Made by a program: the position numbers and the translations under genes. From Caldisericia bacterium (GTDB lineage Bacteria > Caldisericota > Caldisericia > JAAYUI01), in assembly GCA_017999835.1 (NCBI GenBank), contig JAGNLA010000012.1:1-53305 (forward strand): a stretch of 53,305 nt of DNA, given 5' to 3'. Below, one piece after another: positions 1-53,305 of this stretch. The notes below the pieces were generated by a model. It did not search any database. It was not told the DNA's origin and saw nothing but the letters and a program-made list of their open reading frames with translations. Positions within the stretch are counted from its first letter, which is position 1. Each line of letters begins with the position of its first letter.

Positions 1-684
1 CTGGCTTTCTTTATGCTCAAACTTTTTTTTAAACCCCAGGTTTCAAAACAGGAAGAATTGGAAGTGGTGAAATCTACTACGCCAAGAAACCCTCAGTTGG
101 AAACCCTGTCAAAAATTTCGTTACTGCTTGTTGGCGTGCTAGTGCTTGCCAAAATATTGCTTGTTGCTTTCAGGTTACAGTTCGATTTCAAGCTGACGTA
201 TATTGCTGTCATTTCCATGCTGCCAGTCCTTATCTTTTCTCGGGACAGATTGGCAATTGTGAAAAGAATTGACTGGCAGACGCTTGTTTTCTTTGCATCC
301 ATGTTTGTGCTGATGCAAAGTGTCTGGAATAGCGGTGTTTTTCAGGGGCTGATGAATGGTTCAGGCTTCAATTTTGCCAGTGTACCGGTGATACTGGCCA
401 TCTCTGTGGTCTTCAGCCAGTTTCTTTCAAATGTGCCTCTGGTAGCGCTCTACTTGCCGATGCTTGGCAAGCTGGGAGCCGGGCAGAGCCAGTTTATAGC
501 CCTTGCAGCCGGCAGCACGGTTGCCGGCAACATGTTCATCCTTGGCGCTGCCAGTACTGTTATCATCATTGAAAATGCCGAACGAAGAACAGGCGACACC
601 ATCACTTTTACCGAATTTGCCAAAATTGGCGTACCGCTAACAATTGTCAATGCGCTTGTGTATTGGATGTTTCTGAGTTTTTGA
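1..684 (+). CDS. Anion/arsenite-type permease, C-terminal part (5' end outside window)
   Basis: Polytopic inner-membrane transporter of the ion transporter superfamily (ArsB/NhaD/SLC13-like). The reading frame is open to base 1, so the gene starts left of the window and only about the C-terminal half is present. The methionine at base 13 is probably internal. About six hydrophobic segments are visible. Family-like signatures are QFLSNVPLVALYLPML and the small-residue-rich AAGSTVAGNMFILGAAST followed by VIIIENAERR, which resemble the paired substrate-site loops of these carriers. The substrate (arsenite, sodium/proton or dicarboxylate) cannot be decided from this half. It converges on the M1-like peptidase gene with only 5 bases between the stop codons and no visible terminator. 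Confidence 0.75.
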   Translation: MAFFMLKLFFKPQVSKQEELEVVKSTTPRNPQLETLSKISLLLVGVLVLAKILLVAFRLQFDFKLTYIAVISMLPVLIFSRDRLAIVKRIDWQTLVFFASMFVLMQSVWNSGVFQGLMNGSGFNFASVPVILAISVVFSQFLSNVPLVALYLPMLGKLGAGQSQFIALAAGSTVAGNMFILGAASTVIIIENAERRTGDTITFTEFAKIGVPLTIVNALVYWMFLSF

Positions 685-689
685 CGAAT

Positions 690-3600
690 CTATTGGACAA
701 GGTACTCGATTGTTATCACTCCTGTGGCAGCGTCAAAACTGACCTTTGCCCCTAGCGCTTCAGCAACAAACCTCACCGGAACAAGGGTTTTTCCATTTAC
801 AACAACTGCTGCCCCGGGCATCTTGGTTTTCTTTCCATTAACAATGGCTTTCGTGCTGCCAATTATCAACTCGACAGTGACAGAACCCAGGATATAAGTA
901 ACCTTTTTAAGATTTGCTTCCCAAAGGATCTGAGCGCCAAGCCTTTCACCGATAAATCTCATTGGAACATAGGTAGAGCCTTTTATTTTTTGTGGAGGTA
1001 CCTGAAGGGTGTAGGTGTTTCCAGATTCGTCGGTTGCTGTTGACGACCCAAGCTGCATTTTGATTTTTATCAGTTTTGAAGAAGATATGGTCACAACTTC
1101 AACAGTTTCCAGTCCAATCTTGTTTGTTGCTTTTATAGTCAAAGTTTTTGGGCAGGCGTCAGCCTTTACTGTCATTTCGAAACTCCCGTCGGCGTTGACA
1201 GTTGCTGGAGGGTCAAGGGTGACGTCTGGGTCGGTTGTCCCCTTGATGACAATCTTGCCATCCTTACACTGGGCTGTTTTTGAAACAAGCTGGAGTTTTG
1301 GTGGTTTTTGTCCTGTAGCAAACTCAAATTCCTGAACTTTTCCAAGCATTCCATCGTTTGAAAACAGCACCTTCAGCTTGTGGCTGCCAGTCTGAAGCCC
1401 TGACAGTATGAGGCTTGTGCTGGATGTCCATTCATTGTTGACTTTACCATCAAGCTGGTAAATGTATTTTAATGCATCAGGCCATTTGAGTTCGTATTTG
1501 TCGTTTGGCGAGGTTTTTGGGGCAACCATGCCTGACGGTGTTTCAAAACCTTTGGCTTTGCCGTCGTAGATGAATTCCTGCTCGATTTTCTGGCCAAAGA
1601 ATCTGTCATTTTTCTCACAAGTTAGAATCGATTGTTTCGAAAGATTGAGATAAATAGTGAGATTTGTGTTTGTATTGTCAAGTGTTTTTTCAATTCTGCC
1701 AAACTCAAACTTGTCCATGTCAAAACCATCGTAGGTAAGCTTGAAGCCGCCGGCACTTGCAAGATGGAGATCATATCTACAGCCATAAACCATCTGAGTT
1801 TTGTCTGCCCATCCAAGTTCAACTACCTGTGGCTTTGGGGGCGAAACAACGCCTGAGGAAGTGTTTCTGAAGCTGAAAGTGTTTGGGCCGTCCCTTTGGG
1901 TAAAAATGCCTGACCATGACAAATCCAGTGGCAGGTCGCCTGTGCCAGAGTCGATGATTGCTGGCAAGTTCGAGTTGTTGACGTCTGGCAGAACCATCAA
2001 TGTTGAATAGTTCCCCATGATCGTTACATCCTGGATGATTATGCTCTTACCGCTGTTTTTTATTGGTATGCCTTTTAGCGAGTCCTGGGCAAGGTTTGTT
2101 ATGGCTGAAATTCCAACGCAGACAAGCGGAGCTTCTGCCAGTTTTTCTGGTTTTTCGGAGACGACCTCTGCACCTGTCAGCTTAGCCCATTTGTTAGCTC
2201 TGTCCATAAACTCACTATCCATGCAAACAATTGTTGGCTTCTCCCAGGCAATTGCTGACGCAATCGTGCCTGTTCCAAGCGTGTTTGCTATCATGTCTGG
2301 CTTTGGTATCAATGAGCTTGCGGAAAGATTGACAAAACCAGCAATGCCTGTGTCGTCGACCTGGAACTCTGCCTCTTTGCCGGTGAAGACGACATCTTTT
2401 TTTACTCCGTTGAGCCCAAAGATTCGGTATGTCATCGGCAGCCCTGTGCTTTCAATGTTTTTGCATTTGAGTTTTTCGACATACCTGCCTTCAAACTTGA
2501 CCTTGCTCACGTCTGCCTGGGGCTGAGGCACTGAGCCAGATTCAAAGTACACTTTCCAGAAATCATCGATTGGGGTTTCGTTGGCCTTGTCCATGTACGA
2601 CTTGAAGTCGGCAAGTGTCGGTCGTTCCTTTTTTGTTTCGGTTTGTTTGAAGTTTTTTATGAATTCCCTGATACCACTGAGGAACTTCTCCGTGCCCATG
2701 TATCCTTCGAGTGCCATCAGCACAAACGAACCCTTGTTGTAAACGATGTAATCCAACCACGTGCAATTCTCATCAGTCAGGGCAGGTTCAAAACTTGAAT
2801 GTGAACGCCAGAAAACTGATAGCTTCTCGTCCATGATTTTTTTGTAATACTGTGGACTGGTGTATTCCTTTGCATACTTTAAGGCGCAGTATTCGGCAAA
2901 ACTCTCACAGATGACCCTTGAATCTGGCTGTTTTTCTGCTGATATGATGATGCCTCCCCACCAGCTATGGGCAAGTTCGTGGGCAAGAAACTCTGGAGGA
3001 AAATTCTCTTTTTTCATCGCCGGAGAATCCATGACGAAACCACCGTCAATTCCCTGACCGTTGCCTCTCCTGCCGGTCTGGGCGGCGATTATGTACTCGC
3101 CATATCCAGGCTGATCCATCAACTTTTCGTAATATTTGGCTGTTTCTGTACACTGTTGAGCCATCAGCTGGGCGTCACCCTTTTCACCCTTGAAGGTGTA
3201 AACCCAGACAACAGTGTCGCCGTCTCCACCTTTTAAAACGTCATATCTGCCGCCGACCAGCTTGGACATATAGGGGTTTTGATATTTCCTGACGAATTTG
3301 TACACCCCGTCCGATTTTGGTTTGGCTCTGTACTCTTTGGGCACCCAGCCGCCGATGAGAAACCAGTCGCCTGGAATTTTTACAGTCATATCGAATTTGA
3401 CTACAGGGGCAAAGTCGCCATCGCCAAGCACAGGGTACCAAGCATTGTAGCAATGAAAGTGGTTTGCGGTTGTGATCATCTGAAGCCTTGCTGTTGCAGG
3501 ATTGTTTATCGTCGTATCGCATCTGTACTTCATGTGGATTTTGTGTGAGCCGGATTTAAGGCTTGTTGGTTTTTTTAGGCTGATTTCGTATTCTTTTACG

Positions 3601-3887
3601 TTGAAACTGGTGTTGATACCGTCTATTTCGACCTTGTCACATGCAAGGCTTTGGGTTGCCAGTCCAAACTTTGAAACCTGATATTCTTTTGTCAAATCCA
3701 GGGACATGGTTATGTCAAACACCATCGAGCCGCTGTTTGAGCCTGTGCAGCTGACCTCAACGCTGCCGGTGTATGAAGTGATGCTGACAGGTTTGGTTTC
3801 GCTGTAGACTTGAAAACCGGTTAATGGCGATATTAGAATGGATAACACGAGAATAAATGTGGTTATGAAAACTTTGTTGGACCTCAT
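690..3887 (-). CDS. Secreted M1-like zinc metallopeptidase with C-terminal stalk domain
   Basis: Predicted extracellular gluzincin. A signal peptide covers about residues 1-29. The M1 core carries HELAH (H303, E304, H307), followed by WWGG. The third zinc ligand is probably E328 in CESFAEY, two residues further from the HExxH than in typical M1 enzymes. The upstream GIDGGFVMDS segment sits where M1 exopeptidases carry GxMEN and does not match it well, so exopeptidase activity is uncertain. Residues about 941-1065 form a copper amine oxidase N-terminal-like stalk domain, with two copies of the VPMRF/VPVRFxxExLGA pattern. At 1,065 residues it is longer than standard M1 enzymes because of the added C-terminal modules. 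The start is supported by AAGGAGGAACT just upstream. Its closest functional analogue here is the gene at 39541-42382. Confidence 0.85.
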   Translation of the reverse strand: MRSNKVFITTFILVLSILISPLTGFQVYSETKPVSITSYTGSVEVSCTGSNSGSMVFDITMSLDLTKEYQVSKFGLATQSLACDKVEIDGINTSFNVKEYEISLKKPTSLKSGSHKIHMKYRCDTTINNPATARLQMITTANHFHCYNAWYPVLGDGDFAPVVKFDMTVKIPGDWFLIGGWVPKEYRAKPKSDGVYKFVRKYQNPYMSKLVGGRYDVLKGGDGDTVVWVYTFKGEKGDAQLMAQQCTETAKYYEKLMDQPGYGEYIIAAQTGRRGNGQGIDGGFVMDSPAMKKENFPPEFLAHELAHSWWGGIIISAEKQPDSRVICESFAEYCALKYAKEYTSPQYYKKIMDEKLSVFWRSHSSFEPALTDENCTWLDYIVYNKGSFVLMALEGYMGTEKFLSGIREFIKNFKQTETKKERPTLADFKSYMDKANETPIDDFWKVYFESGSVPQPQADVSKVKFEGRYVEKLKCKNIESTGLPMTYRIFGLNGVKKDVVFTGKEAEFQVDDTGIAGFVNLSASSLIPKPDMIANTLGTGTIASAIAWEKPTIVCMDSEFMDRANKWAKLTGAEVVSEKPEKLAEAPLVCVGISAITNLAQDSLKGIPIKNSGKSIIIQDVTIMGNYSTLMVLPDVNNSNLPAIIDSGTGDLPLDLSWSGIFTQRDGPNTFSFRNTSSGVVSPPKPQVVELGWADKTQMVYGCRYDLHLASAGGFKLTYDGFDMDKFEFGRIEKTLDNTNTNLTIYLNLSKQSILTCEKNDRFFGQKIEQEFIYDGKAKGFETPSGMVAPKTSPNDKYELKWPDALKYIYQLDGKVNNEWTSSTSLILSGLQTGSHKLKVLFSNDGMLGKVQEFEFATGQKPPKLQLVSKTAQCKDGKIVIKGTTDPDVTLDPPATVNADGSFEMTVKADACPKTLTIKATNKIGLETVEVVTISSSKLIKIKMQLGSSTATDESGNTYTLQVPPQKIKGSTYVPMRFIGERLGAQILWEANLKKVTYILGSVTVELIIGSTKAIVNGKKTKMPGAAVVVNGKTLVPVRFVAEALGAKVSFDAATGVITIEYLVQ

Positions 3888-4010
3888 AGTTCCTCCTTAT
3901 TTATTTATAATACTTTAAATCCGGTCAGGAGGTTGGTCTATATATTACCAAAATGTAAACACGGTTGGCTATTGATGAGAGCAAATGAAAACATTTTTAT
4001 CAATTGCAGG

Positions 4011-4904
4011 TTATGTGGTTAGATGCGTTACTTTTTTAGCATTTGTAAGGTTTATTGTGACAAATATACCTATAATGACAATAACAGCGCCAATTGCTGC
4101 CATTATTGAAATACCCTGTCTTAGCCACACCCAGGCAATAAGGCTGGCTATGAATGGTTCAGCAAGTGTCGCTGTTGTTGCGATCACCGGTGACAAGCTT
4201 TTGCAGCTGTAGTTGAGTAACGAGTGGCCAAAAAAGGTTGGAATGACTGCCACGCTAGCTATCCATCCATACGTTGTTGGCATGTGACCAAGTATTGGTT
4301 GTCCTGTTATGATTGCCATTGCGCCAAAACAAAGACAGGCCGTCGGATAGAGTATCGAGACAGTTTGCCAGGCGTTCAGGTGCTCCTGGGCTTTCATCGA
4401 TGCCATCAAGTAAAGCCCGACAGCAACCAGCGAAACAACCATCAGCAGTACTCCAATCAATTCTGGTGTGTTGAGACTGTTAAACACTACAATTATTGTG
4501 CCGGCGATGGCTATACCAATGCCCAACATCTGGTTCTTTTTAGGACGTTTTTTAAAAAATATGTATTCCAGAGCGATCACCACAACTGGCTGAAGAGCAA
4601 GCATTGTTGTGGCGACAGCCACAGAGGCGTGACGGAGGGCATAGAACCATGTGCCGAGGTGAACGAAGAAGCAAAAACCTGAGATTATTGCCCATTTGAC
4701 CGGATAGCCTGATGTTTTGATCTGCCAGGGTCTTCCAAATGGCAACACCAGAAGTGTGCTCAGGCCAAGCCTTAAAAAACCAAGCGCAAACGGACCGGCT
4801 TCCTCAGTTTTTTTGACCAGAGGGCCTGCAAAACTGAGTGCAATGATGGAGACAGCAAGTATGAGATAGTTGGGCAGTGATGAATTGGTTTTTATTTTTT
4901 CCAT
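4011..4904 (-). CDS. EamA-family (drug/metabolite superfamily) transporter
   Basis: Integral membrane permease of the DMT superfamily. The 297 residues hold about ten hydrophobic helices in two EamA halves (about 8-140 and 155-290), the normal size for the family. Recognisable stretches are the N-terminal half's FLRLGLSTLLVLPFG, and in the C-terminal half the ATTATLAEPFIASLIAW type segment found in RhaT/YdcZ-like exporters. Substrate is not predictable. It lies 51 bases downstream of the methyltransferase gene on the same strand and may be cotranscribed. No good ribosome binding site precedes the ATG (upstream is TTTCCCTAG), so start confidence is moderate. The C-terminus is basic and hydrophilic. 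Confidence 0.88.
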   Translation of the reverse strand: MEKIKTNSSLPNYLILAVSIIALSFAGPLVKKTEEAGPFALGFLRLGLSTLLVLPFGRPWQIKTSGYPVKWAIISGFCFFVHLGTWFYALRHASVAVATTMLALQPVVVIALEYIFFKKRPKKNQMLGIGIAIAGTIIVVFNSLNTPELIGVLLMVVSLVAVGLYLMASMKAQEHLNAWQTVSILYPTACLCFGAMAIITGQPILGHMPTTYGWIASVAVIPTFFGHSLLNYSCKSLSPVIATTATLAEPFIASLIAWVWLRQGISIMAAIGAVIVIIGIFVTINLTNAKKVTHLTT

Positions 4905-4955
4905 CTAGGGAAAGAATCTATAGAATTTGCAAAAAAAGGAAACTAATTTGAGAAA

Positions 4956-5603
4956 TCAGCTTTTAATAAGGAAGAAAACCCTGTAGTATTCGTTTATCTT
5001 GACATGGCGTACCGGTTTAAATCTCGCTTCGGTGATTTCTCGAGCAAACATGTCAAGATCGGCGAAAAACTTGGTGTTTTCCGAGTTAACACGGGTTTTT
5101 GCGTTTACATCTTCAACAAGCTCCTCTGGAATGCCCAGCATTGTAGCTATTACTGCTATTCCATCTGGAGCAAGGTTCTCACGCAGGCGCTTTAGCAGGA
5201 AAACCCTGTCTCCACCGATTATGTTTTGGAGGAGCTGATTTGCGATGATGTAATCATACGGTGGATTTGGAAAACCGCGATGTGTCATGGCATTTCCAAC
5301 AAAGAAGTTCAAGTTGTCTGGAGGACTCTTGGTTTTGCAGAGTTTGACTGCTGTTTCGGAGAGGTCGCAGGCTTCAACGGTCACATTGCGTTTTGCAAGC
5401 TCAATTGCCAACTCGCCACCACCACAGCCGATTTCGAGAATGTTTTGACCTGGACGGAATTCATTGGTTCTGGCCCAGTGCAGCAGAAATATAAAAGTCT
5501 GCTGTGACTCCATCGGCCAGCCTGCGCCGCCTTCTGCCAGAATCTTCTGGTAGACAGGCTCCATGTCGTAATAATATTTTCTTATATCTTTCCGTCTGCT
5601 CAT
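4956..5603 (-). CDS. Class I SAM-dependent methyltransferase
   Basis: Cytoplasmic Rossmann-fold methyltransferase of about 215 residues. Motif I ILEIGCGGG (about residues 55-63) binds S-adenosylmethionine. The acidic end of strand 2 (VEACDLSETAV) and the YDYIIANQLLQNI segment (motif IV region) follow in the expected order. The substrate is unknown. Two in-frame ATGs are possible: base 5633 (225 residues) and base 5603. Position 5603 is preferred because the protein then starts MSRRKDIRKYYY, a normal polar N-terminus, whereas the longer form adds a hydrophobic MVYVVFLALK. Neither has a strong ribosome binding site. The leader and first codons are nearly duplicated at 7004-7073. Confidence 0.82.
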   Translation of the reverse strand: MSRRKDIRKYYYDMEPVYQKILAEGGAGWPMESQQTFIFLLHWARTNEFRPGQNILEIGCGGGELAIELAKRNVTVEACDLSETAVKLCKTKSPPDNLNFFVGNAMTHRGFPNPPYDYIIANQLLQNIIGGDRVFLLKRLRENLAPDGIAVIATMLGIPEELVEDVNAKTRVNSENTKFFADLDMFAREITEARFKPVRHVKINEYYRVFFLIKS

Positions 5604-5667
5604 CTTCAAAGCCAAAAAAACTACATATACCATTGTAGCAAGTCTGTAAAAAATTAAAAGGGGTTTA
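5599..5667. repeat. Direct repeat copy 1 (leader of methyltransferase gene)
   Basis: 69 bp covering the leader and proposed start of the methyltransferase gene. It matches 7004-7073 (70 bp) with four substitutions and one indel in a T-run (seven versus eight on the minus strand). Identity is about 65/70 by eye. Confidence 0.9.
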
Positions 5668-5694
5668 ATGCAATCAAGGCATAATTAATTGCAT
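5668..5694. promoter_or_regulatory. Inverted repeat ATGCAAT-N13-ATTGCAT
   Basis: Perfect 7-base arms flank a 13-base spacer immediately upstream of the methyltransferase leader repeat and downstream of the stop codon of the minus-strand gene at 5709. There is no T-tract, so an operator is more likely than a terminator. Chance occurrence is not excluded. Confidence 0.35.
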
Positions 5695-5708
5695 GACATT
5701 TTTTACTG

Positions 5709-6821
5709 TCAATCAACAAAACGAAATTTGTAATAATTCTTTTTGAAGATGCCCTTGTTTGTATATGCGTAATAAATTGTGCTCGAATCATTTTCCATGG
5801 TTATGGAATCTAACTTTCCGGGTAACTCCGAATCAAGATTAAAAGAAAATCTTTCGTAAACATATGGATCATAAACTGGGTCTTTATCAAGCGAATAAAG
5901 TTTTGTTTCATCTTGGGTTATTTGACAGAACATGTAGTCAATTATAGGCGATCCTTTATCATAAACTGGACTGAAATAATTGATTCGATAGAATGAAGAG
6001 AATGGTACACTAGATTTTGTGCCATCATGCAAATTCATTGTTTCTATAGATTCTTTTGTTGTGTATGTGAATATCGGATAATCAAAATCAATTATAAATG
6101 CAGGATTGGCATCCTTTTTGATGAAGACTTTGTTTCGGGATGAATCTTCTGTAACAACTATTGCCGAACCATCAATAGAAAGTGTATAGTTTTTCTTGGA
6201 TGTGAACGTTTTCTTATTGATATGTTTTTTCGGGAACAGCTTTGACAGTTTTTGGCAGTCATAAAGCTCAATTTGTTTAGAGTATTCAAGCAAAAGCTCT
6301 TGCTCGCGTTCTTCACAAAGCTCCCCATTGTTGTTATATTCCTGAACAAGCTTTTTCTCTGGCGAATAGCACATTATCCTTTTTTCATCCCAGGACATAA
6401 TTTTGGAAGATTTTGTTTTAATGATAGTTTTTACATCAGGAAATCGAACATTCGGTGATGAAGTTTTATAAATGTACAATACATTAGAATTCATGTCCGA
6501 ACCTTTGCAAATGTAAGCAAACATATCGAAAGATGATGAAAAAGAGAGAAGCTCTGCATCCAGCTTGATTGTTTCTGCGACAATCGTTTTTTCATTGTTG
6601 GTAAAAAACAATATTTCATTACCAATTTTGCTTACGTTGAATGATTTGAATATCCCCAATCTTCTTTCATTACTGTTATATGTGCTTGAGCCACCAACTT
6701 TAATCCATTTGTTGTTTAAAAACATTACCCCTTCGCTGATGCAGTTGACAACAACATACCCAACAGCAACAGCAAGTGTCAAAAGAATGATCCTCGAGAT
6801 AATTTTTTTGTCCATAACCAT
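5709..6821 (-). CDS. Membrane-anchored hypothetical protein (370 aa)
   Basis: I do not recognise this family. The N-terminus is a short basic segment (MVMDKK) and one hydrophobic helix (about residues 8-28). The rest is predicted to lie outside the membrane, as in a signal-anchor protein. The body shows repeated short beta-rich units with acidic turns (for example SLDKDPVYDPYVYERFSF and SFSSSFDMFAYI), compatible with but not proof of a beta-propeller. The start at 6821 is chosen because GGGAGG lies six bases upstream; an upstream in-frame ATG at 6839 has no such site. The gene is AT-rich (17/60 G+C in 6421-6480), unlike the operon at 11.6-20.7 kb. It sits between the two copies of the 69-bp repeat. 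Confidence 0.7.
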   Translation of the reverse strand: MVMDKKIISRIILLTLAVAVGYVVVNCISEGVMFLNNKWIKVGGSSTYNSNERRLGIFKSFNVSKIGNEILFFTNNEKTIVAETIKLDAELLSFSSSFDMFAYICKGSDMNSNVLYIYKTSSPNVRFPDVKTIIKTKSSKIMSWDEKRIMCYSPEKKLVQEYNNNGELCEEREQELLLEYSKQIELYDCQKLSKLFPKKHINKKTFTSKKNYTLSIDGSAIVVTEDSSRNKVFIKKDANPAFIIDFDYPIFTYTTKESIETMNLHDGTKSSVPFSSFYRINYFSPVYDKGSPIIDYMFCQITQDETKLYSLDKDPVYDPYVYERFSFNLDSELPGKLDSITMENDSSTIYYAYTNKGIFKKNYYKFRFVD

Positions 6822-6884
6822 TTTAGGCCTCCCGTACATGCAAAACTGGTGATAACAGAAACACTCTATATTGGCTATAGAAGA

Positions 6885-7039
6885 TTAATAGTCATTGATT
6901 ACTCTTCTGCATTCACATACCGGAAAACTGTCACCCTTTGAGCCACTGACAAACGCAATTGAGTTGTCTATCCACTCGGTAATTCAGTGATGACTATGCC
7001 ATACTCATCTTCAAAGCCAAAAAAAACTACATATACCAT
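6885..7039 (-). pseudogene. Possible frameshifted small gene remnant
   Basis: Reading from the ATG at 7039, the minus strand encodes MVYVVFFGFEDEYGIVITEL and then stops. If the frame shifts by one base near 6980, the reading continues as WIDNSIAFVSGSKGDSF and ends RRVINDY with TAA at 6885. This would give about 51 residues, a plausible small protein broken by one indel. The first codons lie within the 69-bp repeat shared with the methyltransferase leader. No family is recognised. It may be noncoding sequence that happens to read well. Confidence 0.28.
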
Positions 7040-7073
7040 TGTAGCAAGATTGTAAAAAATTATTAGGGGTTTA
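7004..7073. repeat. Direct repeat copy 2
   Basis: Second copy of the methyltransferase leader segment (see 5599-5667), in the same orientation. No methyltransferase coding sequence follows it. Confidence 0.9.
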
Positions 7074-7170
7074 ACACACAAATTCATGTTTTGCAGGTAT
7101 CGTGGCTGGTCATAAACATAGACAAGATCAGACATATTTTGCAATCAGATATTTTACGCTACATGGGTTA

Positions 7171-7198
7171 TTGAATCAATTACAAAATGGATTAGTAT
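7171..7198 (+). promoter_or_regulatory. Putative sigma70-type promoter
   Basis: TTGAAT-N16-TAGTAT upstream of the gene at 7217. Its ribosome binding site GGAGG (7205-7209) lies seven bases before the ATG. Confidence 0.45.
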
Positions 7199-7216
7199 TT
7201 TTTTGGAGGCTGGAGA

Positions 7217-8515
7217 ATGAGGAACAGAAAAAAAGTCATCATTGCTGTCATTGCTGGGGTGGTGCTGGTTGCAATTACAGTTTATGCAATATGCACGATA
7301 AACGTCATTGGCAAGTGGTCGTTTGAGCAGCGAACTGTTGATGGCAGAGTTGTCTATGAATTCAGAAAGCCAGGAGATCAGACCAATATCGAACTGTCAC
7401 CGGACAACTCGCACAAACTGCTGTTTACACATTACGGCGTAACATGGTTTGATGACTGGGGGAAAGACTATCTGGTTGACCTGTCAGACTTAAACAAATT
7501 GACAGACAATCCCGACGCATGTTCAGAAAACATAGCTTCCAGCAGTTGGGATTGCTTGTTTTCTGAGTCAGGCGACAAAATAATCTGGGCGTATCACCCA
7601 TACCCATACACAAGGCTTCAGAAGATTCTGGGATACGACATAAAGTCAAAGTCGCAGTTTGAAATTGACACAAGAGAGGAGCTGCCTTACAAATCAGCAC
7701 CAATGATGTCTGGTGACATTGTTGCCTACCAGGGAAGCAACGGAGATGATGGCAATCAGATTCGCCTGTATGACATGGCAAGCAAAACCTACAGACAGCT
7801 GACGCCAGACCAGCCGGCAAGTAACCAGTTCCCGGTCATTTCTGGCAAAAAAATTGTTTGGATTGACCGAAGAAACCTCAAGACTACCGGAGAAGACATT
7901 TATGGCTTTGACCTTGCAACGAATTCTGAATTCACTGTCACCACAAGTCCGGATGATCAAAGTTCATTCAAGTTTAATGGCAGGTATGTTCTTTATAGAG
8001 GCAAATGCATATTGCCAGGTGAACCTGGCAACGATTCACAACTCGATACTAAATGCATGGGGTTGTATCTTTATGACACTCAAAACAATACAACAACAAC
8101 GATAACCCCAAACACAACTCAGATTTTTCCAATGTATTGTCTTTCAAATGAAGATGATGCAAGGATTGTCTGGAGTGAGAAAATAACTAATAACAATGGA
8201 ACATTTTGGGCTATCAAACAAAAGAAAGTATCTGATGCTGCAGCAAGCTATATTTCTAATACATCAACACTATCAAATCATCAATTCGCTGAATTTTTGA
8301 CTGATTCACATATCTTTTACTCGGCTAATGATTCTGAAGATACTTTGGGATTACCGTATTGTTATAAACTGTCCAACAGCACACATTATCAGTTGGATAC
8401 AAAGGAATTCTTGGATATAACAGCAGATGACACATATGTTTTGTGGACAAAGCTGAGAGCACAAGAGAATCCACTAAACGAAGGCCAAAACATCTGTGGA
8501 ACAACCTTGCCATAA
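7217..8515 (+). CDS. Membrane-anchored TolB/beta-propeller-like protein
   Basis: 432 residues with a single N-terminal signal anchor (about residues 6-27: VIIAVIAGVVLVAITVYAI), then an extracytoplasmic body of repeated blades. Typical blade elements are IELSPDNSHKLLFT, ESGDKIIWAYH, GDIVAYQGSNGDD, GKKIVWIDRRN and NEDDARIVWSEK, each ending in a short strand followed by a YD or FD turn (YDIKSK, YDMASK, FDLATN, YDTQNN). This resembles TolB-type six- or seven-bladed propellers that act as binding scaffolds. No enzymatic motif is seen. GGAGG seven bases upstream supports the start. It converges on the VOC-family gene with 33 bases between. Confidence 0.75.
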   Translation: MRNRKKVIIAVIAGVVLVAITVYAICTINVIGKWSFEQRTVDGRVVYEFRKPGDQTNIELSPDNSHKLLFTHYGVTWFDDWGKDYLVDLSDLNKLTDNPDACSENIASSSWDCLFSESGDKIIWAYHPYPYTRLQKILGYDIKSKSQFEIDTREELPYKSAPMMSGDIVAYQGSNGDDGNQIRLYDMASKTYRQLTPDQPASNQFPVISGKKIVWIDRRNLKTTGEDIYGFDLATNSEFTVTTSPDDQSSFKFNGRYVLYRGKCILPGEPGNDSQLDTKCMGLYLYDTQNNTTTTITPNTTQIFPMYCLSNEDDARIVWSEKITNNNGTFWAIKQKKVSDAAASYISNTSTLSNHQFAEFLTDSHIFYSANDSEDTLGLPYCYKLSNSTHYQLDTKEFLDITADDTYVLWTKLRAQENPLNEGQNICGTTLP

Positions 8516-8548
8516 AAAACTGGCCGGATTGACCACAAGGCTGGTTGA

Positions 8549-8881
8549 TTACTCTTCCTGCTCGTCCTCCATCACTGAGAAGCTGTTGCCTTCCGGGTCG
8601 CCGACGAGAGCCATCGGGCAGTCTTCCCACTCGGTGACTTCGATTTTTGCCTTTTTGAGTTCGGAGACCAGGGTTTCGAGGTCTTCGGTGACATAGGTTA
8701 TGCCAATTCCGCGCTCTTCCTCATTGTCGCTCTTCCAAAAGGCAATTTCAACGTTGGCAAGCTGAACAATCTTGAAGCCGTCTTCATCGGATATCAGTGA
8801 GGCACCAAGCACATTAGTGTAAAAATCAACCATTTTGTCAACATCGGCGCAGCCGATTTCAAATCTGACTTCAGAAACCAT
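8549..8881 (-). CDS. VOC-fold (glyoxalase/bleomycin-resistance-like) protein
   Basis: 110 residues, one vicinal oxygen chelate domain with two beta-alpha-beta-beta-beta modules. The first is FEIGCADVDKMVDFYTNVLG; the second starts GIGITYVTEDLETLVSELKKA and ends DPEGNSFSVME. The closing glutamate of the second module is kept. The usual first-strand histidine is replaced, so a complete metal site is not evident and catalytic function is unclear; ligand binding or sequestration is possible. AAGGAGGCAAAA precedes the ATG. It is transcribed divergently from the PEGA-domain gene, and the short intergenic region holds two promoters and an inverted repeat. Confidence 0.85.
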   Translation of the reverse strand: MVSEVRFEIGCADVDKMVDFYTNVLGASLISDEDGFKIVQLANVEIAFWKSDNEEERGIGITYVTEDLETLVSELKKAKIEVTEWEDCPMALVGDPEGNSFSVMEDEQEE

Positions 8882-8906
8882 TTTTGCCTCCTTGCCTCAA
8901 TTGTCC

Positions 8907-8936
8907 TTTATAAAAGTCTTTTGTCAAGCAAAACAA
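8907..8936 (-). promoter_or_regulatory. Putative promoter of VOC gene
   Basis: On the minus strand TTGTTT-N18-TATAAA, with the ribosome binding site about 15 bases downstream. Confidence 0.5.
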
Positions 8937-8945
8937 GATTCGATC

Positions 8946-8960
8946 GAACGAACCTCGTTC
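8946..8960. promoter_or_regulatory. Inverted repeat GAACGA-ACC-TCGTTC between divergent promoters
   Basis: Perfect 6-base arms with a 3-base centre, located between the -35 elements of the two divergent promoters. This is a classic position for a shared operator. The 9-mer GAACGAACC recurs on the minus strand in the divergent region at 38273-38396. Confidence 0.45.
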
Positions 8961-8989
8961 TTGATTGAAACCCATTTTTAGGCTAAGAT
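8961..8989 (+). promoter_or_regulatory. Putative promoter of PEGA-domain gene
   Basis: TTGATT-N17-TAAGAT, followed by TTGGAGG and the ATG at 9009. Confidence 0.55.
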
Positions 8990-9008
8990 TTCTCCTTGGA
9001 GGTCGCAG

Positions 9009-10859
9009 ATGGACTCTAACAGAACGCTATATCAGAACCCTAAAACTTGGGTGATTTTTTCAGGGCTTGTGTTTGCCCTGTTGATTTTTTTGTTTTTTAC
9101 CACGGCCTCAAAATCTCCAGAACCTACCACTACCTTGGAGGTAGTCACAAAGCCTGAAGGGGCAACAATTTTCTGGGAAGCCGTGGAAAAAGGTCCATCA
9201 CCAATAACCTTGCAATCAAAAGGAAAACTGATAGGTAACCTTGTCATAACAATGAATGGTTATAGGGAGATAAACAGACAAATCTCGCTTGAAGCAGGAA
9301 AGTCACAAAGAATTAGATACGACCTTGAGTTTGAGACGTACATGAAGGTCGAGTCAGATCCAATAGGCGCCAAGATTTACGTTGACGGCAAGTTTTGGGG
9401 TTCAACCCCGATGACTTTTGATGGCCTCATCTCACCAGGCAACCATGAGCTGAGAATCGATGACACTGAATACTGTTTTGGAGAAACAACAAAAAAGATT
9501 GTTCTTGAACAGAGAAAACGTCTCGAGATAAAAGAAAACCTGCCCAAACTGAGTCTTGTTACCATCACTTCAAACCCAAAAGGCGCAACCGTTGAAGCCA
9601 ATGGCAAGGAATGGGGAATAACACCACTGTCAAAGTGTGTCGCACTTGGCAAATACAAAGTGAAGTTTGTAAAAACTGGATTGGTAACAGAAGAGCGAGA
9701 CCTGGAGATAAAGGAAGACTTCAGCTACACGGTCAGACTTTATGACAAGGAACATTACAAGCTCAAAGACTCATACACTGTCTCAGCCGACCAGAAGGAC
9801 GCCACCATAACAGCAATTGCCCTTGCAGCCGGCGAACCTCCCCAGGTTGTCGGCGCTCCCGTCACATTTGACAAGGCATTTTCAATAAACAAAGATGAGA
9901 TGTACAAGAAGTCTGGTTTGGATGGACCACCGTTCGCCTATGTTTTCATCGCCTCTAAGCCAGGCTACTCTCCGGGAGTTATCGAGGTCAATGAGCCTGG
10001 AGAATACAACCTGACGCTAAAAGGCATATCCAGTATTTCAGCCAAGATTCAAGCCAGCCATACCGATTATTCCTCAACGGCATCCCCTTATCCTGATGCT
10101 CGCACAAGCCCTGACGGGAAGTTTACAATCAAGGTCTCAGGTGATGGCAATACTGCATCGCTTACCGATGGAACCACTGAAAAAATGCTATATCTGAAGG
10201 ATCAAAAAGAGGTCTCTGGCAACTCCTTTGCCTGGGCTACAGATTCCTCAGCAGTTTTTTACTTCAGAAACAACAAAGAAGCCCGAGAACTGGTCAGGGT
10301 CAATCTTTCCGACATGAAGGAAATGGTTGTTGATGTCATAAACCTCAAGGACAACCCCTGGACAAAACAGTTTCCATCAGAGTTGCTGTTCAATTGTTTC
10401 AACTCTGTCTGTTACGATTCGGGCATTCTTTATTATTTAGTGCCTGGAAGCGGTCAAAAACAACTCTCGCTATGTGCAAAGCTTGCCTCGGGTGGAACAG
10501 CAAGAAAAATCCTCCAACGCGATATGGTACCCATTGCCGACAAGTATTCCATCTGGATGGACAGCCCAGGTGTACTAAAAATCGGTGGCGTCTTTACAGG
10601 CTCAAAATATTATGAAGGCATCTACAACATTGCCCAGGAGGCGCAGATAAACATGAAGATTCAAACCCCAGAAAAGATCAACATCGGAAACTTCAAAACA
10701 CTCGATTCTGATTTTGTCATGTACGAATCGATGCACTGCATCGATAAGGTTGATGAATTCATGATTGTAGCCGTTCGACTCTACTCAAAACTCGACGGAT
10801 TGTTTATGTACGACACAACATCCGGCTACTTCGAGCTCCACGGGGTGAAGGTGCAGTGA
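9009..10859 (+). CDS. Membrane-anchored protein with three PEGA domains and propeller-like C-terminus
   Basis: 616 residues. A signal anchor (about residues 14-31) is followed by three tandem PEGA beta-sandwich domains at about 39-103, 104-175 and 178-245. Each starts with the hallmark small-residue pattern: TKPEGATIFWE, SDPIGAKIYVDG and SNPKGATVEANG, with GxTP-type strands (GSTPMTF, GITPLSK). Residues about 350-616 look like a degenerate beta-propeller (SPDGKFTIKVSGDGN, FAWATDSSAVFYF). PEGA domains are found in surface and S-layer-associated proteins, so a structural or sensing role outside the membrane is likely; no enzyme motif is seen. The start is supported by GGAGG at -11. The DpnI-like gene follows after 16 bases and is probably cotranscribed. 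Confidence 0.88.
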   Translation: MDSNRTLYQNPKTWVIFSGLVFALLIFLFFTTASKSPEPTTTLEVVTKPEGATIFWEAVEKGPSPITLQSKGKLIGNLVITMNGYREINRQISLEAGKSQRIRYDLEFETYMKVESDPIGAKIYVDGKFWGSTPMTFDGLISPGNHELRIDDTEYCFGETTKKIVLEQRKRLEIKENLPKLSLVTITSNPKGATVEANGKEWGITPLSKCVALGKYKVKFVKTGLVTEERDLEIKEDFSYTVRLYDKEHYKLKDSYTVSADQKDATITAIALAAGEPPQVVGAPVTFDKAFSINKDEMYKKSGLDGPPFAYVFIASKPGYSPGVIEVNEPGEYNLTLKGISSISAKIQASHTDYSSTASPYPDARTSPDGKFTIKVSGDGNTASLTDGTTEKMLYLKDQKEVSGNSFAWATDSSAVFYFRNNKEARELVRVNLSDMKEMVVDVINLKDNPWTKQFPSELLFNCFNSVCYDSGILYYLVPGSGQKQLSLCAKLASGGTARKILQRDMVPIADKYSIWMDSPGVLKIGGVFTGSKYYEGIYNIAQEAQINMKIQTPEKINIGNFKTLDSDFVMYESMHCIDKVDEFMIVAVRLYSKLDGLFMYDTTSGYFELHGVKVQ

Positions 10860-10875
10860 CGGTTACCAATTGTAG

Positions 10876-11643
10876 ATGCAGCTTCGACTAGACTCCTCAT
10901 TAGCAGAAGGCTTTTCCAGTAATGCCCAACGAGCAAGGGTAATAACAGAGGCTTGGGTCTCATCAAATATATATTGCCCCAGGTGCGGGAATTCGAGGCT
11001 GACAAAAGTCAGAAACAATGCACCAGTCAAAGATTTCTGTTGCGAGCAATGTTTCTCGAACTATGAGTTGAAAAGCAAATCATCAAAATTTGCGTCTGAG
11101 ATTCCAGATGGAGCCTACTCAACCTTAATAGAGCAAATTGAAGAAAATAGAAACCCAGATTTCTTGTTTTTGCACTATGACAAACGAAACTTAGATATTT
11201 TGAATATGTTTGTGGTTCCAAAACATTTTCTTACTCCAGATGTAATCAAGCAAAGAAAACCATTATCTGCTAACGCACGACGATCTGGTTGGGTTGGGTG
11301 CAACATTCTTTTGAGCCGAATTCCTGAACAAGGGAGAATTTTTATTGTCAGTGACGGTCGAGTTGTTCCAACACGAGAAGTTCTTGATAAATTCTCGAAG
11401 ATGTCATTCCTAGAAAAGACTGATTCAAAAAACAGAAAGTGGATTCTTGATATTGTTGATTGTGTTAACAGGCTTGGCAAGAAGGAATTTAAGCTTGAAG
11501 AAGTCTATCATTTCGAGAGTGTTTTGGCTGGCCTGCACCCTGATAATAAAAACATTAAGGCTAAAATAAGGCAACAACTGCAGATTCTTCGAGATAAAGG
11601 TTTTCTTCAATTCAATGGCAGTGGTGAATACTTACTTTTATAA
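10876..11643 (+). CDS. dpnI: DpnI-like methyl-directed restriction endonuclease
   Basis: 255 residues, collinear with DpnI of Streptococcus pneumoniae, a type IIM enzyme that cuts G(6mA)TC. From memory of DpnI, key positions coincide in number. The PD-(D/E)XK catalytic residues are D53, E64 and K66 (in PVKDF and YELKSKS). The zinc knuckle cysteines are C34, C37, C56 and C59. Other near-identical stretches are ITEAWV, IKQRKPLSANARRSGW and the C-terminal winged helix IKAKIRQQLQILRDKGF, which reads the methylated site. No methyltransferase or dpnC/dpnD-like neighbour is visible. The gene is AT-rich (18/60 G+C in 11161-11220) next to the more GC-rich ligA (31/60 in 13081-13140), a sign of horizontal acquisition. 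No clear ribosome binding site; the start is supported by alignment to DpnI. Confidence 0.93.
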   Translation: MQLRLDSSLAEGFSSNAQRARVITEAWVSSNIYCPRCGNSRLTKVRNNAPVKDFCCEQCFSNYELKSKSSKFASEIPDGAYSTLIEQIEENRNPDFLFLHYDKRNLDILNMFVVPKHFLTPDVIKQRKPLSANARRSGWVGCNILLSRIPEQGRIFIVSDGRVVPTREVLDKFSKMSFLEKTDSKNRKWILDIVDCVNRLGKKEFKLEEVYHFESVLAGLHPDNKNIKAKIRQQLQILRDKGFLQFNGSGEYLLL

Positions 11644-11645
11644 TA

Positions 11646-15399
<3,754 letters not shown>

Positions 15400-15400
<1 letters not shown>

Positions 15401-16248
15401 CAATCGCTCCAGTGGAAGACCGAGGTCAGCACCTTGTAGAAGTCTTTATTGTTGAGACGAATGAGCAAACCATCATAAGGGCAGCGCGAAATGATTGCCT
15501 TATCGTGAGAAACCAGAGGAGTGACTATTTGGCCATCAGCAAAACAGCCATAAGTGCCTTGAGGCATTTCAAACTCAAGGGTTATGCGTTTTGAAGATGG
15601 GACAATTATCGGTCTCTGATTGAAATCGTGGGAGCAGATTGGAGTAATACAGACTGCGTCTGTCTTTGGATCTATAATGGGACCACCGGCTGCAAGCGCG
15701 TACGCGGTTGAACCAGTGGGGGTGTTAACGATGATGCCATCGGCTCTGGTGCGTCCAAGCCTCTGGTTGTCCACATAGATTATTGTGGTGATTATGCGCG
15801 ATGTCATGTCACGGTAGAAATAAATGTCGTTTAAGGCATAGATGGTCTTAAGGACTTCGCCTGTACGAAGAAGCTCTCCCTTGAGCATCAGGCGCCTTTC
15901 GATTTGGAAGTCACCTGCAATTACACGCTCGAAAGCTCCCTGGAACTCGGTTTTTTCGACTTCTGTAAGATAGCCGAGATTGCCTAGGTTTACTCCGAGT
16001 ACTGGGATTCCCTGTGGCGAGCCATATTCGACTGAGCGAAGAAGCGTCCCGTCGCCGCCAAATGACAACAGTGCATCGCAGCCGTTAGGAAAATCCTCGC
16101 ATTCTGGTATGTCCAGACCATGAACAAGCTCAGGCCGTTTTGGAAGACATGCCTCTATGCCTCTGGTTTTAAGCCAGTTTGCAGCTTCCTGAGATGTTCG
16201 AAGCGTGTAGTCGTCTGTCTTCCAAAACACTATGCCTATTTTTTTCAT
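15400..16248 (-). CDS. nadK: NAD kinase
   Basis: ATP-dependent phosphorylation of NAD+ to NADP+ (PpnK family). The GGDGT motif lies at residues 64-68, the NLGNLGYLTEV segment near 88-98, and the TGSTAYALAAGGPI glycine-rich motif near 177-190. 282 residues, typical of bacterial enzymes. The start codon overlaps the folD stop (ATGA), and the end overlaps the recN start. The ribosome binding site is weak, so translation probably depends on coupling to folD. NADP(H) supply fits beside FolD, whose dehydrogenase often uses NADP+. Confidence 0.97.
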
Positions 16249-17099
16249 TTTATGCCGGCTTTTACCTCAGCTGATGTAAGAGTGTTGTGAATAAGCATGG
16301 TTATGGTCATCGGACCGACCCCACGCGGTACAGGTGATATCGCTTTAACAATATCCTTAACTGCGTCGAAGTCAACATCCCCTACCTGGGTACCGTCTGG
16401 AAGTTTGTTGGTTCCAACATCAACAACCCATGCGCCTGGCTTGACCCAGTCTTTTTTGACCATCTGTGTTCTGCCTACTGCTGCAACAAGGATGTCGGCC
16501 TGTCTGCAAACCTCAGGGAGGTTGGTGGTTTTTGAGTGGCAAATGGTTACCGTGCAGTGCTTCTGGAGAAGGAGGAGTGCAACCGGCTTGCCGACGATGT
16601 TTGAACGACCAATTACAACGGCATGTTTTCCGGTAAATTCACAACCAAAATGCTCAAGAAGTTTGATTATTCCATAAGGGGTGGCTGGCATGAAAACCGG
16701 ATTGCCGATGGTCAGGTGACCAACGTTGATTGGGTGGAAGCAGTCTACGTCCTTGTCAGGGGAGATGGTTTCGAGGATGAGCTGCTCGTTGATGTGTTTT
16801 GGCAGGGGGAGCTGGGTGAGAATGCCTGAGACTGTCGGGTCGGCGTTGAGTTTGTTGATGAGGTCGAGAAGCTCAGCCTGGGTTGTGGTCTCCGGGAGCT
16901 TTATTGTGTCTGAGTCAATGCCAAGCTTTATGCAGCGTTTGCCCTTCATGTTTACATATGTTTCCGAGGCCGGGTCGTTGCCAACCAGTATTACGATAAG
17001 CTTTGCTGGTTTGCCCATGTCACGGAGTTTTTTGGCTCTTTCGGTGAACTCTATGTCCATTTCGGACGCAAGTTTTTTTCCGTCAAGAAGGATTTCCAT
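16245..17099 (-). CDS. folD: Methylenetetrahydrofolate dehydrogenase / methenyltetrahydrofolate cyclohydrolase FolD
   Basis: Interconverts 5,10-methylene-, methenyl- and 10-formyl-tetrahydrofolate. 284 residues. The active-site SETYVNMK segment carries the conserved Tyr48 and catalytic Lys52. QLPLPKHIN and the Rossmann motif VIGRSNIVGKPVALLLL are intact, as is the C-terminal PVPRGVGPMTITMLI. AAGGAGAC precedes the ATG by several bases. It lies 17 bases after fhs, and the two enzymes act consecutively in one-carbon metabolism. Confidence 0.98.
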   Translation of the reverse strand: MEILLDGKKLASEMDIEFTERAKKLRDMGKPAKLIVILVGNDPASETYVNMKGKRCIKLGIDSDTIKLPETTTQAELLDLINKLNADPTVSGILTQLPLPKHINEQLILETISPDKDVDCFHPINVGHLTIGNPVFMPATPYGIIKLLEHFGCEFTGKHAVVIGRSNIVGKPVALLLLQKHCTVTICHSKTTNLPEVCRQADILVAAVGRTQMVKKDWVKPGAWVVDVGTNKLPDGTQVGDVDFDAVKDIVKAISPVPRGVGPMTITMLIHNTLTSAEVKAGIK

Positions 17100-17116
17100 T
17101 TGTTTGTCTCCTTAGA

Positions 17117-18748
17117 TCAGATAATTCCAGTGATGACGCCGTTTTCGTCAACATCGATGCCTTCAGCCGACGGTGCCTTCGAAAGGCCTGGCATGAGCAT
17201 GATGTCGCCACAAACTGCAACAACAAATCCAGCACCAGCTGATACCTTGACCTCGCGAACAGTGACATCGAAACCTGTTGGTGCTCCCAGAAGGTCTTTG
17301 TTGTCGCTGAAGCTGTACTGGGTCTTTGCCATACAGACTGGAAGGTTGCCAAACCCAAGCTCTTCAATCTTTTTGATGTCCGAGTTTGCTCTGGATGTGA
17401 ACTTGACAGCGTTTGCCCTGTAAACTTCCTTGGCAACTGTTTCAATTTTTGTCTTTATCGGAGCTGAATAATCCTGGAGTGGATGGTAGGTGTTTGGATT
17501 GTTGGCGATACCGTTTACGACCGCATTGGCCAGTTCAATGGCGCCCTGCCCACCGTGTTCATAGTTGCTGATGACTGCGGCCTGAACGCCAAGAGCGGCG
17601 GCCATGTCGCGGATCATGTTCAGTTCGGCTTCGTCGTCGGTTGGGAATCTGTTGACTGCAACCTGCGGGACGATTCCGTATTTCTTGATGTTTTCTATGT
17701 GACGGGCGAGGTTTGCAAAGCCTTCCTTAATGGCTGGAACGTTTGGCTGTGCAACTTCCTTTTGGCCAACGCCACCGTTGTACTTGAGCGCTCTTGTCGA
17801 GGCAACGATGACAACTGTGTCTGGCTTGAGGTTCTTTGACGGGCCGACGATGTCGAGGAACTTTTCGCAGCCAAGGTCAGCGCCGAAGCCTGTTTCCTGG
17901 ATGACGTAGTCGCCAAGGGAGAGGGCAAGTCTGGTCGCCACGACTGTGTTTGTGCCATGAGCGATGTTGGCAAATGGGCCGCCGTGGATGAATGTTGGTG
18001 TGCCTTCGAGCGTTTGGCAGAGGTTTGGCTTGATTGCTTCAGCCATGAGGGCTGTCATTGCGCCTGCAACCTTGAGGTCTTTTGGCGTTATTGGCTTGCC
18101 ATCATACGTATAGGCGCAGATGATGCGTCCAAGGCGTTCTTTGAGATCCATGAGATTATCGGAAAGGCAGAGGATGGCCATGATTTCAGAGGCGACTGAG
18201 ATGTAGAATCCATCATCCCTGATTACGCCGTTGCCGTCGCCCATGCCAACGATGACTTCTCTGAGAGCCCTGTCGTTTAGGTCAACGCAGCGTTTCCATG
18301 GGATCTGGTGCGTATCGATTTTTGGTTCACGGTCAAACTTGATCCAGTTGTCAATTATTGAAGCAAGAAGATTGTTTGTTGTTGTTACTGCGTGAATGTC
18401 GCCGTTGAAATGAAGATTGATGTCTGTTGACGGGACGACTTTTGAGAGTCCTCCACCGATTGCGCCGCCTTTAACGCCCATGCATGGGCCAAGGGATGGC
18501 TCACGAAGGCAGATAACGGCATTTTTGCCGATGGATCTGAGCGCGTCGCCAAGTCCGATGCAGGTTGTGGTCTTGCCTTCACCAAACGGAGTTGGATTGA
18601 TGGCTGTGACGATGACAAGCTTGCCCTTGCGTTCCTTGGAGAGTCTTTTTACTGCTTCGGTCGAGATTTTTGCCTTGAATTTGCCAAAAAACTCGAGGTC
18701 GTCAACTGTTAAACCGATCTTGTCTGCAATTTCCTGAATAGGTCTCAT
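17117..18748 (-). CDS. fhs: Formate--tetrahydrofolate ligase
   Basis: ATP-dependent synthesis of 10-formyl-tetrahydrofolate from formate. 543 residues, standard length. P-loop TPFGEGKTTT at about 53-62, PSLGPCMGVKGGAIGGG near 105-120, and GGPFANIAHG, FGADLGCEKF and FPTDDEAEL further on are all family hallmarks. CAGGAGAAAA precedes the ATG. With folD directly downstream it forms the methyl-branch pair used in acetogens, in purine and glycine anaerobic metabolism and in formate assimilation. The sequence alone does not show which pathway runs here. Confidence 0.98.
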   Translation of the reverse strand: MRPIQEIADKIGLTVDDLEFFGKFKAKISTEAVKRLSKERKGKLVIVTAINPTPFGEGKTTTCIGLGDALRSIGKNAVICLREPSLGPCMGVKGGAIGGGLSKVVPSTDINLHFNGDIHAVTTTNNLLASIIDNWIKFDREPKIDTHQIPWKRCVDLNDRALREVIVGMGDGNGVIRDDGFYISVASEIMAILCLSDNLMDLKERLGRIICAYTYDGKPITPKDLKVAGAMTALMAEAIKPNLCQTLEGTPTFIHGGPFANIAHGTNTVVATRLALSLGDYVIQETGFGADLGCEKFLDIVGPSKNLKPDTVVIVASTRALKYNGGVGQKEVAQPNVPAIKEGFANLARHIENIKKYGIVPQVAVNRFPTDDEAELNMIRDMAAALGVQAAVISNYEHGGQGAIELANAVVNGIANNPNTYHPLQDYSAPIKTKIETVAKEVYRANAVKFTSRANSDIKKIEELGFGNLPVCMAKTQYSFSDNKDLLGAPTGFDVTVREVKVSAGAGFVVAVCGDIMLMPGLSKAPSAEGIDVDENGVITGII

Positions 18749-18760
18749 TTTTCTCCTGTA

Positions 18761-19114
18761 TTAGAATTGGATAAAAATCATCCAAATAATCCCGAATGCG
18801 AGTAGGTTGAGTATCGCGTTAATGGCAATGTATGTGCCCCAGATCATCCATTTTTTTGATTCTTCAGTTTTCCACCAGAACGAGAACATGAAAAAAAGTG
18901 CAAGGTTTGCAACGATGATCCAAATCCAGATTTGGTACGGCCAGAAGAGACCAAGAATCATTGCAAAAAGTGTCGTGAACAGTCCAACGTTGACGTTTGT
19001 TGTTGAAGTGGGCTGATGCTTTTGAATCAGGCCTGTAAGGAATCCTGAAAGGAAAGGCAGAGCCATTCCACAAATCAACCAGAAAAGATGTATCCAGAAT
19101 GAGAAAAATACCAT
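18761..19114 (-). CDS. Small polytopic membrane protein, unknown function
   Basis: 117 residues with about four hydrophobic helices rich in Trp and Phe (for example FWLICGMALPFLSGFLTGLI and IWIWIIVANLALFFMFSFWW). Not recognised as a known family. Only two bases separate its ATG from the stop codon of the upstream lipoprotein gene, and its AAGGAGGC site overlaps the end of that gene. The two products are likely made together and may form a complex. fhs follows after 12 bases. Confidence 0.8.
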   Translation of the reverse strand: MVFFSFWIHLFWLICGMALPFLSGFLTGLIQKHQPTSTTNVNVGLFTTLFAMILGLFWPYQIWIWIIVANLALFFMFSFWWKTEESKKWMIWGTYIAINAILNLLAFGIIWMIFIQF

Positions 19115-19116
19115 AT

Positions 19117-20703
19117 TTACGCCTCCTTGTGGGTTAGATCATCGATTGTGACAGGGCAGGCTTTGAGAGCCAGACCCATGATTTTTTTCCAGTTCATTAT
19201 GACAAGCACGCCAATGGCAATCAGGACGCCTGTTGATAGCAGGGCTTCAACGATAGGCTGGGCAAAACCGAATGTCATTCTCATTGTTATGATTGGTTTT
19301 CCGATTGTCATGATGATTATTGACTGGTTGGCATAAAGCTGCGCAAAGTCGATAATTATTTTTAAACCGATTGCCCCGATTGCAGCAAGCCAGAGAGTCG
19401 ATGGCTTGACTGCTTCTTTTTGTCTGATAACCCAAAGAAAAACTATCAGCACAGCAAATGTACCAAGGCAGGCACAGATCATGTTGATGACGGATGTGCC
19501 GATGTCAAGCATGGCAAGATTGGAGCTTGGATACTGGCCAGGTATTGTCATGGTGGCGTAACCAGGGACAAATGAGCCATTTTTGTTGGAGATGTCCATA
19601 AGACCACTCAAACCGGCCAGAAGTGGGTTGACGAAAATGAATCCATAGACGAAAGCCACAAGTTCAGTTGGAGAACATTTCTTGACCTCTGAGATGAATC
19701 TCGAGAAGTACATCATCAGCACGCCAATTATTGACATTGAGACTGTGTTGATGATACCCGCAATCAAGCCTGAATATGAACCGACGAGGTTAGGAATAAA
19801 ATTTGAGACAATGTAGTTGATGACGATGTTGACAAAGAATGTGGCAATCAACCAGAACAAACCACCCCAGACCATGATTCTCCTGTCCTTCGACTTGATC
19901 ATCAAATAAAGGGCTATGCCAACAAGAACCATCAGCGATGGTTTGACGAAAGCCATAAAGTCGATCGGTTTTTCGTCGTAAATGTAACCTGAAACCGACC
20001 CAGTGGCTTCTTTTGTTTCTATGATGGCTGTGTAGATGCCTTTTTTTGCAGGTTTTTCCCAGAAATTCAACGCAGGAGCAGGAGTTTTTTCAGATGTAGT
20101 TAGTCTTGTATTCTGAATTTCAATGCCGTCTGGGTCAATGATTTTGGCCAGAAAGATGCCTTTGCTGTCCGGTGTTGACATGGCTGCCAGATAAAATCCC
20201 AGCTCTTTGTTGGTGTCCGTTACATCAGCTGAAATCTTGACTGCCGTTCCTGAGAAATTGGTGATGTAGGCTGAGTTTTGCATTGATGTGATCTCAAGCT
20301 TACCCGTTGCGTCTGAGCCAATGATTTTTATTGTGTAAGTTCCGGGGTCGTCCATGACCTTGTTGAAGCTGTAGAATCCCCAGTTGTATTTGAGTGGCTC
20401 TGGAACTGGCTTCTTGTGCATGTAGGTGTCATTTGCCTGAACGGTGTCCCTGAAGACTTCTTTGCCTGACGGATCATCGATGGTCACTTCAAGCTTTCCT
20501 TCAGATTTCTCAAAGCCTATGCCAAGAATTACTGGGAGTTTCGGGCTTGGGATGGAAGTTGCCAGACTGGTGATTTCGCCTGTTTTCTTCTCAAAGGAGA
20601 CAGAAACAAAGGGGTTCATGTCTTTGTCTGCTATCTTAACGCTACAACCTGCAAGCATCAAAGCGATGCAGATCAGTCCAGCAATAGAAACAAATTTCCT
20701 CAT
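19117..20703 (-). CDS. Lipoprotein with extracytoplasmic domain and polytopic membrane C-terminus
   Basis: 528 residues. The signal peptide ends in a lipobox LAGC with C20 as the lipidation site. Residues about 21-245 form a beta-rich extracytoplasmic region with two similar halves (each runs through phrases like DPSGKEVFRD and DPDGIEIQNT toward PGTYTIKI and KGIYTAII), perhaps two jellyroll or Ig-like domains. Residues about 250-520 contain about seven membrane helices. A lipobox on a polytopic protein is unusual. It is the first gene of the long operon running to ligA. It has no ribosome binding site, but a promoter whose -10 ends seven bases before the ATG, which suggests a leaderless transcript. 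Function unknown. Confidence 0.82.
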   Translation of the reverse strand: MRKFVSIAGLICIALMLAGCSVKIADKDMNPFVSVSFEKKTGEITSLATSIPSPKLPVILGIGFEKSEGKLEVTIDDPSGKEVFRDTVQANDTYMHKKPVPEPLKYNWGFYSFNKVMDDPGTYTIKIIGSDATGKLEITSMQNSAYITNFSGTAVKISADVTDTNKELGFYLAAMSTPDSKGIFLAKIIDPDGIEIQNTRLTTSEKTPAPALNFWEKPAKKGIYTAIIETKEATGSVSGYIYDEKPIDFMAFVKPSLMVLVGIALYLMIKSKDRRIMVWGGLFWLIATFFVNIVINYIVSNFIPNLVGSYSGLIAGIINTVSMSIIGVLMMYFSRFISEVKKCSPTELVAFVYGFIFVNPLLAGLSGLMDISNKNGSFVPGYATMTIPGQYPSSNLAMLDIGTSVINMICACLGTFAVLIVFLWVIRQKEAVKPSTLWLAAIGAIGLKIIIDFAQLYANQSIIIMTIGKPIITMRMTFGFAQPIVEALLSTGVLIAIGVLVIMNWKKIMGLALKACPVTIDDLTHKEA

Positions 20704-20710
20704 GATACCA

Positions 20711-20738
20711 ATTCTAGAAAACTAAAAGATTAAAACAA
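20711..20738 (-). promoter_or_regulatory. Putative leaderless promoter of the fhs-folD-nadK-recN-ligA operon
   Basis: Minus strand TTGTTT-N16-TAGAAT. The -10 ends seven bases before the ATG at 20703, which places the expected transcription start at or next to the start codon. Confidence 0.5.
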
Positions 20739-20842
20739 TGTCAGTTTGGGTTATATGGGTATTGTGACATGATACGAATGAAATTTCGCTCCAAAGTGGT
20801 TTTTGATGGGCAAACGAAAAGTGATTTAATTAAAAAATCATA

Positions 20843-20863
20843 AACTGATAAATGTTATCAGTT
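20843..20863 (-). terminator. Terminator hairpin after PAS gene
   Basis: Perfect 9-base arms AACTGATAA/TTATCAGTT with a 3-base loop. On the minus strand it is followed by TATGATTTTTT. The stem is AT-rich, so it may be weak. Confidence 0.6.
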
Positions 20864-20893
20864 ATCGAAGAAAATTAGATATGAGCGAACTGC

Positions 20894-21226
20894 TCAGCTT
20901 GCTCTTTTGAAATGTGGCATGTCAAACGGAATCTCAAAGGAGAGCTCGATGAGTCCTGAATAAACGCCATCGATATACCAAGGTGCCTGATAAATAATCT
21001 TCTTTTTACCGTTTTTCTCGATGGTATAGACGTTTGTGCCTTCTGTGGCAAGCAGTTCACGGAGTTTGGTTCTGGCTGGTTCGTGGTGACAGTCAAGAAC
21101 GTTTGAGCCTGTGTAGTCGCCTGAAAACGTGCTTTTTGCTTTCAGGTTCATCTTTATGATCTCGCCTTTAAGGTCACAGATGGTGACGGATCCTGGGATT
21201 GTTTCAAGGTAATCTAGTTCGTTCAT
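20894..21226 (-). CDS. Single PAS-domain protein
   Basis: About 110 residues, nearly all one PAS fold: ETIPGSVTICDLKGEIIKMN, then a central helix region (SNVLDCHHEPARTKLRELL) and the closing sheet KKKIIYQAPWYIDGVYSGLI. No output domain, so it probably senses a small ligand or redox state and signals through a partner. Start at 21226 is chosen over an in-frame TTG at 21262 because the latter falls inside the -35 element. AGGAAAC precedes the ATG, but the -10 is so close that the transcript may be leaderless. It is divergent from the protease operon at 21510. Confidence 0.75.
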   Translation of the reverse strand: MNELDYLETIPGSVTICDLKGEIIKMNLKAKSTFSGDYTGSNVLDCHHEPARTKLRELLATEGTNVYTIEKNGKKKIIYQAPWYIDGVYSGLIELSFEIPFDMPHFKRAS

Positions 21227-21233
21227 GTTTCCT

Positions 21234-21262
21234 ATTGTGCATATTTTGAAAACATTTTTCAA
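21234..21262 (-). promoter_or_regulatory. Promoter of PAS gene with overlapping inverted repeat
   Basis: Minus strand TTGAAA-N17-CACAAT, with the -10 ending seven bases before the ATG. A perfect inverted repeat TTGAAAA-CAT-TTTTCAA (21246-21262) covers the -35 element and is operator-like. Confidence 0.5.
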
Positions 21263-21473
21263 GTGGTCATTAGTTTTGCAATGTAGATATCAGTGGTCTA
21301 TTGAAATCAAAAGTTTACAAAAGAACATAAAACATGTCAAAATATCTCTAAAATATATATTTATCGATTTGAAATGATATTTGATGATGTTTGAACGAAT
21401 GCCAACAAACATAGAAACGGTAGATATTATTTGGTGGGACGTTAAAGATTTTTAGCAACAGTCTGGGTTAGTA

Positions 21474-21502
21474 TTGAATTTTTGGATGATTTTTGCTAAA
21501 AT
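21474..21502 (+). promoter_or_regulatory. Putative leaderless promoter of the protease-SpoIID-scaffold operon
   Basis: TTGAAT-N17-TAAAAT. The -10 ends seven bases before the ATG at 21510 and no ribosome binding site is visible. Confidence 0.5.
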
Positions 21503-21509
21503 CTGCATT

Positions 21510-24479
21510 ATGAAGAGGTATGCCTGTTTAATCGCTGCATTTGTCTTGGTTTTTGGTTCATTATGGATTACAGGCTTCAGGCCTGTCGAACCAAAGCGTG
21601 ATTTCTACATGGTCGAACTAACCGATTATACTGGAAGCAACCAGATTGCTTCCATGTTGCTCGAAAACCAGCATGAAACGTTCAAAACAAACCTCCTCAA
21701 CCGCTTTCCGAGTGTTGGGATAAATGCGGAATACAGGACTCTTCTTTCAGGTTTTTCGCTTGATCTGACACCACAGGAAGCAAAAGACTTGAGCATGATG
21801 GATGGAGTCGTCAGTGTTGTAAAAGGCAGGATTTTCTATCCTCACATGTTCAACACTGTAGTCTCAACCAAAGCCAAAGATGTCTGGAACATGAAGGACA
21901 AATTGGGCAAAAACATACAGGGTGAAGGTGTTTTGGTTGGCATCATCGATACTGGTATCGATTATGACCATCCATCGCTTGGCAATGGTTTCAAGAATAC
22001 CGATTCGAAAGTCGTTGCTGGATACGATTTTTCCGACCTCGACGACGATCCGTTGCCTGTGGCTGGTCACCAGGGCTGGCATGGCACTCACTGTGCTGGC
22101 ATAGTCGCAGCAACCGGGTTGCCCGGCATAGCAAGAGACGATGTGACAATAACCGGCATGGCACCTGCTGCAAAACTTGGCGCTTACAAAGTTTTTGGTG
22201 GTGTTGGCGGAGCAAGAACCGACAGGATCATGCAGGCAATGGAGCGCGCCTGGGCAGATGGTTGCAAGGTTATATCGATGAGCCTTGGCAGCACATACGT
22301 CTGGCAGGACGAAATCTACTGCAGGGCGATTGACAAGCTCACTGATAAAGGCGTTGTCTGCTCAGTTTCAGCTGGCAACGACGGCGGAGGCAGCAGGGAA
22401 GAACTTCCGTTCCAGGTTGGTTCCCCAGGTGGCGCCGAGATGGCTGTTTGTGTCGCGGCCATGGATGACAGGCCAAAACCAATCATTTCCTGGGATTCTA
22501 ACCTAGAATTGATGAACTATATTGGTGGATCAGTAGAAATTGACAAACCAATAGAGGCAACATTGGTCGATGCCCTCTCAGGATACGAAGATGACGTAAA
22601 AGACCTTGACCTTACCGGCAAAATTGCACTGGTCAAACGTGGCGACAAGTATTTCAGCGACAAGGCGTTACAGGTGCAGAAAAAAGGCGCTATCGCCTGT
22701 GTAATATACAACAACGAAGTTGGTCTGTTTGATGGTTATCTGGTTGACAGTGTGGATATTCCTGTTTTTGCAATCGATGACAAATCCGGCAAGCTGTTGG
22801 TTGATTACGCCAAAACCAGCGGCAAGGCAAAGATCGAAACCAAAGAGCACACAGGTGCAATGGCCGATTTCTCCTCTGCCGGACCGACAAATGACTACAA
22901 ACTCAAACCAGACGTTTCAGCCCCAGGTGTGGGCGTACTTTCAAGCGTAGGCGCATCCTCATACATCGAAATGAGCGGAACGTCGATGGCCTGCCCTGCT
23001 GTTTCAGGGCTTGCTGCCCTGGTCATCCAGGCTCATCCTGACTGGACAGCTCATGACGTCCGTTCGGCAATCATCAATTATGCCGATCCACAGTCAGACC
23101 TCAAAGGAAAACTCTGGTCAATTCATTCGCAGGGAACAGGCAGGGTTAACAGCGTCAACTCAGTAAACGCCCCGGTGCTGTTCAAGCCCACATCGCTCAA
23201 CTTTGGCAAGGTGACTGGCTCAACAGATTTCAACGTTTCGTTGAAGAATCCAACTACAAAACCGGTAAAGTTTAGTGTGAAAATCTATTCCGAAGATGGC
23301 GTTGTCACAGGCGATGTGGCTCCTGTAGAAGTGCCAGCCGGAAAAACAATAAAATATTCAGGAAAACTCAAAGTTTCTTCGCAAGAAGGGCTGACCCATG
23401 TCGGCTATGTCATTTTTGAAAGCACTGGTGTTACGGCAAGAGTGGGTTTCCTTCTCCTGACCACCGACCCACCGACCCCTCCAACAATTGATAGAGTTCA
23501 GGTCATGACCCCTGCGTTCTCGCCAAACGGCGACAGAAAACTGGACAGGTTTGTCGCCCAGTTCAGCCTCAACACGCTTCTGGACGGTTTTGAATGGTCA
23601 ATACTTGACGAAGATGACAATCTGTACGCAATTCTCGACTATTCCTATGGTCTTCAGGGCGGTGGATTCTGGTTCCTTACCTGGGACGGCAAGGTTGATG
23701 GAACGCCGCTTGGTGCAGGAAAATACAAGATGATTGTCAACACTCTTGGCAGAGGGAAAGACCCAAGAAAGAAAAGTGACTGGGAAACCTGGGGACCACT
23801 CGAGTTTTACGTTGTCGAAGACCCACCTGAGATAACAACTGAAGAAATCCCGCCAACAATTTACAACCAGACCGAACTGGCAGTCAAAGGCACAGTTGAA
23901 GACTGGCTTGCCGATCCTGACTACATGGGCGCAAAAGGCCTGGTCTCGCTTGAAACACTTGTTAATGGAGAAAAAGGCAAGTTTACGCTCGATGGCAAGG
24001 GAGCCTTTGAGATCAACTGTAAACTCAAACCAGGAAAGAACGAAATAGTCATCTCCGCCTCAAACGCTGGCGGGATGAAAGCCGAAAAGAAGATATCCGT
24101 AAACTCGCTCAATAAGGCATACATCACAATTGTTGACGGAAAAATAAGGGTCAACAACCAACCGTTTGATTTTGGTAAAATAAAAAAAGTCTCCGGTGAC
24201 TTTATGATTGACATGGAAAAACTCCATCTGATCTGCCCTGATTTCAGCCTGAACCTTTTGAACGACAAAATCTATATTGTAATAAACAATATGGTAGCAA
24301 GAATGAAATTAGGCAAAGATACTGTTTTGTCCAATACTGGCGAGTCGTGGTTCTGTGAACCGCCGTACATGGAAAGTAATACCTGCTACGTTCCTCTGTT
24401 CTCTACGTTGTTGGCGCTCAAAGGATATTTCGACGAAAATGACGGATTAAACTTTGTCTGGAAAGGGAATGAGAATTGA
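21510..24479 (+). CDS. Secreted subtilisin-like (S8) protease with PA insert and C-terminal stalk domain
   Basis: 989 residues. A signal peptide (about 1-25) and an I9-type propeptide region (about 30-110) precede the S8 domain. The triad is intact: D147 (IIDTG), H191 (WHGTHCAG) and S492 (SGTSMACP). A PA-type insert (about 340-460, LTGKIALVKRGDKY) splits the catalytic domain, as in C5a-peptidase-like and fervidolysin-like enzymes. After it come an Ig-like domain, a FlgD-Ig-like domain (FSPNGDRKLDRF to TWDGKVDGTPLGAGKYKM), a further Ig-like module, and a C-terminal stalk-like domain (about 865-989). It lacks the cohesin and dockerin of the three proteases at 42.6-53.0 kb. The start at 21510 gives a proper signal peptide. 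First gene of a five-gene operon. Confidence 0.92.
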   Translation: MKRYACLIAAFVLVFGSLWITGFRPVEPKRDFYMVELTDYTGSNQIASMLLENQHETFKTNLLNRFPSVGINAEYRTLLSGFSLDLTPQEAKDLSMMDGVVSVVKGRIFYPHMFNTVVSTKAKDVWNMKDKLGKNIQGEGVLVGIIDTGIDYDHPSLGNGFKNTDSKVVAGYDFSDLDDDPLPVAGHQGWHGTHCAGIVAATGLPGIARDDVTITGMAPAAKLGAYKVFGGVGGARTDRIMQAMERAWADGCKVISMSLGSTYVWQDEIYCRAIDKLTDKGVVCSVSAGNDGGGSREELPFQVGSPGGAEMAVCVAAMDDRPKPIISWDSNLELMNYIGGSVEIDKPIEATLVDALSGYEDDVKDLDLTGKIALVKRGDKYFSDKALQVQKKGAIACVIYNNEVGLFDGYLVDSVDIPVFAIDDKSGKLLVDYAKTSGKAKIETKEHTGAMADFSSAGPTNDYKLKPDVSAPGVGVLSSVGASSYIEMSGTSMACPAVSGLAALVIQAHPDWTAHDVRSAIINYADPQSDLKGKLWSIHSQGTGRVNSVNSVNAPVLFKPTSLNFGKVTGSTDFNVSLKNPTTKPVKFSVKIYSEDGVVTGDVAPVEVPAGKTIKYSGKLKVSSQEGLTHVGYVIFESTGVTARVGFLLLTTDPPTPPTIDRVQVMTPAFSPNGDRKLDRFVAQFSLNTLLDGFEWSILDEDDNLYAILDYSYGLQGGGFWFLTWDGKVDGTPLGAGKYKMIVNTLGRGKDPRKKSDWETWGPLEFYVVEDPPEITTEEIPPTIYNQTELAVKGTVEDWLADPDYMGAKGLVSLETLVNGEKGKFTLDGKGAFEINCKLKPGKNEIVISASNAGGMKAEKKISVNSLNKAYITIVDGKIRVNNQPFDFGKIKKVSGDFMIDMEKLHLICPDFSLNLLNDKIYIVINNMVARMKLGKDTVLSNTGESWFCEPPYMESNTCYVPLFSTLLALKGYFDENDGLNFVWKGNEN

Positions 24480-25183
24480 ACTGGATTGACGCTGTTGTGT
24501 TAGTGGCGATCGCCGTTTCGGCCATACGGGGCTACATCCTGGGATTGAGTGGTTCAATACTCAACTCTCTGGCAGTAATCCTTGCGTGGCTGTCAGCGTT
24601 TCTGCTTGCAGCTCCAGTTAAAAACCTGCTTCAGTGGATGTTTGGTGTGGTCACAAAGCTGTCAGGAGTTTTCCAACCCTACATAACCAGCATTCCAATT
24701 GCGCCAAACACCCCAGTCACAGATGCAATTACCTACGCAAAGCTTCCGGACTGGCTTGGCAATTTCTTCTCCAGGCTTGCCGACAAGAATTATACCGTCA
24801 ACACAATATCCGAGCTCTATGGGTATTGGATAGCAAATGTAATAATCGTACTGATTGTGTTCATTGTGTTGCTAATAGTTTTCGGAATTTTGTACCGTAA
24901 ACTCGTTGAGAATGTGAAAATCAACATGCCAAAAGAAGGTTTCTTTCACGACTTTGATCATGCATGTGGAGCTACGCTGCACGGACTTATCACACTTTTT
25001 GTTTGCCTGGGCTTGTTGACACTGTTTTCAGCACTGTTTCCGGTGCAAATCGTTGAAGGAAAGAGCGTTGCAGCAGTACCGGGTTATGTATATTCTTCGT
25101 TCTTCGGAGGTTTGGTCTATCGGAATTTCCTTGGCGTACAAACGATGTTTGGCGCTCTTATCCGCTTTGTTATTGGCTGGTAA
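24476..25183 (+). CDS. CvpA-family membrane protein
   Basis: 235 residues, integral membrane protein similar to colicin V production protein. The N-terminus WIDAVVLVAIAVSAIRGYILG with the following SILNSLAVILAWLSAFLLA is typical, and about four to five helices follow. CvpA proteins have been linked to envelope maintenance and secretion; the mechanism is unclear. The TTG start overlaps the stop codon of the upstream protease gene (TTGA), so translation is probably coupled. It overlaps the next gene by about 53 bases. Confidence 0.82.
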   Translation: MNWIDAVVLVAIAVSAIRGYILGLSGSILNSLAVILAWLSAFLLAAPVKNLLQWMFGVVTKLSGVFQPYITSIPIAPNTPVTDAITYAKLPDWLGNFFSRLADKNYTVNTISELYGYWIANVIIVLIVFIVLLIVFGILYRKLVENVKINMPKEGFFHDFDHACGATLHGLITLFVCLGLLTLFSALFPVQIVEGKSVAAVPGYVYSSFFGGLVYRNFLGVQTMFGALIRFVIGW

Positions 25184-26528
25184 TTGCCTGCCTGTGATCG
25201 TCGCGCAGAATGAAGCCTGCCAGACGATTAAGGTTTGCATTGGCAATAATCCAAAGGAGTTTACCCTTGGCGCTTCAGGTGATTATCAACTTATCGATCC
25301 TGGCAGCGGCAAACAACTTTATACTGGCTCAAAAGAGATAAAGTGCAAAGTGACATCAGACAGTACCAAATATTATTCTGTGTTTATCGACACATTCTAC
25401 ACCTACGACGATGCAGACAACTTCGGTTTGCTGCTTATCAAACGCTTTCCGACCGATCCAGGCAGGAGGGTGTTGGCTGTGGATGACGGTTATTTCAAGC
25501 TTGAAATTGGCACATTCAAAGCCGAAGAAGAAGCTAAAACGGCCATCTCAACCTACCTTAGCGATATCCCGAAGGCTGCAGTCAGCCAGACAGACGTCAG
25601 CGGCATCAGTCTCGGCGACTCATTAACAATGAGGCCACCAACAGACAAAACGGTTTGGCAGTTTCTTATCATTAAACCGACCAGCCAGTCGGGTATGCCA
25701 ACCTACAACGGTCGCAGATACAGGGGCAAAATCTCACTTTATATGTCAGGCAAGAACTTTTATGTTGTCAACGAGCTGCCTTTTGAAGATTATCTGAAAG
25801 GTGTGGTTCCATCAGAAATGCCGGCAAGCTGGCCGCTTGAGGCATTAAAGGTTCAGGCGGTGTGTGCGAGAAACTATGCGTACAATTTCTGTATCAAACC
25901 TGACAACAGTTGTTTTAATATCGGTTCAACGGATGGCTACCAGGTTTATATAGGGTATGAGCAAGAATCCGAGCGTTCAAACCAGGCTGTCGATCAAACT
26001 ACAGGCATGATGGCAATTTACAACAACATACCAATCAATGCCTACTTTCATTCAACATCTGGCGGAATGACCGAGAACTCCGAGTATGTTTGGTCAAGCG
26101 CTCTGCCATATTGCAAAGCCGTTGACTCTCCAGGCGAAGAAGAATCACCGCACTATGCCTGGATGAAATTCATTGGACTTGAAGAACTTAAAAAAGACCT
26201 ATCAGAGCTGACTGGTGATATCGGCGACATTGTCGCGTTTAAAAATGTAAAAAAGGGAATCTCTGGCAGGGTCAAAACCTGTGAGATCAAAGGAACCAAG
26301 GGAACAAAGACACTCAACGGTGAAAATGTCATGTACACCCTGGGCTTGAGATCAACCTGGTTTGATTTTGTTTTTATCACAGGTGGCGTTGTTGCCTGTG
26401 GCAGAGGCTGGGGTCATGGAATAGGGATGTCCCAGTATGGTTCTAAAGCCATGGCAGTGGCTGGCAAAAAATATGTAGATATAGTCAAGCATTATTTCAC
26501 GGGTGTGGAGGTAAAAAAATGGTACTGA
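25131..26528 (+). CDS. SpoIID/LytB-domain protein with SPOR-like segment
   Basis: Secreted protein related to SpoIID and the amidase enhancer LytB, which act on peptidoglycan glycan strands. A SPOR-like stretch (about residues 110-150, YFKLEIGTFKAEEEAKTAI) is followed by the SpoIID domain: ELPFEDYLKGVVPSEMP, WPLEALKVQAVCARNYAY, and the C-terminal GRGWGHGIGMSQYGSKAMA. The start is uncertain. The frame is open upstream to 25053, but a TTG at 25131 gives a clean signal peptide (AYKRCLALLSALLLAGN...IVA) and a 465-residue protein, so that is chosen. No endospore genes are seen nearby, so a general cell-wall role is more likely than sporulation. Confidence 0.88.
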   Translation: MAYKRCLALLSALLLAGNCLPVIVAQNEACQTIKVCIGNNPKEFTLGASGDYQLIDPGSGKQLYTGSKEIKCKVTSDSTKYYSVFIDTFYTYDDADNFGLLLIKRFPTDPGRRVLAVDDGYFKLEIGTFKAEEEAKTAISTYLSDIPKAAVSQTDVSGISLGDSLTMRPPTDKTVWQFLIIKPTSQSGMPTYNGRRYRGKISLYMSGKNFYVVNELPFEDYLKGVVPSEMPASWPLEALKVQAVCARNYAYNFCIKPDNSCFNIGSTDGYQVYIGYEQESERSNQAVDQTTGMMAIYNNIPINAYFHSTSGGMTENSEYVWSSALPYCKAVDSPGEEESPHYAWMKFIGLEELKKDLSELTGDIGDIVAFKNVKKGISGRVKTCEIKGTKGTKTLNGENVMYTLGLRSTWFDFVFITGGVVACGRGWGHGIGMSQYGSKAMAVAGKKYVDIVKHYFTGVEVKKWY

Positions 26529-26577
26529 TAAACCATTCACGCTCTTGCACGTATTTAAAGCATTGGAAGGAGGCTTC

Positions 26578-28080
26578 ATGAGAAAGATTGTCTGCCTCAT
26601 GCTTGCTGTGATGGCTGCCTTTGCAGCCGTACCCGGGACAATGTCCCAGGAGACACCGACGTTGTGGATATCACCACAGCTGGATTATACCGCTGTTGGT
26701 TCCAGCGTCCTTGTCGAATGCAAGCTGACAAATTCACCATTGACTTACGGTCTGTCGGTGGCAATCATGTACGACAACACCTATCTGGAAATCCTTGAAG
26801 ACAACGTAATCGAGGGCGAGTTCTACAGATCTGATGGTGTGCCGACAGGTTTCTTCAAGAAAGTCAGCATTGACAAGGCAAACCCAAAGATTAGCAGGCT
26901 TTATGTTGGAGTCTCAAGGATTATGGATAAGGTTGACTCATATGGACCGACAGCTGGATCAGGGCTTGTGTTCTATTTTTCGGCCAAGACCAAGTTTGTC
27001 GGTGAAGCTGCGCTTGCGTTTGGCAGCGTCAAGATGGTCAACATCATCTGGAGACAGGGCGAACCGGTCATTGAATACGTCCCGCTCAAGCTTGAGGAAA
27101 GCAAAATCATTGTCAGGGCAAAGGATACATCGCCTCCGACAGTTACGTTCTCAAGAACACCTCTGCCAGAAACTAATGTAAATATCAACATTTTTGAGTG
27201 GATTGGCCAAGACGACAGCACTCCGCCAAACAAGCTCCAGTACTCATATAAACTCGACGATCCTGCCGTTTCTGGCGAATGGTCAAAGTGGGATTCGAGA
27301 GTCCAGGCTGCAATAGCCTTCACCCGTGAAGGCCAGAATATTTTCTGTGTCAGGGCTCGTGATGAGTGGGGCAACATCTCAAAGTCAACATGCTTTACAA
27401 CAAACTTCGACATTACCCCACCAAAGCTTGTAATCAACCCTATCCCCAAAGAGACGGATCAGGAAAACTTTACGGTTCTTGGTACAACCGACAAACCTGA
27501 CACTGGTGTCACATTGTTTATCAATGGCGCCAGGGTTCCTATCAATGCCGAGGGTAACTTCAGCTACCCAACGAGACTGGTGGCCGGCACCAACACTGTC
27601 CATATCTATGCAGTGGACAAGGCAGGAAACGTTGCCCAACAGTATTTCAACATCACGCTGCTCCAGGTTGTGAAAATCAAGCTTTGGCAGGATGTTCCAA
27701 CTGCCGAGGTCAACGGGCAGAGAGTGTCGGTAAGTCCAGCACCAGCAAACATCAAGGGAAGAATTATGATCCCGATGAGGTTTGTCACCACGGCTTTCAA
27801 GATGAACATTGACTACTCTGCAACAGACAAAAAAATTACCGTCACCTGGACTTCCAAGGATGCCAGCGACCTCCCGATTACACACAAGCTCCATATGTGG
27901 GTTGGGAAGAAATTCTATAACCTTGATGGTAAAACGGTGACAAAGAACATGGACGTCCCTCCGCAAATTGTCAAAGGTTCAACCATGGTTCCGTTCAGAG
28001 CGTTGTCAGAGGCGATTGGCGCACAGGTAGATTGGTTCAGCGCAGATAAGCGTGTTGAGCTCACATACATAGTCAGATAA
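26578..28080 (+). CDS. Secreted cohesin-like + Ig + stalk-domain protein (candidate surface anchor)
   Basis: 500 residues. A signal peptide ends about residue 23. Residues about 25-165 look like a cohesin or cohesin-related beta-sandwich (SSVLVECKLTNSPLTYGLSVAI, ending LAFGSVKMVN). Two Ig-like modules follow at about 185-285 and 286-362 (SPPTVTFSRTPL, NFTVLGTTDKPDTGVTLFING). The C-terminal ~135 residues are a stalk domain with GRIMIPMRFVTTAF and GSTMVPFRALSEAIGAQVDW. A cohesin-like receptor fused to a stalk is what a cell-surface anchoring scaffold needs. The next gene encodes a dockerin protein. AAGGAGGC seven bases upstream defines the start. The spacer from the SpoIID-like gene is 49 bases. 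Confidence 0.82.
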   Translation: MRKIVCLMLAVMAAFAAVPGTMSQETPTLWISPQLDYTAVGSSVLVECKLTNSPLTYGLSVAIMYDNTYLEILEDNVIEGEFYRSDGVPTGFFKKVSIDKANPKISRLYVGVSRIMDKVDSYGPTAGSGLVFYFSAKTKFVGEAALAFGSVKMVNIIWRQGEPVIEYVPLKLEESKIIVRAKDTSPPTVTFSRTPLPETNVNINIFEWIGQDDSTPPNKLQYSYKLDDPAVSGEWSKWDSRVQAAIAFTREGQNIFCVRARDEWGNISKSTCFTTNFDITPPKLVINPIPKETDQENFTVLGTTDKPDTGVTLFINGARVPINAEGNFSYPTRLVAGTNTVHIYAVDKAGNVAQQYFNITLLQVVKIKLWQDVPTAEVNGQRVSVSPAPANIKGRIMIPMRFVTTAFKMNIDYSATDKKITVTWTSKDASDLPITHKLHMWVGKKFYNLDGKTVTKNMDVPPQIVKGSTMVPFRALSEAIGAQVDWFSADKRVELTYIVR

Positions 28081-28089
28081 GGAGGAATG

Positions 28090-31000
28090 ATGAGAAAACT
28101 CCTCATTTTAACAACAGCATTCGTGATGATGGCGACATTGTTTGCGGGGCTTCCACCAAACACTGCAAATGCAGCAAGTTGCAATGGAACTAGAAAAGGC
28201 AACAATACCCGTGATGGCAGCTGTGCCGGTACCGAAATAAACGGCCCAGCATTGATCCAAACCTGGATTTATGAAGATACGGCAAACATTTCGACACCAC
28301 CGGTCGCATGCGGCAACAGGATTTATCAGGCATTAAACAGCAGAAGGGTTGTCTGCATAGAGAAATATACAGGCACCGAACTGTGGGAGTTCAAGGATAT
28401 AACTAACTTCCCGGTGTCTTCCATGGCAATCGACCAGGAAACGCAGTCACTTGTGGTAACGACAGGTGGACAGATTGAACGTACATCAACGCTTTACTGC
28501 TTTGATGCGACATCTGGAAACCTCAGGTGGCAGTGGACAGCCGGCACCGATGGCGCCATTGGGCAGATTTCTACAGGTGCCACCATTATCAACCAGCCAG
28601 GCATCACCCAGATGGTCATCTTTGGTGTGGACAGAGGCGCCCTTATCGCCCTCGACCTCAAGTCAGGAGCAAGAGTCTGGGGCGTTGGTCTCAACGGAGC
28701 ACTATATACCGATCCAGTCATTGCAGACAACAAGGTTTTTGCACTTAATGACGACGGCCTGCTCAACATTGTCAGACTTGAAAATGGCACAACCCTTCAA
28801 CAGGTTCAAATTGACGAAAAGCAAACGTATGAATTCTACAATACTCCAGCCTACTCTGCCGGCATTCTCGTCATAGCATCCAGATCAAAAATCAGTGGCC
28901 AAAAAGGCAGAATTTATGGCTTGGACACTGCCACAGGAACAGTCATATGGAAATCGTTTGAAATTGACCAGTTCTACAAAAGTGGCCCATCAATCTTGAA
29001 ACCACCTGTGTACAGCGATTATCAGGTGATAATTGGTTCCGACACGGGCATGCTTTACAATTTCGATCTGAAAACTGGAAGAATGAGATGGTCGTTGAAG
29101 ATGGTTTTCCCATTCCTCACCGACATCATGATTTCAGGAAAATACATCCTTTTTGGCGGAGCAAACACTTTCTACGTTTGCAAAGGTGAAAATGGTGATG
29201 TTGTTTTCAAACAGACACTGAGCAATGTTATCACAGGTCACCCTGTTGTTGATGAAGGCATGGTTTACGTCCCTGCTAACGATGGAAATCTCTACGCATT
29301 CTCCGACCATGACGATTTCACTATCGACGTTTTGCCAAGATCAGACTCAATCTATCCAGGCAACATGCGCTCGTATAAAGTCACCATCAGTGCAACGATG
29401 AATTTCAGTTACCCGATGGTTCTCAAGGCAACTGGTTTACCAAACAATGTTACGGCAACATTTGCCAAGTCGACAGTCAAACCTGGACTTGAGACTGTGG
29501 AAGTTGACCTTATTCTCGAAGCTTCTTCCGATGCAAAACCAGGCACTTATGCGTGCAGTATTGCAGGAACATTACTCGGCAGAGAGCGCAACGCAATCCT
29601 CCAACTTCAGATCCTTGAGCCTTTGAAAGGCGAGTTCAAGCTGACCGTCAGTTCGGATCAGATGACACCTTTGCGCAACATCAATCCAGGCGACACCATT
29701 CCTTTCATGATCAAGGTTGAGGCTATCGGTGGATTCAATGCTGAAATAACCTTCTTTGCCAACCCCAAAACCCTGCCGTCTGGCATGGAAGTGCTCTTTA
29801 ATCCAACAAAACTTACACCAGATGGCTATGTTACTGCCATTGTTAAAACGGACACGTCGACAGAAGCTGATTCCTATGGTGTTGAAATACAGGGTCATGC
29901 TGGAGGTAAGGTTGCCTCCACGGCTGTCAGGTTTAGCGTTGGTGGCGTCGATACTGAGTCCTGGCCGATGTTCCAAAAGGACATTGTCAGAAATGGTAGA
30001 ACCAAAGAACCGTTCTTCTCCGATCCTCAGCTGCGAGCAGACAAGGTTTTCAAGGTTGAAAACGATGCTGAAGCTGTTGTAAGGATAAGAACCCAGCCAA
30101 TTGTTGAATTTGGCATGGTTTACGTCATTGGTGAGTGGGAAAGCAAGGAAAACAAAAGAATCCACGAATCCAGACTCTATGCGCTCGATTCCAAAACCCT
30201 CGATGAAGTCTGGCATTTTGACTTCATGAAGTCTGTCTTTGAAGTTGACAACTTTGACGACTGCGAAGACAAGCAGTGGCCAGTCATGTCCACTCCGGCT
30301 GTTGATACGGAAGATGGCTTGCTCTACGTAGGTTCTCTTGATGGTGTGTTCTATTGCCTCGATGCAAAGACCGGCTCAAGAGTGTGGAGCAATAACACAA
30401 AACGTATCATCAGAACCTCTCCACTTATACTGGCTCCACCAGAAGTGGCCAAAAAGACAGTCTATTTCTCAACCCTTGAAGGTACAGTCCATGCAATGGC
30501 AGCTGGCAGGGATGCCAACGCCACCGTACTCAAGACGTTTGTTGCTCCAAGCAAGGTTGTTAGTGGTTTCTCATACGCCTTGAACAAGAAATCCCCCCAG
30601 CAGCCAATGGTCATGTTCTCATGCTTTGATGGCAATATCTACGCTCTCAACGCAAATGACCTGTCGAAGGTCTACACTGTTTCAATCTATAACGAAAAAA
30701 ATATTGGAACAATTGCCGTTGACAACGATCGCCAGGAGTGGTGGGTTGCCTCTGTCCAGGGCGATGTAGGAACTTGTTTCCAAAGCTCAATGGTCGAGCG
30801 TCACTACATCCAGGATGGAAACCTTGGATGTCAGAGGGCAACATTTGGTCCAACATTTGGTTCACCTGCGTTGCTGACATTGTCTGACTCAACCGTTTGC
30901 TTCTTTGCCACAAACTTTGGTGTTACACCTCAGACTACCGTCCCAACCTACCGTTATATGAGACTGAAGAATGATGGATGCACAACCGTTACAGACCTTG

Positions 31001-33201
31001 TCGTTGAGAAAGGTCAGTGGAATTGTGATGGAGAGCAATGCGTAAAGAACGATTGGAATTATGGCTCTGTAATCATTGACAAGAATGCCAACGCGATAGT
31101 GCTCAATAAAGAAGGATTGGCATTCTGCTATGATGCCAATGGCAAAGTGGTCTTTAAAATCGAAACAGGCCACAAAACAAAGGCCCACCCGACATTTGCC
31201 AGAAGGATGCTTTACATCCCATCAGAGGATGGTCACCTGTTTGCTTATGCTGCAAAATGGGGATTTGGTCTTGCTCCTGAAACAGGCAGCCCAATTGTTT
31301 GCAAGGGTCAGGAATACTCAATGAAAGTCCAGTTCATTTCCCAGATTCCTCTGAAAGTTCCAGTAAAATTCTCTGTCGTACAGGCTCCTTCGGACTGCAC
31401 GATGAAATTTGTTCCAGAAACACTTTCAGCTTCAGGAGAAACTTCTCTGTCAATCTATGTTGGCCCAGGTTGTCCTGAAGGAACGCATCCAATAATCATC
31501 AAAGCTGAAGGGTCGGGATTGCTTAGGCAATCCATGATCAGCCTTGTTGTCAGGGAGCCTTCAAACGGCGACTTTGTCTTCCAGGCAAACCCCAACGATG
31601 TCAGAATTTATGCTGGTGAATCCGCCGAATACAGTTTGACGATTGATACAGCAGGTGGTTTCATCAATGCTGTCTCCATGTCAGTTCAGGGACTTCCAAC
31701 TGGTGTCACAGGTGCATTCGCACCGATTATTACAACCACCCCTGGCAAGTCGAAGTTCAAGCTAAACGTAGCAAGAAACACATCACCAGGCGAATACAAC
31801 CTGTTGTTCAAAGCCGAGGGTGGATGTAAAGTTCACACCTATCCTGTCAAACTTATTGTCGATCCGCCTGTAGTAGGCGATTACAATTGCAACCTGGTCA
31901 ACACGGATGACAGGGACATAATCATGTGGCTTGGTGAGTCCAAAGAGATCCCGATCAACTGCCAGTACATCGACGGCTACAGCCTTCCTGTTGGCCTTGA
32001 AGTGCTCAACATTGGTGATTTCCCAGGTGTTACGTTTACCTTCACTCCAACAACCGTAACAAGCCCCGGGATTGTATCGCTCGTGGTTAAAACTGACTTC
32101 TTTGGACAAACAATTGATGGCAAGCGCGTCACGATTGTGACCTCGTCAGGAAGAAAGACTCCAAAGACACAGGTCAGCTTCATACTCACAGTCAAGAAGG
32201 AACAGGGCAGTTTCAGCATCTCACCAAAGCAGGGCACCATAAATGTCACAGCAGGTCAGATGGCTATGGCAATTTTTGAACTGAGCATGTCGACAAACTT
32301 CAAAGCAAGCGTCAACTTCAGCCTTGGCACAAAAGACGGCTGCCCTGGCGTAACTGCTCAGTTTACTCCGGCAAAACTCATGCCATCTGTACATGACCAG
32401 AGGGCGGTGTGTCTGATAACAATACCAAGCACATTCCTGGACAACGATCAAGCTGCGCTCCAGCGTGGCTACAAGGAATGCTACATCCAGGCTGTCGGCA
32501 TTGGCGGTGGCATGAGGGTTGCCTCAAGGGAAATCCTGATGAAGGTCTACAAACCAGACACCAACCAAATAATGCGCTGGATGCCTGAGTACAAAGGTTT
32601 AAAGAATAAAACCGAGGACACCATCGACATCGAGATCGGAAATCTTGAGAATACATGCTCTGTCGAGTTTGACCTTGTTTACAATCCCTCATACATCGAG
32701 GTTGTCGATGTCACAGAAGGCCCGTTGATGTCAACCGACCTCAAGAAAACAACCTTTGTCAGAACAATCGATCCTGAGCTTGGCATTGTATCAGTCAGCT
32801 GCATCAGGCAGCAAGGCGCAGGGCCAATATCTGGAACCGGCAAATTCTGTACGGTCAAAGTGAAGGCAAAGCAGGTCACTCAGGAAACCAAGCTGAGTAT
32901 TGCCAACATAAGGATCTTTGACTGCAACAATGGCTACAAGGCGATAAAATCAGTCACCATGGGTGAGCCGATGGTCAAGCTGACCATATCCGGCTTCCTG
33001 CCTGGAGACGTTGACCAGGATGGTAAGGTTGATGCAACTGATCTAATGCTTCTTGGCAAGACCTTTGGTTTGAGCGCCGGTGACCCAGGCTATGATGGCA
33101 GAGCCGATTTCAATGACGACAAGGTTGTTGATGGCATGGACTTGATAATCCTGTGCCTCAACTACGGAGCAACAGCCGATGGCGACAAGGTAACGCCCTA
33201 G
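28090..33201 (+). CDS. Giant secreted PQQ-type double-propeller protein with Ig repeats, cohesin and dockerin
   Basis: About 1,703 residues. A signal peptide (about 1-27) is followed by a first BamB/PQQ-like propeller (about 45-410; RVVCIEKYTGTELWEF, LYCFDATSGNLRWQW, LYNFDLKTGRMRWSL), two Ig-like modules (about 410-620), a second propeller (about 620-1055; LYALDSKTLDEVWHFD, FYCLDAKTGSRVWSN), four more Ig-like modules (about 1060-1485), a cohesin-like domain (about 1494-1625) and a type I dockerin (about 1636-1695). The dockerin has two calcium loops, DVDQDGKVDATD and DFNDDKVVDGMD, with all expected Asp/Asn positions. No hydrolase motif is seen, so it is a scaffold or ligand-binding protein. 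ATG at 28090 is preferred over 28087 because GGAGG then lies four bases away. A strong terminator follows. Confidence 0.9.
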   Translation: MRKLLILTTAFVMMATLFAGLPPNTANAASCNGTRKGNNTRDGSCAGTEINGPALIQTWIYEDTANISTPPVACGNRIYQALNSRRVVCIEKYTGTELWEFKDITNFPVSSMAIDQETQSLVVTTGGQIERTSTLYCFDATSGNLRWQWTAGTDGAIGQISTGATIINQPGITQMVIFGVDRGALIALDLKSGARVWGVGLNGALYTDPVIADNKVFALNDDGLLNIVRLENGTTLQQVQIDEKQTYEFYNTPAYSAGILVIASRSKISGQKGRIYGLDTATGTVIWKSFEIDQFYKSGPSILKPPVYSDYQVIIGSDTGMLYNFDLKTGRMRWSLKMVFPFLTDIMISGKYILFGGANTFYVCKGENGDVVFKQTLSNVITGHPVVDEGMVYVPANDGNLYAFSDHDDFTIDVLPRSDSIYPGNMRSYKVTISATMNFSYPMVLKATGLPNNVTATFAKSTVKPGLETVEVDLILEASSDAKPGTYACSIAGTLLGRERNAILQLQILEPLKGEFKLTVSSDQMTPLRNINPGDTIPFMIKVEAIGGFNAEITFFANPKTLPSGMEVLFNPTKLTPDGYVTAIVKTDTSTEADSYGVEIQGHAGGKVASTAVRFSVGGVDTESWPMFQKDIVRNGRTKEPFFSDPQLRADKVFKVENDAEAVVRIRTQPIVEFGMVYVIGEWESKENKRIHESRLYALDSKTLDEVWHFDFMKSVFEVDNFDDCEDKQWPVMSTPAVDTEDGLLYVGSLDGVFYCLDAKTGSRVWSNNTKRIIRTSPLILAPPEVAKKTVYFSTLEGTVHAMAAGRDANATVLKTFVAPSKVVSGFSYALNKKSPQQPMVMFSCFDGNIYALNANDLSKVYTVSIYNEKNIGTIAVDNDRQEWWVASVQGDVGTCFQSSMVERHYIQDGNLGCQRATFGPTFGSPALLTLSDSTVCFFATNFGVTPQTTVPTYRYMRLKNDGCTTVTDLVVEKGQWNCDGEQCVKNDWNYGSVIIDKNANAIVLNKEGLAFCYDANGKVVFKIETGHKTKAHPTFARRMLYIPSEDGHLFAYAAKWGFGLAPETGSPIVCKGQEYSMKVQFISQIPLKVPVKFSVVQAPSDCTMKFVPETLSASGETSLSIYVGPGCPEGTHPIIIKAEGSGLLRQSMISLVVREPSNGDFVFQANPNDVRIYAGESAEYSLTIDTAGGFINAVSMSVQGLPTGVTGAFAPIITTTPGKSKFKLNVARNTSPGEYNLLFKAEGGCKVHTYPVKLIVDPPVVGDYNCNLVNTDDRDIIMWLGESKEIPINCQYIDGYSLPVGLEVLNIGDFPGVTFTFTPTTVTSPGIVSLVVKTDFFGQTIDGKRVTIVTSSGRKTPKTQVSFILTVKKEQGSFSISPKQGTINVTAGQMAMAIFELSMSTNFKASVNFSLGTKDGCPGVTAQFTPAKLMPSVHDQRAVCLITIPSTFLDNDQAALQRGYKECYIQAVGIGGGMRVASREILMKVYKPDTNQIMRWMPEYKGLKNKTEDTIDIEIGNLENTCSVEFDLVYNPSYIEVVDVTEGPLMSTDLKKTTFVRTIDPELGIVSVSCIRQQGAGPISGTGKFCTVKVKAKQVTQETKLSIANIRIFDCNNGYKAIKSVTMGEPMVKLTISGFLPGDVDQDGKVDATDLMLLGKTFGLSAGDPGYDGRADFNDDKVVDGMDLIILCLNYGATADGDKVTP

Positions 33202-33220
33202 AAAAAAGTGAGTTTATTAA

Positions 33221-33247
33221 TAAAGCCCCTGAATTTCAGGGGCTTTA
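33221..33247. terminator. Bidirectional rho-independent terminator
   Basis: Stem TAAAGCCCCTGAA/TTCAGGGGCTTTA followed by TTGTTTTT on the plus strand. It separates the protease operon from the convergent membrane protein cluster. Confidence 0.9.
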
Positions 33248-33264
33248 TTGTTTTTGGAGAATGG

Positions 33265-34041
33265 TTATTTCTGTTCCGAAATCCAGATGTTTGTCCTTAT
33301 GTCTGCTGCCACAACCACACAGAAAAGATTGATAATAACCCAGATCGGTTCGTGAACATCGGTTTTAAATAGATAGCAAATTACTACAATGACCGTTGAG
33401 GCCATAAAGCCGGCAAGAAGCACTTTGTAGCAAATGGCTTTAGGCTCTTCTTTGCCAATGCTGTTGATTACATAAATGCATAAGATACTTGGGATTGAAT
33501 AACCTATCACAATCTCAAGAATTTTTGCAATAGGCAAGAACGACCCTAATAACGACCCTAATAGATATATTGCAATGAAGGATGCGACTAACGGGCCTAC
33601 GTATGCTGACAATGGCAAATTTCTGGCTGAAGTGAGCGTTTCGGCAATAAATCCAAAACAGATTGCAATAATTGCAGCAATCAGGCAAATTAGAGAAATA
33701 CCCGATGGGATAATCCTATCAAATATTTGAGCATTAACGCTGTCTAGACCGAATCTGAATAGCCATAAAACTATACTACTCAAATAAAAGAAGGATGCAA
33801 TACTGAACGAAAGCCAAGGTCTTTTATCAATTGGGTGCATCTTTTTTGCTTTAACCAGGAAAATGATGAAAGCGCAGCTGGAAAGCATCGCCAAAGGCAG
33901 ATTAAAAACATTCTCATAGTCGATGATTTTGTCAGAGATTGGCGGGGTAACCTTGACTAGAAAAATCAAAATAACGCCTACGACACCAACAACCATCAAA
34001 GCAAGTGCCACCCAGCTTATCCATGTTACTCTTTTGATCAC
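33265..34041 (-). CDS. Seven-helix membrane protein, tandem family member 1
   Basis: 258 residues with about seven hydrophobic helices. The N-terminal WISWVALALMVVGVVG and the C-terminal VAADIRTNIWISEQK closely match the neighbouring gene at 34038-34826, so the two are recent paralogs. The GTG start overlaps the upstream stop (GTGA), so translation is coupled. I do not recognise a named family or any enzymatic motif. An intramembrane sensor or small-molecule binding role is possible but unsupported. Confidence 0.75.
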   Translation of the reverse strand: MIKRVTWISWVALALMVVGVVGVILIFLVKVTPPISDKIIDYENVFNLPLAMLSSCAFIIFLVKAKKMHPIDKRPWLSFSIASFFYLSSIVLWLFRFGLDSVNAQIFDRIIPSGISLICLIAAIIAICFGFIAETLTSARNLPLSAYVGPLVASFIAIYLLGSLLGSFLPIAKILEIVIGYSIPSILCIYVINSIGKEEPKAICYKVLLAGFMASTVIVVICYLFKTDVHEPIWVIINLFCVVVAADIRTNIWISEQK

Positions 34042-34826
34042 TTCTGTGCCTCGATGCCTTGCGAAACCTTTGTGGCCGATTCCTCAAGCCAGATGTTGGT
34101 TCGGATATCGGCTGCGATTATAAAACATGTCAGAAAAGTTATCGCCGAAATATTGGTCCAGTTTGAATTTTTGAAGAGCTTGTCAAGAATAGAACCAGCC
34201 ATGAAAACCACAAAACCAGGAAGGATAACTTTGTAACAAAAAGAAACTTTTTCTTTTCCGTCTTTCTGGATAATGACTGCACATATGAAGATCATTATAA
34301 GATGTGTAAAAGCCGTAAGTATAATCTCACTTACAACTGAAGTTCGGTCGATGAAAATGTATGCAACAAGCAAAACCACAACAATGATGACAAATACTTC
34401 TGTCGATGATTTCCTACCCTTCCATGAGGGTTTCGATACTTCAGCAATCATGCCAGATAATGGTAGTAAAAGAAAACCTAAGCCCATCACAATCATAAAT
34501 ATGTTCAAAATCTGGGGACGGTCGATTATTATTAACGAATTCTCCAGTGTTGTCATGATGTTTACGAGAAGAAACGCAAACGTCGCAATAGAATACATAA
34601 TCCACGGGAGCCTGAATTCACTAGACATTGTTTTTGATTTGACTAAAAAAACAATGCATGTATAGCTTGCAAGGGCAGCAAGCGGAAGCATCAGGCTGAA
34701 CCTAAGGTCTGAATTAATGATTCTTTCAGGCACTTGCGCCCAGGGGGAAAAATAAAAAACTGCCACAATACTGATTGGCAACAATGCCAATGCCACCCAG
34801 CTTGTCCAAGAAAGTTTAATTTTCAT
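34038..34826 (-). CDS. Seven-helix membrane protein, tandem family member 2
   Basis: 262 residues, about seven helices. N-terminus LSWTSWVALALLPISIVAVF, C-terminus IAADIRTNIWLEES followed by a hydrophilic tail. The middle carries the basic cytoplasmic-like PSWKGRKSSTEV between helices. A GGAGGAGC site supports the ATG. It lies just downstream of the terminator at 34873-34900, so it probably has its own promoter; a TACAAT element is visible shortly before the ribosome binding site. Overlaps member 1 by four bases. Function unknown. Confidence 0.75.
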   Translation of the reverse strand: MKIKLSWTSWVALALLPISIVAVFYFSPWAQVPERIINSDLRFSLMLPLAALASYTCIVFLVKSKTMSSEFRLPWIMYSIATFAFLLVNIMTTLENSLIIIDRPQILNIFMIVMGLGFLLLPLSGMIAEVSKPSWKGRKSSTEVFVIIVVVLLVAYIFIDRTSVVSEIILTAFTHLIMIFICAVIIQKDGKEKVSFCYKVILPGFVVFMAGSILDKLFKNSNWTNISAITFLTCFIIAADIRTNIWLEESATKVSQGIEAQK

Positions 34827-34872
34827 CTTGCTCCTCCATCGGGAACGATTGTACTAAAAAAAGCAAAATAAA

Positions 34873-34900
34873 AAAGCCCCGTAAAATTCTACGGGGCTTT
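34873..34900 (-). terminator. Rho-independent terminator after member 3
   Basis: Perfect 10-base stem AAAGCCCCGT/ACGGGGCTTT, followed on the minus strand by a T-rich stretch. Confidence 0.88.
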
Positions 34901-34917
34901 GAATTTGTCAGGTTTTA

Positions 34918-35682
34918 TTATTCCAGTTGTTTTTCTATGCCAAGCCTGAGGTCGCCACCTGCGATAATGACGGTCATGGCAAACATAAGTAGAATTCTAA
35001 TGGCATGATCGACATCAAACATATTTTTTGTCATCAGGAACGACGTGATGATGTGGAAAATGACAAGCAGAATGCAGCCAACGCCAATTGTGATGTACGG
35101 TATTGAAAGCTTGCCGCCTCTGGTTCGGGCGACTACAGCCCAGATAACTCCAACCAGAAGGAAGTCCATGGCAACAAGAGAAACAAACGTTACTGACCAG
35201 ATGCCTGAAAGGTTTGCGTTTGTGAGTTCTTTGAGGAGGAAGAATGCAACAACGCCAAAGCCAATGATGTTGACAATCAGTGGAATCCAGATGTTGAACT
35301 TTGACGAAACCCATTCGACCTGGATGGATTCAAGCCAGAAACCAACAATAAAACAGATGTAGGCAACCATGAAGAATGCAGCGCTAGCAATTGACAACAC
35401 TACGGCCTGCTCTGTCAGTACTTTTGTCAGTGCTTCCGGAACCATTGCGCCGACATTTGCTATCGCGGCAAGAAGGAACCAGAGCCATGGCCATCGTTCA
35501 TTGGATTTTCTTCTGGCCAGCGCATTCCAGACAAGGAACGCGATGACAACAAGAAGCAAATCGATTGCTATCGGGAAAAGCCTCATTGCCCAGAGCGATG
35601 TTGTGCCCAGATCAACCATCCTCAAAACTGCGCCAACAACAAACAAAATCATCGCTCCAATCGATGTCCATGAGAGCTTCAT
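34918..35682 (-). CDS. Seven-helix membrane protein, tandem family member 3
   Basis: 254 residues, about seven helices. It shares the family start LSWTSIGAMILFVVGAV, the NERWPWLWFLLAAIANVGAM segment where members 1 and 2 have RPWLSFSIASF and LPWIMYSIATF, and the closing IIAGGDLRLGIEKQ. The ATG has GGAGG nine bases upstream. A strong terminator follows. Function unknown. Confidence 0.75.
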   Translation of the reverse strand: MKLSWTSIGAMILFVVGAVLRMVDLGTTSLWAMRLFPIAIDLLLVVIAFLVWNALARRKSNERWPWLWFLLAAIANVGAMVPEALTKVLTEQAVVLSIASAAFFMVAYICFIVGFWLESIQVEWVSSKFNIWIPLIVNIIGFGVVAFFLLKELTNANLSGIWSVTFVSLVAMDFLLVGVIWAVVARTRGGKLSIPYITIGVGCILLVIFHIITSFLMTKNMFDVDHAIRILLMFAMTVIIAGGDLRLGIEKQLE

Positions 35683-35745
35683 AAGTTACAACCTCCAGAG
35701 TCGTTTATAGTTATGATAATATCTTTTCGGTTTTGTACAATGTCG

Positions 35746-36543
35746 TTAATGCGATGTTCGGCTTGTGAGTTTGTATGAAAAATCTACGCCAGTTATCAGA
35801 AACGCTAGCATAACCATCATACTCAAAGCAATCATGAAAAAATTGCTGTAAATCACATAAGGGAATGTTACCAGAAAAACTGATGCAACCACAAACATGA
35901 TCAAAAAACCTGATCCTATGTACCAATATGAAATCGTCCAGGGTTCCCTGTTTCCTTTCTGGATAATCACAGAGCAAAGCATAGCTGGAAGAAGAAAAGC
36001 CAGTGCTAAAATCATCATATAGACTGGATCGTTGTACCGGAAACCATCGTTGTTCAAAAGAAAAGAACTTGCCCAAAAAAGAACAATCATGAGCATCGGC
36101 AGCCACCAGACAGAGAAACGGTTCTTTATCCTGTCCCCAAGAAGTTCCAGGGCAAAACCGCCAAGCACAAAGACAAACGCTATGATTGGCAGGGCGTAGA
36201 CTATCATTGTGAGAATCGAGTTGATGGCGTAAGATGCAGGCGAATAGGAAATAAAAAGCATTGCGCATGCCAGAATAACGCAGGCAAGCATTATGTATGA
36301 ACCAATGCCATAAAGAATCCATGGAGTTTTATGGAATTCTAGCGCAGACTTTGTTCTTTTGGCAAGCGACCCCAAACCAAGCGAAAGTATGGCAAAAAGA
36401 GGAACAATAAGAAAAATGCCCTGGGAATCATTTACAACTATCCTGAGAATCTGATTTTCTGTGCTAAAAAGGGAAAACACAATCGCAATCAGAACTATGC
36501 CAAACCATATAAGCGCGGATTTGCCTATCCAGGACAGCTTCAT
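35746..36543 (-). CDS. Seven-helix membrane protein, tandem family member 4
   Basis: 265 residues, about seven helices. The start LSWIGKSALIWFGIV and the KTPWILYGIGSYIML segment place it in the same family. It shares the loop NDGFRYNDP with member 5 and not with members 1-3, so 4 and 5 form a subgroup. GAGGTGG lies upstream of the ATG. A frame of 203 codons overlapping it on the same strand (35711-36322) is a shadow. Function unknown. Confidence 0.75.
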   Translation of the reverse strand: MKLSWIGKSALIWFGIVLIAIVFSLFSTENQILRIVVNDSQGIFLIVPLFAILSLGLGSLAKRTKSALEFHKTPWILYGIGSYIMLACVILACAMLFISYSPASYAINSILTMIVYALPIIAFVFVLGGFALELLGDRIKNRFSVWWLPMLMIVLFWASSFLLNNDGFRYNDPVYMMILALAFLLPAMLCSVIIQKGNREPWTISYWYIGSGFLIMFVVASVFLVTFPYVIYSNFFMIALSMMVMLAFLITGVDFSYKLTSRTSH

Positions 36544-36731
36544 TTGCCACCTCAGTTCCAGAAGTTGTTTGCAATCTCTGATTGTTTATAGCAGATGTGG
36601 ATTGTTTGGCAATAGCAGATTAATAAGTGAGACTGCTAACCAGGATGGGTTGAATTTTTTCTGGTTAACATATTACTGATGACAATCTAAAATGGAAACA
36701 ACAAAAATTAATCCAGAAATGCTAACCCAGG

Positions 36732-37448
36732 TCATTTTGTCTCCAGTTTTCGTGTCTGTCCTAGCTTTAGGTATGTGGCGTATGCAATCATAGCTAGCAT
36801 GTCAAAGTGTGAGAAAATCATTAACGCAAGCAACCCGTTTGCTTTTGGGTATAATGACAAAGCGATAATGGAACCGACAGACATTATTCCGAAGCCGCCT
36901 GATATGAACCCGTAGATGTTGCGACTTTCTTTGTCTGGAGCCTTGGAAAGCGGGAAGAGACTGGCAAGGAACGGCAACAAGAAGAGCGATCCAATTAAAG
37001 TCATTTCTGTGGGATCGTTGTAGCGGAAACCGTCATAATTGAGAATATATGTTAAATAACAAAAACCAATAACAATCAGGATTATCAGTATCGGCAGCCA
37101 CCATTTGAACCTGACGTGTTTCCAGGCTGGCTTGAACGCTTCGAGAAGCATTCCTATGACTATCGGGCCAATAAATATGTAAAACGCGAAGGCTTTAACA
37201 AACCATACCAAAGCAAAGATTTCTGGATTAACGGATAATAATAACAAACAGGGGACTAACGAAAATGAACTGCTTAAGTAGAGAATCCATGGCAGTCTTT
37301 CATGGATAGGATCGTTTTTTAGATTTTTAATGATAGCGAAAATGTTTATACAAATATATACGAAAACTGCAATTGTTATCACTGATGCCCTCCTAGCATA
37401 AATTAGTCTGGTAGTGCTACTTATATCATTCAGCCCTAAATATGCCAA
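36732..37448 (-). CDS. Membrane protein, tandem family member 5 (N-terminally short)
   Basis: 238 residues with about six to seven helices. It has LPWILYLSSSFSLV and YDGFRYNDP in common with member 4, but lacks the family's opening (K)LSW helix and begins roughly 30 residues later. The proposed TTG start is preceded by AGGAAAG and, seven bases upstream, by a perfect TATAAT. Either the start is correct and the transcript is nearly leaderless, or the 5' end of the gene has been lost in a deletion beside the terminator at 37482-37506. Function unknown. Confidence 0.65.
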   Translation of the reverse strand: MAYLGLNDISSTTRLIYARRASVITIAVFVYICINIFAIIKNLKNDPIHERLPWILYLSSSFSLVPCLLLLSVNPEIFALVWFVKAFAFYIFIGPIVIGMLLEAFKPAWKHVRFKWWLPILIILIVIGFCYLTYILNYDGFRYNDPTEMTLIGSLFLLPFLASLFPLSKAPDKESRNIYGFISGGFGIMSVGSIIALSLYPKANGLLALMIFSHFDMLAMIAYATYLKLGQTRKLETK

Positions 37449-37481
37449 CTTTCCTATTATAGCAGAAATCCAAAAATAAAA

Positions 37482-37506
37482 AACCCAAAGCTTTTTGCTT
37501 CGGGTT
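37482..37506 (-). terminator. Terminator after SIMPL gene
   Basis: Stem AACCC.AAGC/GCTT.GGGTT with one mismatch and a T5 loop. It is followed on the minus strand by TTTATTTTT. Confidence 0.7.
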
Positions 37507-37528
37507 TTATAGACTATGACAGGATTTA

Positions 37529-38272
37529 TCAGTACGTAAATATCACTGTCACGCTTGAGGTGATTGTCATCGAGTCTGCGATGATGTCCGGTGCGTATTC
37601 GGCATCCTGAGCTCCACCGCCTGAACCAACCTTCATTGCGTTTCTGGTTGCACTGACAGGATTTGAGTCATTGACATAGACGACTTTGACGCCTGTCACT
37701 TTGCGGCCGTACTCTGAAAGAGCGATTGTTGCCTTTGACTTTGCATCCCTCATGGCAAGCTTGAGCGCTTCCTGTCTGTAGGTGTCAGTCTTTTTGAGTT
37801 CGTAGCTGATGCCGCCGATGTTTGTTGCGCCGTTGTTGGTGGCGATGTCAATGATCTCGCCCATCTTCTTGATGTCATAAACCGTTGCCCTGAGGCTGTA
37901 GGTTGCCATGTAACCGTCAAGTTTGTTTTCGTTGTTCTCGCGATCCCACTTATAATGAGGGTCGAGGCTGTAGTTTGAAGTCACAAGGTCGGTCCTTGCC
38001 ACGCCTGCTTTTGTCAGGGCATCGATGAGGGCGTTGGCCTTCTTGTCGTTTTCCTGCTGTGCTGTCCTTGCAGATTTGTCAATTGTCTGGATTGTCAGTG
38101 AGATTGAGAACTTGTCTGCCTGAACTTTGATTATGCCTGAACCTGTTACTGTCAGCTCATTTTTTGGGTCTGCCGGATCAGCCGCCTGGGCCTTTCCAAA
38201 AAGCATCACGGAGCCGATGGCCATTGCCATGATCATTATTGCGATTGTTGCTATCTTAACTCCTGTTTTCAT
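37529..38272 (-). CDS. Secreted SIMPL-domain (DUF541) protein
   Basis: 247 residues. The signal peptide has basic MKTGVK and a hydrophobic stretch to about residue 30 (ending AQA). The SIMPL/DUF541 domain starts ELTVTGSGIIKVQADKFSI and contains ALTKAGVARTDLVTSNYSL, the family's typical turn to an internal repeat, then GGISYELKKTDTYRQEALK, and ends SMTITSSVTVIFTY. Members include the 26-kDa periplasmic immunogenic protein and YggE; some form oligomeric rings. The precise role is unknown. AAAGGAGGTAACAA precedes the ATG. It is divergent from the repeat protein at 38397. Confidence 0.9.
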   Translation of the reverse strand: MKTGVKIATIAIMIMAMAIGSVMLFGKAQAADPADPKNELTVTGSGIIKVQADKFSISLTIQTIDKSARTAQQENDKKANALIDALTKAGVARTDLVTSNYSLDPHYKWDRENNENKLDGYMATYSLRATVYDIKKMGEIIDIATNNGATNIGGISYELKKTDTYRQEALKLAMRDAKSKATIALSEYGRKVTGVKVVYVNDSNPVSATRNAMKVGSGGGAQDAEYAPDIIADSMTITSSVTVIFTY

Positions 38273-38396
38273 TTGTTACCTCCTTTGATAACCACCTCTA
38301 TTACACATGACCGGTTCGGTTCGTTCACCTGACTTTTAACTTTGGGGTTGCGTATCAGTTTTCAAATATCTCACCAGACCACAAAGGAGGTCAAAA

Positions 38397-39470
38397 ATGA
38401 AGAAAATACTTGCAACATTGACGATAATGGCGGTAATGGTATCGATGACGGCTGTTATGGCTCAGGACAAGCCAGCACCGATAAAGGGTACGGTTGTTTC
38501 CGTGAACGCTGTGGACAAAACTTTCAAGATCAATTTTAAAGACATGGAATTCTCTGTCACAACTTCCGACAAGACAAAATATTTCAAAGACATGGTTGCC
38601 GCTGAGTTTGATATCATTGAAGCCGATATCGAAGTCACATTGGTGGGCAAGGTCAACAAGGAAGAAAAGACCATTGCTGCTATAATTGTTTCTGTGGGCA
38701 AACTTGAAAAGCCAGGCGACATGCCAAAACCGGATTTTTCTGCTTTTGGAACAGTTTCAAACCTCGGCGACCAAACCTTCACATTGACAAACGACAAGGG
38801 CTCGGTCACGGTCAACACTAACGATAAAACAAAGTTTGTTTCAAAGGATGGCCAAAAGTCGTTCTCTGACCTTGCGGATGGGACAGAAGTAACAGTAGCC
38901 GGCAATCTTGACAAGGAAACAAAAACCGTCACAGCGCTCGTGGTTTTCTGGGGCAAGAGAGAAAAAGACGACGAAAAGCCACAGGCAGTTGTAGGTAAGG
39001 CCTCAAACATCAATGCCGATGCAGGCACCTTCACCCTCACAAACGACAAGGGCGAGTTGACTGTTACAACAACCGACAAGACAAAGATCCTTCCAAAGGG
39101 CAAAACACTTGCCGACATCACAGATGGCGAAACTGTCGCTGTTATCGGCAAGATAAATATCGAGGAAAAAACAATCGAAGCAGCGGTTATCACAATTGGA
39201 AAACCAGACACTGACAAGATCCCAAAGCCGATCACCGGCACTGTTGGCAGCATCGACAAGGATGCAATGACGTTCACGCTTACAGCTGAAGACGGCAAGA
39301 CAGTCAAAGTCAGCTGGTCAGACAAAACAAAGTTCTTCCTTGGCAAGGAAAAGAAAACTGCTGACGATCTCACCAACGGAGCAACAATTGCTGTTGTTGG
39401 CAAGATTGAAGACGAAGTTCTCAGCGCAATTCTGGTCAGCCTTGACGGCAAGCTTCCAAAGAAGCCGTGA
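38397..39470 (+). CDS. Secreted protein with four DUF5666-like repeats
   Basis: 357 residues. A signal peptide ends in VMAQD (about residue 22). Four beta-rich repeats of about 80 residues follow, each opening with a G-x-V/A pattern (GTVVSVNAVDKTFKI, GTVSNLGDQTFTLTNDKG, GKASNINADAGTFTLTNDKG, GTVGSIDKDAMTFTLTAEDG) and closing with T-DKTK(F/I). The repeats resemble DUF5666 OB-fold-like units of secreted proteins of unknown role. No enzyme motif. AAAGGAGGTCAAAA precedes the ATG. A long antisense frame over it is a shadow of the repeats. A bidirectional terminator follows. Confidence 0.85.
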   Translation: MKKILATLTIMAVMVSMTAVMAQDKPAPIKGTVVSVNAVDKTFKINFKDMEFSVTTSDKTKYFKDMVAAEFDIIEADIEVTLVGKVNKEEKTIAAIIVSVGKLEKPGDMPKPDFSAFGTVSNLGDQTFTLTNDKGSVTVNTNDKTKFVSKDGQKSFSDLADGTEVTVAGNLDKETKTVTALVVFWGKREKDDEKPQAVVGKASNINADAGTFTLTNDKGELTVTTTDKTKILPKGKTLADITDGETVAVIGKINIEEKTIEAAVITIGKPDTDKIPKPITGTVGSIDKDAMTFTLTAEDGKTVKVSWSDKTKFFLGKEKKTADDLTNGATIAVVGKIEDEVLSAILVSLDGKLPKKP

Positions 39471-39496
39471 AAAACTAGCAAACTTTTTTGCAAACA

Positions 39497-39525
39497 AAAA
39501 CCCCTGCCTAAAAAGCAGGGGTTTT
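39497..39525. terminator. Bidirectional rho-independent terminator
   Basis: AAAACCCCTGC/GCAGGGGTTTT with a seven-base loop, between convergent genes. Confidence 0.92.
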
Positions 39526-39540
39526 GAATTTATTTTGGGT

Positions 39541-42382
39541 TTATCTGACTGACAAAAGTTCTGCAGATGTTTTTGAGTTGTTCATCAAGCCTTCACTTGC
39601 AACCTGGGTTTTGAATTTTATCCAGATGTCACCGTTGTTTTGATTGTAGGAGAACTTTGCGCCAAGCATCGAAACCACTGACACCGGAATGTACAGGTCG
39701 CCAAAAAACGATGGTGAAATCATTGCGTTTGTCTTGTCAATCGGCACTGGTTCCCCGTCCACAAACGCTACCGGCTGGCCTTCGGTAAGCAGAACCTTCT
39801 TGTCGTTGTGAGTCAGGAGGATGTATGTGTTGCCTTCATCGCCAAAGGTTGAACATGTCCCGCCCGAGAGCCACAGCAGGGTTTGGATATCGGCAATACT
39901 GATGAATGGTGACTTGTAGACCAACTTGACCGGTTGCTGCATGTAATCTGAAATGTCTACTTTGTTAATCAAAACCTGGGATGACTGAACTTTCAGATTG
40001 ATGGCGATTTCAGGTGAAAGCAGGAACCGGTTGAAGTTGTAGTGGATTGAAGAATTATTGTCAGAGAATGCCTCGATGTTGACTGTCAGGTGCAGTGGAT
40101 CAAGTTCAAACATTCCCTTGAATGAACCGTCGTCCTCAACGTGAATGGCCTCTCCTCCGACGCGGATGTACTTTGCTCCTGGCGCTGTTCCATTGATTTT
40201 ATAAATGTCGCCTGCTTGTGGGGTGATACTTGAAATTTCGAGCGCAGGCAATGATGTGTCATGCCATTGAAAACCGGATTTGTCGAAATTACCCCTTCCA
40301 AGGTAGGAGTCACGTCTGCTGTCCTTGGATTGTTCATTGTAAACAACATAATCGCTGCCCATGCTGTCAAAATTGATCATCAGGCATCCATCGAGTGCGC
40401 TGGCGCTGTTTCCGGCAAAAACGGTGATATATTTTGCAGTGTTGTAGCATTTGTTGATGTAGCAATAGATGATACCCTGGTCAGGGTTTGAGAAGGTTTG
40501 GCCACCGACTGTGAAGCTGTTGTCACTGAAATCTACAGGGAAACAATTGCCAAGATCAGATGTGACCGAGTTTACCGATGGGTTGCCAAACAAATAAACA
40601 TCAGCGTTTGCCAGGTCATTTGTTGACACTTCATAATCTGCCAGGAGGTCAACACCGTATGAGTTGGTCGACTGGAGGAATCTATAAAACAGCCTTGCCC
40701 AGTGCTTTGAAACCAGGATGTGCGACTTATCCTCTCCCTGGGTGCCATAAACCACTATCGAGTACCTGCCACGGTTGATGCAGTCGGACAACGGCCCGGT
40801 TGGTGGGAGGTTTGACCTTGACGGAAACCATACCCTTGGGTCAATGACCACGTCGGTTAATGGTGATGGTGTCGTGACCGTTGCCGTGTAGTCATTGACG
40901 ATAATCCTCTCGTAGTCAGAATGTTCGTCGTCTGTCTTGTAGTAACAGTCTACTTCAATGTCTACCCATGTAGCTCCACCGCGTGCGCCAAACTCAAGTT
41001 CAGTTGTGTAGGTGCCATCGTCATTTTCTGTAGTTTCTTTGTCATTAAGCCACAGGTCAAAGTGGGCAGCTCTGGCAAGCCAGTCAAGGAAAAAATTGCT
41101 TGGTATATCATCGCCGTAGTTGCGGATGCAGTAGCTCCACAGATCATAGGCATTGGTTCGCTTGCCTCTGTAGGTTTTCATGAAACCGGACAGGAGTTTG
41201 GTGAAGTCGTCGTCACCGACAAAATATCTGAGCATGTGGTATACCCATGGCCCCTTATTGTACGCAATCTGGGTTCTTATGTCCGAGTTTGCGTTTGTCA
41301 GGTATAGGAGTGGAGTATCGCCGTTTCTGTCTATGTAGGCAAAATAGTTGCCGATGTCCTGGGTCATCATCTCAATCATATCATAGCGGCTCTCGGCTTG
41401 TTCGATGTACATGTACGCAACGTAGGAAACCAGGCATTCTGTTGTCAACACTGCGGAGTTGTCGTTGCCCATTGGAACAAGCATTGCTCCTGGACTCCAG
41501 CAGTGGCCAATTTCATGAGCAACAAAATACCTCTGCCTGTCTTGCAGAGGGTCGTTGAGTGATGATGAGTAGATCAATGACATACCGGCTGGCCCAAGTC
41601 CGCCGCCGATGTAGTCATTTGCTTCTATGAGCTGGTATCTGGTTTGTGGATATTTGCCAAGATAGGTTTCATGGTGTGCCAATATGTTTTTTATCTCTTC
41701 GGCGTATGTTTTTCCCAGCTGGGCGTGGTTTGGGAGAAAATAGACCGAGATTGGGACATCATCGTATTTACTCTCTGCAACCTTGTACGGACCTGCGCCA
41801 CAGGTCAGGTATTGGCTGTTGTAGTCGAGCTTGTAAGTCGCCGTGCCTTCGCCTGATTTCATTTTCTTTCCGATGCAGAATGTCTGCCATTCCTTTGGTG
41901 CTGTGATAGTCAGCGTGGTGTCTTCTGGCAGCCAGTAATTCTGTTCCGGTATCTCGGGGATCCATCCGCATATCAGGTGTGCCATGTCCGGGCCAACATA
42001 AACCATGTTCATTGTTCTTGGGTCGCCTGGAGCATAGCCGTCATATTCGATGTGGAGTTTGTGTTTTTCGTCTTTTTTTGAAGCGACAAAAATGTCGATG
42101 GTTCCATAGCTGAAATAACTTGGAACAACCTTGCCATCAAGAGTGATCTCGGTTATTTCGTATGAAGGGTCAAGCTCAAGCTCGAATTCCATTACGTCCT
42201 CGAACGGGACAAGAGTCATGTTGCTTGCAACTGAGAATCCATAAGCCTCTGGCTCAAGCTTGAGTTCAACGTTCATAGATGTGATTTCTACAGGAACGTA
42301 ATGAAGTGCCTTGGCCTTGTAGATGCAAAATGGCGAGAAGGCAAGGATCACAGTGGTCACAACCAACAATATTTTTTTTCAT
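39541..42382 (-). CDS. Secreted M1-like metallopeptidase with stalk domain; start frameshifted in an A8 tract
   Basis: Second M1-like peptidase (about 945 residues). HEIGH lies near residue 289, with the third ligand in the TTECLVSY segment (HExxH-X21-E). GGGLGPAGMSLIYS sits upstream where the substrate-binding loop is expected. The C-terminal ~140 residues resemble a stalk domain (LYIPVSVVSMLGAKFSY). The frame is open from 42369, where only a TTG is available. The promoter (42406-42434), GGAGG (42390-42394) and an ATG (42382-42380) are ideally placed but one base out of frame, across eight A's (42372-42379). With seven A's the protein would start MKKILLVVTTVILAFSPF, a fine signal peptide ending AKA. 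Slippage, phase variation or an assembly error could explain this. Confidence 0.8.
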
Positions 42383-42405
42383 TATTCGACCTCCATCAGT
42401 TGCCT

Positions 42406-42434
42406 ATTATGCAAAAATCGTGCTTCGAACACAA
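42406..42434 (-). promoter_or_regulatory. Promoter of the second M1-like peptidase gene
   Basis: Minus strand TTGTGT-N17-CATAAT. GGAGG follows at 42394-42390 and an ATG seven bases later. Confidence 0.6.
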
Positions 42435-42589
42435 TACCCTTAAAAATTCATCTAAAATGAAAAATGGAAATATTTATCATTATTATCATTTGTTTCTGCA
42501 ACAAATATCAGAAATACAAAATAAGCAATTGCAATTTAAGGTTAAATAGGATAGAGATATACCTAGAATCTAAGAATCCGGAGGTATGG

Positions 42590-45500
42590 ATGAAAAAGAC
42601 ACTCTCTCTTGCGATTATTGCCTTGATGATATGGACAATAATGTTGCCTATCAATAGTTCTAGCGCAATGGAAAAAATCGATAAACAACTGATAAAACTC
42701 GGTCTTTCTGGCACCGATAAAGTGCCAGTCATAATTGAGTTTGAAGGGAATACGGTCATCGACGATCTAACTTTTTCGTCTGGTCAGGTCTTCCCGGCCT
42801 TTGAAATGATGAGGTCTGACAATGTTCTTACCAAGGTGTCAGTCAAGAGATTGAATGTTTTCCAATCTCGGAATATTTGCTCCATCAAGTCACTCTCACC
42901 TGAAATTATGGTTGGAACAAGTTTTCAATATACATTTAATGGTTGTTATGCAGAGATACCTGCAAATACTATTGAAAAAATTGCAAACTTCCGTTCTGTC
43001 AAAAGCATTCAATACTGTTTTCCACAATATCCTGACAGAACAAGGTCAAGAGTCTTTCTTGGATGCGAAAAAACCTGGAACTCGGTCAAAGATCCTTTTG
43101 GCAATGCCGTAGATGGCAGCGGAATGATCGCTGGAATTACGGACTCAGGTTTTGACTATACCCACCAGGATTTTGGCGGACAATCGACACCAAAAGGCCC
43201 CAAGGTTTTGGTTTCAAAAGATCTTGCCTATAACGACAACGATTGCCAGGAAGAGGATGAAGTTGGTGGCCATGGTACTTCGTGTGGAGGCATAATCTTT
43301 GGTGATGGCCCGCAAAACCCAAAGACAAAGGTCTGGGAAAAAGGCTTAGCCCCAAAAGCCAAGGTCGTCGCTCTTAAAGTTGGTATGAACAAAACAAGCC
43401 CACGCTCACTTTCCAGTGATGGCATCATGGCTTCATGGGAAGAAAACGTGAAGAATAAAGTTCAGGTTTCCAACAATTCTTATGGAGCACCTGGCGGAGG
43501 GTCTTACACAGAAAGTGCAGAAAACAAGGCTGCCCTTGCCGGTGTTTGTATTGTTGCTTCACAGGGGAACAGTGGTTCCCCTGGCCCAGGGTTGGAAATC
43601 CCATGTGGCTCAACTTCATCACCAGCCAACGTCATAGCGGTGGCATCGCTCAACGATAATGAAGCTCCGAGAGTGGAAGTTATTAGCTCGCCAAACGGAA
43701 AGCTGAAAAATTACACTTTGATGGCCTTTTTTGGTAACAATGGACAAAGAATGCAATCCTCCGGGCCTTATGATGTTGTGGATTGTGGATGGGGTAGACC
43801 AGCTGATTTTGAAGGCATAAGCGTAAAAGGGAAAATAGCTTTGATTCAAAGAGGGCCGAGTGCTGATTTGACATCGGAGTATGGGCCATCGCTTCTTTTC
43901 AAGGACAAGTGTATCAATGCCGCAAAGGCAGGTGCAAAAGCCATGATCCTCTACAATTACACCAGTGATCTTATCAGGGCTGCCTATTATGACACACAGA
44001 AAGAAGATCCATCAAAATTCACCTTTGTTCCAAGCATTGAATTGTTTGATTACACTCAGGGTGAAGCAATCAGGGAAGCGCTTCATGATGGGCATGACTG
44101 GAAACTGGGAACTCCAGACAAAAATCAAAACAAAATCAGCGTAAGGATTAATGTTTCGTTGGTCGGCAATCTCGCCTCGTATACCTCGGCAGGGCCCAAT
44201 TATAGAGGATTCCTCAAGCCAGACGTTGGTGCTCCTGGCGAAGATATTCACACAGCCATGTCGACAACCGAAGCAAAGGGTAAAAAGAACGCCTATACTG
44301 ATTCTTTTGGTGGTACTTCAGCGGCAGGCCCGATGGTTGCCGGCTGTGCGCTTCTTATCAGACAGGCTATTCCGAAGTGGTCGCCTTTTGAAGTCAAGCG
44401 AGCCCTCATGAATACAGCCGAACCACTCAGACGTTACAGCGGAGACTATTATTTGCCAATGATTTATCAGGGACAGGGTAGAGTCAATGCTTACAATGCC
44501 ATTAACACTCCGATTCTTTTCAATCCACCATCAGCCTTGATCCTCGCAGATTCTGGCCAGATGAACATAACTGATATCCCATCCGAATTGTTCAATGATG
44601 ATGAGAGGTCGCAGCTTCCGTTGAATGTCCAGCAATCCAGAATGCCTGTAAAGGTAACAAATTACTCCGCAAAACCTGTAAACATAAATCTTAGCTTCGA
44701 GGTAAATTCAGCCTATCCTGATCAATTTGGTGTCTCGATAACCAACTCGGAACTGACGATTCCGCCAGTTCAAAAAACCGGTGCACCAGGCGTGGCGTGG
44801 TTTGGCGTGACGGTCAACATGCCGCCCGACAAGGTAAAAGGTTTCCTCAACGACATTTACGTCTGGGCTACTGACAAATCAACGAACAAACGCTGGCATA
44901 TAGGTATTTGTGTCTATAACAACAAACCGACGATTCAGGGAGCCGTGCACACATATGCTGGCTATGTCGATATTGAAAAAACAGAGATAACACCCAATGG
45001 CGACGGCGACAATGATTTGCTTAAGGTCAATTACGAAGTTACGAATGGTTCAATTTTTATTGCATATTACTCAAACTTCTTGTCGAATCTTCAGTTCTGG
45101 GTCGTAGACCAGAATTATGAAAGATGGGTGATGATCAGGCGTGAACCATACCTTGAGCTTGGCCCACATTCATTTACGTGGGATGGTAAGGATGTAGATG
45201 GAAACTATGTTTTGCCTGATGGAGAATGGAGCATGGTGGTCACCTGCGATGCCCAGATAGTCAGCAACCGGCAATTGGTGACTTTGACTGACTCATATGA
45301 AGTTGACAACACAACATTCACGGTTTCTCAAAGTACTATGCCATCGTTGCCTGTTCTGTCGGCCTATGTGACACCAATGGAGCCTGGTGTTGGCCAGGAA
45401 TTCCAAGTAGGAGTTTTCATCAGGAACGCAAGAGGTGTCAAAAGTGCGCAGTTCAAGATGAAAATGCCTGGTTCTAGTGATGTGGCACAGTACATGGGGT

Positions 45501-45961
45501 ATGAAAAAGGTGATTTTATCATTAAAAATGAACCGATGACTCTTTTTTCAGCCGAGTATGACAAAGAAAAAGATCAGTTCACAGTCGATATCCAGCGGCC
45601 GCTTGATGGCGTTACTGGCGAGGGTTGGGTGCTCAACTTAAAGTTCCTCGCAAAAGACGTCAACTACTTCGATATCCAGTTCTCAGACCTCAACATCTCG
45701 ATGATAGACGATTCCATGAAAGAGGTTAAAACCAAGGCATTCTATAAAAATTCTGAAATAGCCATCTTCAAGGATTCGTATGAACTTGCCGACGTCAACA
45801 GGGATGGCAAGATTAATGACGATGATCTGAAGGTCATAATGAATTCACTTGGATCAACTGATGGTGAGGCAAACTACAACTGGCGTTGCGACCTGAATTA
45901 CGACAAGGCGATTGATATGGATGATTTGTCAATTTTCTCCAAGTATTTCAAAAAACGATAA
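42590..45961 (+). CDS. Subtilisin-like protease with C-terminal cohesin and dockerin (array member 1)
   Basis: 1,123 residues. Signal peptide (about 1-26) and propeptide (about 27-165) precede the S8 domain with D185 (TDSG), H228 (GHGTSCGG) and S577 (GGTSAAGP). A PA insert (about 395-475, VKGKIALIQRGPS) lies between H and S. An Ig-like region (about 680-790), a FlgD-Ig-like domain (about 800-905, TPNGDGDNDLLKV), a cohesin-like domain (about 920-1060) and a type I dockerin (about 1062-1123) follow. The dockerin's calcium loops are DVNRDGKINDDD and DLNYDKAIDMDD. GGAGG then TATGG precedes the ATG. Predicted to be secreted, self-activating, and able to join a dockerin-cohesin assembly. Confidence 0.94.
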   Translation: MKKTLSLAIIALMIWTIMLPINSSSAMEKIDKQLIKLGLSGTDKVPVIIEFEGNTVIDDLTFSSGQVFPAFEMMRSDNVLTKVSVKRLNVFQSRNICSIKSLSPEIMVGTSFQYTFNGCYAEIPANTIEKIANFRSVKSIQYCFPQYPDRTRSRVFLGCEKTWNSVKDPFGNAVDGSGMIAGITDSGFDYTHQDFGGQSTPKGPKVLVSKDLAYNDNDCQEEDEVGGHGTSCGGIIFGDGPQNPKTKVWEKGLAPKAKVVALKVGMNKTSPRSLSSDGIMASWEENVKNKVQVSNNSYGAPGGGSYTESAENKAALAGVCIVASQGNSGSPGPGLEIPCGSTSSPANVIAVASLNDNEAPRVEVISSPNGKLKNYTLMAFFGNNGQRMQSSGPYDVVDCGWGRPADFEGISVKGKIALIQRGPSADLTSEYGPSLLFKDKCINAAKAGAKAMILYNYTSDLIRAAYYDTQKEDPSKFTFVPSIELFDYTQGEAIREALHDGHDWKLGTPDKNQNKISVRINVSLVGNLASYTSAGPNYRGFLKPDVGAPGEDIHTAMSTTEAKGKKNAYTDSFGGTSAAGPMVAGCALLIRQAIPKWSPFEVKRALMNTAEPLRRYSGDYYLPMIYQGQGRVNAYNAINTPILFNPPSALILADSGQMNITDIPSELFNDDERSQLPLNVQQSRMPVKVTNYSAKPVNINLSFEVNSAYPDQFGVSITNSELTIPPVQKTGAPGVAWFGVTVNMPPDKVKGFLNDIYVWATDKSTNKRWHIGICVYNNKPTIQGAVHTYAGYVDIEKTEITPNGDGDNDLLKVNYEVTNGSIFIAYYSNFLSNLQFWVVDQNYERWVMIRREPYLELGPHSFTWDGKDVDGNYVLPDGEWSMVVTCDAQIVSNRQLVTLTDSYEVDNTTFTVSQSTMPSLPVLSAYVTPMEPGVGQEFQVGVFIRNARGVKSAQFKMKMPGSSDVAQYMGYEKGDFIIKNEPMTLFSAEYDKEKDQFTVDIQRPLDGVTGEGWVLNLKFLAKDVNYFDIQFSDLNISMIDDSMKEVKTKAFYKNSEIAIFKDSYELADVNRDGKINDDDLKVIMNSLGSTDGEANYNWRCDLNYDKAIDMDDLSIFSKYFKKR

Positions 45962-45979
45962 TAATCCGAAAAAATGAAC

Positions 45980-46006
45980 CCGGATGATGTTAAAAACGTC
46001 ATCCGG
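45980..46006 (+). terminator. Hairpin after first array protease (terminator-like)
   Basis: Stem CCGGATGATG/CGTCATCCGG with one G-T pair. No T-tract follows on the plus strand, so termination is uncertain. Confidence 0.45.
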
Positions 46007-46027
46007 AAAATCAAAAAGCAATATTGA

Positions 46028-46055
46028 TTGTTTTTAATCGCAGCTTTGTTACAAT
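46028..46055 (+). promoter_or_regulatory. Putative promoter of second array protease
   Basis: TTGTTT-N16-TACAAT, followed by CCTGGAGG and the ATG at 46087. Confidence 0.45.
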
Positions 46056-46086
46056 ACCATGCAAAGTTCTCTTTCCTGGAGGAAAA

Positions 46087-49000
46087 ATGAAGAATTTTGC
46101 AGGGATACTTTGTGCTGTGCTATTGGCTTTCTCATTCGTTATGCCGATTCAAACTGCCAGCGCATTCGACAAGATTGATCCGCAGCTTTTAGCAATGGGT
46201 ATACAGTCAGAAAGAACAGAAGGTTTCTTTGTTGAGTTTGAGAAACCTACAGTTGTTGGAATGGCTACATTTGATTATTCTATGGTTTATCAATCCCGTG
46301 AGTTGATGAGGGATGATAATTTTGCCAGAAAATTGTATGTAAAAAGTGTTGAAAAAATGCAAAGTACGCATATTAACCATGTAAAAGAAATGTTGCCAGA
46401 TGCAATTGTTGGACATAGATATCAGTACGCTTTTAATGGTTATTATATAAATACGAAACTCTCGAATATTTTAAAAATAGCCTCTTTTCCAGAAATCAGG
46501 CGAGTTTTCTATATTCCGCAACAGCAATTGTTTAGAACCAGAACTCGTAAAATTGTTAACGCCGAAAAAGTATGGGCAACCGTGAAAGATGCTAAAGGAA
46601 GACCAATCGATGGAACAGGCGTACTTGTTTCAGTCTCTGATACAGGGTTGGATTATACGCATCAGGATTTTGGTTCACAAAAATCACCAGTAGGCCCCAA
46701 AGTAGTTATTAGTAGAGATTTAGCCATGAATGATAATGATTGCCAAGAAGAAGACTCGATTAATTCATCCCATGGTACCGCATGCGCATCCTTGATTGCC
46801 GGAGACGGTCCCGATGATCCAAAAACAAATGTAAGAGAGAAAGGAATTGCTCCCAAAGCACTCCTAGCAGGATACAAAATTGAGAAACTTGAGGGCAAAG
46901 AAGGATATCTCGATAGTCAGGCTATTATGAAGTCATGGGATTTCATAATTAAAGATAAAATTCAGGTATCAAATAATTCATGGGGAAGGCCTGGTGGAGA
47001 TCATCAGTTTGAAATCCAGCAGAGAAATTGTACCATGGCCGGTTGTACAGTCGTTGTTTCAAATGGAAACAATGGCTCCCCTGGACAAACGTATTTTGCA
47101 ATTCCACAAGGGTCGAGTGCTGCAGCAAATTCTGTTATTGGAGTCGGTGCAACAGACGAAACGGATTTTTCAACAATCCAGATTTCAAATGCTCCTGATT
47201 CAGAAGTTATTGGAAAGCCAATTGCTGGACACTGGGGTAGTACTGGAAAAATGTTTACTTCATTCGATATTCCAATCCAGGCTGTAGATTGCCTTTGGGG
47301 TAGAAAAGATGACTTTGAAGGTTTAGATGTAAAAGGGAAAATTGCTCTGATTCAGAGAGGACCCAAAGAAAAAGAATTTGGTGAACCTATTACTTTCAAA
47401 GAGAAGATCATCAATGCTGCCTTGGCTGGTGCGAAAGGGGTATTACTATACAACCATACGCCTGGAAAGTTGATGGCGACATATATTGATTCACAAAAAA
47501 ATGAAAATCCAACCGATTTCAATTTCGTGCCGAGTTACGAACTTAACAAATCCCAGGGAGATATGATCAGAAAACAGCTTCATAGTGGACATGATTGGGT
47601 AACTGGTCAAGTTGATAAATCACAAAATGACGTTACGGTATCATTTGCAAAACCAACATACAGAGCAAATATTGCTGACTTCTCGTCTAATGGCCCAACA
47701 ATACAAGGATTTCTCAAGCCAGATGTTTGCGCAACAGGAGTGAACGTTCATGCTGCCGTACCAAGACCGGATAGAGCCAAATACAAAACTAATTACACAG
47801 AGAATTTTGGCGGAACTTCTTCAGCTGGTCCGTTTGTTGCCGGTTGCGCCGCATTGATTACTCAAGGTAGACCGGAATGGGATCCGTTGACGATCAAAAG
47901 ATCATTGATGAATACTGCAACCCTATTGAAGAGAACTGATGGTGAGTATTATCTCCCACTCACTGTTCAGGGAATGGGCAGAGTAAATGTTTATGATGCA
48001 ATAACAACCCAGGTTCTTGTTCAGCCACCGTCAGGACTCATTTTAGCTCAATCAGGAAAAATTAACATTGCAGATCTTCCAGACGAGCTTAAAAATGGAG
48101 AACTGTTCGAACAATTACCCAATGAAATTAAATCTTCAACCTACCCTTTGAAGCTTTACAACTATTCAAATAAAGAAACCACGTTGGAAATCAGCTTCGA
48201 AATTAATTCTGGAAGACCAGGCCAGTTTGATGTTAGTGCTACATCATCCCAGATATCAATACCACCAGCAGGTAAAACTCCAGGTGTTGCATGGGTTGGA
48301 ATCAATATTAAACTACCAAATTCTGTTGAAGGCATATTCAACGATGTTGTAATTTGGCTTACTGATAAAAAAAATAACAGAAGAATACATACCGGAATTT
48401 GTATTTATAATAATGACCCAAGAATAGGTGGAGCAAACAACACCTATGCATCGTTTATAAAAGTTGATAAGCCGGTTTTCACTCCTAATGGAGATGGACA
48501 GGATGATCAAATTGAAATAACTTATGATGTTACCAATGGTTCTTGGAATTGGGGGTATTATCCGCCCCTTTGGTCAAACTATGGAGACATGCTTGCCTTC
48601 GTAGCAATGGATGTGAATCAAGAAACTTGGACAACTATTCATGTCGAAGAAGAGTTCGAGCTTGGACCGGGTAGGTTTGTTTGGGATGGTAAAGACGAAA
48701 ATGGCAATTATATTTTGCCAGATGGCGACTGGATTATTGGTGTTAGTGCAATAAATACTTTGATTAATTCAACAAGAACTGCTTTAATCCAGGAGAAAAT
48801 GGAATTTGGTACATCGACATCGTTCAGTGTAGAGAGTAGCACCATACCGTCTTTACCAACCCTATCTGCACACGTACTGCCTCTTGAGCCAGGCGTTGGC
48901 CAGGAGTTTGAAGTAGGGTTATTCCTTCACAATGCAAAGGACGTCAAAAGTCTCCAATTCAAGATCAATATGCCAGGAACGTCCTCAATTGTTCAATACA

Positions 49001-49467
49001 TGGGATATCAAAAAGGCGAATTCTTTGTCAAGGATGAGCCACTTACGCTTGTCGATGTCGATTATGACAAGGACAAAGAACTCTTCAATGTCAACCTCCA
49101 GCGTCCTCTTGACGGAGTGACCGGCGACGGATGGGTGCTCAAGCTCAAATTTATGGCTAAAGAATCAAACTACTTTGATGTCAGATTCTCAGATATGCTC
49201 ATGTCGGCGATTGACGACACTGGCAAGGAAGTCAAAACAAAGGCATTCTACAAGAATGGTGAAATCTCCATTCTTAATCAGGCCTATGACGTTTCAGATT
49301 TCAACAGGGATAGCAAGATTGATGATGCAGACCTCAAGATCATCATGTCAGCACTTGATTCTACTGATGGTGATGATCGTTACAACTGGCGCTGCGACCT
49401 CAACTATGACCTCAAGATCACAACTGCCGACATTGCCATTTTCTCAAAGTCGTACAAAAAAAGATAA
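46087..49467 (+). CDS. Subtilisin-like protease with C-terminal cohesin and dockerin (array member 2)
   Basis: 1,126 residues, same architecture as its neighbours: signal peptide, propeptide, S8 domain with D185 (SDTG), H229 (SHGTACAS) and S578 (GGTSSAGP), PA insert, Ig-like region, FlgD-Ig-like domain, cohesin-like domain (about 924-1065) and dockerin (about 1067-1126; DFNRDSKIDDAD and DLNYDLKITTAD). The first two thirds of the gene use AT-rich codons (21/60 G+C in 46681-46740), whereas the cohesin-dockerin end is GC-rich (36/60 in 49081-49140). That suggests the 3' module was exchanged by recombination with a paralog. TGGAGG five bases before the ATG defines the start. A strong terminator follows. 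Confidence 0.94.
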   Translation: MKNFAGILCAVLLAFSFVMPIQTASAFDKIDPQLLAMGIQSERTEGFFVEFEKPTVVGMATFDYSMVYQSRELMRDDNFARKLYVKSVEKMQSTHINHVKEMLPDAIVGHRYQYAFNGYYINTKLSNILKIASFPEIRRVFYIPQQQLFRTRTRKIVNAEKVWATVKDAKGRPIDGTGVLVSVSDTGLDYTHQDFGSQKSPVGPKVVISRDLAMNDNDCQEEDSINSSHGTACASLIAGDGPDDPKTNVREKGIAPKALLAGYKIEKLEGKEGYLDSQAIMKSWDFIIKDKIQVSNNSWGRPGGDHQFEIQQRNCTMAGCTVVVSNGNNGSPGQTYFAIPQGSSAAANSVIGVGATDETDFSTIQISNAPDSEVIGKPIAGHWGSTGKMFTSFDIPIQAVDCLWGRKDDFEGLDVKGKIALIQRGPKEKEFGEPITFKEKIINAALAGAKGVLLYNHTPGKLMATYIDSQKNENPTDFNFVPSYELNKSQGDMIRKQLHSGHDWVTGQVDKSQNDVTVSFAKPTYRANIADFSSNGPTIQGFLKPDVCATGVNVHAAVPRPDRAKYKTNYTENFGGTSSAGPFVAGCAALITQGRPEWDPLTIKRSLMNTATLLKRTDGEYYLPLTVQGMGRVNVYDAITTQVLVQPPSGLILAQSGKINIADLPDELKNGELFEQLPNEIKSSTYPLKLYNYSNKETTLEISFEINSGRPGQFDVSATSSQISIPPAGKTPGVAWVGINIKLPNSVEGIFNDVVIWLTDKKNNRRIHTGICIYNNDPRIGGANNTYASFIKVDKPVFTPNGDGQDDQIEITYDVTNGSWNWGYYPPLWSNYGDMLAFVAMDVNQETWTTIHVEEEFELGPGRFVWDGKDENGNYILPDGDWIIGVSAINTLINSTRTALIQEKMEFGTSTSFSVESSTIPSLPTLSAHVLPLEPGVGQEFEVGLFLHNAKDVKSLQFKINMPGTSSIVQYMGYQKGEFFVKDEPLTLVDVDYDKDKELFNVNLQRPLDGVTGDGWVLKLKFMAKESNYFDVRFSDMLMSAIDDTGKEVKTKAFYKNGEISILNQAYDVSDFNRDSKIDDADLKIIMSALDSTDGDDRYNWRCDLNYDLKITTADIAIFSKSYKKR

Positions 49468-49493
49468 TCTGGTCAATTCAGCAAAATAAACAT

Positions 49494-49517
49494 AAGCCGG
49501 GCGTATTGGCCCGGCTT
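49494..49517 (+). terminator. Rho-independent terminator of second array protease
   Basis: AAGCCGGGC/GCCCGGCTT with a six-base loop, followed by TTT. Confidence 0.9.
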
Positions 49518-49522
49518 TTTGT

Positions 49523-49550
49523 GTTATTATATGATTGTTATTATATGATT
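49523..49550. repeat. Perfect 14-bp tandem duplication
   Basis: GTTATTATATGATT occurs twice head to tail, then GTTG. It lies between the terminator and the -35 element of the third array protease. Confidence 0.9.
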
Positions 49551-49551
49551 G

Positions 49552-49579
49552 TTGCTTTAATGTCGTTTTCTGATAAAAT
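49552..49579 (+). promoter_or_regulatory. Putative promoter of third array protease
   Basis: TTGCTT-N16-TAAAAT, with TTGGAGG about 20 bases downstream. Confidence 0.5.
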
Positions 49580-49610
49580 GCTTAGGTAAATAATTGGAGG
49601 ACGACACAAT

Positions 49611-52600
49611 ATGAAAAGACTTATTGGGGTATCAATAACCATCTTAATGACAATTGCATTTCTGCTTCCCGTTAATCAGGCAAGTGCACTTGGCAAAATT
49701 GATCCTGACATTTTCAGGCTGGGCATTGATTCTGACGAAGTTGTTGGCGTGTTTGTTGAGTTGGACAAACCAACAGTCGTTATGCATGAAACCTTTGGTG
49801 GGAAGACAATGTTGCCTGCAAGCGAAATGATGAGGCAGGACAATCTTTCCACAAAAATCGCATTCTCACAGGTTTTACGATTCCAACAGAAACATATTGC
49901 AGACATCGGGACCATTGCGCCTGATTCGCAGGTTTTGTCGACATACCAGTATGCATTTAATGGTTATTACATAAAAACGTCTATTTGCAATCTTGAGGCG
50001 ATTGCAAAAATGCCTCAGGTTAAAAGAATATTCATGGTTTCAAAAAAACAATTCTTCAGAACCAGGTCACGAGCGCTTATTGGAGCGGAGAAGGTTTGGT
50101 CCGAAGTAAAGGATCCATCAGGCAGAGTTGTTGATGGCTCAGGCGTGCTGGTTTCAGTATCTGACACTGGTCTTGACTACACTCACCCCGATTTTGGCGC
50201 CCAAAAGAAACCAACAGGATCAAAAGTCGTTATAAGCAGAGATCTTGGAGAAAATGACAATGATTGTCAGGAAGACGAGAGAGGGAAATCATATCACGGA
50301 ACAGCGTGTGCTTCCCTGGTAGCGGGGGATGGGCCTGATAATTTTAAAACAAAAGAGAAAGAACTTGGCATGGCTCCCAAGGCACTGCTTGCAGGTTATA
50401 AGCTGACAAAATTCGACGAAGAATATTCGACAGATTTGTTCAATGACCAGGCAGCGATGATGTCGTGGGAATGGATGATCAAGGACAAGGTGCAGATTTC
50501 TAGCAATTCCTTCGGTGCCATTGGTGGAAAGCATGAGATGGAAAGCCAACAACTCAATTGCGCACTTGCTGGAGTGACAGTCGTTGCTTCGAATGGGAAT
50601 TCAGGATCACCTGGCCCGTGCTATTTTTATACCATTCCTCAGGGCGACATAGCCGCAGCAAGCTCAACCATCGGAGTTGGAGCAACAGATGACCTCGAAG
50701 CTTCCAGACTACAGATATTCTCCTGCCCGGAAAAAAGTTTTGAGAATACATATATATCCGGATACTGGGGTGACATTGCACGTATCGTCAAAACAGCAAA
50801 CACTCCATATGAGATTGTGGATTGTGGATACGGCTCCTCGAAAGATTTCAATTCTAAAGATGTCAAGAACAAACTTGCCCTGGTGAGTCTTGGTCCTGTT
50901 GACAATCGTGGACGAAACACCATGGATGGCGAAGAAAAGGTCAGGAATGCAAAGGCAGCTGGCGCAAAAGCTGTTATTGTCTACAACAACACTTATGGTT
51001 TGATGAGGGAGGAATACGATTCAGACAAAACTGATCTACCAGTTTTCAACGTCACCATGTCTGATGGGTATGCAATAAAAAAACAGATCTATTATGGAAA
51101 ACATGTAGATGAAGATGGAAATGCGGAAACTCAAAACCAAGTGACCGTAATTTTTACACCATACGTTGCAAAAGCAGGAATAGCAGATTTTTCTTCAAAT
51201 GGTCCGACGGCCAAGGGGTTTCTGAAACCTGATGTTTGTGCTCCAGGAGTGGGTATTCATGCCGCTTCAGCAAAGATTCTGAGATCGCTTTTAAACCAGG
51301 ATTATATGGATGAGTTTGGTGGTACATCGGCTGCGTGTCCGATTGTGGCTGGTGGAGCAGCTCTCATAAAACAGGCGAGACCAGAGTGGTCACCGTTTGA
51401 AATAAAACGAGCGTTGATGAATACAGCAACGATGCTTCGCAGAGGAGATCAACAGTACTATTATCCTCTCACTGTTCAGGGCATGGGTAGGGTTGACATC
51501 CAAAAGGCGATAACAGCTCAAACACTCATCCAGCCACCATCCGCATTGCTTATGTCAAATGGCTCTGTAACCAAAATTGCTGACCCACCCAAGGAATTAT
51601 CGGACTCGAGCCTTACGGATTCAGTTCCAGAAAAGGTTTTGAAATCAACAGTGCCGTTGAAGCTCTACAACTACTCAAACAAACCACAGGAATTCAATGT
51701 CAGTTTTGAAATTAATTCTGGCAATCCTGCCTTGCTTGATGTTTCTTTGACAACCAAAGAAATCACTGTTCAACCTGCCCAGGAAACCCCAGGGACAGCT
51801 TGGTTGGGGCTCAATATCAACAATAACAGCCTTTTGCCGGGTAGCCTCAACGATGTCATTGTCTGGTTCACCAACAAGGAAACAGGAGAAAAAATCCACA
51901 TGGGTGTTTGCGTTTACAACAATGACTATTCACTCGGAGGATTGAACAACAAATTCATCACAAACCTAGATTTAAACAGACAAAATTTCTCACCAAACAA
52001 CGATGGGAAAGACGACAAGGTTGAAATAAGTTATGAAGTTACAAATGGATCGCTGTATTTTGGGTACACTCTCCCTTGCTTTAAAAATGACGGTGAGGCT
52101 CTTTGTTTTTGGGTAACCGATGAAAACAACGAGCCTTGGGCATGTATCAAGGTTATAGACTATTTTGAGCTTGGCCCTGGTAAATTTACCTGGGATGGTT
52201 GTGACTGGCTTGGTCACGAAGTGTTGCCAGATGGGAAATGGGGGCTGGGCGTAAGTGTAAGGTGCCAGTACTTGAATAAGAAAAATAGGGTAGAGACCGG
52301 TTTTCTGGGGTATGACAACTTGACAAGTGTTGGAATCTCAGGGAGCAGCGTTTCGCCTCCTTCATCTATTTCAACGTATGTTATGCCATTGGAACCTGGT
52401 GTTGGCCAGGAATTCAAAGTTGGATTTTATCTTTCAACAAAAAATGACGTAAGGGACATTTCTTTCGATATTGACATTCCCGGGTGGGCGTCATCCCTCA
52501 ATTATGCCGGTTACGTTAAGGGTGACCTGACTTCGGATCAGGAAGATAAAGCGAACTATGATATAGAATATGACAAGGATACCGAAAAGATTCACGTAAG

Positions 52601-52970
52601 CATTTCCAAAGGCGATTTGGGAATTACTGGCGAAGGATGGCTGCTGTATCTCAAATTTGAGGCTTTGGAACAAAATTATATTGATTTCAGGATAGCCAAT
52701 TTGAAGCTGATGACACCCAGCAAGAGTGGGAAATTGGTCAAAACTAGAGGATTCTCTCGAGGAGCCGATGTTCAGATCAGAAAACAGGCATTCAACCCGG
52801 CCGATTTCAATCTGGATGCCAGGGTTGACGATGTAGATTTCCAGATCATAAAAAATTCGATGGGATCAAAGGATGGCCAGTCTGCATACAACTGGAGATG
52901 CGATCTCAACTACGACCATACGATTTCGATTGACGATTTGGCGATATTTACAAAATCCTTCAAAAATTAA
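49611..52970 (+). CDS. Subtilisin-like protease with C-terminal cohesin and dockerin (array member 3)
   Basis: 1,119 residues. Signal peptide (about 1-26), propeptide, S8 domain with D185 (SDTG), H229 (YHGTACAS) and S573 (GGTSAACP), PA insert (about 420-500), Ig-like region, FlgD-Ig-like domain (SPNNDGKDDKVEISYEV onward), cohesin-like domain (about 917-1055) and dockerin (about 1061-1119; DFNLDARVDDVD and DLNYDHTISIDD). The segment between the dockerin loops, YNWRCDLNYD, is identical in all three array proteases. The cohesin-like domain is the most divergent of the three in its middle (residues about 945-1000), so its partner preference might differ. TTGGAGGACGACACAAT precedes the ATG. Confidence 0.94.
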   Translation: MKRLIGVSITILMTIAFLLPVNQASALGKIDPDIFRLGIDSDEVVGVFVELDKPTVVMHETFGGKTMLPASEMMRQDNLSTKIAFSQVLRFQQKHIADIGTIAPDSQVLSTYQYAFNGYYIKTSICNLEAIAKMPQVKRIFMVSKKQFFRTRSRALIGAEKVWSEVKDPSGRVVDGSGVLVSVSDTGLDYTHPDFGAQKKPTGSKVVISRDLGENDNDCQEDERGKSYHGTACASLVAGDGPDNFKTKEKELGMAPKALLAGYKLTKFDEEYSTDLFNDQAAMMSWEWMIKDKVQISSNSFGAIGGKHEMESQQLNCALAGVTVVASNGNSGSPGPCYFYTIPQGDIAAASSTIGVGATDDLEASRLQIFSCPEKSFENTYISGYWGDIARIVKTANTPYEIVDCGYGSSKDFNSKDVKNKLALVSLGPVDNRGRNTMDGEEKVRNAKAAGAKAVIVYNNTYGLMREEYDSDKTDLPVFNVTMSDGYAIKKQIYYGKHVDEDGNAETQNQVTVIFTPYVAKAGIADFSSNGPTAKGFLKPDVCAPGVGIHAASAKILRSLLNQDYMDEFGGTSAACPIVAGGAALIKQARPEWSPFEIKRALMNTATMLRRGDQQYYYPLTVQGMGRVDIQKAITAQTLIQPPSALLMSNGSVTKIADPPKELSDSSLTDSVPEKVLKSTVPLKLYNYSNKPQEFNVSFEINSGNPALLDVSLTTKEITVQPAQETPGTAWLGLNINNNSLLPGSLNDVIVWFTNKETGEKIHMGVCVYNNDYSLGGLNNKFITNLDLNRQNFSPNNDGKDDKVEISYEVTNGSLYFGYTLPCFKNDGEALCFWVTDENNEPWACIKVIDYFELGPGKFTWDGCDWLGHEVLPDGKWGLGVSVRCQYLNKKNRVETGFLGYDNLTSVGISGSSVSPPSSISTYVMPLEPGVGQEFKVGFYLSTKNDVRDISFDIDIPGWASSLNYAGYVKGDLTSDQEDKANYDIEYDKDTEKIHVSISKGDLGITGEGWLLYLKFEALEQNYIDFRIANLKLMTPSKSGKLVKTRGFSRGADVQIRKQAFNPADFNLDARVDDVDFQIIKNSMGSKDGQSAYNWRCDLNYDHTISIDDLAIFTKSFKN

Positions 52971-52995
52971 TAAAAGTTAGAATATAACAACAAAA

Positions 52996-53024
52996 AAGCC
53001 GGATGGTAACAAGGCATCTGGCTT
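52996..53024 (+). terminator. Rho-independent terminator of third array protease
   Basis: AAGCCGGATG/CATCTGGCTT with one G-T pair and a nine-base loop, followed by TTTTGTTTTG. Confidence 0.88.
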
Positions 53025-53184
53025 TTTTGTTTTGTTTGGCGAATATATTCAGAAAAATTTCAAAAAAACAGTATGGAAAAATAGGAATTGTTTTTGCCAA
53101 TTTCTTTGCTTTGACTTTATTTCGTAGATTTCATCATCGAATTGCAATGTCTGCATATTTATATTTAATTACTTTTAATATCTA

Positions 53185-53202
53185 GTATACATAATTGTAT
53201 AC
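53185..53202. promoter_or_regulatory. Inverted repeat GTATACA-TAAT-TGTATAC
   Basis: Perfect 7-base arms with a 4-base centre, upstream of the putative edge promoter. It is operator-like. Confidence 0.4.
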
Positions 53203-53247
53203 ATAAGGCAATAATTTAAAATTTGACAGTTTTTTTAATTTTGTGAC

Positions 53248-53277
53248 TTGATATTTAATTATTGCAAATTGTACAGT
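53248..53277 (+). promoter_or_regulatory. Putative promoter and ribosome binding site of a gene beyond the window
   Basis: TTGATA-N18-TACAGT, then TCTGGAGGAAAAAA at the last bases. The site is nearly the same as the one before the second array protease (TCCTGGAGGAAAA). A perfect TTGACA at 53223-53228 is also present but lacks a well-spaced -10. Confidence 0.4.
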
Positions 53278-53305
53278 GGGTTCAAAAGCATCTGGAGGAA
53301 AAAAA

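Follow-up and report, generated by a model that had tools for sequence, protein, structure and literature searches.

Three consecutive genes in the window (the whole 53,305-nucleotide stretch analyzed, named contig C5 in a Caldisericia assembly totaling 1.89 Mb) encode proteases that each end in a cohesin-like domain and a dockerin on the same chain. This raises the question of what such enzymes bind, and whether they assemble with one another or with separate proteins. The protease-cohesin-dockerin array, taken together with the probably surface-anchored sockets that related genomes encode beside such enzymes, points to a cellulosome-like assembly for the digestion of protein.

The protease array

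The three tandem plus-strand ORFs (42464-45961, 46024-49467 and 49611-52970; 1119-1165 aa as longest ORFs) have their preferred starts at ATG 42590, ATG ~46084 and ATG 49611, each with a GGAGG-type ribosome site before it. The catalytic motifs DSG/DTG, HGT, the oxyanion GN and GGTS are intact in all three proteins, which by their Asp-His-Ser triad and oxyanion Asn are members of the S8 subtilases and match Pfam Peptidase_S8 with E-values of 1e-42 to 1e-45. Pfam searches and alignment recovered a single domain order, namely an S8 domain with an inserted PA domain, a fn3-like domain, a FlgD-like Ig domain, the cohesin-like domain and the dockerin. An earlier, sequence-only reading of this DNA had described three tandem S8 proteases with intact triads, one common domain order, and a cohesin-like domain and a dockerin in each, and the ORFs, motifs and domain searches agree with it on every one of these points. 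Judged by sequence, the observation is not due to chance: protease 2 shares 47-48% identity with proteases 1 and 3, and the search for other genomes with S8-cohesin-dockerin proteins that was suggested at the time shows the architecture recurring across the class Caldisericia. The nearest named relatives belong to Caldisericia/Caldiserica metagenome genomes, the closest of which come from sludge digesters.

The array probably comprises four genes split by the assembly, because the repeat at the end of the window precedes a further paralog on contig C6 and because the neighbor order in sister genomes fits such an arrangement. The paralog (C6:140-3583, at the start of its contig) shares 56% identity with protease 2. 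A copy of the window's final 126 nt stands directly before it, while the 71 nt ahead of the shared stretch differ on C6. Four sister genomes carry one such protease gene followed downstream by the C6-side genes, and in the three of them whose contig is long enough a homolog of window ORF 37529-38272 lies upstream of the single protease gene. The two contigs, C5 and C6, would presumably join here.

Table 1. Coordinates of the features discussed, in window positions
Feature	Position	Strand	Description
Protease 1	42590..45961	+	Predicted signal peptide, then S8 (PA insert), fn3-like, FlgD-like Ig, cohesin and dockerin; longest ORF begins at 42464
Protease 2	46084..49467	+	Architecture as protease 1; ORF opens at 46024 (TTG), likely start ATG ~46084
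Protease 3	49611..52970	+	Architecture as proteases 1 and 2
Cohesin, protease 1	45338..45777	+	Residues ~959-1105 of the 1165-aa ORF; AlphaFold2 and PDB fold matches
Cohesin, protease 2	48844..49272	+	Pfam Cohesin E 0.016; 19.8 bits in genome search; in the alignment used for the fold
Cohesin, protease 3	52350..52770	+	Alignment with proteases 1 and 2; E 1.7e-42 with a custom cohesin profile built partly from protease 3 itself
Type I dockerin, protease 1	45788..45958	+	Calcium loops DVNRDGKINDDD and DLNYDKAIDMDD; Dockerin_1 24.9 bits
Type I dockerin, protease 2	49294..49464	+	Calcium loops DFNRDSKIDDAD and DLNYDLKITTAD
Type I dockerin, protease 3	52800..52967	+	Calcium loops DFNLDARVDDVD and DLNYDHTISIDD; Dockerin_1 23.7 bits
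Contig-end repeat, 126 nt	53180..53305	+	Recurs at C6:72-197, upstream of the fourth paralogous protease
PQQ β-propeller protein	28087..33201	+	C-terminal cohesin and dockerin, both above Pfam cut-offs
Candidate anchor	26545..28080	+	Cohesin-like domain at the N-terminus, then Ig-like domains and a C-terminal Cu_amine_oxidN1; lies 6 nt before 28087-33201

Cohesin and dockerin modules

AlphaFold2 modeled the C-terminal 207 residues of protease 1, aligned with seven related tails, at a mean pLDDT of 89.2. The best fold match of the model (Foldseek, VIA-align) is the C. thermocellum cohesin 4fl4_I, with a Z-score of 17.5 and an RMSD of 1.9 Å over 137 residues. All of the 50 PDB matches listed are cohesins or cohesin-containing chains; they include cohesins solved in complex with dockerin, the OlpC cohesin 4dh2, and the archaeal non-cellulosomal cohesin 2xdh (Z = 17.2, 23% identity). 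The tail profile also matches PDB cohesins and dockerins by sequence. On the evidence of this model, the ~140-aa domain is a genuine cohesin fold, as the sequence-only reading had proposed; a generic Ig domain in its place, which that reading had named as the finding that would speak against it, is ruled out by the predicted fold, the listed PDB matches all being cohesins or chains that contain one.

Sequence scores are lower than this fold would imply. With hmmscan, Pfam Cohesin (PF00963; cut-off 24.1 bits) matched protease 2 only, below the cut-off at 15.8 bits, and gave no match on proteases 1 and 3. The C6 paralog passes the cut-off in a genome search (26.0 bits), as do the cohesins of Caldisericia relatives with the same architecture, including relatives from other families, and the protease cohesins of the array therefore fall short in score and not in fold.

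The dockerins are more readily recognized. Two D-x-N-x-D-x6-D calcium loops are present in each of the three proteases and in the C6 paralog, and the tail profile matches solved cellulosomal dockerins with a best E-value of 4e-15. Against a Dockerin_1 (PF00404) cut-off of 22.9 bits, hmmscan places proteases 1 and 3 above and protease 2 (19.9 bits) below, while the genome search places all three above (28.5, 24.1 and 30.3 bits for proteases 1, 2 and 3, respectively), in line with the type I assignment and the two calcium loops claimed before. Cohesin and dockerin are separated by a short linker, which in protease 1 has ~7 residues.

Dockerin cargo of the genome

The genome contains 11 dockerin matches, in six S8 peptidases, one C25 and one M6 peptidase, two PQQ propellers and one esterase-like protein, so that peptidases of three families make up 8/11. 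The match in the esterase-like protein, on contig C11, is weak and internal and scores 25.3 bits, and we regard it as doubtful. Dockerin proteins sampled elsewhere in the class are S8, C25, M6 and M28 peptidases and thioredoxin/Omp28-like proteins. No glycoside hydrolase with a dockerin occurs among the 11 genome matches or the other sampled dockerin proteins of the class, and cohesin matches at E ≤ 10 occur at most once per frame in the genome, unlike in a multi-cohesin scaffoldin. A scan of the genome contigs for close relatives, with one protein as query, returned no match. The module logic, as read from sequence, is that of a cellulosome, yet two defining cellulosome features were not found among the matches examined, namely a dockerin-bearing glycoside hydrolase and a frame with several cohesins. 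Given the share of peptidases in the cargo, the earlier phrase "proteolytic counterpart of a cellulosome" can reasonably serve as a provisional label.

Cohesin proteins encoded beside related proteases

Across the class Caldisericia, a dockerin is found in 46 of 49 genomes and a cohesin in 40 of 49. Cohesins above the Pfam cut-off number 107 in the class, and 37 of them have an in-frame dockerin no more than 130 nt downstream; 26 of the other 70 lie less than 6 kb from a dockerin, 23 of these at a distance of 2081-2340 nt. The near-constant spacing arises because a gene for a protein of ~1000-1100 aa, with an NHL β-propeller, a cohesin and a C-terminal Cu_amine_oxidN1 module (a Coh-CuAO protein), adjoins the S8-cohesin-dockerin gene. 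This neighbor was found at 17 of 20 fetched loci, a rate that is biased in that the loci were picked partly for close cohesin-dockerin matches, and also at a locus on contig C14 of the genome studied here, which makes 18 Caldisericia loci. At two loci a dockerin gene intervenes between the two; at one locus (L159) the intervening gene encodes a C25 peptidase that bears a dockerin but in which no cohesin was detected. Several genomes of the genus g3 have one dockerin and two cohesins detected, one cohesin being in the protease and the other in the neighbor.

A separate cohesin protein with a likely surface module, absent from the sequence-only reading, also adjoins the PQQ β-propeller gene 28087-33201 within the window. 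In this candidate anchor (26545-28080), Cu_amine_oxidN1 is matched with an E-value of 5.6e-30. The domain search gave no Pfam cohesin in it; HHalign aligned its N-terminus with cohesins (Prob 99.1, E 1.3e-18; Prob <1 for control Ig domains), and a single-sequence AlphaFold2 model of the N-terminal domain has a pLDDT of 37, too low to be informative. The order of such a gene followed by a PQQ-cohesin-dockerin gene is kept in seven genomes (G001, G006, G008, G010, G012, G014 and G016), and this synteny spans genomes of three families. The three-protease array has no adjoining Coh-CuAO gene, the nearest in the window being 26545-28080, with another on contig C14.

The genome has 117 matches to Cu_amine_oxidN1 and two to SLH. 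In the clostridial anchoring scaffoldins ScaG and OlpC, a copper-amine-oxidase-like domain has been named a "cell surface-binding module" (CSBM; PMC6780208, PMC3413522), and from this literature we infer that the Coh-CuAO proteins may serve as surface-held sockets. Mirror-tree comparison of the dockerin with its own or the neighbor's cohesin gave partial correlations of 0.42-0.73, the neighbor's propeller being equally correlated, so that the comparison shows no specificity for a partner.

Proposed assembly and alternative readings

Our main reading, to which we assign a probability of about 0.5, is that the protease genes encode secreted S8 parts of a surface cohesin-dockerin assembly specialized in protein digestion, in which the protease's own cohesin is an extra socket. 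The C-terminal dockerin of the protease would plug, in a calcium-dependent manner, into the cohesin of a separate non-catalytic surface protein, and the Cu_amine_oxidN1 module would hold that socket protein on the cell, whether it is of the β-propeller-Coh-CuAO type or of the Coh-Ig-CuAO type seen at 26545-28080. The protease's own cohesin would offer an additional socket, as in an adaptor scaffoldin, and could recruit more peptidases that bear dockerins (C25, M6 or other S8); proteases would then cluster on the surface, and peptides would be set free beside the cell. An enzyme-borne socket has a precedent in ScaP of A. cellulolyticus, a peptidase-scaffoldin whose cohesin binds the dockerin of Xyn10 (PMC4217186). 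That most Caldisericia build such a surface "proteolysome", with mainly peptidase cargo of several unrelated families, single-cohesin Cu_amine_oxidN1 anchors in place of multi-cohesin scaffoldins, and sockets on the proteases themselves, is a tentative extension which we hold as somewhat less likely than not.

The strongest rival concerns the protease's own cohesin. The dockerin would still dock to an anchored cohesin, with the own cohesin acting as a non-binding spacer of structural use, comparable to the X module in X-dockerin dyads. The short linker is consistent with this role. So is the fast divergence of the domain, the most divergent of six regions compared; the classical dockerin-binding positions, mapped onto an alignment that is gapped and unreliable in the face strands, show no conserved cellulosome-like contacts. 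The XDoc beside the ScaP cohesin, moreover, bound none of the tested cohesins (PMC4217186). We consider a pure spacer rather unlikely, since a complete cohesin fold is preserved across families, several relatives score above the Pfam cohesin cut-off, and the ScaP cohesin itself does bind a dockerin (PMC4217186).

The sequence-only reading had proposed that both modules in one enzyme would allow self-assembly, head to tail or mixed; in such a model each dockerin would bind the cohesin of the next protease, giving homopolymers or mixed polymers that need no scaffold. This draws on the presence of both modules in every chain and on three or four tandem paralogs of similar architecture, and it fares poorly once the neighbors are considered, since many Caldisericia encode separate Coh-CuAO partners in genes linked to those of such proteases. 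Even the lone two-module protease of several g3 genomes still has its Coh-CuAO neighbor, and we regard scaffold-free polymers as improbable.

An intramolecular clasp, in which the dockerin folds onto the cohesin of its own chain as a stability or latency module, would suit the adjacent same-frame dockerins counted above for the class cohesins. It is disfavored by the very short linker, by the dockerin-only C25, M6 and M28 peptidases of the same lineage, and by comparison of the 207-residue model with the Coh-X-Doc chain 3kcp, which gave an RMSD of 22 Å overall and no shared arrangement; we rate it as very improbable. Least probable of all is that the cohesin-like and dockerin-like domains are generic, calcium-stabilized C-terminal domains of exported proteins that form no complex, for although Bacillaceae S8 proteases also pair a C-terminal dockerin with a weakly matching upstream cohesin-like region and both domains are widespread outside cellulosomes (PMC9012536), the dockerin proteases here are linked to Coh-CuAO genes at near-constant spacing and the two modules recur on separate proteins within one genome.

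If the surface assembly with enzyme-borne sockets is correct, cohesin-dockerin assembly serves beyond sugar polymers, and a little-studied, mostly uncultured phylum digests protein at the cell surface by a simpler design of single sockets and sockets carried on enzymes. It would also be a small and tractable system, a single dockerin and two cohesins having been detected in some genomes, and could supply new orthogonal cohesin-dockerin pairs. The very large Cu_amine_oxidN1 family of Caldisericia genomes would thereby gain a function.

Comparison with known systems

We found no report of cohesin-dockerin systems in Caldisericota in the open-access papers searched, nor a prior description there of a peptidase-dominated, class-wide set with a conserved Coh-CuAO neighbor. 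Several described systems share individual features with it. The mucinolysome of Limousia includes dockerin-bearing peptidases and differs in its multi-cohesin scaffoldins and its chiefly mucin-degrading CAZymes (PMC12997984). The non-cellulosomal cohesin 2xdh of Archaeoglobus fulgidus has the top identity among the leading structural matches to the protease 1 tail, but is archaeal and not part of a protease. The cohesin/dockerin glycoside hydrolases of Clostridium perfringens are likewise catalytic chains with a cohesin of their own, and their cohesins 2vo8, 2jh2 and 2w1n match the tail model with Z-scores of 14-15; these enzymes, however, cleave sugars, belong to another lineage and have another domain order. 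S8 proteases with a C-terminal dockerin and a weak cohesin-like region are common in Bacillaceae.

Candidatus Stygibacter (Cloacimonadota) resembles the present system in that its S8 and C25 peptidases bear C-terminal dockerins and an extracellular complex is predicted; in contrast, its scaffoldin is large and combines tandem cohesins with CBMs, the cargo includes GH18/GH57, and cohesins on its enzymes are undescribed (PMC8542988). OlpC and ScaG, like the Coh-CuAO proteins, combine one cohesin with a copper-amine-oxidase-like module, in the order CSBM then cohesin, whereas here the cohesin precedes the CuAO module and is usually accompanied by an NHL propeller or Ig domains. OlpC and ScaG are anchoring scaffoldins, and the surface location predicted for the Coh-CuAO proteins is extrapolated from the clostridial CSBM (PMC6780208).

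The sequence-only reading had set an enzyme with both modules against the cellulosomal pattern of dockerins on enzymes and cohesins on scaffoldins. Such an enzyme is not unprecedented: A. cellulolyticus and C. alkalicellulosi have peptidase-cohesin-dockerin chains, described as ScaO and ScaP (PMC3413522, PMC4217186, PMC6780208, PMC11557425). Proteins of the ScaO/ScaP type, including WP_128706311.1 of A. mesophilus, resemble the proteases of the window in joining a predicted peptidase (S8 in the named cases) to both a cohesin and a dockerin within a single secreted polypeptide, the order in ScaO2 being peptidase-Coh2-Doc1 (PMC6780208, PMC3413522, PMC11557425). ScaO and ScaP are single members of glycoside-hydrolase cellulosomes and bear GalOx, RhsA or FN3 modules, Pfam modules of which none was found in proteases 1-3. 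The Caldisericota proteases, unlike them, form a tandem array within a peptidase-dominated set, and their chains end directly after the dockerin.

Exported proteins and C-terminal modules

Across the whole source genome (G000, 1.89 Mb), Cu_amine_oxidN1 domains were matched 117 times against two matches for SLH, and Cu_amine_oxidN1 is apparently a main C-terminal module among the exported proteins. In the window, a SpoIID/LytB protein neighbours the gene combining a cohesin-like N-terminus, Ig-like domains and Cu_amine_oxidN1 (Coh-Ig-CuAO). Three genomes from a different family, G016, G012 and G008 (loci L193, L194 and L195), instead encode SpoIID/LytB and Coh-CuAO as a single fused protein of ~1000 aa. 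The adjoining genes on C26, another contig of the source genome, are likely to constitute another cohesin-dockerin gene pair. Within the window, the M1-type peptidase diverges from the proteases of the tandem array, and neither a dockerin nor a cohesin match was found in the additional S8 protease. The five small membrane proteins look like mutual paralogs.

Features of the window and of contig C26
Feature	Position	Strand	Remark
Large secreted protein, Cu_amine_oxidN1-like domain at end	690-3887		Zinc-peptidase-like motif HELAHSW inside
Additional S8 protease with PA domain	21474-24479		
SpoIID/LytB protein	25053-26528		Immediately upstream of Coh-Ig-CuAO gene
Five small membrane proteins in a row	33265-37448	-	
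Large secreted M1-type peptidase, Cu_amine_oxidN1-like domain at end	39541-42369		Peptidase_M1, E 8e-16
PQQ protein with dockerin at its end, and PEGA/CuAO protein with cohesin at its end	L066:7310-8938 and 8935-12078 (contig C26)		Neighbouring genes

Dockerin-bearing S8 proteases outside Caldisericia

Among the loci from Bacillaceae and Paenibacillaceae (L074-L149), a dockerin forms the C-terminal end of many Bacillaceae S8 proteases (Gottfriedia, Neobacillus, Peribacillus, Fictibacillus), with a weak cohesin-like match lying ~100-200 aa upstream of it.
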